Below, piece after piece: positions 1 to 44,710 of a DNA stretch of 44,710 bases. This DNA comes from Taibaiella sp. KBW10 (GTDB lineage Bacteria > Bacteroidota > Bacteroidia > Chitinophagales > Chitinophagaceae). The stretch spans positions 212,074 through 256,783 of the forward strand of contig NZ_QAJI01000001.1 in NCBI RefSeq assembly GCF_003852495.1, read 5' to 3'. The position numbers and the translations under genes are program-made. The notes below the pieces were generated by a model. That model worked only from the letters and a program-made list of their open reading frames with translations, was not told the DNA's origin and searched no databases. The stretch's first letter is position 1. Each line of letters starts with the position of its first letter.

Positions 1-43
1 GCGCCACACTCTTTTTTATGTCATAGATAAAAGATGCGTTTCC

Positions 44-2131
44 TTATTGCTTCTCTACAAGCTTGCCATATTCATCATAGACTTTTCCGTTAAATAACCC
101 GATGTGAAATAAACCACTCTCTTTGTCGCGGGATATAAACTGGTAATGTTCTTCAAACTTTTTAATGGTGCGCCCTTTTTTGTCGATCAGCATTTGCACG
201 CCACCCGGCTGTTCGACTAATGCATATTCAGAATGTTCAAAAAAATCATGCCCACTGTTATAGATACAAGGCAGGAGCAGTTTTCCGGCATTATCAATAT
301 AACCATATTTATCTGTGCCTGCATGCCGGACCATGGAGAGCCCACTACGAAAAGGTTCCGCATCCTTAAACCCGATACCCTCCAGGGCAATTTTCACCTT
401 ACCGGTCGTATCAATAAAAAACTTTTTGCTATCGCGTGCCACCCGGTCTGCCCCAATCGTATACCTTTCCACCAACAGTAACCCGCTGTTAAAATAACCG
501 TCAATTTCTTTATATTTACCTTGGGTCAGGTTTTCTCCTTTGCTGTTGTACACATCTTCTATATCATTTTCAGTACGGGTATAGAAAAACCCATTATGAA
601 TAGTGACATCACTAAATTCAAATGGGATCAGGGTATTCATATTAGCATCATACACCCCTTCCCCACTGCCGGTGCGGGCATGCCAATACTTATTTTCTAC
701 CAGACGCAGATAATCATGCTGCATGGGCAATACCTGCTTACCGGTACGGCCATCGATCAACCCTATTTTACCATTAATCTCTGGTTCTATCTTTACATAT
801 TTACCGGCATACACTTCCTGATCATCTACCCTATAGGGTACTTTATGCAGCGTTTCCGTTTTTTGATCTAACCAATAGGTCGCTTCATAATCATTTATCT
901 GATCCCAGTAAAAATAGGCGTTCTGCCTTCTGAAGTAGGGACCGAACTCCGGTTGGACGACCCAATTTCCTTTGACATTGACAATCCCTGTTTTACCCGT
1001 TTTAAAATCAGCCGCCGCCTGATACTGTTCTTCATCTTTATCATAATTAACCGTATACACAACTTCTTGGGTTCGGGTCTGCAACACGGTATCGCTTAGC
1101 ACAAACACCACACGGCTCACCGGACCGGCAAAGGTATATAAGCAGGATTTATACTGTAGTGCAGCATCCGTTTCTTCGGCAGGTACATGTGCCTGCACAA
1201 ATGCTTCAAGCGCCTTTTGATCCGTTATTTCATTATTATTTACCTTCTTTTTAGCTTCCTCCAGTGCAGTGCGGATCTGCCCAAGCGATTCCTTCTTTTT
1301 TTCACTGAAAGCAGTATAACCGCTATAACTCTTCTGAGACAATACTCTGCCATCTTTATACAAGGCTAGTATCTGCAGCCGCTCACTCATGTCATCCGGT
1401 ATGGTACAAGATACCTGATTGCCCTTAATGGTATCAAGGGTAATATCTCCCCAGGCTGTTCCTGCTTTTCGATGCAGGTTATCCAGGGTATCTGCCGAAC
1501 TCTTTCTTAAAGGCAGTGCAACAGTAAAGACAACCTTTTTAATCGGCTTGGGACTATATACCGCAAAGGTTTCCGAAAAACTGCTCTTTGCTTCCCAGAC
1601 CGCTTTTTCAAGCTCAGATAGTTTCTCCGTATCTACGTCCGGCTCCTCCTCCAGGTTCGGATTTTTTGCGATAGCCTGTTGCCTGATCGTGTAAGGACTA
1701 CAATACAAACCCGCTGCATTCACCACTGTCCCGTCGAGGAAGGTAATCTGTTTGGGAGTATACCGGGGTTTCTCCTCCGGATGATCCATATGATAAGAAC
1801 TGCTTTTCCCCATGAGTTTAAGCAAATCAAAATGATCATTGTCAATACTCATAAAACTGTAGGGATGCACTAGTTTTACGCCAAAGCTTAAAGAGTCAAA
1901 AAAACGCCCGACTTTTTCTTCCGAATAGGTATCATAATGTTCAAAATGACTTTGATCTGAAGGATTAAACTTGGTATCGGGTGTCGCAAAAGAGATTCTT
2001 GTATTGGAAAGTTTCATCAGTTGGTCTATCTGTGTAATGTTTTCCTTTATTTGCTTAAGGAGTACTTCTTTCTTTTGCGCAAAAGATACAGTACCGGTCA
2101 ATAGAAAAACAGGGAGCAAAAATTTCTTCAT
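44..2131 (-). CDS. Secreted WG-repeat protein
   Basis: A 695-residue exported protein. It has a Sec signal peptide (residues 1-19, ending in SFAQ). The N-terminal half has no domain I recognise. From about residue 375 there are repeated units of the WG/KWG beta-repeat type: short blocks such as KTGIVNVKGNWVVQPEF, GKIGLIDGRTGKQVLP and KYGYIDNAGKLLLP, each a beta hairpin followed by a hydrophobic-proline end. WG repeats are common in Bacteroidota envelope proteins and probably mediate binding; no enzymatic motif is visible. The gene stands alone, with a TAnnTTTG box 17 bases upstream of its ATG. The repeat assignment is good; the function is unknown. Confidence 0.8.
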   Translation of the reverse strand: MKKFLLPVFLLTGTVSFAQKKEVLLKQIKENITQIDQLMKLSNTRISFATPDTKFNPSDQSHFEHYDTYSEEKVGRFFDSLSFGVKLVHPYSFMSIDNDHFDLLKLMGKSSSYHMDHPEEKPRYTPKQITFLDGTVVNAAGLYCSPYTIRQQAIAKNPNLEEEPDVDTEKLSELEKAVWEAKSSFSETFAVYSPKPIKKVVFTVALPLRKSSADTLDNLHRKAGTAWGDITLDTIKGNQVSCTIPDDMSERLQILALYKDGRVLSQKSYSGYTAFSEKKKESLGQIRTALEEAKKKVNNNEITDQKALEAFVQAHVPAEETDAALQYKSCLYTFAGPVSRVVFVLSDTVLQTRTQEVVYTVNYDKDEEQYQAAADFKTGKTGIVNVKGNWVVQPEFGPYFRRQNAYFYWDQINDYEATYWLDQKTETLHKVPYRVDDQEVYAGKYVKIEPEINGKIGLIDGRTGKQVLPMQHDYLRLVENKYWHARTGSGEGVYDANMNTLIPFEFSDVTIHNGFFYTRTENDIEDVYNSKGENLTQGKYKEIDGYFNSGLLLVERYTIGADRVARDSKKFFIDTTGKVKIALEGIGFKDAEPFRSGLSMVRHAGTDKYGYIDNAGKLLLPCIYNSGHDFFEHSEYALVEQPGGVQMLIDKKGRTIKKFEEHYQFISRDKESGLFHIGLFNGKVYDEYGKLVEKQ

Positions 2132-2147
2132 AACAATTATATGTTTT

Positions 2148-2155
2148 CAAAAATA
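2148..2155 (-). promoter_or_regulatory. -7 box for the WG-repeat gene
   Basis: The minus strand reads TATTTTTG, an exact match to the Bacteroidota TAnnTTTG element, 17 bases before the ATG at 2131. No clear -33 TTTG lies at the expected distance. Confidence 0.5.
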
Positions 2156-2254
2156 CCGTTCAAATATCAGTCATTATTGCCTAAAGATTTATGTTATTTT
2201 ATGGAATGCGGTTCTTTTTTTGTCTAGTAGGGATAAACAGCCTTGTTCTTTAAT

Positions 2255-3085
2255 ATGAAGCCAGTCCTTTTCCTTCTATATACTTCAATAGTATGCCTTT
2301 GGCTTAATGCCTGTACGGCACAAACGGCACTGCAAACAGACATTCATAAAGAAAAAGCGGAAACCATACGCCCCTTTGACACCACATGCAAAGTCATTCA
2401 TGTTTTTGTAGCCCTTTGTGACAATACTTATCAGGGTATTGTACCGGTACCGGATAAGATCGGTAACGGACAAGATCCTAAAAACAATTTGTACTGGGGC
2501 TGTGCCTTTGGTATAAAAACATTCTTCAAAAACAGTGCAGAATGGACTTTGATACAGACGACTGCAGATAACGATACCCTTTTGGAGCGGCTCGTATTCA
2601 AATATAAAACCAAGCCCTATTATCTTGTGGCAGATGCCTATAACGGCCGGCATATCAAACCCTGCACCATAGATTTCTTAAGAAGCAGTTCGGGCCAATA
2701 TAAAGATACCCTGCGCCTTAATGACAAAACTATAGGCATTGCCGGCAATGCGGTACTGACTGCTTATATCGGCCATGATGGATTAATGGATTTCGCTTTG
2801 GATCCGGTATATCAAAACGAAGATGGCCAAAAAAGAAGGACCATTATTCTTGCCTGTTTTAGTAAAAAATACTTTAGTGCGCTACTGAAAGAGGCGAATA
2901 TAGATCCTCTTTTATGGTCGACCCACCTGATGAGCCCCGAAGCCTATACCTTGCATGATGCCCTAACCGGATTTATTCAGGGAGCTACCCACGAACAAAT
3001 CAACCATAAAGCAGCAGCGGCCTATAGTAAATATCAGAAATGCAGCCTGCCCGCTGCGAAAAAACTTATTGTAAGTGGTTGGTAG
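2255..3085 (+). CDS. Uncharacterised lipoprotein
   Basis: A 276-residue protein starting at the ATG at 2255; an in-frame TTG four codons earlier is less likely. The N-terminus is a hydrophobic stretch ending in a lipobox-like LNAC, so it is probably a lipoprotein. The mature part contains HVFVALCDN, then a segment with GNGQDPKNNLYWGC, then a helical C-terminus with alternating charges. I recognise the general look of a conserved Bacteroidota hypothetical family but can name no function. It is followed on the same strand, 52 bases later, by another small exported protein with its own promoter. Confidence 0.65.
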   Translation: MKPVLFLLYTSIVCLWLNACTAQTALQTDIHKEKAETIRPFDTTCKVIHVFVALCDNTYQGIVPVPDKIGNGQDPKNNLYWGCAFGIKTFFKNSAEWTLIQTTADNDTLLERLVFKYKTKPYYLVADAYNGRHIKPCTIDFLRSSSGQYKDTLRLNDKTIGIAGNAVLTAYIGHDGLMDFALDPVYQNEDGQKRRTIILACFSKKYFSALLKEANIDPLLWSTHLMSPEAYTLHDALTGFIQGATHEQINHKAAAAYSKYQKCSLPAAKKLIVSGW

Positions 3086-3111
3086 TGTGCGGCCATTCTA
3101 ATTTTTTCAAT

Positions 3112-3120
3112 TATTTTTGC
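3112..3120 (+). promoter_or_regulatory. -7 box for the 3138 gene
   Basis: TATTTTTGC matches TAnnTTTGY exactly and ends 18 bases before the ATG at 3138. It also makes the in-frame upstream TTG at 3117 an unlikely start, since that codon lies inside the promoter. Confidence 0.55.
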
Positions 3121-3137
3121 TGCAAAAAAAACAGATC

Positions 3138-3674
3138 ATGAAGTATATATTTTCCTTAGTATGCCTCTTCTTTACGGTAAACACTTTTGCGCAACAAGCC
3201 AATATGGAAGTCAGCACCCTGCGCATCGGACCTTTTAAAATAAATATGGATAAAGCGGAGGCCGAAAGCAATGCCCATAAACCGCTACTGACAGCTAAAG
3301 AAAGTAATCAATACAATGGCGAAACGGTCGTTAAGTATAATAATGAATTATTGAAAGTGACCATCAACTTACAATATAACGGGGAGAATAAACCGGAAAA
3401 AGAAACTGTCACCAATTTATCGACCACCAGTAATAAATTCAGAACCAAAAGTGGTATGGGCATTGGCAGTACCCGTAGCGAATTGCTCAATACCTATAAA
3501 GATTTCAGCAATTTTGAAGTATTTGCCGCCTGGGAGGAAAATGGAGAAGGTCGCTCTAAAACAATCAGCTATTTTGTATTAAAAGATTTGGATGCGAGTA
3601 CAGCATTATCCTTCAAACTGGTGAATAATGTAGTCGTAGAAATAAGTGTTTATATGGACGAAGGAGGTTGCTAA
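3138..3674 (+). CDS. Uncharacterised secreted protein
   Basis: A 178-residue protein with a clean Sec signal peptide (about residues 1-19, ending NTFAQ). The mature domain has alternating beta-rich segments and ends in MDEGGC. No known domain is recognised. An in-frame TTG at 3117 would add seven residues but sits inside the -7 promoter element, so the ATG at 3138 is chosen. The stop codon lies inside an intrinsic terminator hairpin, so transcription ends with the reading frame. The gene is probably monocistronic. Confidence 0.65.
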   Translation: MKYIFSLVCLFFTVNTFAQQANMEVSTLRIGPFKINMDKAEAESNAHKPLLTAKESNQYNGETVVKYNNELLKVTINLQYNGENKPEKETVTNLSTTSNKFRTKSGMGIGSTRSELLNTYKDFSNFEVFAAWEENGEGRSKTISYFVLKDLDASTALSFKLVNNVVVEISVYMDEGGC

Positions 3675-3688
3675 AAGCAACCTTTTTT
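3665..3688 (+). terminator. Intrinsic terminator overlapping a stop codon
   Basis: AGGTTGCT (3665-3672), loop AAA, AGCAACCT (3676-3683), then a run of Ts to 3688. The TAA stop of the upstream gene (3672-3674) forms the tip of the hairpin. Confidence 0.8.
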
Positions 3689-3737
3689 ATTGCGTAATAT
3701 ACTCATTGATACACCTTGTCTCCGTATGAAAACGCAA

Positions 3738-4313
3738 TTAAATTATGAGTGTCCCTCTACGAAAAAAGGTTAATACAGCACCATTGATAAACTCTTTATC
3801 TTCATACTCAGGAGTAGCATCTTTATTATACAATTCAAAATAGCATTCGGTAGGATTCATTATACCCTTGCCAAACAGCCAAAATCTGTATCGTTTAGTT
3901 TTATAATCTGGATTAAGGTCTTCTAAAGCATCAAATGCACCAATAGTCAGGCTATCGTTACGCAAGCCATTATGAAATATTTGTTCATTTTCAGACATGG
4001 TTGCCAATTCTTTGTCGGTTTTGGCTACAATAGTTTCTTCTCCTTTAAAAACGTTAGGATAAAAGATTCCCTTTAGAAAAATCTGCTTATTTATATCGTC
4101 TATACGAATCGTGAGCACTTTATCATCAAATCTTATCGTTGTAGCATCTACCTCCTGAATAAGTCCTGTAAATCTCGGATATTCTGTTCTTTTATAATGC
4201 CGCTTAAATTCATCACGGGAAAATTGGTATTTTGAAGCCTCATTTCCTTGTCCTTTCAAGGAAAAAGAAAACAAACTAAAACACAAGCATATTTTAAACA
4301 TGCGACACCTCAT
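3738..4313 (-). CDS. Uncharacterised exported protein
   Basis: A 191-residue protein with a short N-terminal hydrophobic signal (about residues 5-20, FKICLCFSLFSFSL) followed by a polar, mostly beta-rich mature part. I recognise no domain. The ATG at 4313 is only two bases after the stop codon of the DUF1801 gene, so the two are probably co-transcribed; a second ATG at 4301 is also possible. The gene looks more AT-rich than its neighbours, which could reflect transfer but is only an impression by eye. It converges on the secreted-protein gene ending at 3674. Confidence 0.55.
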   Translation of the reverse strand: MRCRMFKICLCFSLFSFSLKGQGNEASKYQFSRDEFKRHYKRTEYPRFTGLIQEVDATTIRFDDKVLTIRIDDINKQIFLKGIFYPNVFKGEETIVAKTDKELATMSENEQIFHNGLRNDSLTIGAFDALEDLNPDYKTKRYRFWLFGKGIMNPTECYFELYNKDATPEYEDKEFINGAVLTFFRRGTLII

Positions 4314-4315
4314 CG

Positions 4316-4672
4316 TTATTTATTATTAAGTTGCTCCTGTACTCTAAACTGTACAATCTTCGCGATTAAGGTTAAAGGTATCGGTTCGGTCAGCGGGAAT
4401 TGCACAGAACCCTTACCCTGTTTGTACTTTGATAATTCTTTGGCAAAAGCGGTATGACCCGTAGGCGTCGCATAAAAACCAATATGCTGTTTATAGCCTG
4501 CAAAGTACACCAATGGTTTACCGCTCAGCTTATAGGCCGGCATGCCATAACTAATGCTTTCCAGCGCTTCGGGCGCAGCCGTTTTAATGATTTTCCGAAT
4601 CTCCTGCAATTTACGTTGCACTGTTACCGGAAATGATTCAATATAAGCATCTACATTTTCGAATACCTTCAT
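4316..4672 (-). CDS. DUF1801 family protein (YdhG-like)
   Basis: A 118-residue cytoplasmic protein of the DUF1801 family. The family pattern is visible: an N-terminal helix with DAYIESFPVTVQRKLQEIR, the conserved ISYGMPAYKL segment, and a beta strand followed by HIGFYATPTGHTAF. Members are small single-domain proteins of poorly defined role; the Bacillus relative YdhG/Fra has been proposed to bind iron. Length is normal for the family. It is the first gene of a probable two-gene unit with the exported protein downstream. Two further DUF1801 genes lie at 23.8 and 24.8 kb. Confidence 0.8.
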   Translation of the reverse strand: MKVFENVDAYIESFPVTVQRKLQEIRKIIKTAAPEALESISYGMPAYKLSGKPLVYFAGYKQHIGFYATPTGHTAFAKELSKYKQGKGSVQFPLTEPIPLTLIAKIVQFRVQEQLNNK

Positions 4673-4781
4673 GATATCTTTATTTTACTAATAATGTATA
4701 ATTTTTACTTATTCCTGTGGGAGTCATCATTGGCATTATACCCTATCCCCTTCCAATCACAATCAATACATGCTATTGTAT

Positions 4782-5420
4782 TTACGCTTTCCGGGCAATG
4801 ATGATCGTATGGGTTGCAATACTTTCGTCATTATTTATATAGGCCTTACTGCCCATGTTTATAAGTTCAAAGGACAGTTGCTTTAAGACGGTAACCAAAT
4901 CAGCCGTCTGATAATAATAAAAATGCACCCGATCACCACTACTTCCGGTTAACAATCCCGAATCGTCATAGTCTCCCGGTACAAAACTAAAATACAAAAC
5001 CCCTTCGGGAGTTAATAAATCATAAGCATCCCTGAGTAATTGCAGCATATCGGGTTCATCAAGATAAGGCAAACAAAAACCCATGACAATTCCGTTAAAA
5101 GTACTTTTGGACCAGTGCCGGCGAATATCCCGTACATCCATCACCTGAAAATGCGCGGCCTGATTGAATGTTTGCGCCAGGGCAATCATATTAGCGGCAA
5201 TGTCTATAGCCTCAATCTTCAGTTCGGGGTTCTGAGCGCACAAATACCGCGTAATATTGCCCGGGCCACAACCCAGTTCCAGAATACGGGCATCTTTTAT
5301 TGGGAGGCTGGCCATAAAAGCATCGTAGGTATCATCATATAAATGCAGCTCCATAAACTTATCGGCATACAAACCGGCATTACGGTTCCAGGTTTCAAAA
5401 GTTTCGGTATACTTATCCAT
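4782..5420 (-). CDS. Class I SAM-dependent methyltransferase
   Basis: A 212-residue soluble Rossmann-fold methyltransferase. Motif I is ILELGCGPGNITRYL, binding S-adenosylmethionine; the acidic end of strand 2 is in IEAIDIAANM, and post-I/II segments with VMDVRDI and GIVMGFCLPYL follow. This places it in the Methyltransf_11/25 group; the substrate cannot be told. I start it at the ATG at 5420 (MDKYTETF) rather than the upstream TTG at 5447, because the latter sits next to a TATATTTA promoter-like element. It is probably transcribed alone, since hutU upstream ends in a strong terminator. Confidence 0.8.
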   Translation of the reverse strand: MDKYTETFETWNRNAGLYADKFMELHLYDDTYDAFMASLPIKDARILELGCGPGNITRYLCAQNPELKIEAIDIAANMIALAQTFNQAAHFQVMDVRDIRRHWSKSTFNGIVMGFCLPYLDEPDMLQLLRDAYDLLTPEGVLYFSFVPGDYDDSGLLTGSSGDRVHFYYYQTADLVTVLKQLSFELINMGSKAYINNDESIATHTIIIARKA

Positions 5421-5469
5421 GTGATCGTGGGTGTTATTTTTGACCAATTAAATATACAACATTAGACAC

Positions 5470-5507
5470 AAAAAAATCCCCCGTGTACATACACGGGGGA
5501 TTTTTTT
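5470..5507 (-). terminator. Strong terminator after hutU
   Basis: A perfect 10-bp stem TCCCCCGTGT (5477-5486) and ACACGGGGGA (5491-5500) with a 4-base loop, flanked by seven As on the left and seven Ts on the right. It lies just downstream of hutU on the minus strand. It would work in both directions, so it also shields hutU from plus-strand transcription. Confidence 0.9.
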
Positions 5508-5533
5508 GTATCAGGATTAGAAAGAATAACGGA

Positions 5534-7189
5534 TTACCAGATATTCAATCCAAAAGCATCCGCATTCTCTGTAGCCGTTTCATATCCTGCATCATGATGA
5601 CGCAAAACACCCATAGCCGGATCATTATGTAATACTCTTTTCAGGCGCTCTTCTGCATCCTGCGTGCCATCTGCAACAATCACCATACCGGCGTGTAAAG
5701 AATAGCCCATACCGACGCCACCACCATGGTGAAAGCTTACCCAACTGGCGCCACCGGCGGTATTGATCAGGGCATTTAAGATCGCCCAATCCGCAACCGC
5801 ATCAGAACCATCTTTCATGGCTTCCGTTTCTCTGTTAGGAGAGGCTACCGAACCACAATCCAGGTGATCTCTTCCGATCACTATTGGTGCTTTTACTTTA
5901 CCTTCTCTCACCAATTTATTGAATAATAAACCGGCTTTTTCACGCTCACCCATACCTAACCAGCAAATGCGGGACGGTAAACCCTGAAATGCAATTTTTT
6001 CTCTTGCCATCGTCAGCCAGCGTTGTAAACCGGCATTCTCCGGGAACAATTCCGCCAAGGCCTTATCTGTAGTATAAATATCTTCCGGATCACCGCTTAA
6101 AGCTACCCAACGGAACGGCCCTTTTCCTTCACAGAATAAGGGACGGATATAGGCTGGTACAAATCCGGGGAAGTCAAATGCATTTTCTACCCCGCGCTTG
6201 TCTTTGGCCTGACCCCGTAGATTATTACCGTAATCAAAGGTAATGGCACCGCGTTTCTGTAATTCCAACATCAGGCGCACATGATGCGCCATCGTATCTA
6301 AGGATAATTTTTGGTATTCCTCAGGATCGCTTTCTCTTAAAGCATTGGCTTCTGCCACACTCATATTTTCCGGGAAATAACCAATCAGTTCATCATGTGC
6401 AGAAGTCTGATCCGTTAAGGTATCCGGTGTGATATTTCTATCCAGCAAACGCTGCAACAGGTCCACCACATTACAGCATACGCCGATGGAAACTGCTTCT
6501 TTATTTTCTTTAGCCTGAATCGCTCTGTCAATGGCCTCGTCGATATCAGTATAACTTTCGTCCAGGTAACGTGTTTCAATACGTTTATCCATCCGCCATT
6601 GCTCTATCTCTGCAGCCAAGCACACGCCTTCATTCATAATGATGGCCAGCGGCTGAGCGCCGCCCATACCGCCTAAACCTGCGGTCACATTCAAGGTTCC
6701 TTTTAAAGTACCATTATAATGCTTGTTCGCCAAAGACAAATATGTTTCATAAGTCCCTTGTACGATACCTTGCGAACCGATATAAATCCAGCTCCCTGCG
6801 GTCATTTGCCCGTACATCATCAGTCCTTTAGCTTCCAGCTCCCGGAAATGCTCCCAGGTAGCCCATTTACCCACCAGGTTGGAATTGGCGATCAAGACAC
6901 GGGGCGCATCTTTATGCGAGCGTAAAACGCCTACGGGTTTACCACTTTGCACCATCAGGGTCTGGTCTTCTTCCAGGTTTTCCAGACATTCCAAGATCTT
7001 ATCAAAACTCTCCCAGTTACGGGCTGCTTTACCGATACCACCATAAACAACCAGGTCTTCCGGACGTTCTGCCACTTCAGGGTCAAGGTTGTTTTGCAAC
7101 ATTCTGTAAGCCGCTTCTGTTACCCAGTTTTTACAATGCAAGGTGTTTCCGGTAGGTGATTTTATTACTCTTTTCGCTGTATTAGACAT
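5534..7189 (-). CDS. hutU: Urocanate hydratase
   Basis: A 551-residue cytosolic enzyme of histidine degradation that converts urocanate to 4-imidazolone-5-propionate using tightly bound NAD+ as an electrophile. Full length for the family. Visible family features are [11 protein letters not shown] near residue 49, the NAD-binding [10 protein letters not shown] at 171-180, and the active-site segment [14 protein letters not shown] with the catalytic Cys at about 409. Near the end is the conserved [13 protein letters not shown]. No hutH, hutI or hutG is in the window, so the pathway genes are dispersed. It has its own promoter and a strong terminator, so it is a single-gene unit. Confidence 0.97.
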
Positions 7190-7218
7190 AAAAAATTATT
7201 ATTCGATTTAATGGTGCA

Positions 7219-7226
7219 CAAATATA
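7219..7226 (-). promoter_or_regulatory. -7 box for hutU
   Basis: The minus strand reads TATATTTG, an exact TAnnTTTG match about 30 bases before the hutU ATG. No convincing -33 element is seen at 19-21 bp. Confidence 0.5.
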
Positions 7227-7304
7227 CAATTTTATCCTACTTGGGGTTTTAGATTGGGCAAATTTTAAAATTTACTAAAAGCCTTTGGTAAATGGCATAT
7301 TTAA

Positions 7305-7335
7305 TTTGGTAGGAATGATTTCTTAGCTATCTTTA
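7305..7335 (+). promoter_or_regulatory. Promoter for the amino-sugar kinase
   Basis: TTTG at 7305-7308, a 19-bp spacer, then TATCTTTA at 7328-7335. This fits the Bacteroidota -33/-7 consensus apart from the last base. It predicts a leader of about 60 bases before the ATG at 7397. Confidence 0.5.
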
Positions 7336-7396
7336 GGCACTGATACGCTAGCACCTAAATAAGGGTGCATTTGTACTCATTTTCAAATCTGCTGTT

Positions 7397-8245
7397 ATGT
7401 CTCATATCTTGATTGCCGATAGTGGCTCTACCAAAACAGAATGGTGTTTGCTTGATGGAAAAAAAGCAAAAAAAATCACTACCGGAGGTATCAATCCCTA
7501 TTTTATTTCGGAAGAAGAATGTCTCTCTATGTTAAAAAAAGAGCTAAAACTGGGCAAGGCTAAAGACGACATTGCAGACATCCACTTTTACAGTGCGGGG
7601 GTCAAAGCACCGCAAAATCAAAAAGCAGTCTCCAAGATTTTAAAAACGCATTTTGATATTAAAAACATCAATGTGCATACCGATATGCTGGGCGCAGCAC
7701 GGGCCACTTGTGGCAGCGAAAAAGGCGTTACTGCAATCCTGGGTACGGGTAGCAATTCCTGTTATTATGACGGCAGCAAGATCAGCAAGCAACACCCTTC
7801 CTTAGGCTATATATTAGGCGATGAAGGGAGTGGCACTCATATGGGCCGGAAGGTACTTCAGTATTTCTTCTACAAAACATTTGACGGAGACCTCCATGAG
7901 GCCTTTATCAATAAATATGGCAATGACTTACCCGGCGTTTTGGAAAAGGTATATAAAGAACCTCTGGCCAATCGTTATCTGGCTGGCTTTACCGAATTTC
8001 TGAACGACCACCGTGGTCATTATATGATCGAAAACATTATTGAAGATACCTTATTGGAATTCTTTACCAAAAACCTGCTTAAATACCGTGAAAGCTGGAA
8101 ATATCCTATTCACTTTATCGGTTCGGTAGCCTATACCTTCAAAGATGTATTGTATACTGTTACGGAGCAATACGGGCTGGAAGTGGGTTCTGTGATGAAA
8201 AGTCCTATCGACGGATTAAAAGAATATCACTCCTCCGCAAAATAG
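7397..8245 (+). CDS. BadF/BadG-family amino-sugar kinase
   Basis: A 282-residue ATP-dependent sugar kinase of the ASKHA fold, BadF/BadG/BcrA/BcrD family. The phosphate-1 loop is ADSGSTKTEW (residues 7-16), and the second phosphate loop is AILGTGSNSCYYDG near residue 115. The segment GYILGDEGSGTHMG is typical of N-acetylglucosamine and N-acetylmuramic acid kinases. Bacteroidota homologues of this size act on amino sugars released from peptidoglycan or chitin; I cannot separate GlcNAc from MurNAc or glucosamine as substrate by eye. It precedes the THUMP methyltransferase by 72 bases on the same strand. Confidence 0.85.
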   Translation: MSHILIADSGSTKTEWCLLDGKKAKKITTGGINPYFISEEECLSMLKKELKLGKAKDDIADIHFYSAGVKAPQNQKAVSKILKTHFDIKNINVHTDMLGAARATCGSEKGVTAILGTGSNSCYYDGSKISKQHPSLGYILGDEGSGTHMGRKVLQYFFYKTFDGDLHEAFINKYGNDLPGVLEKVYKEPLANRYLAGFTEFLNDHRGHYMIENIIEDTLLEFFTKNLLKYRESWKYPIHFIGSVAYTFKDVLYTVTEQYGLEVGSVMKSPIDGLKEYHSSAK

Positions 8246-8317
8246 CATTTGTAATACCGGATATTTTTCACAAATTTTGCAATCTCAATTTTCTTTTCAT
8301 AAAGAAACGCTATTCTT

Positions 8318-9493
8318 ATGCTATCATTTCAGGACAAAAGTACGATTACCATTACCTGCCATAAATTTTTATCGGAAGCCTTAACTAAAGAAGTAAAAGC
8401 TTTGGGCTTTGAAGTGGGCCATACTTTCCCTACCGGCGTTACGCTGGAAGGGAGTTTAAATGACTGCATTAAGTTAAACATGAACCTGCATTGTGCCAGC
8501 CAGGTATTATATAGTCTCAAAAAATTTACCGCCAACAATGCGGATGATGTATATGAACATACTGCCTCTATAGACTGGAGCGGAATTATGGAAGACGAGG
8601 ATTATTTTTCCATTACCAGCAATGTATTGCATCCCACAATCAATAACAATATGTTTGCCAATCTCCGGGTAAAGGATGCGATTGTAGATCAGATCAGGCA
8701 AAGGAGCGGCAAACGACCTAATACCGGCGCAGAGCTGAGCGGGATTGTGATTCACCTTTTCTGGAAGAATGAAGATGCCGAATTATTTTTAGATACCACC
8801 GGTAATTCTATAGGACGACACGGATACCGGAAAATCCCGGGCAGAGCCCCTATGCTGGAAGCACTGGCTGCAGCAACCGTACTGTCGACCAACTGGAATA
8901 AAAATACGCCTTTCCTCAACCCAATGTGTGGCTCCGGTACTTTAGCGATTGAAGCCGTACTGATTGCTACTAATCGTAAGCCCGGATTGTTCCGTACAAA
9001 CTATGCTTTTATGCATGTAAAGGGTTATGATGAACAAGTGTATCATGAAGAAGACAATTTACTGGAAGCGCAGATCATTGATAAACCGGAATTAAAAATC
9101 ATTGCCTCGGACATCAGCCATGATGCCATCATTAATGCCCAAAAGAATGCGATTGCTGCAGGCGTAAAAGACCTGATCACCTTCGAAGTGGGCGATTTTG
9201 AAACAACTACGGTGCCTAAAGATGAAGCCGGTATTGTGTTTATGAACCCGGAATACGGAGATCGCCTGGGCGAACTGGAAGAGCTGGAACACACCTATGC
9301 CCGTATTGGTGATTTCTTCAAGAAAAAATGTTCGGGATATACTGGTTATATTTTTACCGGCAATATGGATCTTGCGCGTAAGATCGGTTTGAAAGCGCAA
9401 CGCAGGATTCCGTTTTACAATAGTAAGATTGAATGCCGCTTGTTTGAATTTGAATTATACAGAGGAACGAAGCGTGTAGAAGCAAATGCATAA
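8318..9493 (+). CDS. THUMP-domain RNA methyltransferase (RlmL N-terminal type)
   Basis: A 391-residue protein with an N-terminal ferredoxin-like/THUMP RNA-binding region (about residues 45-165) and a C-terminal class I methyltransferase domain. The SAM loop is NPMCGSGTLAIEA at about 201, and the catalytic N6/N2-methylase tetrad is NPEYGDR at about 310. This corresponds to the RlmL/YpsC half of the bifunctional gamma-proteobacterial RlmKL, which makes m2G2445 in 23S rRNA; the same fold also occurs in tRNA-modifying TrmN. The second (RlmK) domain is absent, as is usual outside gamma-proteobacteria. It ends 16 bases from a convergent lipoprotein gene. Confidence 0.88.
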   Translation: MLSFQDKSTITITCHKFLSEALTKEVKALGFEVGHTFPTGVTLEGSLNDCIKLNMNLHCASQVLYSLKKFTANNADDVYEHTASIDWSGIMEDEDYFSITSNVLHPTINNNMFANLRVKDAIVDQIRQRSGKRPNTGAELSGIVIHLFWKNEDAELFLDTTGNSIGRHGYRKIPGRAPMLEALAAATVLSTNWNKNTPFLNPMCGSGTLAIEAVLIATNRKPGLFRTNYAFMHVKGYDEQVYHEEDNLLEAQIIDKPELKIIASDISHDAIINAQKNAIAAGVKDLITFEVGDFETTTVPKDEAGIVFMNPEYGDRLGELEELEHTYARIGDFFKKKCSGYTGYIFTGNMDLARKIGLKAQRRIPFYNSKIECRLFEFELYRGTKRVEANA

Positions 9494-9509
9494 CAACACT
9501 GTCAGGGAC

Positions 9510-10091
9510 TTATTGTTGGGATATTCTTGGATATTCCAACAGAAACGCTCCCCTGGAAGAAGCCCCAAATAAAACCATAAATACCCAGGTGCGATAATAG
9601 GTATCATTAATCATAAGGTTGTTATCGGCATTCAGTCCAATCCGCACTTTCTTAATGTCTATACTACCCGCTATATGCGGCAGCCCTTTGATGTGGACAT
9701 TCTTATGCTTCAGGTAGATAAAACCATCACCGTCTTTAAGCTTGTATCGCAATGTTTGCGTCCGTATTTCCTCCCTGCCTTTATAAAAAGAAACGGATAA
9801 AGTCTGCTGATCTATAATATTGAGGGTAAAATAAGCGAGGCCTACACTATCCCATTTAAGGGTATCCATCATCGAGGCATCTCTTTTAAAATTTCGGTAA
9901 AAATGTTCATTAGCATAATAACTATTGAGGGGAACACCTTCACTTTTCAGCCCCTTAATGGCATAGCTACCATTTAGCAAATGTACTTTATTGGCCGTGA
10001 TGGCCTGATGGCCCTGCCCTTTTTTACCAAAAGGGGCACAGCTACCCAACAACAGCAATAAGGCGATAAGGATAAGCGTACATTTTTTCAT
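9510..10091 (-). CDS. Uncharacterised lipoprotein
   Basis: A 193-residue protein with a lipoprotein signal: a hydrophobic core of leucines ending LLGSCAPF, with the lipidated Cys at about 18. The mature part has a strand-rich central region and ends in a segment RTWVFMVLFGASSRGAFLLEYPRI that could be a hydrophobic beta segment or a membrane contact. No domain is recognised. It is on the minus strand downstream of tsaC, 45 bases away, and may be in the same transcript. Confidence 0.6.
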   Translation of the reverse strand: MKKCTLILIALLLLLGSCAPFGKKGQGHQAITANKVHLLNGSYAIKGLKSEGVPLNSYYANEHFYRNFKRDASMMDTLKWDSVGLAYFTLNIIDQQTLSVSFYKGREEIRTQTLRYKLKDGDGFIYLKHKNVHIKGLPHIAGSIDIKKVRIGLNADNNLMINDTYYRTWVFMVLFGASSRGAFLLEYPRISQQ

Positions 10092-10136
10092 CTTGTTGAT
10101 CTGTTAAAGTATACGGAAGCCGTATGGTGAAAGGAT

Positions 10137-10706
10137 TTAGGGGCGAATCACCACAATGCTGCCATCTTCAAGCCATCTAATGATTCTGGAAGGGGCATGT
10201 ATCGTAGTCTCCTCCTGGCGATACTCGGCAATATAATCCACTCCTTTTTTTATATGCTCCTCAATATCGGTAAATACTTGTGGCGTAGGCTTTCCACTCA
10301 CATTAGCAGAGGTGGAGACGATTGGTTTCTTATAGCGCTTCAGCAAGGTCTTACAAAAAGCATCAGCCGTCACCCGTATGGCCACCGTACCGTCGCTATG
10401 TATGGCATTACCGGCCAAACCTACAGCCTGTGGGTAAATAACGGTTGTGGGGCGGTCAAAAGTATTGAGCAAGCCTACCAGGTCCGGCAAAGGATTCGCC
10501 ACATAATTAAATACCGATTTCACATCGGGAAGTAATATGATCAGGCTTTTGCTATCGGCCCGCTGCTTGAGTGCAAATATTTTCTGAACGGCCGCTTCAT
10601 TTGTCGCATCACAACCAATACCCCAAACCGTATCGGTGGGATATAAGATAAGCCCTCCGGCTGATAAGACTTCTATAGCGCGGTTTACTACTGCGTTCAT
10701 CGTCAT
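10137..10706 (-). CDS. tsaC: L-threonylcarbamoyladenylate synthase
   Basis: A 189-residue YrdC/Sua5-domain enzyme that makes threonylcarbamoyl-AMP from threonine, bicarbonate and ATP, the first step toward the t6A modification of ANN-decoding tRNAs. Diagnostic segments are GGLILYPTDTVWGIGCDA near the N-terminus, the KxR motif in ALKQRADSKSLIIL, and the SAN motif in PIVSTSANVSGKPTP. It is the short, single-domain TsaC form without the Sua5 extension. The ATG at 10706 is preferred; it is one base past the stop codon of the glycosyltransferase, so the two are co-transcribed. The upstream TTG at 10715 would overlap that gene. Confidence 0.93.
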   Translation of the reverse strand: MTMNAVVNRAIEVLSAGGLILYPTDTVWGIGCDATNEAAVQKIFALKQRADSKSLIILLPDVKSVFNYVANPLPDLVGLLNTFDRPTTVIYPQAVGLAGNAIHSDGTVAIRVTADAFCKTLLKRYKKPIVSTSANVSGKPTPQVFTDIEEHIKKGVDYIAEYRQEETTIHAPSRIIRWLEDGSIVVIRP

Positions 10707-10707
10707 A

Positions 10708-11814
10708 TTAAACAAAATATTTTTGTAAACGATTAGCCACGTTTTTCAAATAATAGTATTCAAAAAAAGCATCCGGGATATGAGCCTCCACACTTGCTGC
10801 ATGAATGGCTGCGCGCGCAAAGCCCTCCCAATCGGTATCGGGGACAATTTTTAATTTCTGCCCGCAATATTGCTTTTCAATCCCGACTGCACCGGTGGCT
10901 GCAGACACCACTGTCAGGTCCCAGGACAAACTTTCAATCACCTTCGTTTTAACACCACCCCCTGCAGTAACAGGATTGATCATGACGCTGGAATGTTGTA
11001 AAATCGGGTTAAGATCGGGTACAAAACCCAGGTATTTAATCTGTGGTATGGCGGCAATTTGTTCTTGTAATGTTTCGTTTAAATGTTTTCCACAAATGAT
11101 GATTTCAAAGTCGGGCAATTGGGCTTTGAATAGAGGATAAAGCGCCTCGACAATTACCTTAACGGCCGCTTCATTAGGATAATAATTAAGCACTCCCATA
11201 AATAAAAACCAGGGAACATCCGGGTTTAGTCCATGTTCCCGGGCAACCGCAAGTTTATCCTTATCTGTTGTTTGCACCTGATCAAAGTCGCATAGGAAAG
11301 GCATGACCACTGCTTTATCTTTGGGCAGCCCGTAATGAGCCACTGCCCAGGCTGCATCATCTTCGGTCACAAAAAACACCTGATCGGCATGCCGGTAAGC
11401 TCTTTTTTCAAAATGCCACATGAGTTTCCACCACCATTTACCTACGGTACGAAAACGTTCGGATTCTATATTATGAGAACGGATGTATAAGGGTACCTTT
11501 TGCTTACGGGCCACATAATGCACTGCAGGGAAAAGGTAATGATGATGACAAAACAAATAATCGGGCCGTTCTGATTGGCTAAGCTGCCGTAATTGTCGCG
11601 TAAGCCAATAAGGGATATATCGGCTACGGCTATTGGTCAAGACATTTTTCAGGGTAAAGGGCCATTGTCCCGGCTTTACTTCATTGGCCGCTACCGTAAC
11701 GGTGGTCACTTTATTATAGGTGCTGAGTAGTTTTTCCACAAACAAAATACCCCAATGCCCTCCCGAGGTGGGCGGCAGGAATTTATAAGGAACAAGACTC
11801 AAAATTTTGGACAT
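10708..11814 (-). CDS. GT4-type glycosyltransferase
   Basis: A 368-residue GT-B fold glycosyltransferase. The N-terminal domain has the glycine-rich acceptor loop FLPPTSGGHWG. The C-terminal nucleotide-sugar domain has MGVLNYYPNEAAVK, and the segment SSVMINPVTAGGGVKTKVIESLSW that corresponds to the EX7E-type donor-binding region. It probably adds a sugar to an envelope glycan, lipid or secreted polymer; donor and acceptor cannot be predicted. The ATG at 11814 is used, since the ORF start at 11823 is a TTG. There is no polysaccharide cluster here; it is linked to tsaC only. Confidence 0.85.
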   Translation of the reverse strand: MSKILSLVPYKFLPPTSGGHWGILFVEKLLSTYNKVTTVTVAANEVKPGQWPFTLKNVLTNSRSRYIPYWLTRQLRQLSQSERPDYLFCHHHYLFPAVHYVARKQKVPLYIRSHNIESERFRTVGKWWWKLMWHFEKRAYRHADQVFFVTEDDAAWAVAHYGLPKDKAVVMPFLCDFDQVQTTDKDKLAVAREHGLNPDVPWFLFMGVLNYYPNEAAVKVIVEALYPLFKAQLPDFEIIICGKHLNETLQEQIAAIPQIKYLGFVPDLNPILQHSSVMINPVTAGGGVKTKVIESLSWDLTVVSAATGAVGIEKQYCGQKLKIVPDTDWEGFARAAIHAASVEAHIPDAFFEYYYLKNVANRLQKYFV

Positions 11815-11899
11815 AGTTTGCAATTTATATCAAAATATACATTCGAAAAAGGGATTAGCCCATATTTCTAAAAGATTCCGGCCATCAAGTGCAATAAAA

Positions 11900-11924
11900 A
11901 GAGCGCCAACAATTTGGGCGCTCT
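11900..11924 (-). terminator. Terminator after atpG
   Basis: AGAGCGCC (11900-11907), a 9-base loop, then GGCGCTCT (11917-11924). On the minus strand the stem is followed by TTTTTATTGC. It lies 25 bases downstream of the atpG stop. Confidence 0.85.
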
Positions 11925-11948
11925 CTTTATTATAATTCGTTTTAGACC

Positions 11949-12818
11949 TTATCCTTGCAAAGCCGCGGCACCACTTACGATCTCCGTAAGCTCGGTGGTA
12001 ATCGCTGCCTGACGGGCTCTGTTGTAGGACACTTTCAGGTTTTTCAAAATCTCATTCGCATTTTCTGTTGCTTTATCCATTGCGGTCATACGGGCACCAT
12101 GCTCAGAAGCATTTGCATCCAATACCGCTTTATACACTTGCGTGTTCAGGATTCTCGGCATTAATTCCGCGATCAGGATATCCTTAGAAGGTTCAAAAAT
12201 AAAGTCCGTTTCTTTTTGATTCTCCGCTTTTTCTACTTTTGGAATCGGTAAATATTCTTCTGTTACAAAAGCCTGAGTCGCTGCGTTTTTAAACTGGCTG
12301 TAAACCAGTTCTACTTTATCATATGTTTTGTTCAAAAATGCTTCCTGCGCATAAACGGCTGCTTTTTTCACATTTTCAAAGCTTAAATCAGAGAAGGTTG
12401 CCCAATAATCTGCATTTAATTTATACCCGTGTTTCAGGAAATATTCATATCCTTTTTTACCGATTGGCAACATCGTTACATCTTGTTTCGCATATTTATC
12501 CGCGATCAATTGCTTCGCAGCTTTGATTACATTCGTGTTATAAGCACCACAAGTTCCTCTATCAGAAGTAATCGGGATGATCAACACGCGTTCAACCGCA
12601 CGCTCTTCTGCCAGCTCCAGTACCATATTATCGTTAAGGCTGCTTACAATGTTGCTCAACATTTCCTGCATCTTTTGCGTGTAAGGACGCATTTGTAATA
12701 TTGCATCCTGTGCACGACGTAGTTTTGCCGCACTCACCATTTTCATGGCTTTGGTAATCTGTTGCGTTGAGGTAACTGATTGTATCCGTAATCTTACTTC
12801 TTTAAGTTGCCCTGACAT
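11949..12818 (-). CDS. atpG: ATP synthase F1 gamma subunit
   Basis: A 289-residue central-stalk subunit of F1F0 ATP synthase, which rotates inside the alpha3beta3 head. Both terminal helices that form the coiled-coil shaft are recognisable: the N-terminal VTSTQQITKAMKMVSAAKL and the C-terminal GARMTAMDKATENANEI followed by YNRARQAAITTELTEIVSGA. Length is normal. In most bacteria atpG follows atpA in the atp operon; here the upstream neighbour on the same strand is an acyltransferase gene, and atpG has its own near-consensus promoter and its own terminator. It therefore appears to be a separate transcription unit. Confidence 0.97.
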   Translation of the reverse strand: MSGQLKEVRLRIQSVTSTQQITKAMKMVSAAKLRRAQDAILQMRPYTQKMQEMLSNIVSSLNDNMVLELAEERAVERVLIIPITSDRGTCGAYNTNVIKAAKQLIADKYAKQDVTMLPIGKKGYEYFLKHGYKLNADYWATFSDLSFENVKKAAVYAQEAFLNKTYDKVELVYSQFKNAATQAFVTEEYLPIPKVEKAENQKETDFIFEPSKDILIAELMPRILNTQVYKAVLDANASEHGARMTAMDKATENANEILKNLKVSYNRARQAAITTELTEIVSGAAALQG

Positions 12819-12856
12819 ATATTTATTATAAAATTATGATATGTTAATTTTGGGTG

Positions 12857-12888
12857 CAAAGGTACACCTCGTTACTTATTATTCCAAA
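12857..12888 (-). promoter_or_regulatory. Consensus promoter for atpG
   Basis: On the minus strand TTTG (12888-12885), a 20-bp spacer, then TACCTTTG (12864-12857). This matches both parts of the Bacteroidota housekeeping consensus. The -7 box ends 38 bases before the atpG ATG. Confidence 0.8.
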
Positions 12889-12910
12889 TCTAAATAGACC
12901 TATTTGCCGT

Positions 12911-14014
12911 TTAAATTTCAACGCTGGCTTTCATTTTACCGGCTATTTTCTTACCCCATCGCATAAAAGGCATTTCGACCCAGTGATAAACCATGGTTGC
13001 CAATACCGTAGCAACTGCTATAAGTGCAAAAAGCAAAATGATAAATGTTCTCTTTTCATGGCCGCCCAGCAAGGCATTTAGACGATCCCAGTATTCATAT
13101 ATAAAGCGTACCAGCACCCAGTGCACCAGATAAATACCATAAGAAATCTTGCCATAAAATAACAATATACGGTGCTCCAAAATACGTTGTATGGAGGCAA
13201 ACCGGATACAGGCGATGAGGAAGATAAAAGAGGCGATACCCGAATAAAAAAAGAAATCCATCCTGGTATAATCCGAAAAGGTCTTAAAAAACGGTCCGAA
13301 AGGCGATAGCTTATCGATTTTCCTTAAGGAAAACAAAACGATGGCGATCAGGATAACGGGCACTCGATACCGGTATAGGGTTGTGGTTTTAAATTGCGGC
13401 CCCGAAAGGTATTTAAAATTGATGGCGACCACCATACCCAGCAGAAAGTGGATCATTAAAGAACCGATCACCAAATTGCCCAGAAACACGGCGGCTAACA
13501 ACCAATAAACTAGTTTTTTGTTGTATTTGGCCGCAAGAATAAAAAAGGGAATCAAAAAAGAGGCTGCCAACTCTATGCCCAGGGTCCATCCCGGCAAGAA
13601 ATGGTTATTGAATCCCCTGATCAGAAACAGCTCCTGCCAGAAGTCCTTATAACTGTGCCGGAATACATTGCTCCATTGCGTCCAGTTCATTTCATGACGC
13701 ATGGAATAGATAAAATTCATTAAAAAGGCCACCAGAAACCCCGGATACAACCTAAAAACCCTGTTGACATAAAACTTACCGATATCCAACTTTTTGTCCA
13801 GGATAAGAAAGGGATAAGCCAATACAAAGCCGCTTAATACAAAAAAGAAGGACACCGCATCGTTTTCATTGATAAAAACCGACACCCATTTGATGCCGAT
13901 GTTCTGCTCAAATTTCCAATTGATATAATGCCCCACCAGCACCATCATGGCTGCAATACCCCTGGCGGAGTCTAAATAGTGCAAACGGTTCTGTTTCGCG
14001 GGAATAATGTCCAT
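12911..14014 (-). CDS. Acyltransferase 3 family membrane protein
   Basis: A 367-residue integral membrane protein of the acyltransferase-3 (OafA/NodX/YrhL) family with about ten predicted membrane segments. The N-terminus has the family pattern LHYLDSARGIAAMMVLVGHY, in which the His near residue 29 is thought to be catalytic. FFFVLSGFVLAYPF follows, and there is an RVFRLYPGF motif near residue 90. Such proteins move acetyl or other acyl groups to sugars of surface glycans across the inner membrane. No SGNH domain is fused. No polysaccharide locus surrounds it, so the substrate is open. The gene is 46 bases downstream of the TerC gene on the same strand. Confidence 0.88.
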   Translation of the reverse strand: MDIIPAKQNRLHYLDSARGIAAMMVLVGHYINWKFEQNIGIKWVSVFINENDAVSFFFVLSGFVLAYPFLILDKKLDIGKFYVNRVFRLYPGFLVAFLMNFIYSMRHEMNWTQWSNVFRHSYKDFWQELFLIRGFNNHFLPGWTLGIELAASFLIPFFILAAKYNKKLVYWLLAAVFLGNLVIGSLMIHFLLGMVVAINFKYLSGPQFKTTTLYRYRVPVILIAIVLFSLRKIDKLSPFGPFFKTFSDYTRMDFFFYSGIASFIFLIACIRFASIQRILEHRILLFYGKISYGIYLVHWVLVRFIYEYWDRLNALLGGHEKRTFIILLFALIAVATVLATMVYHWVEMPFMRWGKKIAGKMKASVEI

Positions 14015-14060
14015 CTCGAATATTAAATTTACAGGAAGTATCGCCTTACGGCCTAACGAA

Positions 14061-14837
14061 TTACAACTTATCTACCTCATCTGCCATCTCTGCCATTCTA
14101 TCGCTGCGCTCTTTGCTCCTGCGCACTGCCCGGAGATTGATCATCTCTACGATAACAGAGAAGGCCATAGCAAAATAAGCATAGTTTTTCAAGTGCAATT
14201 CATGCGCTTTTTCCGCATTCCAGCCCTCAACTAATAAGATAAACCCAATCATTACCAAGAAGGACAAAGCCAGCATTTTGATGGTCGGATGTTTTTCAAT
14301 AAACCCGGCAATGTTCGGGCTGAAGCGGAACATCACAAACATAGCCACGACTACTGCAGCCACCATAATTTCTATATGTTTCGCGGTACCGCCCGCAGTA
14401 ATGATACTGTCAAAACTAAAGATCATATCGATCAGGATAATCTGCGACACGGCCTTAGGCAAGGTGAGCATGGTCTTTTTGCCGGACTCATGGTGCTCCT
14501 CCCCTTCCATTTTCGCATGGATCTCTTTTACCGTTTTATAAATCAGGAAGGTTCCACCTAAAAGCATGACCAGACTGGCCAGGTCAAAGCCTTTATCCAT
14601 TATGGTAAAGAGAGGCTTTCCTTTTTGAGACAACAACCAGCTTAGGGCCAGCAGTAATAAGCAACGTACACCGATACCGGTAAACATCCAGATGGTACGG
14701 CCTTTTTTACGCAGGTTTTCGGGTAAGCGGTTCAGGATGATGCTTACAAAAATAACATTATCAATACCCAGTACGACTTCTAATACGACCAGGATTACAA
14801 AACTCAGGATACTGTCAAAGGTTAATAAATGTTCCAT
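14061..14837 (-). CDS. TerC family integral membrane protein
   Basis: A 258-residue TerC-family membrane protein with seven or so hydrophobic segments. Family marks are the acidic intramembrane motifs LEVVLGIDNVIF near residue 19 and DMIFSFDSIITAGG near residue 136. TerC-family members (Alx, MeeF/MeeY) export manganese or help load metal onto exported enzymes; the older tellurite label comes from plasmid ter operons. No other ter gene is present here, so metal export is the better guess. Between the two halves is a hydrophilic loop with Glu/His residues (GEEHHESGK). Confidence 0.88.
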   Translation of the reverse strand: MEHLLTFDSILSFVILVVLEVVLGIDNVIFVSIILNRLPENLRKKGRTIWMFTGIGVRCLLLLALSWLLSQKGKPLFTIMDKGFDLASLVMLLGGTFLIYKTVKEIHAKMEGEEHHESGKKTMLTLPKAVSQIILIDMIFSFDSIITAGGTAKHIEIMVAAVVVAMFVMFRFSPNIAGFIEKHPTIKMLALSFLVMIGFILLVEGWNAEKAHELHLKNYAYFAMAFSVIVEMINLRAVRRSKERSDRMAEMADEVDKL

Positions 14838-14903
14838 CGGGTGTTTTATTTTTTCGTTTTTATTTTAAGTGACGCGAAATTAATTGTTTTTTGAGGAATG
14901 GCA

Positions 14904-16277
14904 TTAAAATAATAACTGATATATATCGGCTACTTTATTGACCGATCTGATCTCGATCTTAAATTTACCCGTATCCAGGCCTTTGGTATTGGCTTTAGGA
15001 ATAAATACAGCATCCATCCCCATTTTGTCTGCCTCGGCAATGCGTTGTTCAATACGGTTTACCGCACGGATCTCACCGGATAATCCTACTTCTCCGATAA
15101 AGCAGACATTAGCGGGCAGGGCTTTATCTTCATAGGAAGACAATAGCGCACAAACAATCGCAAGGTCGATAGAAGGGTCTTCAATACGTAAGCCACCGGC
15201 AATATTCAGAAAGACGTCCTTCATCCCAAAATGGAACCCGCCTCTTTTCTCCAGCACGGCCAACAATAATTGTAAGCGGCGCAGGTCAAAGCCATTGACG
15301 GTACGCTGCGGCGTGCCATATACCGCCTGCGAGACCAAAGCCTGGGTTTCGATCATCAGTGGACGCATGCCTTCAATAGCTGCCGCAAGGGCAATCCCGC
15401 TTAAAGGCTCTTCATGTTGGGTAATAAGGATCTCGGAGGGATTACTTACCCCACGCATCCCATTATGAACCATTTCATAGATCCCCAATTCGGCTGTAGA
15501 GCCAAAGCGGTTTTTCAGCGTGCGCAAAATCCGATAGGCATAATGCCGGTCGCCCTCAAACTGCAATACGGTATCGACCATATGCTCCAGTATTTTAGGG
15601 CCGGCGATACTCCCCTCTTTGGTAATGTGGCCAATGATAGATACCGGCGTGCCTGTTTGTTTGGCAAAGCGTTGTAACTCGGCGGCACATTCCCTTACTT
15701 GCGATACACTTCCCGGCGCACTTTCAATGTAAGGCGATTCCAGTGTTTGTATCGAATCTATTATAACCCAATTGGGCTGTATTTTTTTGATTTCCTGAAA
15801 AATGGTCTGCGTATTGGTTGCCGTCAGCAGGTAGAGGTGCGGATGTACAATACCAATCCTATCGGCCCGCATTTTGATCTGGTGCATACTTTCCTCTCCA
15901 GAAACGTACAGCACCCTTAGATTGATCGCTTGCAGGGCACATTGCAAGAACAAAGTAGATTTCCCGATTCCCGGATCTCCGGCAATCAGGGTTACCGAGC
16001 CTTGTACCAGCCCACCGCCTAAAGTACGGTTTAGCTCATCGTCGGGTAAAACATAGCGAATTTCTTCTTCCGATTGTATGTCAGCAATGTTTTTCGCCTT
16101 ATTATTGGCTTTATTCACCTCTTCAGTCCACAGTTCTTTAATATCTGCTTTTGCAGAAGGTTTTTCTTTTACCTCTTCTACAAAAGTGTTCCATTCATTA
16201 CAACTGGGACACTTACCCGCCCATTTAGAGCTTTCAAATCCACAATTCTGGCAAAAAAAGGCTGATTTTGTCTTCAT
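14904..16277 (-). CDS. radA: DNA repair protein RadA (Sms)
   Basis: A 457-residue RecA-like helicase that drives branch migration during homologous recombination. Domains in order: a four-Cys zinc finger (C9, C12, C23, C26); a RecA-type ATPase with Walker A GDPGIGKST (about 100-108) and Walker B in WVIIDSIQTL; the RadA-specific KNRFGS motif (about 255-260); and a C-terminal Lon-protease-like domain without the catalytic site, ending DIYQLLF. Length and motifs are complete. The panD transcript upstream ends in a terminator, so radA has its own promoter, though I do not see a clear one. Confidence 0.97.
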   Translation of the reverse strand: MKTKSAFFCQNCGFESSKWAGKCPSCNEWNTFVEEVKEKPSAKADIKELWTEEVNKANNKAKNIADIQSEEEIRYVLPDDELNRTLGGGLVQGSVTLIAGDPGIGKSTLFLQCALQAINLRVLYVSGEESMHQIKMRADRIGIVHPHLYLLTATNTQTIFQEIKKIQPNWVIIDSIQTLESPYIESAPGSVSQVRECAAELQRFAKQTGTPVSIIGHITKEGSIAGPKILEHMVDTVLQFEGDRHYAYRILRTLKNRFGSTAELGIYEMVHNGMRGVSNPSEILITQHEEPLSGIALAAAIEGMRPLMIETQALVSQAVYGTPQRTVNGFDLRRLQLLLAVLEKRGGFHFGMKDVFLNIAGGLRIEDPSIDLAIVCALLSSYEDKALPANVCFIGEVGLSGEIRAVNRIEQRIAEADKMGMDAVFIPKANTKGLDTGKFKIEIRSVNKVADIYQLLF

Positions 16278-16330
16278 GATTATCGTTTCAAAAAATTCAA
16301 TTACACATGCCTAAAAGGCTTAGGATGCAA

Positions 16331-16354
16331 AAAGCGTACCTAAAAGTACGCTTT
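16331..16354 (-). terminator. Terminator after panD
   Basis: AAAGCGTAC (16331-16339), a 6-base loop, GTACGCTTT (16346-16354). On the minus strand it is followed by a T tract. It lies 26 bases past the panD stop codon. Confidence 0.8.
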
Positions 16355-16379
16355 CCAATTATTTTATGTAAATCAAATT

Positions 16380-16724
16380 TTACAGTTTATTGTCCTCTTT
16401 AGGGAAGATTATTGAAGGTTCATAAACCTTAGCGGCTTCAAAATCCATAATACAGTAAGAAATGATGATAATCATATCTCCCGGAGTGACCTTACGGGCA
16501 GCCGGACCATTTAAACAGATTTGGCCACTTCCTCTTTGTCCTTTGATCACATAGGTCTCTAAACGCTCTCCATTATTGATGTTAACGATTTGTACTTTCT
16601 CGTTTTCAATAATATTTGCGGCTTCCATCAGATCCTGATCGATGGTGATACTTCCAATATAATTCAGGTTCGCTTCCGTAACCGTAACTCTGTGAATCTT
16701 GGATTTTAATAACTGAATTTGCAT
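16380..16724 (-). CDS. panD: Aspartate 1-decarboxylase
   Basis: A 114-residue pyruvoyl enzyme that decarboxylates L-aspartate to beta-alanine for pantothenate and CoA synthesis. With the start at 16724 ([11 protein letters not shown]) the self-cleavage site falls at Gly24-Ser25 in NYIGSITID, exactly the position in E. coli PanD; Ser25 becomes the pyruvoyl group. Lys9 and Tyr22 region residues, and the conserved [15 protein letters not shown] segment, are present. An upstream in-frame ATG at 16760 would put the start upstream of the TACCTTTG promoter box and is rejected. No panB or panC is adjacent. Maturation factor PanM/PanZ is not needed in this lineage. Confidence 0.96.
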
Positions 16725-16732
16725 AGCGGATG

Positions 16733-16740
16733 CAAAGGTA
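16733..16740 (-). promoter_or_regulatory. -7 box for panD
   Basis: The minus strand reads TACCTTTGC, an exact TAnnTTTG match ending only 8 bases before the panD ATG at 16724. The mRNA leader must be only a few bases long. A TTG 17 bp upstream is a possible, slightly close -33 element. Confidence 0.65.
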
Positions 16741-16836
16741 GGAAAAAACATAAATATCAATTATTAAAATCATAATTAAATTAGTTTTACGATATTCGCA
16801 GTTATAACGATAACATCTGAAAACACCCCGTATTTC

Positions 16837-17814
16837 GTGCTCAAGCTTTTTAAAAATCAAAACCCCTATGCGATTATACTGTTGTTCATTTTGGCTTTAG
16901 TGCTAAAGTTCAATGTATTATCTCATTCGAGTATGCCGCAGTTAGACCAGCACCAGGTGCTATGGTCTATTGTGATCAAAAAGCTGATCGCTATTTTTGG
17001 GAAGAGCGGTTTCTTTTATACTTTTCTGGCAACCTTAAGTATTGTAGCCCAGGGTTTGTACCTGAATTATGTCGTCAATAAATATCATTTTTTCAGCAAG
17101 CGTACCTATCTACCCGCGTATACCTATATATTACTTACGTGCTTACTGAAGGAATGGGGTACCTTCTCGGTAGAAATGATCAATAACTGGCTGTTTTTAT
17201 GGTTGCTGAACCTAGTTTATTCCACTTATGCAGACCAAAATGCCCGAAAGTCGCTGTTCAATATCGGCTGTCTTTACAGCCTCCTGATGTTGCTGAGCTT
17301 CCCTAATGTACTGTTCATCTTTTTTATCACCATCGCTTTATTGATTCTGCGTCCCTTCAAGCTTGTGGAATGGATGGTTACTTTATTAGGCATGATCACC
17401 CCGGTGTATATCTTAGGTGGGCTGGCCTACCTGACGGATAGCCTGTATATTTTTTCTGACATTTTTTCGGTACAGTTTACCTTGCCCAAATTACTTAATA
17501 GCCAAACCGTTATCGCATTAAGTGCACTCGGTCTGCTGTCCATTATTGGTTTTGTACTCCTGAACCAACAGATGAACCGGATGCTTTTCCAGATCAAAAA
17601 GCTCTGGTGGATCAATATCATCTTCCTTTTCATCAGTATTTTGAGCACAATTCCGATTTTTACTTTGGGTAATGAAATTTGGATTGTAACTTTGCTACCG
17701 GCTTCCCTGTTCATTATGAATGTCTGGTTTGTGCAAAAACCGAAATGGTTTGCAGAGACCATGAATATGTTGCTTTTAGCTACTGCGATCTATTTACAGT
17801 GGTTTTATTATTAA
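16837..17814 (+). CDS. DUF6427 family membrane protein
   Basis: A 325-residue integral membrane protein with about nine hydrophobic segments and short loops. The opening MLKLFKNQNPYAIILL and the overall pattern match the DUF6427 family found in Bacteroidota; the function is not known. It begins with GTG at 16837; no ATG lies nearby in frame and the predicted N-terminus fits family members. It is followed 29 bases later by purQ on the same strand and is probably co-transcribed with it. Confidence 0.72.
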   Translation: MLKLFKNQNPYAIILLFILALVLKFNVLSHSSMPQLDQHQVLWSIVIKKLIAIFGKSGFFYTFLATLSIVAQGLYLNYVVNKYHFFSKRTYLPAYTYILLTCLLKEWGTFSVEMINNWLFLWLLNLVYSTYADQNARKSLFNIGCLYSLLMLLSFPNVLFIFFITIALLILRPFKLVEWMVTLLGMITPVYILGGLAYLTDSLYIFSDIFSVQFTLPKLLNSQTVIALSALGLLSIIGFVLLNQQMNRMLFQIKKLWWINIIFLFISILSTIPIFTLGNEIWIVTLLPASLFIMNVWFVQKPKWFAETMNMLLLATAIYLQWFYY

Positions 17815-17843
17815 TTTTTTACATTTTAGAAATATATAAAAAT

Positions 17844-18536
17844 ATGAAATTTGGTATCGTTGTATTTCCCGGCTCTAACTGCGACAGAGATATGCAAAAT
17901 GCATTACAAGACGACCTTAAACAAGAGGTAAAAATGCTTTGGCATAAAGACAATGACCTGAGTGATTTCACAACAGAAGATTGCATCGTACTTCCCGGAG
18001 GTTTCTCTTACGGAGATTACTTAAGATGTGGTGCTTTGGCACGCTTTAGCCCGATGATGGAGCAGGTAATCGCTTTTGCCAATAAAGGCGGAAAGGTTTT
18101 GGGGGTTTGTAATGGTTTTCAGATTTTATGTGAAGCGGGGTTATTACCGGGTGTATTGTTGCAAAACGATCATCAGAAATTCACCTGTAAGAATACCTAT
18201 ATTATCAATACCGGCAAAGACAATATGGTGTCTGATGTAGTAAGCGCTACTGCCCTGAAAATACCGGTTGCCCATGGCGAAGGCCGCTATCATGCGGATG
18301 CGGAAACCATCAAACAACTGGAAGACAACAACCAGATTATTTTTAAATATTGTGATGCAGAAGGACAGATCTCCGATACCGTTAATCCAAACGGAACGAC
18401 TTTAAATATCGCCGGTATCTGTAACGAAGGCAGAAATGTATTCGGAATGATGCCACACCCTGAGCGTGCCTGTAGCCCGCAATTGAACAATATAGACGGA
18501 CAAGCAATCTTAAAAGCATTTGCCGCAATGAACTAA
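17844..18536 (+). CDS. purQ: Phosphoribosylformylglycinamidine synthase, glutaminase subunit
   Basis: A 230-residue class I glutamine amidotransferase that supplies ammonia to PurL in the fourth step of purine synthesis (FGAR to FGAM). The nucleophile is Cys89 in KVLGVCNGFQIL; His205 and Glu207 in MMPHPERA complete the triad. The N-terminal FGIVVFPGSNCDRD is a PurQ signature. This is the separate small-subunit form, which needs PurS and PurL encoded elsewhere. The ATG at 17844 gives the normal length; the frame extends upstream into the DUF6427 gene but without family similarity. Confidence 0.96.
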   Translation: MKFGIVVFPGSNCDRDMQNALQDDLKQEVKMLWHKDNDLSDFTTEDCIVLPGGFSYGDYLRCGALARFSPMMEQVIAFANKGGKVLGVCNGFQILCEAGLLPGVLLQNDHQKFTCKNTYIINTGKDNMVSDVVSATALKIPVAHGEGRYHADAETIKQLEDNNQIIFKYCDAEGQISDTVNPNGTTLNIAGICNEGRNVFGMMPHPERACSPQLNNIDGQAILKAFAAMN

Positions 18537-18566
18537 GTTGTTTCGGTATAATATATTTAATAAAGC

Positions 18567-18600
18567 AAAGTGCAGCATCGAGATTTCGGTGCTGCACTTT
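18567..18600 (+). terminator. Terminator after purQ
   Basis: An 11-bp perfect stem, AAAGTGCAGCA (18567-18577) with TGCTGCACTTT (18590-18600), 31 bases past the purQ stop. It is followed by a weak T run (ACTTTTAAG). Confidence 0.75.
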
Positions 18601-18667
18601 ACTTTTAAGACTTCCCCCAATGCAATCCACCAGTTGATCAGAGGATTATAAAACATTATAATTGATA

Positions 18668-18795
18668 ACACTTATTCTCAAAATATCCGGAGAATTGTAG
18701 CGTTTCATTTTTTTACAATATATTTGGCAAAACCAAAAAACAGGTAAAAAAGTGCCTGAACATAACTTATCGAATAAACACACTTATTCTTAAAA
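18668..18795 (+). repeat. Pair of 16-bp direct repeats around a promoter
   Basis: ACACTTATTCTCAAAA at 18668-18683 and ACACTTATTCTTAAAA at 18780-18795 differ at one base and start 112 bp apart. The first lies just upstream of the predicted promoter of the next gene and the second ends 7 bases before its ATG. The function is unknown; a regulator-binding pair or a remnant of a duplication are both possible. Confidence 0.6.
18695..18726 (+). promoter_or_regulatory. Promoter for the TylF-like methyltransferase
   Basis: TTG at 18695-18697, a 21-bp spacer, then TATATTTG at 18719-18726, matching the Bacteroidota -33/-7 pattern. The predicted leader is about 70 bases. Confidence 0.6.
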
Positions 18796-18802
18796 AAGAT
18801 AA

Positions 18803-19534
18803 ATGAAACAATCAATCATAAAAGTTAATGCATTCGCAAAAGGATTAGTGCTTGCAATGAAACCCCATCTTTTTATGGGTTGGCTTCGACATCCCCTCGC
18901 CACAACTGCAAATACCCTGAGCCTCGCAAAATGGATAGCTGCTCAGGATAAGAAGTCAATCCTGAATGATTTTTATACTCCGAAAAGAGAGTACGCGAAA
19001 AGGCAGCAACTATACACTTATATAATTGAAAAATTAAATTTAAACGCTGAACCTATTGACTATCTTGAGTTTGGAGTATCTGGAGCAGGTTCCTTTAAAT
19101 GGTGGTTGCATCACATAGATAATCAAAACAGCCGATTTTACGGCTTTGATACTTTTGAAGGACTCCCGGAGGATTGGGGGACATTCAGGAAGGGAGATAT
19201 GTCTGCTAACATTCCGGTAGTAAATGATTCCAGAGCACATTTTCTTAAAGGCTTATTTCAGGACACTTTACCAGACTTTATTGTAAACAATGATTTAAAT
19301 AGTGGTAAACGGAAGGTTGTGCACCTTGATGCAGATTTATTCTCTTCAACACTATATACTTTAACAAGTCTGGCACCCTATCTGAAAAAGGGAGACATCC
19401 TAATGTTTGATGAATTTAATGTACCTAATCATGAGTTTCTCGCATTTAAAATATTCACTGAGTCCTTCTACGTAAAAACCAGGCTTCTGGGAGCAGTCAA
19501 TAATTATTATCAAATTGCTTTAATTATTGAATAA
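18803..19534 (+). CDS. TylF/macrocin-type O-methyltransferase
   Basis: A 243-residue SAM-dependent methyltransferase of the TylF (macrocin O-methyltransferase) type. SAM motif I is DYLEFGVSGAGSFKWW near residue 87; the family segment FYGFDTFEGLPEDW follows; VVHLDADLFSSTLYTL and DILMFDEF carry the Asp residues that bind metal and substrate. Family members methylate sugar hydroxyls in macrolides and surface glycans. There is no sugar-biosynthesis cluster here. The gene is flanked by its own promoter and a terminator, and looks more AT-rich than its neighbours, suggesting recent acquisition (inference). Confidence 0.82.
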   Translation: MKQSIIKVNAFAKGLVLAMKPHLFMGWLRHPLATTANTLSLAKWIAAQDKKSILNDFYTPKREYAKRQQLYTYIIEKLNLNAEPIDYLEFGVSGAGSFKWWLHHIDNQNSRFYGFDTFEGLPEDWGTFRKGDMSANIPVVNDSRAHFLKGLFQDTLPDFIVNNDLNSGKRKVVHLDADLFSSTLYTLTSLAPYLKKGDILMFDEFNVPNHEFLAFKIFTESFYVKTRLLGAVNNYYQIALIIE

Positions 19535-19567
19535 AAGCCCGCAGTAAGCAATTTAATAAAATAGGCC

Positions 19568-19600
19568 AAACAGTAGTCATAACATCTATGACTACTGTTT
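19568..19600 (+). terminator. Terminator after the TylF-like gene
   Basis: A perfect 13-bp stem, AAACAGTAGTCAT (19568-19580) and ATGACTACTGTTT (19588-19600), with a 7-base loop, 33 bases past the stop codon. Confidence 0.75.
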
Positions 19601-19682
19601 GCTTTGAAAGACATTCCCCCAAAGAAGGATCAATTCGGCGGGGTAAATCTCATCTCTTTGAGCAATTACACTATAATACTAA

Positions 19683-19709
19683 AAAGGGTCTGCTTATAGC
19701 AGACCCTTT
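19683..19709 (-). terminator. Terminator after fasciclin gene 1
   Basis: AAAGGGTCTGC (19683-19693), loop TTATA, GCAGACCCTTT (19699-19709). On the minus strand it is followed by TT and lies 36 bases past the fasciclin stop codon. Confidence 0.85.
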
Positions 19710-19745
19710 CAACTTTAAAACTACAATCAAACAAAAAAACTTAGT

Positions 19746-20342
19746 TTATTTCGGCATTAAAACACCGTCAATTACATAAGTAACACCATTGCTGCTGATT
19801 ACATCAGGAATGGTAATTTTGGCACCATTTACCCACCATGCACCATCTTTTTTCATTAATTTGATCTTTCCACCTTGAACGGTTGTTAATTCCATACCAT
19901 CTTTCAGATCGCTTGATTTATAAGCACCGGCCACTACGTGGTAGGTCAACACTTTAGTCAAATCAGCTTTCATTGCCGGTTTCATTAAATTGTCTAAAGT
20001 TGCTTTAGGCACTTTTGCGAAAGCCTCATTTGTAGGAGCAAAAACCGTGAAAGGACCTGCTCCGCTCAACGTCTCTACTAAACCCGCAGCTTTTACTGCA
20101 GACACTAAAGTGGTATGGTCTTTGGAACCTAATGCGTTTTCTACAATATTTTTAGAAGGCACCATCATAGCACCACCTACTTCCACACCAGTTTCTTTAG
20201 GTGCTTCTACTGGTGTTGCTGGTGTTTCTTTTGACATTTCAGTTGAAGACGCTGCCTCTTTAGCGGGTTCTGTTGAAGACGTACAAGATGCCATGGCGAA
20301 GAAAGATGTGCCCAACATCAGGGAAAGCATTTGCTTTTTCAT
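19746..20342 (-). CDS. Fasciclin (FAS1) domain lipoprotein
   Basis: A 198-residue lipoprotein: signal sequence with lipobox MASC, then a Ser/Thr/Glu/Pro-rich linker (about residues 25-55), then one FAS1 domain. The FAS1 H1 and H2 motifs are clear in GPFTVFAPTNEAF and LTYHVVAGAYKS, ending NGVTYVIDGVLMP. FAS1 domains mediate adhesion or cell-surface interactions; in mycobacteria MPT70/MPT83 are secreted FAS1 proteins under SigK. A close paralogue is at 27593-28165. Upstream it carries the same AAACC-N16-CGTA element as that paralogue and msrB. ATG at 20342 (MKKQM) is preferred over the one at 20348. Confidence 0.9.
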   Translation of the reverse strand: MKKQMLSLMLGTSFFAMASCTSSTEPAKEAASSTEMSKETPATPVEAPKETGVEVGGAMMVPSKNIVENALGSKDHTTLVSAVKAAGLVETLSGAGPFTVFAPTNEAFAKVPKATLDNLMKPAMKADLTKVLTYHVVAGAYKSSDLKDGMELTTVQGGKIKLMKKDGAWWVNGAKITIPDVISSNGVTYVIDGVLMPK

Positions 20343-20368
20343 AATCATTTTTTATTTAAGTTCTATCA

Positions 20369-20397
20369 CATATACGAGCGAATATGAAGAATGGTTT
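20369..20397 (-). promoter_or_regulatory. Putative ECF-type promoter of fasciclin gene 1
   Basis: On the minus strand AAACC (20397-20393), exactly 16 bp, then CGTATATG (20376-20369), 26 bases before the ATG. The same arrangement occurs before msrB and fasciclin gene 2. An AAC-containing -35 with a CGT -10 is the usual form of ECF sigma promoters. Confidence 0.6.
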
Positions 20398-20580
20398 TTT
20401 TAGCACGTATTTTTATTTCTCTCAATCTCAGCGCAGATACAAAATATATCTTCATAAAACAATGATATCCCTTCCACAAAATGAGCTTTAAGAGGCCCTG
20501 CCATTGCCGGTTTTCACATTTTTTGTATATTTAACTATATGTCCCGATCGGGATCAGTAAAAACATACAATCCAAATCCG

Positions 20581-20988
20581 ATGAAGAAACACAAGCACAC
20601 CCTTCTCTTACGCCTGGCCCTTGTTGTGATTTTATTAATGCACAGCATACCCGGTATCTTTAATAACGGAATCAATGATTTTGGCAATTTATACCTGAAC
20701 CATGCCGGATTTGCACCTTTGGGTGTACCACTTGCCTGGGCAATCAAACTATCCCATGTGGTATGCGCGCTTTGCTTTTTATGCAACCGGTATATCACCA
20801 TAGCCGGAATTGCGACTATTTTCATTTTAATAACCGGTATATTCATGATACATTTAAAAGAGGGCTGGTATGTGGTCGGCGGCGGACGTAATGGTATAGA
20901 ATTCAACCTATTACTGATTGTGGTCACTTTATCTGTGATGTTCCCTAACGGATGGACCAAAAACTCCGGCATAAGAAGAAGACGGTAG
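20581..20988 (+). CDS. DoxX-like membrane protein
   Basis: A 135-residue protein with four predicted membrane helices in the DoxX/DoxD arrangement. Family-like features are LLLRLALVVILLMHSIPG at the start, an amphipathic NLYLNHAGFAPLGVPLAWAIK segment, and a final helix after VVGGGRNGIEFN. DoxX proteins are small inner-membrane proteins tied in some bacteria to quinone or thiol redox. The ATG at 20581 is chosen because the in-frame ATG at 20539 lies immediately after a promoter-like TATATTTA. Its divergent neighbour is the fasciclin lipoprotein. Confidence 0.72.
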   Translation: MKKHKHTLLLRLALVVILLMHSIPGIFNNGINDFGNLYLNHAGFAPLGVPLAWAIKLSHVVCALCFLCNRYITIAGIATIFILITGIFMIHLKEGWYVVGGGRNGIEFNLLLIVVTLSVMFPNGWTKNSGIRRRR

Positions 20989-21067
20989 CCTTTAATATTC
21001 TATATGTTTTATTTTACATATTGCCATTTATTGTTTAGTTTGCGGCCACTAAACACCACAACCTATT

Positions 21068-22195
21068 ATGGCATTTCAACGCATACGGCTATTCCTTGTA
21101 ATAGCGGCTACACTATTGTTATCTTTTAAAGTTTCTGCCCAAGATAAAATATGGACCAAAGACAATATAGAAGAAAATGAGCGTACGCTCCTGAGGCAGT
21201 ACCAGAAATATAGTAAAAAACCCGGCAAAGAAAAGTTGCAAAAGGATTTTTTAGCCTCTTTTCAGGAAAGGGTATCTTTTCATCAGTCTGTTGTAGATCC
21301 TATACAAAAAGAAGTGGAAACGGAACAGAAAGACTGGCTCTCTTTGATCAACAGTTTGCGGTCCTTACAATATATTTATCAGACTACAGCGTCGGTCTTA
21401 TCCCAGAATCAAATTACTTATCACGATTATACCCAAACACTAGATAGTACAGAAAGTGTTGCTTTGGCCTCTTTATATGCCAGGGCACAGAAGGCACTTG
21501 GAAGTACCTCAATGCCACATCGGTTTTCTATTGCGTACCGGGCACTTACATTAGTGACGTCTTTAAGTCCGGGTTACAAAAACAGCACCGCGATGCTGGA
21601 GCAGATCAAAGTGCAGGGTATAAAAACGGTATATATACGTCCTGTACAAATGGGCAATCAGGGCAATTACATACAAATACAGGGTAAAGGCAATGCGCCG
21701 CTCGGCGATTATATGAATGAGCAACTGGTACAAGCAACACAAAATGCACTCGGTTACACACTCGTTACCAGTACCGCGGCCAAAGCAGATTATGAAATAG
21801 TTTGCGAATGGACGAGTATTGATTTTGGCAATAGTACTTTTTTAAGGACTAGCTATGAACGACGCGCAACGGTCAACAAGCAAGAAGTAACCGCAACCGT
21901 TCATTATACCACAGAGACCATACCGCTTTCTTCCCGTTTTAAAGTATCAATTATTGACACAAAGAACGGCAATGTGATGGACAATATGAATATTGCCTCT
22001 TCTGATCTTGTAAAACATGTTACCGCAACCTATACCGGCAACGGCGATGCACTCAGCTATGAAGATGCGCAAATGGTAAGAGCATCCAATAGTAATGCAA
22101 TCATGAAAGTCAAAACAGCGCAGGTACAGTTGCTGTTTGACTATCAGATAAAAGAACAAATCCTTACTTTTTTAAACAGAAATGTAGCCTGGTAA
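21068..22195 (+). CDS. Uncharacterised secreted protein
   Basis: A 375-residue exported protein with a Sec signal peptide (about residues 1-24, ending KVSAQ). Residues 30-180 are helical and charged, with the look of a TPR-like helical region. The C-terminal half is beta-rich, with an ADYEIVCEWTSIDF segment and QVQLLFDYQIKEQI near the end. A similar layout is seen in periplasmic proteins that form alpha-helical repeats followed by a lipocalin- or LPP20-like fold, but I cannot assign a family. It stands alone between DoxX and a Crp-type regulator. Confidence 0.6.
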   Translation: MAFQRIRLFLVIAATLLLSFKVSAQDKIWTKDNIEENERTLLRQYQKYSKKPGKEKLQKDFLASFQERVSFHQSVVDPIQKEVETEQKDWLSLINSLRSLQYIYQTTASVLSQNQITYHDYTQTLDSTESVALASLYARAQKALGSTSMPHRFSIAYRALTLVTSLSPGYKNSTAMLEQIKVQGIKTVYIRPVQMGNQGNYIQIQGKGNAPLGDYMNEQLVQATQNALGYTLVTSTAAKADYEIVCEWTSIDFGNSTFLRTSYERRATVNKQEVTATVHYTTETIPLSSRFKVSIIDTKNGNVMDNMNIASSDLVKHVTATYTGNGDALSYEDAQMVRASNSNAIMKVKTAQVQLLFDYQIKEQILTFLNRNVAW

Positions 22196-22251
22196 CGGTG
22201 TACCACAGGATGTGTTGTAAAAGAGGTTAAAAATCGGATAAATTTCTTTGC

Positions 22252-22259
22252 TATATTTG
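22252..22259 (+). promoter_or_regulatory. -7 box for the Crp/Fnr regulator
   Basis: TATATTTG, an exact TAnnTTTG match, ends 12 bases before the ATG at 22272. It rules out the TTG start at 22248, which lies upstream of and partly within the promoter. Confidence 0.55.
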
Positions 22260-22271
22260 AGGTTTACCGGT

Positions 22272-22853
22272 ATGCATATGACAAGGCTATTAACAGACAT
22301 GGATGCTTATCATCCCTTAACGGCAGATTGTAAGCAGGCACTCATTCCCTTATTCCAACAAAAGACCATTGCCAAAAATGAGCTACTGCTCACTATTGGC
22401 ACGGTTCCCAAGTGGTATTACTATATTGAAAAGGGACTGTTTGCCTATTACTACCTTGCAGACAACGGGGATATGATCATCAAAAGATTTTTTGCAGAAC
22501 ATAATTTCATGTCTTCCACAGCCGCTCTAATCCAACAGGAGCCCGGTTTATTTGCAATCGTTGCTTTGGAAGATGCCCGTTATATCCAATTTTCGGCAGC
22601 GCCTTTCAGGGCTTTGTTTGAACAATATCATGACCTGGCACTCTTCCATATTAATTATCTAGAAAAAAACTGGATCGTTGAAAAAGAGCATTTAGAAATC
22701 ACATTGAAATATGAAACGGCAAAGGAGCGTTATGTACAATTCTTAAATACCCAAGCCAACATAATTCCGAGGCTGAAACAGCACCATATTGCTTCTTTTC
22801 TCGGCATCACCCCAACACAGCTGAGCCGGATCAAAAAATCATTATTACTTTAA
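22272..22853 (+). CDS. Crp/Fnr family transcription regulator
   Basis: A 193-residue regulator with a cyclic-nucleotide-binding beta roll (about residues 20-115; YYIEKGLFAYYYL and the following strands) and a C-terminal helix-turn-helix (HHIASFLGITPTQLSRIKK). No Cys cluster for an iron-sulfur centre is present, so it is not an FNR-type oxygen sensor; the ligand is unknown. ATG 22272 or 22278 are both possible. It is 58 bases upstream of an EamA transporter on the same strand, an arrangement common in Bacteroidota, and probably controls that gene. Confidence 0.88.
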   Translation: MHMTRLLTDMDAYHPLTADCKQALIPLFQQKTIAKNELLLTIGTVPKWYYYIEKGLFAYYYLADNGDMIIKRFFAEHNFMSSTAALIQQEPGLFAIVALEDARYIQFSAAPFRALFEQYHDLALFHINYLEKNWIVEKEHLEITLKYETAKERYVQFLNTQANIIPRLKQHHIASFLGITPTQLSRIKKSLLL

Positions 22854-22911
22854 TTCCCTCAACATATGTATAGGGTGCATTGCGGTTATTTGCCGAATTT
22901 TGCATCCATAA

Positions 22912-23793
22912 ATGAAAACGAATCTAAAAGGCGTGGTCCTTGTCCTGCTCGGCGCCATCAGCTATGGCATCCTCGCAACCATCGTTAAATATGCCAACCA
23001 TAAGGGTATACCGGTAAGCGTATTAACCTTCCTGCAATCCCTGATCGGCGTATTATTCCTGATGGCATATGCTTATGCAAAACAAAAAAAGCAAGCCCAT
23101 CATCTACCCTTAACCCATCGTGCCCGCTTAAAGCTTCTTTTATTTGGCACTTCCCTGGGCATTACCAGCTCACTATATTATTTATCCATACAATACATTC
23201 CCGTATCATTAGGCATTGTACTGTTAATGCAATCCATCTGGATGAGCCTCCTACTGGAATACATCCTGTATCGAAAACCTATAGGCAAGCTCAAAATCAT
23301 CGGTGCGCTGACGACAATAGCCGGCACCATTCTTGCGACGAATATTTTGTTTCAGGAAACCGCATTGGCCTGGAAAGGTATTGCGCTGGGTTTGGGTGCT
23401 GCCCTTTCTTATACTATTTCGCTATATGCCTCCAGTACCATAGAAAAGACGCAGCCCAGCCATATCAGAAGCCTCTATCTTGTATCCGGTAGCCTGTTGG
23501 CGGTTATGATGTTCTGGAACAGTGCCATTATCAGCGATTTCACCACATTACGCGCTTTGCCCTGGGGCCTGTTACTGGCTGTTTTCGGCACCATACTCCC
23601 CCCACTCCTTTTTACTAAAGGCATTCCTATGATCGGTATTGGTTTGGGCGGCATCCTGATCGCGGTAGAAATACCCGTATCGGTGCTTTCTGCACATTTA
23701 GTACTGGGAGAACACGTGGCTTTAATGCAATGGACGGGTATCGGGCTGATTCTCTTCTCAGTTATCATGGTGAATAAACCCAAAACAAAATAA
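22912..23793 (+). CDS. EamA/DMT family transporter
   Basis: A 293-residue inner-membrane transporter with ten predicted helices in two EamA repeats (about 1-140 and 150-290). The first repeat starts GVVLVLLGAISYGILATIVKYA, and the second starts AWKGIALGLGAALSYTISLYASS. The drug/metabolite transporter superfamily exports amino acids, nucleobases or toxic compounds; the substrate cannot be read here. It follows the Crp-type regulator and precedes a DUF1801 gene by 35 bases, probably as one unit. Confidence 0.88.
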   Translation: MKTNLKGVVLVLLGAISYGILATIVKYANHKGIPVSVLTFLQSLIGVLFLMAYAYAKQKKQAHHLPLTHRARLKLLLFGTSLGITSSLYYLSIQYIPVSLGIVLLMQSIWMSLLLEYILYRKPIGKLKIIGALTTIAGTILATNILFQETALAWKGIALGLGAALSYTISLYASSTIEKTQPSHIRSLYLVSGSLLAVMMFWNSAIISDFTTLRALPWGLLLAVFGTILPPLLFTKGIPMIGIGLGGILIAVEIPVSVLSAHLVLGEHVALMQWTGIGLILFSVIMVNKPKTK

Positions 23794-23828
23794 AAAGCTT
23801 ATGTTTATGTATCCTTTTTACAAAACGT

Positions 23829-24248
23829 ATGGCCCTGTCAAAACACATACATAATCCGGAAAGCGTAACTGCGTTTATCCAAAATTTAGCCCCTGAATTT
23901 GCCCTGCTGATTACAGCGGTAAGACAAACGATTTTAAATGCTGATCCCCGTATTGGGGAACATATAAAATGGAATGCACCGAGTTTCTTTTATATAGGAG
24001 CACTCCCCGCCTTCGATGCTAAAACATACCAAAGAGATTTATTGGTCATTCATACCCAAAAGGATATAGCCTTACTAATTTTCCCAACGGGCGACCGCAT
24101 ACCGGATAGCAGGGGCATACTGGAAGGAAATTATACCGATGGACGCAGAATGATCACCATACATAATATGCAGGAGCTGCAGGAAAAAGCAAAAGACCTG
24201 CAAGCCCTTATACAACTATGGATTCAAGAAATAACTGCCAAGCTTTAA
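23829..24248 (+). CDS. DUF1801 family protein
   Basis: A 139-residue cytoplasmic protein with the DUF1801 fold: the first helix VTAFIQNLAPEFALLITAVRQTIL, the conserved IKWNAPSFFYIG in place of the usual YGMP, and a final helix rich in Leu/Lys. It is slightly longer than the YdhG type because of an insertion around residues 62-75. Function unknown. It follows the EamA gene closely and precedes the GyrI-like and third DUF1801 genes. Confidence 0.8.
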   Translation: MALSKHIHNPESVTAFIQNLAPEFALLITAVRQTILNADPRIGEHIKWNAPSFFYIGALPAFDAKTYQRDLLVIHTQKDIALLIFPTGDRIPDSRGILEGNYTDGRRMITIHNMQELQEKAKDLQALIQLWIQEITAKL

Positions 24249-24350
24249 TCTCAAAAGCATCAGCATACCTTTGCAATGATCAGAATAAAGGCTACCTCTA
24301 AATATGGGGGTACAAGATACTACTGACATAGGGTTGTCATCTGTCCATGT

Positions 24351-24358
24351 TATTTTTG
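24351..24358 (+). promoter_or_regulatory. -7 box for the GyrI-like gene
   Basis: TATTTTTG is an exact TAnnTTTG match 24 bases before the ATG at 24383. The nearest TTG upstream is only 14 bp away, too close for a typical -33 element. Confidence 0.5.
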
Positions 24359-24382
24359 ATCCTTATCTAAACTATAAAGTAT

Positions 24383-24832
24383 ATGCACATTCCTTCTTTT
24401 TTTATTATCGGTATTAGTATCAAAACCAGCAATGAAAACCAACAGGCCGCACAGGACATTCCGGCCTTGTGGCAACGTTTTATGAGCGAGGGGCTCGCCG
24501 CCAAAATTCCCAATAAGATCAGCGAAGACCTTTATTGTATCTATACAGACTATGAAAAAGATTATACCCGACCTTATACAACAGTACTCGGTTGTAAAGT
24601 ATCTTCTTTAGACCAAATACCGGAGGGAATGACGGGATATTTAATTCCGGAAGCGACTTACCAACTGTTTACGGCAAAGGGAAAACTGGCCGACCAAATT
24701 GTGTTTCATAAATGGTCCGAAATATGGAATTCGGGGATGGAGCGCAAGTACACGGCCGATTTTGAGGTTTATGGCGCAGCAGCACAAAATCCCGAAGCAG
24801 CCGTAGTCGATATTTACCTTTCTATTCCCTAA
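24383..24832 (+). CDS. GyrI-like small-molecule-binding protein
   Basis: A 149-residue stand-alone effector-binding domain of the GyrI/AraC_E_bind type (SHS2 fold). Typical features are the first strand FFIIGISIKTSN, IPALWQRFMSEGLAAKIPN, the YTTVLGCKVSS segment, and near the end the WSEIWNSGMERKYTADFEVY helix-strand followed by VVDIYLSIP. Such domains bind hydrophobic or cationic small molecules, or inhibit gyrase in E. coli. There is no DNA-binding domain. The stop codon is 3 bases before the next DUF1801 gene, so they form a two-gene operon. Confidence 0.85.
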   Translation: MHIPSFFIIGISIKTSNENQQAAQDIPALWQRFMSEGLAAKIPNKISEDLYCIYTDYEKDYTRPYTTVLGCKVSSLDQIPEGMTGYLIPEATYQLFTAKGKLADQIVFHKWSEIWNSGMERKYTADFEVYGAAAQNPEAAVVDIYLSIP

Positions 24833-24835
24833 ATT

Positions 24836-25189
24836 ATGAATGCAGCCGATCAGTTTTTCGCCCGGCAAGAGGAGCCCGTCAAAAGTTGCTTGGTAGCATT
24901 GAGGGCCATCATCCTGGACCAGGATCCCGGCATTAAGGCTTCCTGGAAATATGGCATGCCTTTTTTCTGCTACCGGGAAAAAATGTTTTGCTATTTATGG
25001 ATCCATAAGAAATACAAAAAACCTTATTTAGGCATTGTAGAAGGGCATCGTATCCAGCATCCTGAACTGCTTATGGAGCAGCGATCCAGAATGAAGATCA
25101 TGTTATTTGATCCGGAACGCGACCTTCCGCTGGATACGATCAAAGAAATACTGCAAGCAGCTTTATTATTCTATAAGACAGTAAAATAG
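24836..25189 (+). CDS. DUF1801 family protein
   Basis: A 117-residue protein of the DUF1801 type, the third in the window. Visible features are the opening amphipathic helix EEPVKSCLVALRAIILDQDP, the SWKYGMPFFCY motif, the LGIVEG strand-turn, and the RSRMKIMLFDPERD segment preceding the last helix. It is translationally close to the GyrI-like gene (3-base gap), which suggests a linked function; a terminator follows 22 bases after its stop codon. Confidence 0.78.
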   Translation: MNAADQFFARQEEPVKSCLVALRAIILDQDPGIKASWKYGMPFFCYREKMFCYLWIHKKYKKPYLGIVEGHRIQHPELLMEQRSRMKIMLFDPERDLPLDTIKEILQAALLFYKTVK

Positions 25190-25210
25190 CCCTCAAAAGC
25201 ACAGCTAACC

Positions 25211-25240
25211 AAAGCGGAGCCCCTAACAGGCTCCGCTTTT
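25211..25240 (+). terminator. Terminator after the GyrI/DUF1801 operon
   Basis: An 11-bp stem, AAAGCGGAGCC (25211-25221) and GGCTCCGCTTT (25229-25239), 7-base loop, with a short T run. Confidence 0.85.
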
Positions 25241-25544
25241 AGCAAGTTATCATCGCCATCCGAATACCGCCCCTATCACGCCGCCTCTTTACTTTTCCGG
25301 CAAGACTTTCTGATAGCCATATTATTCAGTATGAAATCTGCCTATACACACCTATTTTTTTCGTCAAGGGTTTATACAGCCTTGATTTTTTAGCGGCACC
25401 TTTTACATCAAGGCAAAAGGTAGCAATACCAATAAATGGAAATCAAAAAAACAAAGAAACTCATTGTTTCCAAAAAGCCGGTAAGCAATTTATTTTAAAA
25501 ACAGGACTTCCCATATAATACTAAATTAATTCAAAATTGGCTTT
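25241..25544. other. Non-coding gap with overlapping inverted repeats
   Basis: About 300 bases without a convincing gene. It contains TCAAGG (25364-25369), CCTTGA (25380-25385) followed by TTTTTT, a second TCAAGG (25408-25413), and an ACCTTTT/AAAAGGT pair (25398-25404 and 25415-25421). The first pair resembles a terminator. The rest is AT-rich and shows nothing else. Confidence 0.4.
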
Positions 25545-25552
25545 TACATTTG
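25545..25552 (+). promoter_or_regulatory. -7 box for the two-component operon
   Basis: TACATTTG is an exact TAnnTTTG match that ends only 4 bases before the ATG at 25557. If used, the mRNA would be leaderless or nearly so. Confidence 0.5.
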
Positions 25553-25556
25553 TATC

Positions 25557-26231
25557 ATGAAAATCCTGATTATAGAAGACGAGCCGGATTTGGCGCAAAG
25601 TATTGCCGAGTATCTCTCCGATGCTCAGTATTTGTGTGAACTGGCGTCCACTTTTAAGCAGGCCTTGGACAAAATAGAAACTTATGAATATGATTGCATC
25701 CTGTTGGACGTGATGTTGCCGGATGGCAATGGCATCAAACTGCTGGAACTATTGAAACAGGAGCAAAAGCAGGAAGGGGTTATCATCATTTCGGCCAAAG
25801 ATGCTTTGGAAGATAAAATAAAAGGATTAGAGATCGGTGCCGACGACTACCTCACTAAACCCTTTCATCTTTCAGAATTAGCGGCCCGCGTGTATTCTAT
25901 CATCAGAAGGAAACAATTCGGGAATCATAATATCATACAACAACAGGAACTGAGTATAGATCTGCGGGCGAAGACCGTTTCGGTACACGATCAGCATGTG
26001 GTACTCACCAAAAAAGAATTTGATCTGCTGGTCTATTTTATCGGGAACAAAAACAGGGTGATTTCCAAAAGTACGCTTGCGGAGCACCTTTCCGGCGACT
26101 TTGCCGATATGCTCGATAACCATGATTTTGTATATGCACATATTAAGAACCTCAAAAAGAAACTCAACGAGGCGCATTGCAGCCCTTATCTGAAAACAAT
26201 TTACGGCACAGGATATAAATGGGAAGCATGA
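25557..26231 (+). CDS. OmpR-family response regulator
   Basis: A 224-residue two-component response regulator. The receiver domain (about 1-115) has acidic residues E7-D8, phospho-acceptor Asp51 in CILLDVMLPDG, Ser79 and Lys101 in LTKPFH. The C-terminal winged helix (about 128-224) has LTKKEFDLLVYFI and the wing YLKTIYGTGYKWEA typical of OmpR/PhoB. The stop codon overlaps the kinase ATG as ATGA, so the pair is translationally coupled. Closest in layout to QseB/CzcR-like systems, but no target gene is visible next to it. Confidence 0.94.
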   Translation: MKILIIEDEPDLAQSIAEYLSDAQYLCELASTFKQALDKIETYEYDCILLDVMLPDGNGIKLLELLKQEQKQEGVIIISAKDALEDKIKGLEIGADDYLTKPFHLSELAARVYSIIRRKQFGNHNIIQQQELSIDLRAKTVSVHDQHVVLTKKEFDLLVYFIGNKNRVISKSTLAEHLSGDFADMLDNHDFVYAHIKNLKKKLNEAHCSPYLKTIYGTGYKWEA

Positions 26232-27523
26232 AAAACCTATTACAAAAATCACTAAAGCCTTTTATTATCTACGCCTTGCTTGTGCTGGCGGCAAGCGTTC
26301 CGGTATACTACCTGCTGGTCGATAATATCTGGCAAAAAGAATTGGATGAGCATAACCAAATTGTAGCCGCCAGAACTGCTTATCAGCTCAACCAGCTTCA
26401 ACTGAATCAGAAAGAACTGGACAGCAGTATCGTATTATGGAACCGGATGCAACCGGAGACTTCCTTACAAAAGGCCGAGGAACATACTCCACTAAAGGAT
26501 AGCAGCTACACGCTTACCCGAATGAATACATACACGCCGGCACATGTAGCTGATCGTTTCAGAGGCCTGCGAAAAAATATCAAGGTCAATGGAACATCTT
26601 ATATACTAACTATAGAAACGAATATTGAAGAAACAGAGGAGACTGTTCTCGTGATTGCGCTCGCGACCCTGCTTTTTTTTATTGTGCTGGTGGTGGGTTT
26701 GGTGATCCTGAACAGAAGGTTATCCCAAAAATTATGGCAGCCTTTTCAGTCTACCTTAAAACAATTGAAATCATTCCGCCTGCACCAACAGCAATCAATC
26801 CATTTCGAAACTTCGGATACCCTTGAGTTTGAACAATTGAACGAAGCCTTGAGCAAACTGATCCATAATAATATTGCGGCATATGCCATACAAAAAGAAT
26901 TTACCGAAAATGCCGCACATGAATTACAAACGCCTTTAGCCATCATCAAAAACAAGCTGGATTTGCTGTTACAAAAGGATGCCCTCACGGATCGGCAATA
27001 CCAGATTATAGAAGACCTCAACAAATCGCTGAGCCGGATTTCCAGGATTAATAAAAACTTATTGCTGCTGGCAAAAATAGAGAACCAGCAATTTGATGCC
27101 ACACAAGAGGTGAATATTAGTGCACTTATTGAGCAAAGTATTAAGGTATTGGGAGAACATATCGAACATAAAGGCCTGGAGATCGATCAAAACATAGGAA
27201 CCGATATACAAGTCAAAGGCAATATAACCCTGGTAGAATTACTGATTCAAAATTTATTGCTCAATGCCATCCGGCATACCCCCGCACAGGGCCACATCAG
27301 AATAGTACTCCACGCGCAACAATTAATATTTACCAACAGTGGCACCAACGCACTAGATTCCGCTAAATTATTCCAAAGATTTACCCGACAAAGCAACGAC
27401 ACGGGCGGCACAGGTTTAGGACTGGCCATTATTGAGCAGATCTGCCAGTTTCATGGCTGGACGGTACACTACGCATTCCAGAACGGAACGCACACCTTTA
27501 GCGTAGATTTTAGCAAAAGATAA
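26228..27523 (+). CDS. Sensor histidine kinase
   Basis: A 431-residue membrane kinase that partners the preceding response regulator. Two membrane helices (about 12-31 and 139-161) enclose a roughly 105-residue periplasmic sensor region. The cytoplasmic part follows: the H box ENAAHELQTP with phospho-acceptor His231, an N box LIQNLLLNAIRHTP, and the G2 box TGLGLAIIEQICQFHGW. The G1 region is the reduced form TNSGT. The start is the ATG at 26228 that overlaps the regulator stop as ATGA. The stimulus is unknown. A terminator follows. Confidence 0.92.
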   Translation: MKNLLQKSLKPFIIYALLVLAASVPVYYLLVDNIWQKELDEHNQIVAARTAYQLNQLQLNQKELDSSIVLWNRMQPETSLQKAEEHTPLKDSSYTLTRMNTYTPAHVADRFRGLRKNIKVNGTSYILTIETNIEETEETVLVIALATLLFFIVLVVGLVILNRRLSQKLWQPFQSTLKQLKSFRLHQQQSIHFETSDTLEFEQLNEALSKLIHNNIAAYAIQKEFTENAAHELQTPLAIIKNKLDLLLQKDALTDRQYQIIEDLNKSLSRISRINKNLLLLAKIENQQFDATQEVNISALIEQSIKVLGEHIEHKGLEIDQNIGTDIQVKGNITLVELLIQNLLLNAIRHTPAQGHIRIVLHAQQLIFTNSGTNALDSAKLFQRFTRQSNDTGGTGLGLAIIEQICQFHGWTVHYAFQNGTHTFSVDFSKR

Positions 27524-27531
27524 GGCATAAA

Positions 27532-27557
27532 AAAGCCCGGTAAGACTACCGGGCTTT
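27532..27557. terminator. Shared bidirectional terminator
   Basis: AAAGCCCGGTA (27532-27542), loop AGAC, TACCGGGCTTT (27547-27557), with A/T tracts on both sides. It sits between the convergent histidine kinase and fasciclin genes and can serve both. Confidence 0.88.
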
Positions 27558-27592
27558 ATAAACTTACACTAAAAATGAATACCCAAGATTAC

Positions 27593-28165
27593 TTAAGGCA
27601 TCAAAACTTTATCAATCACGTGAATCACTCCATTAGACTGGTTCACATCTGCAATCGTTACTTTGGCATCATTACCTTTTGAATCTCTTACATACAGGTT
27701 TTTACCTTTAGTCCAGAACGTCAGTTCTTCTCCCTGTACGGTTTTCATCATGGCTTTACCACCGCCTTTTTTTACCGCATCCCAAACCATTTGCGCACTA
27801 TATTTGCCCGGTATTACGTGATACGTAAGAATCTGGGTCAACTGAGCTTTATTTTCCGGTTTTACCAAAGTCTCTACCGTTCCTTTGGGTAATTTGTTAA
27901 ATGCTTCATTTGTCGGTGCAAACACGGTGAAGGGACCTGCAGAAGCCAGGGTCTCTACTAATCCTGCCGCTTTTACTGCCGCAACCAATGTTGTATGGTC
28001 TTTAGAGTTTACAGCATTCTCTACAATATTTTTTGAGGGATACATAGGTGCACCACCTACCATTACTGTTTTTTCTGCACTCATTTTTTGAGCATTTACA
28101 TTTCCAGCGAATAAAAAGCTGAACGTCAGCATGCTTAAGGCGATTACTTTTGATGTTGTTGTCAT
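27593..28165 (-). CDS. Secreted fasciclin (FAS1) domain protein
   Basis: A 190-residue exported protein with a cleavable Sec signal (ending NVNAQ) and one FAS1 domain. H1 and H2 motifs are GPFTVFAPTNEAF and LTYHVIPGKYSA, ending GVIHVIDKVLMP. It is closely similar to the FAS1 lipoprotein at 19.7 kb through most of the domain but has no lipobox, so it is probably soluble in the periplasm or secreted. It is next to msrB and the ECF sigma/anti-sigma pair, and shares a promoter-like element with msrB. Confidence 0.92.
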   Translation of the reverse strand: MTTTSKVIALSMLTFSFLFAGNVNAQKMSAEKTVMVGGAPMYPSKNIVENAVNSKDHTTLVAAVKAAGLVETLASAGPFTVFAPTNEAFNKLPKGTVETLVKPENKAQLTQILTYHVIPGKYSAQMVWDAVKKGGGKAMMKTVQGEELTFWTKGKNLYVRDSKGNDAKVTIADVNQSNGVIHVIDKVLMP

Positions 28166-28223
28166 TGTTGTTGAATTTAGTAAGATGAATAATTAATTTA
28201 TTATGTGTTGAATCGTTTGCAAT

Positions 28224-28252
28224 CATTTACGAAGCCTGCTTCTTTTTGGATT
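28224..28252 (-). promoter_or_regulatory. Putative ECF-type promoter of fasciclin gene 2
   Basis: On the minus strand AATCC (28252-28248), exactly 16 bp, then CGTAAATG (28231-28224), 58 bases before the ATG. Eleven bases around the -10 (TTCGTAAATGA) are identical to those before msrB. Confidence 0.6.
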
Positions 28253-28274
28253 TATTTTTCAAAAAAATCTCGAT

Positions 28275-28799
28275 TTATTTTTGCGTATCGGGTTCAAAAT
28301 CCAGCGAAATAGAGTTCATACAAAAACGTTTTCCGGTTGGTTTCGGTCCATCATCGAAGATGTGCCCCAGGTGTGCATCACAGCGGCCACACAATACTTC
28401 TGTACGGGTCATGCTATGCGAATTATCTTCTTTATAAAGTACACTGTTCGCACGAAGTGGCTCATAAAAAGAAGGCCAGCCACAAGTCGTGGAAAATTTT
28501 GCCGTCGAGCGGAATAAAGGATTGCCGCAGGCGGCACAATAATAGGTGCCCTTTACATCGTATTCATAATATTTTCCGGTGAAGGCAAATTCTGTTTCTC
28601 CCTCCCGGGCAACGGCATATAATTCGGGCGATAATACTTTCTTCCATTCTGCATTTGTAACGGTAAGTCTTTTCGTATCCGTTCTGGAATAATAAGGATT
28701 TTGTTTCTGAGTAGATTGCGCCTTTCCGCTACAAGCGGTAGCTCCCAATAAAAGGACTGTCATTAAAGCGGCACCTATATATTCAACTGGCTTTTTCAT
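28275..28799 (-). CDS. msrB: Periplasmic MsrB lipoprotein
   Basis: A 174-residue peptide-methionine (R)-S-oxide reductase carried on a lipoprotein signal (ATACS, lipidated Cys about 23), so it acts outside the cytoplasm, repairing oxidised methionines in envelope proteins. Zinc ligands are C88/C91 (YYCAACG) and C137/C140 (LCGRCDAHLGH). The catalytic Cys is about 160 in GKRFCMNSISLDF, and a likely recycling Cys is at about 106 in TTCGWPSF. It needs electrons from a periplasmic thiol system not encoded here. The ECF-type element is 27 bases upstream. Confidence 0.94.
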   Translation of the reverse strand: MKKPVEYIGAALMTVLLLGATACSGKAQSTQKQNPYYSRTDTKRLTVTNAEWKKVLSPELYAVAREGETEFAFTGKYYEYDVKGTYYCAACGNPLFRSTAKFSTTCGWPSFYEPLRANSVLYKEDNSHSMTRTEVLCGRCDAHLGHIFDDGPKPTGKRFCMNSISLDFEPDTQK

Positions 28800-28825
28800 T
28801 GTCTCTAGTTTGTTGTTTTCCCTGT

Positions 28826-28854
28826 CATTTACGAAAAGTTTGATAAAATGGTTT
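28826..28854 (-). promoter_or_regulatory. Putative ECF-type promoter of msrB
   Basis: On the minus strand AAACC (28854-28850), exactly 16 bp, then CGTAAATG (28833-28826), 27 bases before the ATG. The 16-bp spacer holds a GTTTGATAAAA copy whose twin overlaps the -35 (see findings). Confidence 0.65.
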
Positions 28855-28886
28855 GATAAAAAACTTTTTTGTCCGCTTTATTTTTA

Positions 28887-28894
28887 TATTTTTG
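28887..28894 (+). promoter_or_regulatory. -7 box of the sigma/anti-sigma operon
   Basis: TATTTTTG is an exact housekeeping -7 match 22 bases before the sigma gene. A TTTG lies 15 bp upstream, shorter than the usual spacing. Confidence 0.5.
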
Positions 28895-28915
28895 TGAGAC
28901 ACAGCAAAAAACTTT

Positions 28916-29491
28916 TTGAATCCAGTTATAAAACTTTCCGAAGAAGAGCTTATCTCTTTATTACAACATAAAGACGAAAAGGCGTTTAATTATCTTTACG
29001 ATAATTACTCGGGGGCGATCTATGGATTGATTTTAAGAATTGTTATTTCTAAAGAATATGCAGAAGAAGTAATTCAGGATGTGTTCATGAAAGTGTGGAA
29101 GAATATTGGCCAGTATGATGTTTCGAAAGGAAGATTATACACCTGGATGATTAATATCTCCAGGAATACCGCTATTGATTACCTGAAATCCAAAAGCTAT
29201 CAGAATGAACAAAAAAACCAATCGCTTTCAAATTTCGTAAATGAAGACGGTTCCCAGTTCGAGAATAGTCATATTGACGACATTGGGATGAAACGTGCAG
29301 ACCTTATAGGAATGAAAAGCATTGTGTACAGTTTGAAGAGAGAGTGGCAGGAGCTGATAGAATTAGCTTATTATCAAGGATTCACCCAAATCGAAATTGC
29401 AGACAAATTAAGCATTCCTATAGGAACGGTTAAAACCCGTACCCGGAATGCATTATTAGCTTTAAAAGAATTATTAAAAGATTACCAGTAA
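28916..29491 (+). CDS. ECF-type RNA polymerase sigma factor
   Basis: A 191-residue sigma factor of the ECF group. Region 2 (about 22-90) includes YDNYSGAIYGLILRIV and EEVIQDVFMKVWKNI; region 4 (about 135-190) has WQELIELAYYQGFTQIEIA and the helix-turn-helix SIPIGTVKTRTRNAL. Regions 1 and 3 are lacking, as expected. The start is a TTG at 28916; no ATG exists before the region-2 core, so this is the only reasonable start. The anti-sigma gene begins 6 bases after its stop. It resembles the SigK-type subgroup that pairs with RskA. Confidence 0.92.
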   Translation: MNPVIKLSEEELISLLQHKDEKAFNYLYDNYSGAIYGLILRIVISKEYAEEVIQDVFMKVWKNIGQYDVSKGRLYTWMINISRNTAIDYLKSKSYQNEQKNQSLSNFVNEDGSQFENSHIDDIGMKRADLIGMKSIVYSLKREWQELIELAYYQGFTQIEIADKLSIPIGTVKTRTRNALLALKELLKDYQ

Positions 29492-29496
29492 ATAAA

Positions 29497-30360
29497 TTGG
29501 ATATACAATCATACATATCGTCCGGCATTATTGAAGCTTATGTCATGGGGCTCGCTACAGAAGAAGAGATTCAGATTCTGGAGTGTGTTCAGAAAAACAG
29601 TGCTGCAGTAAAACAGGCCATTATGGAAGCCCAGGAAACCCTAGCAGGTTTTGCTGAGCAAGAAGCGATTGCGCCCCCAACTCATTTAAAGGCAGCTATC
29701 TGGGCAAAAATTCAAGAAGAAGAAGAAAGAGAAGAAACAGCAGCACCTGAAAATAAAATACCTCTTATCGCTGAGATCCCGGTTGTGGAACCAACACCGA
29801 CAAGAGAAAATACTGTTTTTGTACCAAATCATGCGCCGGTTCAAAGGGCCAATAAAGTGCCTTTTAAAACAATCGCTGCAGCCGCTTCTATATTATTTAT
29901 CGTGAGTGCGGGTGGTTTAGTGTACCTGAATCAGGAGCAACAAAAGACGCAAAAACAATTGACGGCTTTACAGCAGGAACAGCAACAATCCCAACTTGCT
30001 TATAACAACTTGCAGAAAAAATGGGACATGAGCAGCAATCCGGAGATGAAAACCATAGCCCTTACCGGTGTGGAAAAACATCCGGGGATGAAAGCCATGG
30101 TATACCTGGATCATAAAACCAATCAGGCTTATCTGAGTGTAGAAAACCTGCCTCCGGCACCGAAAGACCAGCAATACCAGTTATGGGCTATTGTAGATGG
30201 CAAACCGGTAGATGCCGGGATGTATGATCCGCGATCTGACGGTTCTGTACAAAAAATGTATGCCGTAGCAAATGCACAGGCTTTTGCGATTACCCTCGAA
30301 AAAAGCGGTGGCAGCCCAAGCCCAACCATGGAAAACATGTATGTAATGGGTAAAATTTAG
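29497..30360 (+). CDS. RskA-like membrane anti-sigma factor
   Basis: A 287-residue single-pass inner-membrane protein expected to hold the sigma factor inactive. The N-terminal cytoplasmic domain opens ISSGIIEAYVMGLATEEE, typical of RskA-type anti-sigma factors; a flexible Pro/Glu-rich linker follows. The membrane helix is at about 128-146 (AAAASILFIVSAGGLVYL), then a Gln-rich coiled coil (about 148-178). The periplasmic RskA domain contains LPPAPKDQQYQLWAIVDGKPVDAGMY. No zinc-binding HxxxCxxC motif is present. It starts with TTG at 29497, like the sigma gene. Confidence 0.9.
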   Translation: MDIQSYISSGIIEAYVMGLATEEEIQILECVQKNSAAVKQAIMEAQETLAGFAEQEAIAPPTHLKAAIWAKIQEEEEREETAAPENKIPLIAEIPVVEPTPTRENTVFVPNHAPVQRANKVPFKTIAAAASILFIVSAGGLVYLNQEQQKTQKQLTALQQEQQQSQLAYNNLQKKWDMSSNPEMKTIALTGVEKHPGMKAMVYLDHKTNQAYLSVENLPPAPKDQQYQLWAIVDGKPVDAGMYDPRSDGSVQKMYAVANAQAFAITLEKSGGSPSPTMENMYVMGKI

Positions 30361-30382
30361 ATCATTTTTCATAATCCATAAG

Positions 30383-30420
30383 AAAGACCGGACTTGCTTT
30401 TGCAATGCCGGTCTTTTTGT
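30383..30420 (+). terminator. Terminator of the sigma/anti-sigma operon
   Basis: AAAGACCGG (30383-30391), an inner hairpin, CCGGTCTTT (30408-30416), then Ts. It lies 22 bases past the anti-sigma stop, so the following barrel gene is a separate unit. Confidence 0.88.
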
Positions 30421-30498
30421 ATGCCCGGAACTATCACTTCAGAATTTCTTCTAAATCGCTACGGAGCTTTGCATTATCATAATACAATCAACAGCATC

Positions 30499-32925
30499 AT
30501 GCAAAAGAACCATTTGACACGGGCACTAACCTTTTTTTTCAGCCTCACATTCCTTTTTGTGACCCAAACTTATGCCCAGCAAAAGTCTGTAACCTTATCC
30601 GGGCTGGTGAAAGATAAAGCAACTAAAGAAAACCTGCCCTATGTAAATGTAGTCCTCAAAGCTGCAAAAGACAGCACCTTCATTACCGGTACCGTAACTA
30701 ATGAAGAAGGCCGCTTTTCCCTTAACAGTATTCCTCCTGAAAACTATATTCTGGAAACTGCCTATCTGGGCTACACGCCACAGTACACTCCGCTGTATGT
30801 AGGCAATCTTTCTGAGTTCCTCGATATCGCCCACATTGAATTAACGCCCCTCAGTACGACTTTAACAGATGTAGTCGTTACGGTCCGGCAAGATGATCTC
30901 AGTGCAAAATTGGATAAAAAGACATTTTCAATAGCCGATAACATCAGTCAGGCCGGAGGCTCCGTATTACAATCGATGCAAAACCTTCCCGGTATTACCG
31001 TACAGGAGGGTAAAGTACAACTGCGCGGCAATGATAAAGTCACGGTACTGATCGATGGCAAACAAACCGCCATGACCGGTTTTGGCAGCCAGACGGGTTT
31101 GGATAATATACCGGCATCGGCGATCGACAAAATAGAGATCATCAACAACCCTTCCGCTAAATATGATGCAAATGGCAATGCAGGGATTATTAACATCATC
31201 ATGAAAAAGGAAAAACAAGAAGGGTTTAATGGTAAGATCGGCTTTACCGGCGGACTGGGGTCGCTTTGGCAACGCAGAAGCAACCTACCGGGCATTCGTC
31301 CGCAATACCAATTTACCCCAAAACTAAACCCATCCTTATCTTTTAATTACCGAAAAAATAAGATCAATGTTTTTTTCCAGGCAGATAATCTGTACAACCA
31401 AAGCCTGAATAAAAATGAGTTTGTCACCCGAACTTATGATGACGGCAGCATTATACAACAACAAACCAAACGCAACCGGAACACAAATTACCTCACCGCT
31501 AAAGCAGGGCTGGACTGGTATCTGAATGCCCGCAATACGCTCACGGTATCCACCATGTTTGGCAGTGAAAAGATCATAGATCGTGGTGATGAACCTTTCT
31601 TTAATGCAGACCTTAGCCAAAGAAAAAGACTATGGCAGTTTCTGGAAGATGAATTAAAAACCACGGTGATGGCAACTGCCGTTTACCAGCACAAATTCAA
31701 GCAACCGGGCCATGTCGTGAACGCCGGGATCAATTATACTTTTCACCGCGAGAATGAGCAATACTTTTTTGACAATATTATGCCCACCTATACCGGAAAA
31801 GATGCCTTCAAATTACTTTCAGATGAGCATGTAGCCGATTTGAATCTTGATTATATAAAACCCCTGGCTTACGGACGGCTCGAAGGTGGGTTCAAATTCA
31901 GATACCGGACTATTCCAACCAATATGTTGTTTATCCCGGGACGGAACTCCCCACTGGATACCAATGCCGGCGGATGGGCAAAATATACCGAAACGATCCC
32001 TACCGTATATGGAAACTATATTTTTGAAAACCCTAAAATAGAAGCTGAGATCGGCCTACGCATAGAATATGTGGGCTTACAATATGATGTTAACCCGGGC
32101 CACAACACCTATAAAAGTGATGGCTATCATTACACCCAGCCTTTTCCTAACCTACGCTTCGCTTATAAATTTGATGAACACAACAGGCTTTCCTTCTTCT
32201 ACAACCGCAGGGTAGATCGTCCGAATGAGGTGGATATCCGTATTTTTCCAAAATATGATGATGCCGAGATCATTAAAGTGGGCAATCCGGCCTTGAGACC
32301 CCAATTCACGAATAGCCTGGAATTGGGTTATAAAAACGGTAGTCACGACGGTTATGTTTATGCGGCATTATACCACCGGATGGCTTTAGGTACCATTACG
32401 CGTATTGCCAGTACCGTTCCGGGCAGCGAATTGATTTATGCGATCTTCCAGAATGCCGGCAAAAGTTATAATACAGGAATAGAAGCTATTTGGGATCAAA
32501 AAATAGCCAAAGCCTATCGCTTCAATTTGAATGCCACGGTCTATCGAAACCAGATTGATGCCTTCACGGTAAGCAATCTGTATCCGGTACCCAATTCCTT
32601 TACGGCAGCACAACAAGAAATTATTTCTGGCAATGTAAAGCTCAATAATATGTTTCAGTTAGGTAAGAATCTTAAAGCTCAGCTGACAGCCGTATACTGG
32701 GCTCCGGATATTATCCCTCAGGGAAAAATGTATGCCCGGTTTTCTATCGATATGGGTATACAGCAGCAAATTCAAAAAGGCAAAGGCAGTATATTTATCA
32801 ATGCAAGTGATCTCCTGAATACAATGGTCAGTAAAAAGCGTATTTACGGCAATGGCTTTCAGTACCTCAGTACAGACTATTATGAAACACAGGTATTTCG
32901 TATAGGCTACAACTATAAATTTTAA
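30499..32925 (+). CDS. TonB-dependent-receptor-like outer-membrane barrel
   Basis: An 808-residue outer-membrane protein. After the signal peptide (about 1-27, ending TYAQ) comes a carboxypeptidase-regulatory-like beta-sandwich (about 32-120; SGLVKDKATKENLPYVNVVL). A plug domain follows (about 125-225; VLQSMQNLPGITVQEGKVQLRG and IEIINNPSAKYDANGNAGIINI), then a C-terminal beta barrel ending FRIGYNYKF with the terminal aromatic. This is the Bacteroidota 'outer membrane beta-barrel family' layout; no SusD partner or FecR-type anti-sigma factor is present. The ATG at 30499 precedes the signal peptide directly; upstream in-frame codons overlap the terminator. Confidence 0.9.
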   Translation: MQKNHLTRALTFFFSLTFLFVTQTYAQQKSVTLSGLVKDKATKENLPYVNVVLKAAKDSTFITGTVTNEEGRFSLNSIPPENYILETAYLGYTPQYTPLYVGNLSEFLDIAHIELTPLSTTLTDVVVTVRQDDLSAKLDKKTFSIADNISQAGGSVLQSMQNLPGITVQEGKVQLRGNDKVTVLIDGKQTAMTGFGSQTGLDNIPASAIDKIEIINNPSAKYDANGNAGIINIIMKKEKQEGFNGKIGFTGGLGSLWQRRSNLPGIRPQYQFTPKLNPSLSFNYRKNKINVFFQADNLYNQSLNKNEFVTRTYDDGSIIQQQTKRNRNTNYLTAKAGLDWYLNARNTLTVSTMFGSEKIIDRGDEPFFNADLSQRKRLWQFLEDELKTTVMATAVYQHKFKQPGHVVNAGINYTFHRENEQYFFDNIMPTYTGKDAFKLLSDEHVADLNLDYIKPLAYGRLEGGFKFRYRTIPTNMLFIPGRNSPLDTNAGGWAKYTETIPTVYGNYIFENPKIEAEIGLRIEYVGLQYDVNPGHNTYKSDGYHYTQPFPNLRFAYKFDEHNRLSFFYNRRVDRPNEVDIRIFPKYDDAEIIKVGNPALRPQFTNSLELGYKNGSHDGYVYAALYHRMALGTITRIASTVPGSELIYAIFQNAGKSYNTGIEAIWDQKIAKAYRFNLNATVYRNQIDAFTVSNLYPVPNSFTAAQQEIISGNVKLNNMFQLGKNLKAQLTAVYWAPDIIPQGKMYARFSIDMGIQQQIQKGKGSIFINASDLLNTMVSKKRIYGNGFQYLSTDYYETQVFRIGYNYKF

Positions 32926-32928
32926 TCA

Positions 32929-32964
32929 CTTTAGATGTTGCCCTCAACAGAGCAGCATCTAAAG
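32929..32964 (+). terminator. Terminator after the outer-membrane barrel
   Basis: CTTTAGATG (32929-32937) with CATCTAAAG (32956-32964), extended inward with a G-T wobble to 13 bp. It directly follows the stop codon. There is little T tract, so it may work weakly. Confidence 0.6.
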
Positions 32965-32974
32965 CCTTAATAAG

Positions 32975-33004
32975 TACAAAAGCGCCTCGTCTTTTGTATC
33001 TTTG
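32975..33004 (+). promoter_or_regulatory. Inverted repeat over the fur-family promoter
   Basis: TACAAAAG (32975-32982), 8 bases, CTTTTGTA (32991-32998): a perfect 8+8 inverted repeat. It overlaps the first two bases of a TATCTTTG -7 box (32997-33004). This is a natural position for autorepression by the downstream regulator. Confidence 0.55.
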
Positions 33005-33057
33005 TGTTATCCGATTTATTCCCTGGCATACATACCGAACAGACAAATTAAGACAAG

Positions 33058-33486
33058 GTGAAAAACGAGCAATGCGAACAAATTTTGATGCGTAAAAAAA
33101 TTACGCCTACTGCCATGCGTATCCTTACGCTGGAGTTTTTACTGGAACAATCTGCAGCCGTATCCCTTACAGATATTGAAAATCACTTCTTCCGGTCGGA
33201 CAGGATTACGCTGTACCGAACCCTCAAAACCTTTGAACAAAAAGGACTGATCCATAGTATACAGGAAACCAATACGACTAAATATTCTTTATGTAAAGAC
33301 AGCTGCGGAGAAGGTACGCATAACGACAATCACCTGCACTTTTATTGTGTTCAATGTAAGGAGACTGTGTGCCTGGAACACGTAGACCTTTCTCCTGTCA
33401 TGCTCCCCCCGAATTTCGAAGTACAGCAAATCCGTTTTTTTGCCAAAGGTGTTTGTAATAAATGCAGCCGCCAAACAATGCAATAG
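33058..33486 (+). CDS. Fur-family metal-responsive regulator
   Basis: A 142-residue Fur/Zur/PerR-family repressor. The winged helix has ITPTAMRILTLEFLL and the recognition region DRITLYRTLKTFEQKGLIHSI. The metal-site His cluster is HNDNHLHFYC (about 88-97), and two CxxC pairs for structural zinc are C97/C100 and C133/C136. It starts at GTG 33058. The next gene is a Zn/Cd-type P-type ATPase, so a zinc-responsive (Zur-like) role is the best guess, but Fur or PerR cannot be ruled out by sequence reading. Confidence 0.9.
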   Translation: MKNEQCEQILMRKKITPTAMRILTLEFLLEQSAAVSLTDIENHFFRSDRITLYRTLKTFEQKGLIHSIQETNTTKYSLCKDSCGEGTHNDNHLHFYCVQCKETVCLEHVDLSPVMLPPNFEVQQIRFFAKGVCNKCSRQTMQ

Positions 33487-33513
33487 GATTGCAGTCCTAC
33501 CGCTTTATCTTTG
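33484..33513 (+). promoter_or_regulatory. Palindrome and -7 box before the P-type ATPase
   Basis: TAGGATTGCAGTCCTA (33484-33499) is a 16-bp palindrome with one mismatched pair; it starts at the stop codon of the Fur-family gene. TATCTTTG (33506-33513), an exact -7 match, follows 6 bases later. The palindrome would cover the promoter's spacer/-33 region. Confidence 0.55.
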
Positions 33514-33590
33514 TATTCTAAATCAGGAACAATTTTCCAAACATCAGAAATATTGCTTCTTATCATAAACATTAAAGAATACAAAACGAT

Positions 33591-35570
33591 ATGAGCCATA
33601 CGCATCAAACAGCCGATCACTGCTGCGCCACAGCAGAAAAAACAGGACACAAACCGGCCGGCACCGCACATAATGAAGAAGACGGGCACGATCATTCCGC
33701 CACAAGCGACAGTACCTTAAAACTGTTTACCCCCGCAATTATCTCCTTAGCCCTTTTATTACTCGCGATCGCTTTGGACAACTGGATGCCGCAATCCTGG
33801 TTTAAAGGCTGGATACGCATCGTATGGTATATTGCCGCTTATGCGCCCGTAGGTATTCCGGTACTTAAAGAAGCCGTACAGAGCATTGCAAAAGGTGCCG
33901 TTTTTTCTGAATTCCTGCTCATGTCGATTGCAACAATTGGTGCCTTTGCCATCGGCGAATATCCCGAAGCGGTGGCCGTTATGTTATTTTATGCGGTAGG
34001 CGAGGTCTTCCAGACTTTAGCGGTGAGCCGGGCGAAAGCTAATATTAAATCCTTACTGGATCAAAGACCAGATGAAGTAACGATTATTACAAACGGACAA
34101 ACGCAAACGATCAAGGCAGAAAGCGCACCCATAGGCGCCATTATCCAGCTGAAACCCGGAGAAAAGCTGGGCTTGGATGGCACCTTACTATCCGAAACGG
34201 CTTCTTTTAACACTGCCGCCTTAACTGGAGAGAGCAAACCGGACACCAAAACAAAAGGGGCAACGGTTTTAGCCGGGATGATTAACCTTAATACAGTGGC
34301 TCAGGTAAGCGTGACAACTGCCTATACCGATAGTAAACTCAGCAAGATCTTAACGTTGGTGCAAAATGCCACAGCACAAAAAGCCCCCACAGAACTATTC
34401 ATCAGAAAATTCGCCCGGATATACACGCCTATTGTAGTCGTGCTGGCCATTCTGATCTGTATATTACCCATGCTCTTTGTTTCCGATTATCAATTCAGAG
34501 ACTGGCTGTACCGTGCTTTAGTCTTCCTGGTGATCTCCTGCCCCTGCGCCCTTGTAATCTCCATTCCCCTGGGCTATTTCGGAGGCATTGGTGCGGCCAG
34601 CAAAAACGGTATTTTATTTAAGGGCAGCAATTTCCTCGATATTATGGCCGGTATACAGCATGTCGTAATGGACAAAACCGGTACCCTCACAGAAGGTGTC
34701 TTTCAGGTACAGGAAGTAATCCTGCAACCAGGCGTAGACCGGGATTCGATCCTACAAATGGTGAATGCCTTGGAAAATAATAGTACCCATCCGGTAGCAA
34801 CCGCAATTCATCAATTTGTAGGTGCCGTTGATCCAGCGATTACCTTAAGTGAGGTTGAAGAAATTGCCGGTCATGGCCTGAAAGCAAGTGTAGGCGGTAA
34901 AGAACTGCTGGTGGGTAATTTCAAACTGATGGATAAGTTTTCCATACCCTACCCTATAGATCCTGCTACAATTGTGTATACCGTGATTGCCATTGCCTAT
35001 GATCATAAATTTGCCGGTTACCTGACCATTGCCGACAGCATTAAAACAGATGCACAGGTTGCTATTGATAAGCTTAAAGCCTTAAACGTACACACCACCA
35101 TGTTGAGTGGTGATAAAAACACCGTGGTACAATATGTAGCCCGCTCCTTAAGCATCGACAATGCTTTTGGCGATCTCCTGCCCGAAGACAAAGTCGATAA
35201 AGTAAAGGCTTTGAAAGCTAATGGTCAGACCGTCGCTTTCGTAGGCGACGGGGTTAATGATGCTCCGGTAGTGGCCCTCAGTGATGCCGGCATTGCGATG
35301 GGTGGCCTGGGCAGCGATGCAACCATCGAAACGGCCGATGTGGTGATCCAGGATGACAGACCGGAAAAAATCCCCATGGCTATCCATATCGGAAAGCAAA
35401 CTAAAAAGATTGTCTGGCAAAATATTACCCTGGCTTTTGCCGTCAAAGCGGTCGTACTCGTTTTAGGTGCCGGTGGCTTGGCAACCATGTGGGAAGCGGT
35501 GTTTGCAGATGTAGGTGTTGCTTTGCTCGCCATTTTAAATGCAGTACGGATACAAAGCATGCGCTTTTAA
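33591..35570 (+). CDS. P1B-type heavy-metal ATPase (Zn/Cd/Pb class)
   Basis: A 659-residue inner-membrane pump that exports divalent soft metals using ATP. Conserved features are the actuator TGES at about 212-215, the transmembrane metal site SCPCALV (CPC at 317-319), the phosphorylated Asp361 in DKTGTLTEG, the HP locus NSTHPVATAIH, and GDGVNDAPVVALSD in the P domain. The CPC plus the overall pattern fit the ZntA/CadA group. The usual N-terminal HMA domain is missing; a His-rich, Cys-Cys tail (7 His in 35 residues) takes its place. It lies directly downstream of a Fur-family gene. Confidence 0.93.
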   Translation: MSHTHQTADHCCATAEKTGHKPAGTAHNEEDGHDHSATSDSTLKLFTPAIISLALLLLAIALDNWMPQSWFKGWIRIVWYIAAYAPVGIPVLKEAVQSIAKGAVFSEFLLMSIATIGAFAIGEYPEAVAVMLFYAVGEVFQTLAVSRAKANIKSLLDQRPDEVTIITNGQTQTIKAESAPIGAIIQLKPGEKLGLDGTLLSETASFNTAALTGESKPDTKTKGATVLAGMINLNTVAQVSVTTAYTDSKLSKILTLVQNATAQKAPTELFIRKFARIYTPIVVVLAILICILPMLFVSDYQFRDWLYRALVFLVISCPCALVISIPLGYFGGIGAASKNGILFKGSNFLDIMAGIQHVVMDKTGTLTEGVFQVQEVILQPGVDRDSILQMVNALENNSTHPVATAIHQFVGAVDPAITLSEVEEIAGHGLKASVGGKELLVGNFKLMDKFSIPYPIDPATIVYTVIAIAYDHKFAGYLTIADSIKTDAQVAIDKLKALNVHTTMLSGDKNTVVQYVARSLSIDNAFGDLLPEDKVDKVKALKANGQTVAFVGDGVNDAPVVALSDAGIAMGGLGSDATIETADVVIQDDRPEKIPMAIHIGKQTKKIVWQNITLAFAVKAVVLVLGAGGLATMWEAVFADVGVALLAILNAVRIQSMRF

Positions 35571-35617
35571 ATAATAAGCAAAAGCTTGTGTTTACCATGC
35601 TCCTGCTATAAAAATTG

Positions 35618-35625
35618 TAATTTTG
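35618..35625 (+). promoter_or_regulatory. -7 box for the FUSC gene
   Basis: TAATTTTGC, an exact match, 33 bases before the ATG at 35659. It excludes the in-frame TTG at 35623, which is inside the box. Confidence 0.55.
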
Positions 35626-35658
35626 CCCTTTAAGCGATTCCGGTCAATTATTGCAATC

Positions 35659-36753
35659 ATGGCGACAACATTCAAACAGGTTTTACAAAAGGAGACAAAT
35701 GCATTTTTTACCCTCAACAAAAGTAACAGGGTATGGCATATTCCCCTTTTGGCGGCCCTTTCGGTAGGTATGCCGCTGATTGCAGGATTGCTTTTGGGCA
35801 ATCTGAAAGCCAGCCTCACGGCAAGTCTCGGTGGTTTAGTGATCTTATATTATGCACCCTCTATTCCACTGGCCGGCAGGATGATCACCTTACTGGCCTG
35901 CTCTTTCGGGTTTATGCTGTCCTATACGATTGGCCATTGTTTTAGCTTTAATCCTTATGCCTCGGCCATCGTCTTCGGATTATGGGCAATGGCTGTCCAC
36001 TGGATTGTTTCTTTCTTTAAGACGAGAGCACCGGGCAATTTCTTCTTTATCATGATGGCTTCCATGGCGAGCTGTCAGCCATTTGACCTGCATCATATTC
36101 CTCAGAAAATAGGCCTGATGGGCCTGGGTACTATGTGGGCCTGTATGCTGGCTTTGGTTTATGGCCTCCTCACGCTGCACAAGCAAACCCCATCGCCCCA
36201 TAATAATAAGCTATCAGTTACGATTGTCAAAAATGAATATACATCTTTAGTAGAGTCGGGCATTATGGGGTTCTTTATGTTTTCTGCACTCCTTATAGGA
36301 CATTTGCTGGCTTTTAAGAATCCGTACTGGATCCCTATTTCCTGTCTTGCCGTGATGCAAGGGGTATCGCGCCTGCATATATGGCAAAGGGTGGTACACC
36401 GCATTGTTGGTACTTTTGTCGGTTTGTGTTTATGCTGGCTGGCCTTATCGATCAGCAAAACACCCCTTAGTATTTGTATCAGCATTATCCTGCTGCAATT
36501 TATTGTAGAATCCTTGATTGTGCGCCACTACGCCCTTGCCGTTATTTTTATTACACCGATGACCATCTTATTGGCCGAAGCCGGTAACCCTTTAATACAA
36601 GATCCCAATCACCTGCTTGCCGCCCGCGTGACGGATATTATCGTAGGCAGTATGATCGGCGCTATTGGCGGATGGGTGATCTACCATGAAAAATTGCGGC
36701 AAAGCGCTATCCGGCAAATCAGAAAAACAAAGGTACTCATCCACCGGCGCTAA
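35659..36753 (+). CDS. FUSC-family membrane transporter
   Basis: A 364-residue inner-membrane protein with two groups of about five hydrophobic segments: residues 30-170, then a hydrophilic loop with HKQTPSPHNN, then 195-345. The family signature RVVHRIVGTFVGLCLCWLALS lies in the second half. FUSC proteins (relatives of AaeB, YccS and plant aluminium-activated transporters) export aromatic acids and similar compounds. No AaeA-type adaptor is next to it. The start is the ATG at 35659. It converges on an AraJ-type exporter gene. Confidence 0.85.
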   Translation: MATTFKQVLQKETNAFFTLNKSNRVWHIPLLAALSVGMPLIAGLLLGNLKASLTASLGGLVILYYAPSIPLAGRMITLLACSFGFMLSYTIGHCFSFNPYASAIVFGLWAMAVHWIVSFFKTRAPGNFFFIMMASMASCQPFDLHHIPQKIGLMGLGTMWACMLALVYGLLTLHKQTPSPHNNKLSVTIVKNEYTSLVESGIMGFFMFSALLIGHLLAFKNPYWIPISCLAVMQGVSRLHIWQRVVHRIVGTFVGLCLCWLALSISKTPLSICISIILLQFIVESLIVRHYALAVIFITPMTILLAEAGNPLIQDPNHLLAARVTDIIVGSMIGAIGGWVIYHEKLRQSAIRQIRKTKVLIHRR

Positions 36754-36822
36754 GGATCATAATAAAAAAGATGCCTCCCTATTGCTTATAAGAAGGCATT
36801 TATATTTATAAAAAGCGCAAGC

Positions 36823-37989
36823 TTATGCGGCTAGGGCTTTATATCGTTTTTGCGTGATTAAAAAGGAGGCGGCAAACAGCACGCCAATTCCTGCCATACC
36901 CACACCGAACAGTACCGGAGCATTATAGGCAAGACCGTAAGTAATCGGCAAGCCTCCGAAGAAAGCCCCAAACGTATTACCCAGGTTAAAACTGGCCTGT
37001 CCTGCCGCAGCGGCAAGGGTTTCTGAACCATTGGCTGAATTGATCAGCATCATTTGCAAAGGGGCACTATTGCTAAAAGCCGCTAATCCCGTAATAAACG
37101 ACATTGCATAAGCCATCGGCGTATATTGAGCTGTAAAATAAATAAGGAGCAAACATAAGCCCATGGCCGAAAAGGAGATCGTGGCCGCTCTCGCCGGTGT
37201 TAAGGCATCGGCCAGACGGCCACCCAAAAGATTGCCGACTAACATGCCCAGACCGACCAAAACCATTACTAAGGGAATGCTGTTTTCCGCAACCCCCGCA
37301 ATAGAAGTCATTAAAGGGGCAATGTAACTGAGCCAGGCAAACATACCCCCGGTACCAATCGCAATCATTCCGATCATGGCCCAGGCCGTTTTAGTTTTAA
37401 AATAGGCCAGTTGCTTAAATACTTTTTGATCCGAAAAGGCTGCCATCACAGGTAGCCAGTACCTTATGGCCAACATCGTAACCACCCCAAAAAGGCTGAT
37501 AAACAGATAGGTGTACCGCCAGGAAAAATGATGCCCGATGTACGTACCGATCGGCACTCCGATCAGGTTGGCCACGGTCATACCGGTAAACATTACGGCA
37601 ATCGCCCTTGCCGCTTTCCCTTCTCCTGAAATCTTAGAGGCCACAACAGCACCGATCCCAAAAAAGGCACCATGTGGCAATCCGGATAAAAAGCGGGTGA
37701 TGAGTAAAAGCGGATAGTACGGCGCAAGGGCAAACAATCCGTTAAAGACCACAAACAGCAACATTAAATAAAACAATACTTTCTTAGGTGGAAACTTTGC
37801 GGTGAACAAGACCAGTATGGGTGCGCCAACCACTACTCCTAACGCGTATAAAGCGATCAGATGGCCGGCAGTAGGGATATCTATGTGAAGGTCTTTGGCA
37901 ATATCGGGCAAAATGCCCATCATCGTAAATTCGGTCATACCGATTGCAAAAGCACCAAAGGCCAGTGCAAGGAGACTTTTTTGTGTCAT
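36823..37989 (-). CDS. AraJ-type MFS exporter
   Basis: A 388-residue major facilitator with twelve predicted helices. The sequence follows E. coli AraJ in detail: FGAFAIGMTEFTMMGILPDIA at the start, AGHLIALYALGVVVGAPI, the SGLPHGAFFGIGAVVASKI loop, MTVANLIGVPIGTYIGHHFSWRYTY, and AAAAGQASFNLGNTFGAFFGG. AraJ belongs to the DHA1 drug/sugar exporter group; the substrate of this one is unknown. It is the last of three minus-strand genes (MdaB, aldo/keto reductase, MFS) downstream of a LysR divergon, suggesting export of a reactive or toxic compound (inference). Confidence 0.88.
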   Translation of the reverse strand: MTQKSLLALAFGAFAIGMTEFTMMGILPDIAKDLHIDIPTAGHLIALYALGVVVGAPILVLFTAKFPPKKVLFYLMLLFVVFNGLFALAPYYPLLLITRFLSGLPHGAFFGIGAVVASKISGEGKAARAIAVMFTGMTVANLIGVPIGTYIGHHFSWRYTYLFISLFGVVTMLAIRYWLPVMAAFSDQKVFKQLAYFKTKTAWAMIGMIAIGTGGMFAWLSYIAPLMTSIAGVAENSIPLVMVLVGLGMLVGNLLGGRLADALTPARAATISFSAMGLCLLLIYFTAQYTPMAYAMSFITGLAAFSNSAPLQMMLINSANGSETLAAAAGQASFNLGNTFGAFFGGLPITYGLAYNAPVLFGVGMAGIGVLFAASFLITQKRYKALAA

Positions 37990-38040
37990 TATGCTTATTA
38001 AAAATGAATGGTTGAATGTATGAATCTGTAGGGCTTTTGC

Positions 38041-38988
38041 TTATTGTTCCGTATCACTGGCATCATCCAGCAAAGCCAGGTGTTCAGAACTGAGTTTTAA
38101 CTGAGCCGCCGCCATCAGGTCATTGAGTTGTACTAAAGAGGTTGCACTCGCAATGGGCGCGGTGATATACGGTTTATGCAACTGCCAGGCAATCGCGATT
38201 TGAGAGATGGGCGCATAAATCATTTCAGATACTTCATCCAGTGCATTCAGGATACGCATACCGCGGTCATTAAGGTATTGCTTGATGCCATTCCCTCTGG
38301 CGCTTTTATCCAAATCGGCAGCCGTTCTGTATTTCCCAGATAAGAAACCGCTGGCCAGGGCATAATAACTCGTCACCCCTAAATGTTCCTGCTCTACCAG
38401 GGGTAGATATTCCGTTTCAAAGGGTTTCCGGTCATACAAATTATATTGGGGCTGTATGCTGATATACGGTTCAAGACCATTTTCACGGGCGTATTGATTA
38501 GCAGCTTTTATCCGCGCTGCAGAAAGATTTGATGCCCCGATATAACGCACCTTACCTTCTTTAATCAATGCATTAAAAGCATCCATCGTTTCGGCAACCG
38601 GTGTCGCGGGATCATCGTAATGGGCAATATACAGATCGATATAATCGGTTTGTAGACGCTTCAGTGATGCTTCCACAGCGGTTTTCATATAGGCTGCGGA
38701 CAGGCCGGCATTGTGCGCACCTAATTTTGTGGCAATGACTAAATCGTCTCGTTTACCCCTTTGTTTCAGCCACTTTCCAATAATCGTTTCCGACTCTCCA
38801 CCCGTATTGCCCGGCACCCAACTGGAATAAACATCTGCAGTATCAATACTATTAAATCCGGCCGCTACAAAAGCGTCTAAAAGGGCAAAAGAGGACTGCT
38901 CGTCTACTGTCCAGCCAAATACATTACCTCCGAAAATCAACGGCGCGATAGAAAGGTTTGAGGGTCCTAAATTTACGTTATGCATCAT
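38041..38988 (-). CDS. Aldo/keto reductase
   Basis: A 315-residue NADPH-dependent oxidoreductase of the AKR superfamily, a (beta/alpha)8 barrel. The catalytic tetrad is visible: Asp49 (NSIDTADVY), Tyr54, Lys88 (IATKLGA) and His123 (LYIAHYDD). The cofactor region includes YIGASNLSAARI and QPQYNLYDR. It most resembles the YajO/YghZ-like AKR group acting on aldehydes. Its upstream gap to the MdaB gene is 245 bases and contains a -7-like box, so it probably has its own promoter with a long leader. Confidence 0.92.
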   Translation of the reverse strand: MMHNVNLGPSNLSIAPLIFGGNVFGWTVDEQSSFALLDAFVAAGFNSIDTADVYSSWVPGNTGGESETIIGKWLKQRGKRDDLVIATKLGAHNAGLSAAYMKTAVEASLKRLQTDYIDLYIAHYDDPATPVAETMDAFNALIKEGKVRYIGASNLSAARIKAANQYARENGLEPYISIQPQYNLYDRKPFETEYLPLVEQEHLGVTSYYALASGFLSGKYRTAADLDKSARGNGIKQYLNDRGMRILNALDEVSEMIYAPISQIAIAWQLHKPYITAPIASATSLVQLNDLMAAAQLKLSSEHLALLDDASDTEQ

Positions 38989-39160
38989 GATCTTATATTT
39001 TTATGTTCTTTTTATAATTCCCGGCGACCGGCAGGCTGTCTGTCACACCATAATTAACCAGGCTGGAAATAGATAGCCAGCATACGATTGTTATAGGAAA
39101 TCATCAAGGGTAAGGGAGTAGTCGTCCGGAACACATCTGCAATAGATAATATTCAGAATA

Positions 39161-39168
39161 CAAAAGTA
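39161..39168 (-). promoter_or_regulatory. -7-like box upstream of the aldo/keto reductase
   Basis: The minus strand reads TACTTTTG, matching TAnnTTTG. It lies 172 bases before the ATG at 38988, so it would give an unusually long leader. Confidence 0.35.
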
Positions 39169-39233
39169 GGTTAATCCAAAATCTTGCGGCAGATAAAATA
39201 AAGCCAAAAGCACTATTGAATCGCCTTTCTTTC

Positions 39234-39863
39234 TTATCTGCAGGCGGAAACCGTTTCCATACAATCTACCAATTGTGTCTGTATATGCTGTTTGTAGCGG
39301 CTGGTATAGGCAGCTATTTTCTGTTCCGTCACATTTTTTTCCATATCATGAAAGTGTATGCTCTCCAAAGGGCTCATACCCACGAATGCATTCATTCTAT
39401 GAAAGCCAAACATAACGCCTTCGTCAACCGATTTTTCCTGAAAAAATTCACCGGGTAAGGTAAAGGCCGTTTCCGGAGCATTCCAGGTTGTGCTGAGCAT
39501 GTACTGCTTTCCCTGCATCATACCACCCGTTCCGTAATTCAGATCGGGCTGATCGCTTTTACGGCCATCGCTGTAATAAATGCCTTTACGGTGACCGGCG
39601 GTGAATACAATATCGAAATAGGCTTTTAATTGATAGGGCATAGAAAACCACCAAATGGGCGTATGATAGAGCACGACATCTGCCCAAACGAATTTATCGA
39701 CTTCTGCCGCCGCATCATAAGGTTCATTGATGTCGGTGTATTTTAGTTCAAATCCATTTTCAGGTGTAAACAGTGTTTTATCGATATCCAGCAAGGTTTT
39801 ATTAAACTTTCCACCGGAATGCGCAAAATGCTGTCCTCCGTTAATGACCAATATATGTTTCAT
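39234..39863 (-). CDS. MdaB-like NAD(P)H quinone reductase
   Basis: A 209-residue flavodoxin-fold oxidoreductase like E. coli MdaB, which reduces quinones by two electrons and protects against redox stress. Visible family features are ILVINGGQHFAHSGGKFN (FMN phosphate loop), WADVVLYHTPIWWFSMPYQLKAY, and NYGTGGMMQGKQYML. The start is the ATG at 39863: the earlier in-frame TTG at 39881 lies inside the promoter box. It is divergent from a LysR-type regulator, 83 bases away, which is the usual arrangement for regulator and target. Confidence 0.9.
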   Translation of the reverse strand: MKHILVINGGQHFAHSGGKFNKTLLDIDKTLFTPENGFELKYTDINEPYDAAAEVDKFVWADVVLYHTPIWWFSMPYQLKAYFDIVFTAGHRKGIYYSDGRKSDQPDLNYGTGGMMQGKQYMLSTTWNAPETAFTLPGEFFQEKSVDEGVMFGFHRMNAFVGMSPLESIHFHDMEKNVTEQKIAAYTSRYKQHIQTQLVDCMETVSACR

Positions 39864-39878
39864 ATCTTTATTTTTAAG

Positions 39879-39886
39879 CAAAATTA
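39879..39886 (-). promoter_or_regulatory. -7 box for the MdaB-like gene
   Basis: The minus strand reads TAATTTTGC, an exact -7 match 15 bases before the ATG at 39863. Confidence 0.55.
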
Positions 39887-39915
39887 ATTCGCTTTAAACT
39901 ATTATAAAAATTATT

Positions 39916-39944
39916 TAAATTTGCACTTGTATCATAATAATTAT
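39916..39944 (+). promoter_or_regulatory. -7 box and palindrome for the LysR gene
   Basis: TAAATTTG (39916-39923) is an exact -7 match. ATAAT-A-ATTAT (39934-39944) is a short palindrome next to the ATG at 39947. It could be a regulator half-site, but it is AT-rich and may be chance. Confidence 0.4.
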
Positions 39945-39946
39945 AG

Positions 39947-40879
39947 ATGAAAACAAATCTGGAATGGTTCAGAACCTTTAAAGCGATCTATGAAACGGGA
40001 ACGCTGACGGGTGCCTCTAAGTCCTTATCGATGTCGCAACCCGGTGTGAGCCTGCATTTGAACTCTTTAGAGGTTTATACCGGTTATCCTTTGTTTGAAC
40101 GAAAAGCAAAAAAAATGCTTCCGACAGAAAAGGGTACTATTTTGTACAGTCAGGTAGCGCATCTATTGGGTTGCCTGGAAAACGTAGAGGATTTACTGCA
40201 CAAGAAATCGGGAAAAAACAGGGCGACTTTGAGCGTAGGAATGTGTATTGAAACTTTTGAGCATGATCTTGAGCAGTTCGTGCCCACCTTGCCTTTCAAC
40301 CTTATTATGCGTTTTGAAAACAGCGAGCAATTAAAACAATTATTTGACTTGGGCATTTTAGACCTGGCATTAGTGCATAAAAAAGGAAATGAGAAAGAGG
40401 TTTCTTATCATTTTTTCCGGACAGAAAAGCTGGTACTGGTTTCGGGGAAAGACACAGACACCGCTGTGCTGGAACAATACCTGCAGCATAACCAATTGGA
40501 TGCCGCCAAACATTGGCTGGAAGAACAGGTCTGGTACGGCACAGCTGCCGATACGGAGCAGATCCATCGCTTTTGGGAAGCGCTTTTTGGTGAGACGCCA
40601 CATTTTCTGCCCAATTATATTGTACCCAATAAATTCTCGATTATCCGTTGCCTTGCAGAAGGTGGGGGCTTTTCGATTTTACCGGATTACTTATGTCTTA
40701 ATCAGAAGTATAATCAGGGTATAAAGATCATTGAAACACCCAAATCGGCGGAAAATCAATTGTTTTTTTGCAGGAAGAAACGGTCGATGTATGATACCGA
40801 AATGGATACAGTGATCTCTTTGTTGGAACAACAAACATTGTCATCAACGATTACCTCGTTCGAGCAACAGCAAGCATAA
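39947..40879 (+). CDS. LysR-family transcription regulator
   Basis: A 310-residue LysR-type regulator. The N-terminal winged helix-turn-helix (about 1-62) has WFRTFKAIYETGTLTGASKSL and MSQPGVSLHLNSLEVYTGYPLFER. The C-terminal periplasmic-binding-protein-like domain (about 90-295) binds a coinducer. Length is standard. It is transcribed away from the MdaB-like gene, and LysR proteins commonly control such a divergent partner; the aldo/keto reductase and MFS genes further along may share the control. A Crp-type gene follows 42 bases later on the same strand. Confidence 0.92.
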   Translation: MKTNLEWFRTFKAIYETGTLTGASKSLSMSQPGVSLHLNSLEVYTGYPLFERKAKKMLPTEKGTILYSQVAHLLGCLENVEDLLHKKSGKNRATLSVGMCIETFEHDLEQFVPTLPFNLIMRFENSEQLKQLFDLGILDLALVHKKGNEKEVSYHFFRTEKLVLVSGKDTDTAVLEQYLQHNQLDAAKHWLEEQVWYGTAADTEQIHRFWEALFGETPHFLPNYIVPNKFSIIRCLAEGGGFSILPDYLCLNQKYNQGIKIIETPKSAENQLFFCRKKRSMYDTEMDTVISLLEQQTLSSTITSFEQQQA

Positions 40880-40921
40880 AGCCTGTCACTGTTCATCAGT
40901 ACGCCTAATTAATGAACCAAT

Positions 40922-41455
40922 ATGAATCCTACACGACTCATCGATTTACTGGAAACACATCAGCTCGTTTCTAAAACAATGACCATAGAAAGAGGTGCCT
41001 ATTTATGCCATGCCGGTATGGTATCGACAGATATTTATTACCTGACCGAAGGCAGTGTACAGGCCTATGTGCTGGAAAATGAAGAAGAACAGATCATTCG
41101 CTTCGGGTATAAAGATAATATTATTGTGGCCCTGGATTCTTTTTTATCGGGCGCGCCGTCTTCGTTTTATATGCAAGCCCTTAAAAAAACGACAGCCAAA
41201 GTGATTCAAAAGGAACACTTCATGGCCTTTATCCAGGCCCATACAGATCATCTGAAACTATGGGCCGGCCTGCTGGAAGACCTCGTCTTACAGCAAATCG
41301 AACGGGAGATCGACATCCTTACCACGGCTCCGAAGGAACGATATGAAAGGGTTTTACAACGAAGCCCGCAACTGTTTCAGGAAATACCCCATAAATATAT
41401 TGCCAATTATCTCCGGATGAGCCCGGAGACCTTATCGCGGCTAAAAAAGTCTTGA
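40922..41455 (+). CDS. Crp/Fnr-type regulator
   Basis: A 177-residue regulator with a cNMP-binding beta roll (about 20-110; DIYYLTEGSVQAYVL) and a short C-terminal helix-turn-helix (IPHKYIANYLRMSPETLSRLKKS). No Cys motif for an iron-sulfur cluster. It is the second member of this family in the window; the one at 22.3 kb is longer. Its position 42 bases after the LysR gene suggests a shared transcript, and DinB follows 57 bases later. Confidence 0.85.
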   Translation: MNPTRLIDLLETHQLVSKTMTIERGAYLCHAGMVSTDIYYLTEGSVQAYVLENEEEQIIRFGYKDNIIVALDSFLSGAPSSFYMQALKKTTAKVIQKEHFMAFIQAHTDHLKLWAGLLEDLVLQQIEREIDILTTAPKERYERVLQRSPQLFQEIPHKYIANYLRMSPETLSRLKKS

Positions 41456-41512
41456 CTTCAATCAATATTTTATTAGGCAAAGAACAGGAGCTTTGCTCAA
41501 AATTAACCTCCA

Positions 41513-42073
41513 ATGCACATCGACACAAATACTTTGCTGAGCCAATTAAAAGAAAGCACTTTAAACCTTATCGCGAAAGCCAATGTTTTAGCAAGCCAAA
41601 CAGAACAAAGCCTCAACTGGCGGCCCGATAAGGATAGCTGGAGTACCCTGGAATGTTTGCAACACCTAAATCTGTATGGTAACTTTTATCTCCCCGAAAT
41701 CGATAAGCGCATTCGCCAAAGCCGGCATCGCCAACCCGTAGCCACCTTCAAAAGCGGTGTGCTGGGCAATTACTTTGCACAAAGTATGCTACCTAAGGAA
41801 AAGCTGAATAAAATGAAGACGTTCAAAAATATGAATCCGATCAATAGTGCGCTGGATAAGAAAATTATTGAGGTGTTTATCGCGCAGCAGCAGCAAATCC
41901 TTAATCTGCTGGAAGCGGCAGGGCATATCAATATCATAAAGACCAAAACCAGCATCAGCATTTCCAGTATGATTACGCTAAGACTGGGAGATACTTTCAG
42001 GTTTTTTATCAATCACAATATCCGGCATTTTCAACAGATCGCCCGAATTGAACAGGCAAGAGTTGCTTCCTGA
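41513..42073 (+). CDS. DinB superfamily protein
   Basis: A 186-residue four-helix-bundle protein of the DinB/YfiT-like superfamily. The likely metal-binding His residues are His51 (ECLQHLNLYGN) and His168/His172 (NHNIRHFQQIAR). Members of the superfamily are metal-dependent hydrolases or thiol transferases such as bacillithiol S-transferases; many in Bacteroidota are uncharacterised. Its stop codon directly abuts the stop codon of the convergent oxygenase gene, with no spacer. Confidence 0.85.
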   Translation: MHIDTNTLLSQLKESTLNLIAKANVLASQTEQSLNWRPDKDSWSTLECLQHLNLYGNFYLPEIDKRIRQSRHRQPVATFKSGVLGNYFAQSMLPKEKLNKMKTFKNMNPINSALDKKIIEVFIAQQQQILNLLEAAGHINIIKTKTSISISSMITLRLGDTFRFFINHNIRHFQQIARIEQARVAS

Positions 42074-42901
42074 TTATTGGTCTTTTTTGTAAATATGCTT
42101 TGTTTCCACAATGCTTTTACCGGTAATTTTACGGATAAAATTCCGCAGTTTCCGGTCTATGGCGAGTATCACCTTTTTCAAGGGCTCTTCCGGTCTGCCG
42201 TAAAAACTGGTTACATGAAAGTAATTGCTATCCTCTAAAGAATGAGGAGAAAAATAGTAATTGGACACGCAACAACGACTGGCTTCTGCGGTCACCTTGC
42301 TCACCGAATGCAGCGAAGATTTGTTGGTGATCATTAAAACTAAACGGTTAAAGGCCGATACAATGGTTCTTTGTTCCTGATCAATGCCCTTATCCCAAAG
42401 TTCCAGATTGCCGCCATTTTCTACCGTCCAGTCGGGCGATACGTAATATAATAAATTAAGTACCCGGTATAATTTCCGGTCATTATCATGAGAGTTGTCC
42501 AAGTGGGGATTTAAGAAATTCCCTTTGGTCATCAGACTGATCCCTCCGGCATATAAATGCTCGTCGGGATTCATCTCCGGAATACCAGTAATCTCTTCAA
42601 CCAGGCGCACAACCCGCTCATCCTGAAAAGCATAAATAATCTCTTCGAGTAAAGGATGGTACAGGTTCATCTGTGCAGCTACCTTTTTATATTCCCTGAT
42701 GGAGCGATGCTCTCCCATTTGCTCCGGTTTAGGAAAGGCACGATAGATCTGCAACGCTATGTCTTCCGGCAGCAGCTTGTCTACGGTACAGGAATTGATC
42801 TGCCCCGATTGTTTAAAGGCATCACGGAGCTTAGTTTGTTCTTCAAGAAGTCTTTTTAATATAATATCAGCAAGTTCCGTTCGTGTATATGGACTGGTCA
42901 T
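42074..42901 (-). CDS. 2OG-Fe(II) dioxygenase-family protein
   Basis: A 275-residue protein with a double-stranded beta-helix oxygenase domain (about 110-215). The iron triad is His133-x-Asp135 (NPHLDNS) and His198 (SLHSVSKV), with Arg209 (ASRCCVSNYYFS) placed to bind 2-oxoglutarate. It resembles the 2OG-FeII_Oxy_3 (prolyl-4-hydroxylase-like) group found near surface polysaccharide and modification loci. The substrate is unknown. The mRNA leader begins with a terminator-like hairpin. Confidence 0.85.
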   Translation of the reverse strand: MTSPYTRTELADIILKRLLEEQTKLRDAFKQSGQINSCTVDKLLPEDIALQIYRAFPKPEQMGEHRSIREYKKVAAQMNLYHPLLEEIIYAFQDERVVRLVEEITGIPEMNPDEHLYAGGISLMTKGNFLNPHLDNSHDNDRKLYRVLNLLYYVSPDWTVENGGNLELWDKGIDQEQRTIVSAFNRLVLMITNKSSLHSVSKVTAEASRCCVSNYYFSPHSLEDSNYFHVTSFYGRPEEPLKKVILAIDRKLRNFIRKITGKSIVETKHIYKKDQ

Positions 42902-42924
42902 AGGGGAATAAAAAATATAAAAAC

Positions 42925-42942
42925 CGGGGCACCCAAGCCCCG
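42925..42942 (-). terminator. Hairpin with U tract in the oxygenase leader
   Basis: On the minus strand CGGGGC (42942-42937), loop TTGGGT, GCCCCG (42930-42925), then GTTTTTATATTTTTT. It has intrinsic-terminator form but lies between divergent genes and upstream of the oxygenase ATG, where no transcript should be ending. Confidence 0.6.
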
Positions 42943-42947
42943 TAAAT

Positions 42948-42955
42948 CAAAGTTA
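42948..42955 (-). promoter_or_regulatory. -7 box for the oxygenase gene
   Basis: The minus strand reads TAACTTTG, an exact TAnnTTTG match. Transcription would begin at about 42943, right at the start of the hairpin. Confidence 0.5.
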
Positions 42956-43006
42956 CAGCTTATTGTTAATAGTATATATAAATTTTCTAATGGCAGATTA
43001 TAATCG

Positions 43007-43014
43007 TACCTTTG
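43007..43014 (+). promoter_or_regulatory. -7 box for the ABC-F gene
   Basis: TACCTTTGC, an exact -7 match, 21 bases before the ATG at 43036. TTTT 20 bp upstream could serve as a weak -33. Confidence 0.6.
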
Positions 43015-43035
43015 CAACCAAAATTTTGAGTAAAA

Positions 43036-44664
43036 ATGATTAATGTAAATAATCTCTCCCTTCGCTATGGGAAACGTGTGCTTTTTGAAGATGTAAACCT
43101 AAAGTTTACAGAAGGAAACTGTTATGGTATCATTGGTGCGAACGGAGCGGGCAAATCTACTTTCATAAAAATCTTATCGGGGGAAATTGATCCTACCGGT
43201 GGCCGCGTGGATATATCTAAGGGAATGCGCATGAGCGTATTAAAACAAGATCACCATAAATATAACGATATCCCTGTATTACAAACCGTAATGATGGGTA
43301 ATACGGAGTTATACAAAATCATGCAGGAGAAAGATGCTATTTATGCCAAAGAAGACTTCACCGAAGAAGATGGCTTAAGAGCAGGTGAACTGGAAGGAAT
43401 CTTTGCAGAAATGGATGGCTGGAATGCAGAAAATGATGCGGCTACCCTATTAAGCAACTTAGGTGTAAACGAAAGCAAGCATAATTCAAATGTTCAAGAC
43501 CTGGACGGTAACGAAAAGGTAAGGGTATTGCTGGCACAGGCTTTATTTGGTAATCCAGATATCCTTTTATTGGATGAACCTACGAATGACCTTGATCTGC
43601 AAACCATCGGTTGGTTAGAGAATTTCTTAGCCGATTATGATAAGATTGTATTGGTGGTATCGCATGACCGTCACTTCTTGGATACGGTCTGTACCCACGT
43701 TGCTGATATCGATTTTGGAAAGATCACCATCTTTACGGGTAACTATTCTTTCTGGTATGAATCAAGCCAATTGTTATTAAAACAACGCAGCGAACAAAAC
43801 AGAAAATCTGAAGATAAGATCGCTGAATTAAAAGAGTTTATCGCGCGTTTCTCTGCGAATGCCTCTAAATCTAAACAAGCCACCAGCCGTAAGAAAGCTT
43901 TAGATAAGATCAAACTGGAAGACATGACGGCTTCTACGCGTAAATACCCGGCCATCTTATTTAACAACCAGGTACGTGATGCAGGTGATCAGATCCTTGA
44001 AGTAAAAGGACTGACCAAGGTGCAAAACGGAGAGGTATTATTTAAAGATGTAAGCTTTGATATGAAACGCGGACAAAAACTGTCTGTTTTATCTGAAAAC
44101 TCCTTAGCAACGGCAGCATTTTATAAAATATTAAGTGGAGAAGATACCGATTTTGAAGGGGAATTCAAATGGGGAGTGACCATTACCCCTGCTTACTTAC
44201 CGGGCGACAATACGCCTTATTTTGAAGGCCTGGATTTAAACCTTATTGATTGGTTGCGCCAGTATTCTGAAGAAAAAGACGAAACCTTTATTCGCGGTTT
44301 CTTAGGTCGTATGTTATTTAGCGGCGAGGAAACGCTGAAGAAATGTACGGTATTATCAGGAGGAGAAAAAGTACGTTGTATGCTGAGTCGCATGATGATG
44401 CAGAAAGGAAATGTATTAATGTTTGATGAGCCGACCAACCACTTGGATCTGGAATCGATCACAGCATTGAATAATGGTATGAAAGACTTCAGAGGTACCG
44501 CTATCTTTACGTCACGAGATCATGAACTGACCCAAACGGTAGCAGATCGTATTATCGAGATCTCTCCAAATGGCATGTTAGACAAAGACATGAGCTTTGA
44601 TGAGTATATTTCTGATGATCGCGTAAAAGCACAAAGAGAAGAATTACACAAAGTACCTGCATAA
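43036..44664 (+). CDS. ABC-F family ATPase (YbiT type)
   Basis: A 542-residue cytosolic protein with two ABC domains joined by the ABC-F linker (about 235-310), matching E. coli YbiT along its length. ABC-F proteins bind the ribosomal E site and influence translation or relieve stalls. NBD1 has Walker A GANGAGKST (34-42), Q-loop Gln71, Walker B ILLLDEPTND and H-switch His210, but its signature is LDGNE instead of LSGGQ. NBD2 keeps LSGGEK (440-445) and Walker B, but its Walker A is SENSLATAA (no Lys), the Q-loop Gln is gone, and the H-switch is TSRDHEL. E. coli YbiT also lacks the NBD1 signature but keeps NBD2 Walker A. Confidence 0.92.
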   Translation: MINVNNLSLRYGKRVLFEDVNLKFTEGNCYGIIGANGAGKSTFIKILSGEIDPTGGRVDISKGMRMSVLKQDHHKYNDIPVLQTVMMGNTELYKIMQEKDAIYAKEDFTEEDGLRAGELEGIFAEMDGWNAENDAATLLSNLGVNESKHNSNVQDLDGNEKVRVLLAQALFGNPDILLLDEPTNDLDLQTIGWLENFLADYDKIVLVVSHDRHFLDTVCTHVADIDFGKITIFTGNYSFWYESSQLLLKQRSEQNRKSEDKIAELKEFIARFSANASKSKQATSRKKALDKIKLEDMTASTRKYPAILFNNQVRDAGDQILEVKGLTKVQNGEVLFKDVSFDMKRGQKLSVLSENSLATAAFYKILSGEDTDFEGEFKWGVTITPAYLPGDNTPYFEGLDLNLIDWLRQYSEEKDETFIRGFLGRMLFSGEETLKKCTVLSGGEKVRCMLSRMMMQKGNVLMFDEPTNHLDLESITALNNGMKDFRGTAIFTSRDHELTQTVADRIIEISPNGMLDKDMSFDEYISDDRVKAQREELHKVPA

Positions 44665-44710
44665 TCCATAAGTTTTATAGCAGTACTATTATAAAGGAAA
44701 GAGGGTTGCG

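Follow-up and report, generated by a model that had tools for sequence, protein, structure and literature searches.

A putative SigK-type promoter element before two fasciclin genes and msrB in Taibaiella sp. KBW10, with a fourth copy conserved inside the sigma factor gene

The window, i.e., the whole stretch of 44,710 nucleotides of Taibaiella sp. KBW10 that was analysed, contains on its minus strand two genes for exported fasciclin-domain proteins (PF02469), fas1 (19746..20348; export read from the N-terminal sequence) and fas2 (27593..28165), as well as msrB (28275..28799; PF01641, TIGR00357), which encodes an exported peptide-methionine (R)-S-oxide reductase. On the plus strand, a sigK-like ECF sigma factor gene (28916..29491; PF04542, PF04545) is followed, as the next gene, by an rskA-like anti-sigma gene (29497..30360; PF10099, E 1.1e-22). 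The two fasciclin genes are the only fasciclin matches in the genome, and rskA is its only RskA_C match; a same-strand rskA match is present in 129 of the 130 fetched sigK loci of the family to which the window belongs. The sigma factor possesses both the Sigma70 r2 and r4 domains; its best PDB match is M. tuberculosis SigK (4nqw; 85 bits, next match 63), and its best NCBIfam model is SigK, at 131.5 bits (next model 123.2) and below the cut-off of 226. Whereas 94% of ECF18 and 56% of ECF19 sigma factors are reported to share two conserved cysteines (PMC7509140), the protein of the window contains no cysteine at all; since 44% of ECF19 also lack the pair, it is not strictly defining for ECF18/19. 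The name SigK (ECF18/19) is thus applied as a putative one, by resemblance and not by ECF-group models.

Boxes of the SigK type are situated on the minus strand before fas1 (20369..20397; AAACC-N16-CGTATATG, 20 bases from box end to start codon), fas2 (28224..28252; AATCC-N16-CGTAAATG, 58 bases) and msrB (28826..28854; AAACC-N16-CGTAAATG, 26 bases). These three elements had been described in an earlier note, and their positions and the spacer of exactly 16 bp were confirmed, as was the statement that the three genes lack the TAnnTTTG motif, which is found within 250 bp of none of them. The same note, having searched intergenic regions only, reported no further copy; a fourth exact copy (29215..29243; AAACC-N16-CGTAAATG, with CGTA at 29236-29239) lies on the plus strand inside the sigma factor gene itself, across sigK codons 100-109 and 253 bases before rskA. 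Scored with a weight matrix trained on 33 sites from other genomes, this intragenic copy occupies the top place in the window (27.9), ahead of the three reported boxes (24.2, 19.4 and 18.3), and the next-best place scores 10.5; promoter searches restricted to intergenic DNA can thus overlook a regulon's strongest site. A TAnnTTTG motif of the housekeeping -10 type (TATTTTTG; 28887..28894, plus strand) is situated 29 bases before sigK. Such a motif precedes sigK in 22 of 39 loci including that of the window, against 19% in shuffles; because it was not found in the other 17, a housekeeping promoter of sigK is not established for all loci.

Concerning the frequency of the element, the pattern AAHCC-N16-CGTAWATG has four exact matches in the window, where 0.01 are expected from shuffles. 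The genome scan proposed in the earlier note was carried out on 12 contigs (3.6 Mb, 99.84% complete) and returned the same four and no more; with three matches of the backwards control pattern, the count alone is near chance across the whole genome. It is their placement that argues against chance, because all four lie within 9 kb and three of them are sited 20-58 bases before msrB and the only two fasciclin genes of the genome. Allowing one mismatch produces no genome-wide excess (37 matches against 43 of the backwards control), so no wider regulon can be read from this genome by pattern alone. Over 39 genomes of relatives, counting the window's, 28 strict matches stand against 64 of the control, such that the bare pattern shows no genome-wide enrichment; two of the 28 (in G017 and G020) are intragenic sites in sigK. 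Eight whole genomes reached via the loci contain 29 matches against 12 of the control, several of the 29 being known sites.

Where relatives share this gene order, fas2 retains its upstream box, and so, with looser conservation, does msrB. In sigK-bearing genomes it precedes 37 of 51 fas2 orthologs (window included), or 45 of 51 if one base of the -35 part is left free, the background per 250 bp being 0.014 for the strict pattern and 0.023 with one base free; fas2 orthologs situated away from sigK in such genomes also carry the box upstream. Chance may account for one of the 37 boxes (L323), which has a 17-bp spacer and lies 213 bases away from the start. Related but more distant fasciclin genes of genomes without a sigK match (at 1e-20) carry the box in 0 of 12 cases, and distant fasciclin paralogs of sigK-bearing genomes in 0 of 7, be the pattern strict or loosened. 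An exact box is found before only 6 of 12 msrB orthologs, 10 of the 12 fitting a much looser pattern with a background of 0.08 per 250 bp. The likely fas1 ortholog has a box upstream in both nearest relatives (L432 and L433), and in Sphingobacterium a box precedes a Ferritin_2 gene. The comparison strongly supports the suggestion of the earlier note that the three genes are a direct regulon of the neighbouring sigma factor, direct recognition of the boxes by the SigK-like protein being presumed; that reading was incomplete because it missed the fourth site, which points to a self-control acting on the anti-sigma gene.

The intragenic box is conserved far beyond the window. At the homologous place in sigK it is present in 38 of 39 close orthologs including the window's (synonymous shuffles: mean 1.4, maximum 7), in 12 of 24 farther orthologs (0.27, maximum 3), and in 0 of 17 outgroup ECF genes. 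Within the family of the window, 71 of 130 sigK genes possess it (null mean 2.3, maximum 7), the exact box being absent from the remaining 59, and in a phylum-wide set 30 of 60 do (null 1.0, maximum 5), 28 of these at the homologous place; the matches of family f24 (L406 and L409), 33 bases off that place, are included in the 30 and in the 101 boxed genes considered below, not in the 28. Intragenic matches with a 17-bp spacer (in families f23, f17 and f43 and one f39 gene) were left out of the counts, and L284, a match of this kind, is not among the 71. The 101 boxed sigK genes encode 76 different peptides over the box. The search pattern leaves base 28 unspecified, yet it is T in all 101 of them and also in 35 of 35 intergenic sites. 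When 183 codons are ranked by synonymous constraint, sigK codons 100, 101 and 105-109 all fall in the top 10. The intragenic box is thus shown to be conserved as DNA and not as protein. It has persisted in several families of Bacteroidota and clearly exemplifies a promoter-type element double-coded in protein-coding DNA across long evolutionary distances.

The sigK loci show two layouts. None of the 39 close loci carries a SigK box within 200 bp upstream of sigK, and the only close ortholog without the intragenic copy (L085) has its msrB-fas2 pair relocated ahead of sigK, on that gene's strand. Edaphocola and Pedobacter are examples of relatives that share the layout of the window. In the whole family, an upstream box within 300 bp of sigK is found in 37 of 130 loci; 99 of the 130 have a box either inside or upstream of the gene, and 31 have neither. 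The intragenic and the upstream layout tend to exclude each other, an effect that is marginal once the tree is considered: Fisher's test, which ignores the tree, yields an overstated 1e-5, whereas simulating two traits independently 1000 times on a quickly built tree of the sigma proteins, computed without the box columns and rooted at its midpoint, yields p 0.028 one-sided and 0.047 two-sided. For a stricter tree-based pair test of the layouts, supported pairs were too few.

We consider it likely that a SigK-family ECF sigma factor uses the element (consensus AAWCCR-N15-CGTAnATR) as its promoter, and that the full model, including its feedback, applies: SigK would drive fas1, fas2, msrB and, from within its own gene, rskA, with a feedback that is mainly negative. 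A housekeeping promoter before sigK would supply a basal amount of SigK. RskA, a membrane anti-sigma factor, would sequester this SigK until it is freed by a signal, oxidative or envelope stress being the probable one. Together with RNA polymerase, the freed SigK would transcribe fas1, fas2 and msrB and would also initiate inside the sigK coding sequence, producing a transcript with rskA and no intact sigK; because RskA would rise without more SigK, the loop would be negative and the response would be shut down. Where transcription starts, that rskA is transcribed in this way, which signal acts and how the response develops over time are inferred. With somewhat less assurance, we lean towards the wider reading that across families of Bacteroidota the SigK self-promoter is written in the linker codons of the sigma factor, selected as DNA while the peptide drifts, and that lineages switch between this inhibitor-only feedback and a classical upstream feedback acting on sigma and anti-sigma factor together, such that the sign of the feedback may be readable from the genome. 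A box inside and a box before sigK predict different net feedback, and the two could be compared in laboratory strains by synonymous codon changes alone. In Bacteroidota, the model would give a SigK-type system a defined regulon.

The intragenic site might instead bind SigK-polymerase and reduce transcription of sigK, through a roadblock or a sigma-dependent pause, a reading that we regard as unlikely: promoter-like intragenic sites are reported to bind holoenzyme or to cause pausing (PMC12781872, PMC10771440), and a same-strand site about 300 nt into sigK would allow this, but the site fits the full promoter consensus (both parts, the spacing and T28), is almost invariably followed by a same-strand rskA, and has a counterpart at a like place in C. 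glutamicum that is productive. Effects as a roadblock or pause and as an rskA promoter could coexist at this site, and at all candidate boxes polymerase might bind and yet fail to initiate productively. Genomes of Bacteroidota can be expected to contain other ECF genes, and the sigma specificity of the predicted boxes is read from sequence; even so, it seems improbable that another ECF factor of the cell reads them, for box and sigK co-occur, and most family loci carry the box at sigK itself. Still less probably, the intragenic promoter mainly yields a small RNA or a truncated sigma factor limited to region 4: some in-frame Met codon follows the box in 80 of the 101 boxed genes (GTG and TTG uncounted), but 21 have none, many orthologs have Phe, Leu or Ile in place of the window's Met (IGM), and rskA comes directly after, so a truncated sigma factor as main product is rejected for want of a fixed Met. 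That linker residues merely happen to spell the box is hardly credible, common as Asn/Ile-Gln and Val-Asn are among close orthologs, for 11 different residues precede Val in the 101 boxed genes, the third base of the codon following GTA is T in all of them (against 64% overall for the Asn, Tyr, His and Asp codons there), and protein conservation as the sole cause is refuted by the loss of the signal when synonymous codons are shuffled and by the fixed T outside the pattern.

Fasciclin-type proteins also include MPT70 and MPT83. The arrangement in the window resembles the SigK-RskA-MPT83 cassette of mycobacteria (ECF18/19), whose SigK site is also reported from Gram-negatives, e.g., Yersinia (PMC7509140), in its SigK-like sigma factor, its RskA partner and an adjoining exported-protein gene with a SigK-type site, here the fasciclin-type gene fas2 beside sigK. 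Whereas sigK of M. tuberculosis is described as autoregulated from upstream (Rv0449cp; PMC7509140), sigK of the window has no upstream box and carries its box within the gene. Within the titles and abstract openings covered, a body of literature that mostly excludes subscription papers, no mention of the element in Bacteroidota was found.

Caulobacter offers another case of a promoter contained in the coding sequence of a preceding gene, its sigV promoter lying inside cabp (PMC13171946); that promoter drives the sigma gene, whereas the one proposed here is part of the sigma gene and is directed at the gene of the inhibitor. A proven precedent for an intragenic anti-sigma promoter, in a single species, is sigH-rshA of C. 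glutamicum, where housekeeping promoters transcribe the sigma gene and a sigma-dependent promoter within the sigH coding region drives only rshA, for which a quick shut-down has been proposed (Busche et al. 2012, PMC3489674). It differs in concerning a SigH/SigR-like factor with a GGAA/GTT promoter in one species of Actinobacteria, and neither a codon-level test of conservation nor an alternative layout was found in the passages covered (PMC3489674). The likeness in sequence consists in a cognate-type box inside the sigma gene that faces the anti-sigma gene, together with a region before sigK that is free of the box over 200 bp in all close loci, but not over 300 bp throughout the family.

The sigma gene of the window (28916-29491, forward strand) most closely resembles SigK and is followed by an anti-sigma gene with RskA_C as the next gene; its product possesses no cysteines, unlike most ECF18 members. 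Two of the supposed targets, msrB and fas2, lie in divergent orientation beside this gene (the earlier note had placed an ECF sigma gene beside two of the three), and fas1 is found at a distance of 8 kb. The genome has no fasciclin match besides fas1 and fas2, and no RskA_C match besides this anti-sigma gene. Further along, at 33058-35570 (+), a FUR-family regulator gene adjoins a P-type (E1-E2) ATPase gene, probably as a metal-response pair. The divergent order of fas2-msrB and sigK-rskA is retained in 11 of 38 further close sigK loci (Edaphocola, Taishania, Pedobacter, Myroides-type, three Sphingobacterium, and one Flavobacteriales MAG); five, all Chryseobacterium, keep it without msrB, one (L085) is rearranged, and in 21 no fas2 is found in the stretch examined.

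The three minus-strand elements upstream of fas1 (20397-20369), fas2 (28252-28224), and msrB (28854-28826) lie where the note had placed them, each with a spacer of 16 bp, and TAnnTTTG is indeed absent within 250 bp of these genes; one is found 29 bases upstream of sigK. The note had looked between genes and found no further copy; a fourth (29215-29243, forward strand) is situated within the sigma gene and is the top-scoring place in the window for a weight matrix from 33 sites of other genomes. All four matches to the pattern AAHCC-N16-CGTAWATG in the 3.6-Mb genome fall within the window, where 0.01 would be expected; a backwards control pattern has three matches in the genome. Across 39 relatives, matches to the pattern by itself do not exceed those to this control (28 vs 64), such that position and conservation, and not genome-wide counts, carry the evidence.

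Counting the window, 38 of 39 close orthologs carry the intragenic box over the same sigK codons, as do 12 of 24 farther ones; none of 17 outgroup ECF genes has it. Synonymous-codon shuffles that preserve both protein and codon usage give a mean of 1.4 (maximum 7 of 39) for the close set and 0.27 (maximum 3 of 24) for the farther one. Concerning synonymous constraint, codons 100, 101, and 105-109 are all within the top 10 of 183. The box is also present in 71 of 130 sigK genes of the window's family, sampled from the matches listed (null 2.3, maximum 7), and in 30 of 60 genes of a phylum-wide set partly hand-picked for spread (null 1.0, maximum 5; 500 shuffles each), 28 of these 30 at the homologous place; such counts of related sequences are non-independent events, and the shuffles preserve each protein, not relatedness. 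The peptide encoded over the box is variable (76 different among 101 boxed genes), while box position 28, outside the search pattern, is T in all 101 boxed sigK genes and likewise in each of 35 intergenic sites. This conservation of the intragenic box reflects selection on the DNA.

Upstream of fas2, the box (spacer 15-17 bp) is found in 12 of 17 loci with the window's gene order (window included), and in all 17 with a looser -35 pattern; msrB carries it in 6 of 12 (strict) or 10 of 12 (loosened), the background per 250 bp being 0.014 for the strict box and 0.08 for the looser pattern. Across the window's family, 37 of 51 fas2 orthologs are boxed, or 45 of 51 when one -35 base may vary (both including the window and among the matches listed), and some orthologs lie on contigs other than that of sigK (e.g., in genomes G060 and G107). 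Neither a strict nor a loosened box precedes seven distant fasciclin paralogs in sigK-bearing genomes or 12 fasciclin relatives from genomes that lack a sigK match at 1e-20; the latter are more distant paralogs, such that their contrast with fas2 confounds sigma presence and gene type. Second fasciclin loci (n = 19) show a box in 5, among them the probable counterparts of fas1 in the two nearest relatives, a weak box in 1, and none in 13.

In Sphingobacterium, boxes near 13.1-14.0 kb of the loci lie upstream of a ferritin-like gene in 17 of 19 cases and of a response-regulator-like gene in 2 (L074, ~13964, and L077, ~13970, both minus strand), figures which constitute no rate, the 19 having been picked for having a box. 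The boxed ferritin-like gene (~13.1-13.6 kb, minus strand, in L068, L064, L076, and other loci of the genus) is close to sigK-rskA, and the predicted regulon therefore differs between genera. Its product exhibits an RRxFL-type N-terminus; the Ferritin_2 domain was checked in one protein (L068).

Within 200 bp upstream of sigK, no SigK-type box exists in the 39 close loci, and TAnnTTTG is found in 22 of them (vs 19% in shuffles). Among the 130 family members from the matches listed, the box is only intragenic in 62, only upstream (within 300 bp of sigK) in 28, in both places in 9, and in neither in 31, some of these last carrying near-boxes, e.g., AATCT-N16-CGTA. In five loci (L152, L233, L236, L257, L269), sigK lacks the exact box and has this near-box at the same place, and a fasciclin gene is situated downstream of rskA. 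The two layouts tend to exclude each other: Fisher's test gives 1e-5, but on the tree the tendency is only marginal (p = 0.028 one-sided and 0.047 two-sided), a strict pair test being underpowered. A distant family, f39, more often has the box upstream (8 of 13), and the intragenic form occurs there once in 13, with a 17-bp spacer. L085 (rearranged locus, 8610-10564) is the only close ortholog having lost the intragenic CGTA, which reads CATA; boxed msrB and fas2 precede sigK there in the same orientation and, in this single case, could feed the operon instead.

Judged from sequence, the simplest account would be a SigK regulon together with a dedicated anti-sigma promoter within the sigma gene: targets and inhibitor would rise jointly, with the sigma factor staying level. 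As the predicted targets comprise MsrB, a ferritin-like protein, and exported fasciclin proteins, a role in oxidative or envelope stress is suggested. A proven precedent for an anti-sigma promoter inside a sigma gene is sigH-rshA of C. glutamicum, where the SigH-dependent PrshA inside sigH drives rshA only and sigH itself is transcribed from housekeeping promoters (PMC3489674). In M. tuberculosis, by contrast, sigK is described as autoregulated from upstream (PMC7509140), whereas the promoter proposed for the window would be intragenic and serve the anti-sigma gene.
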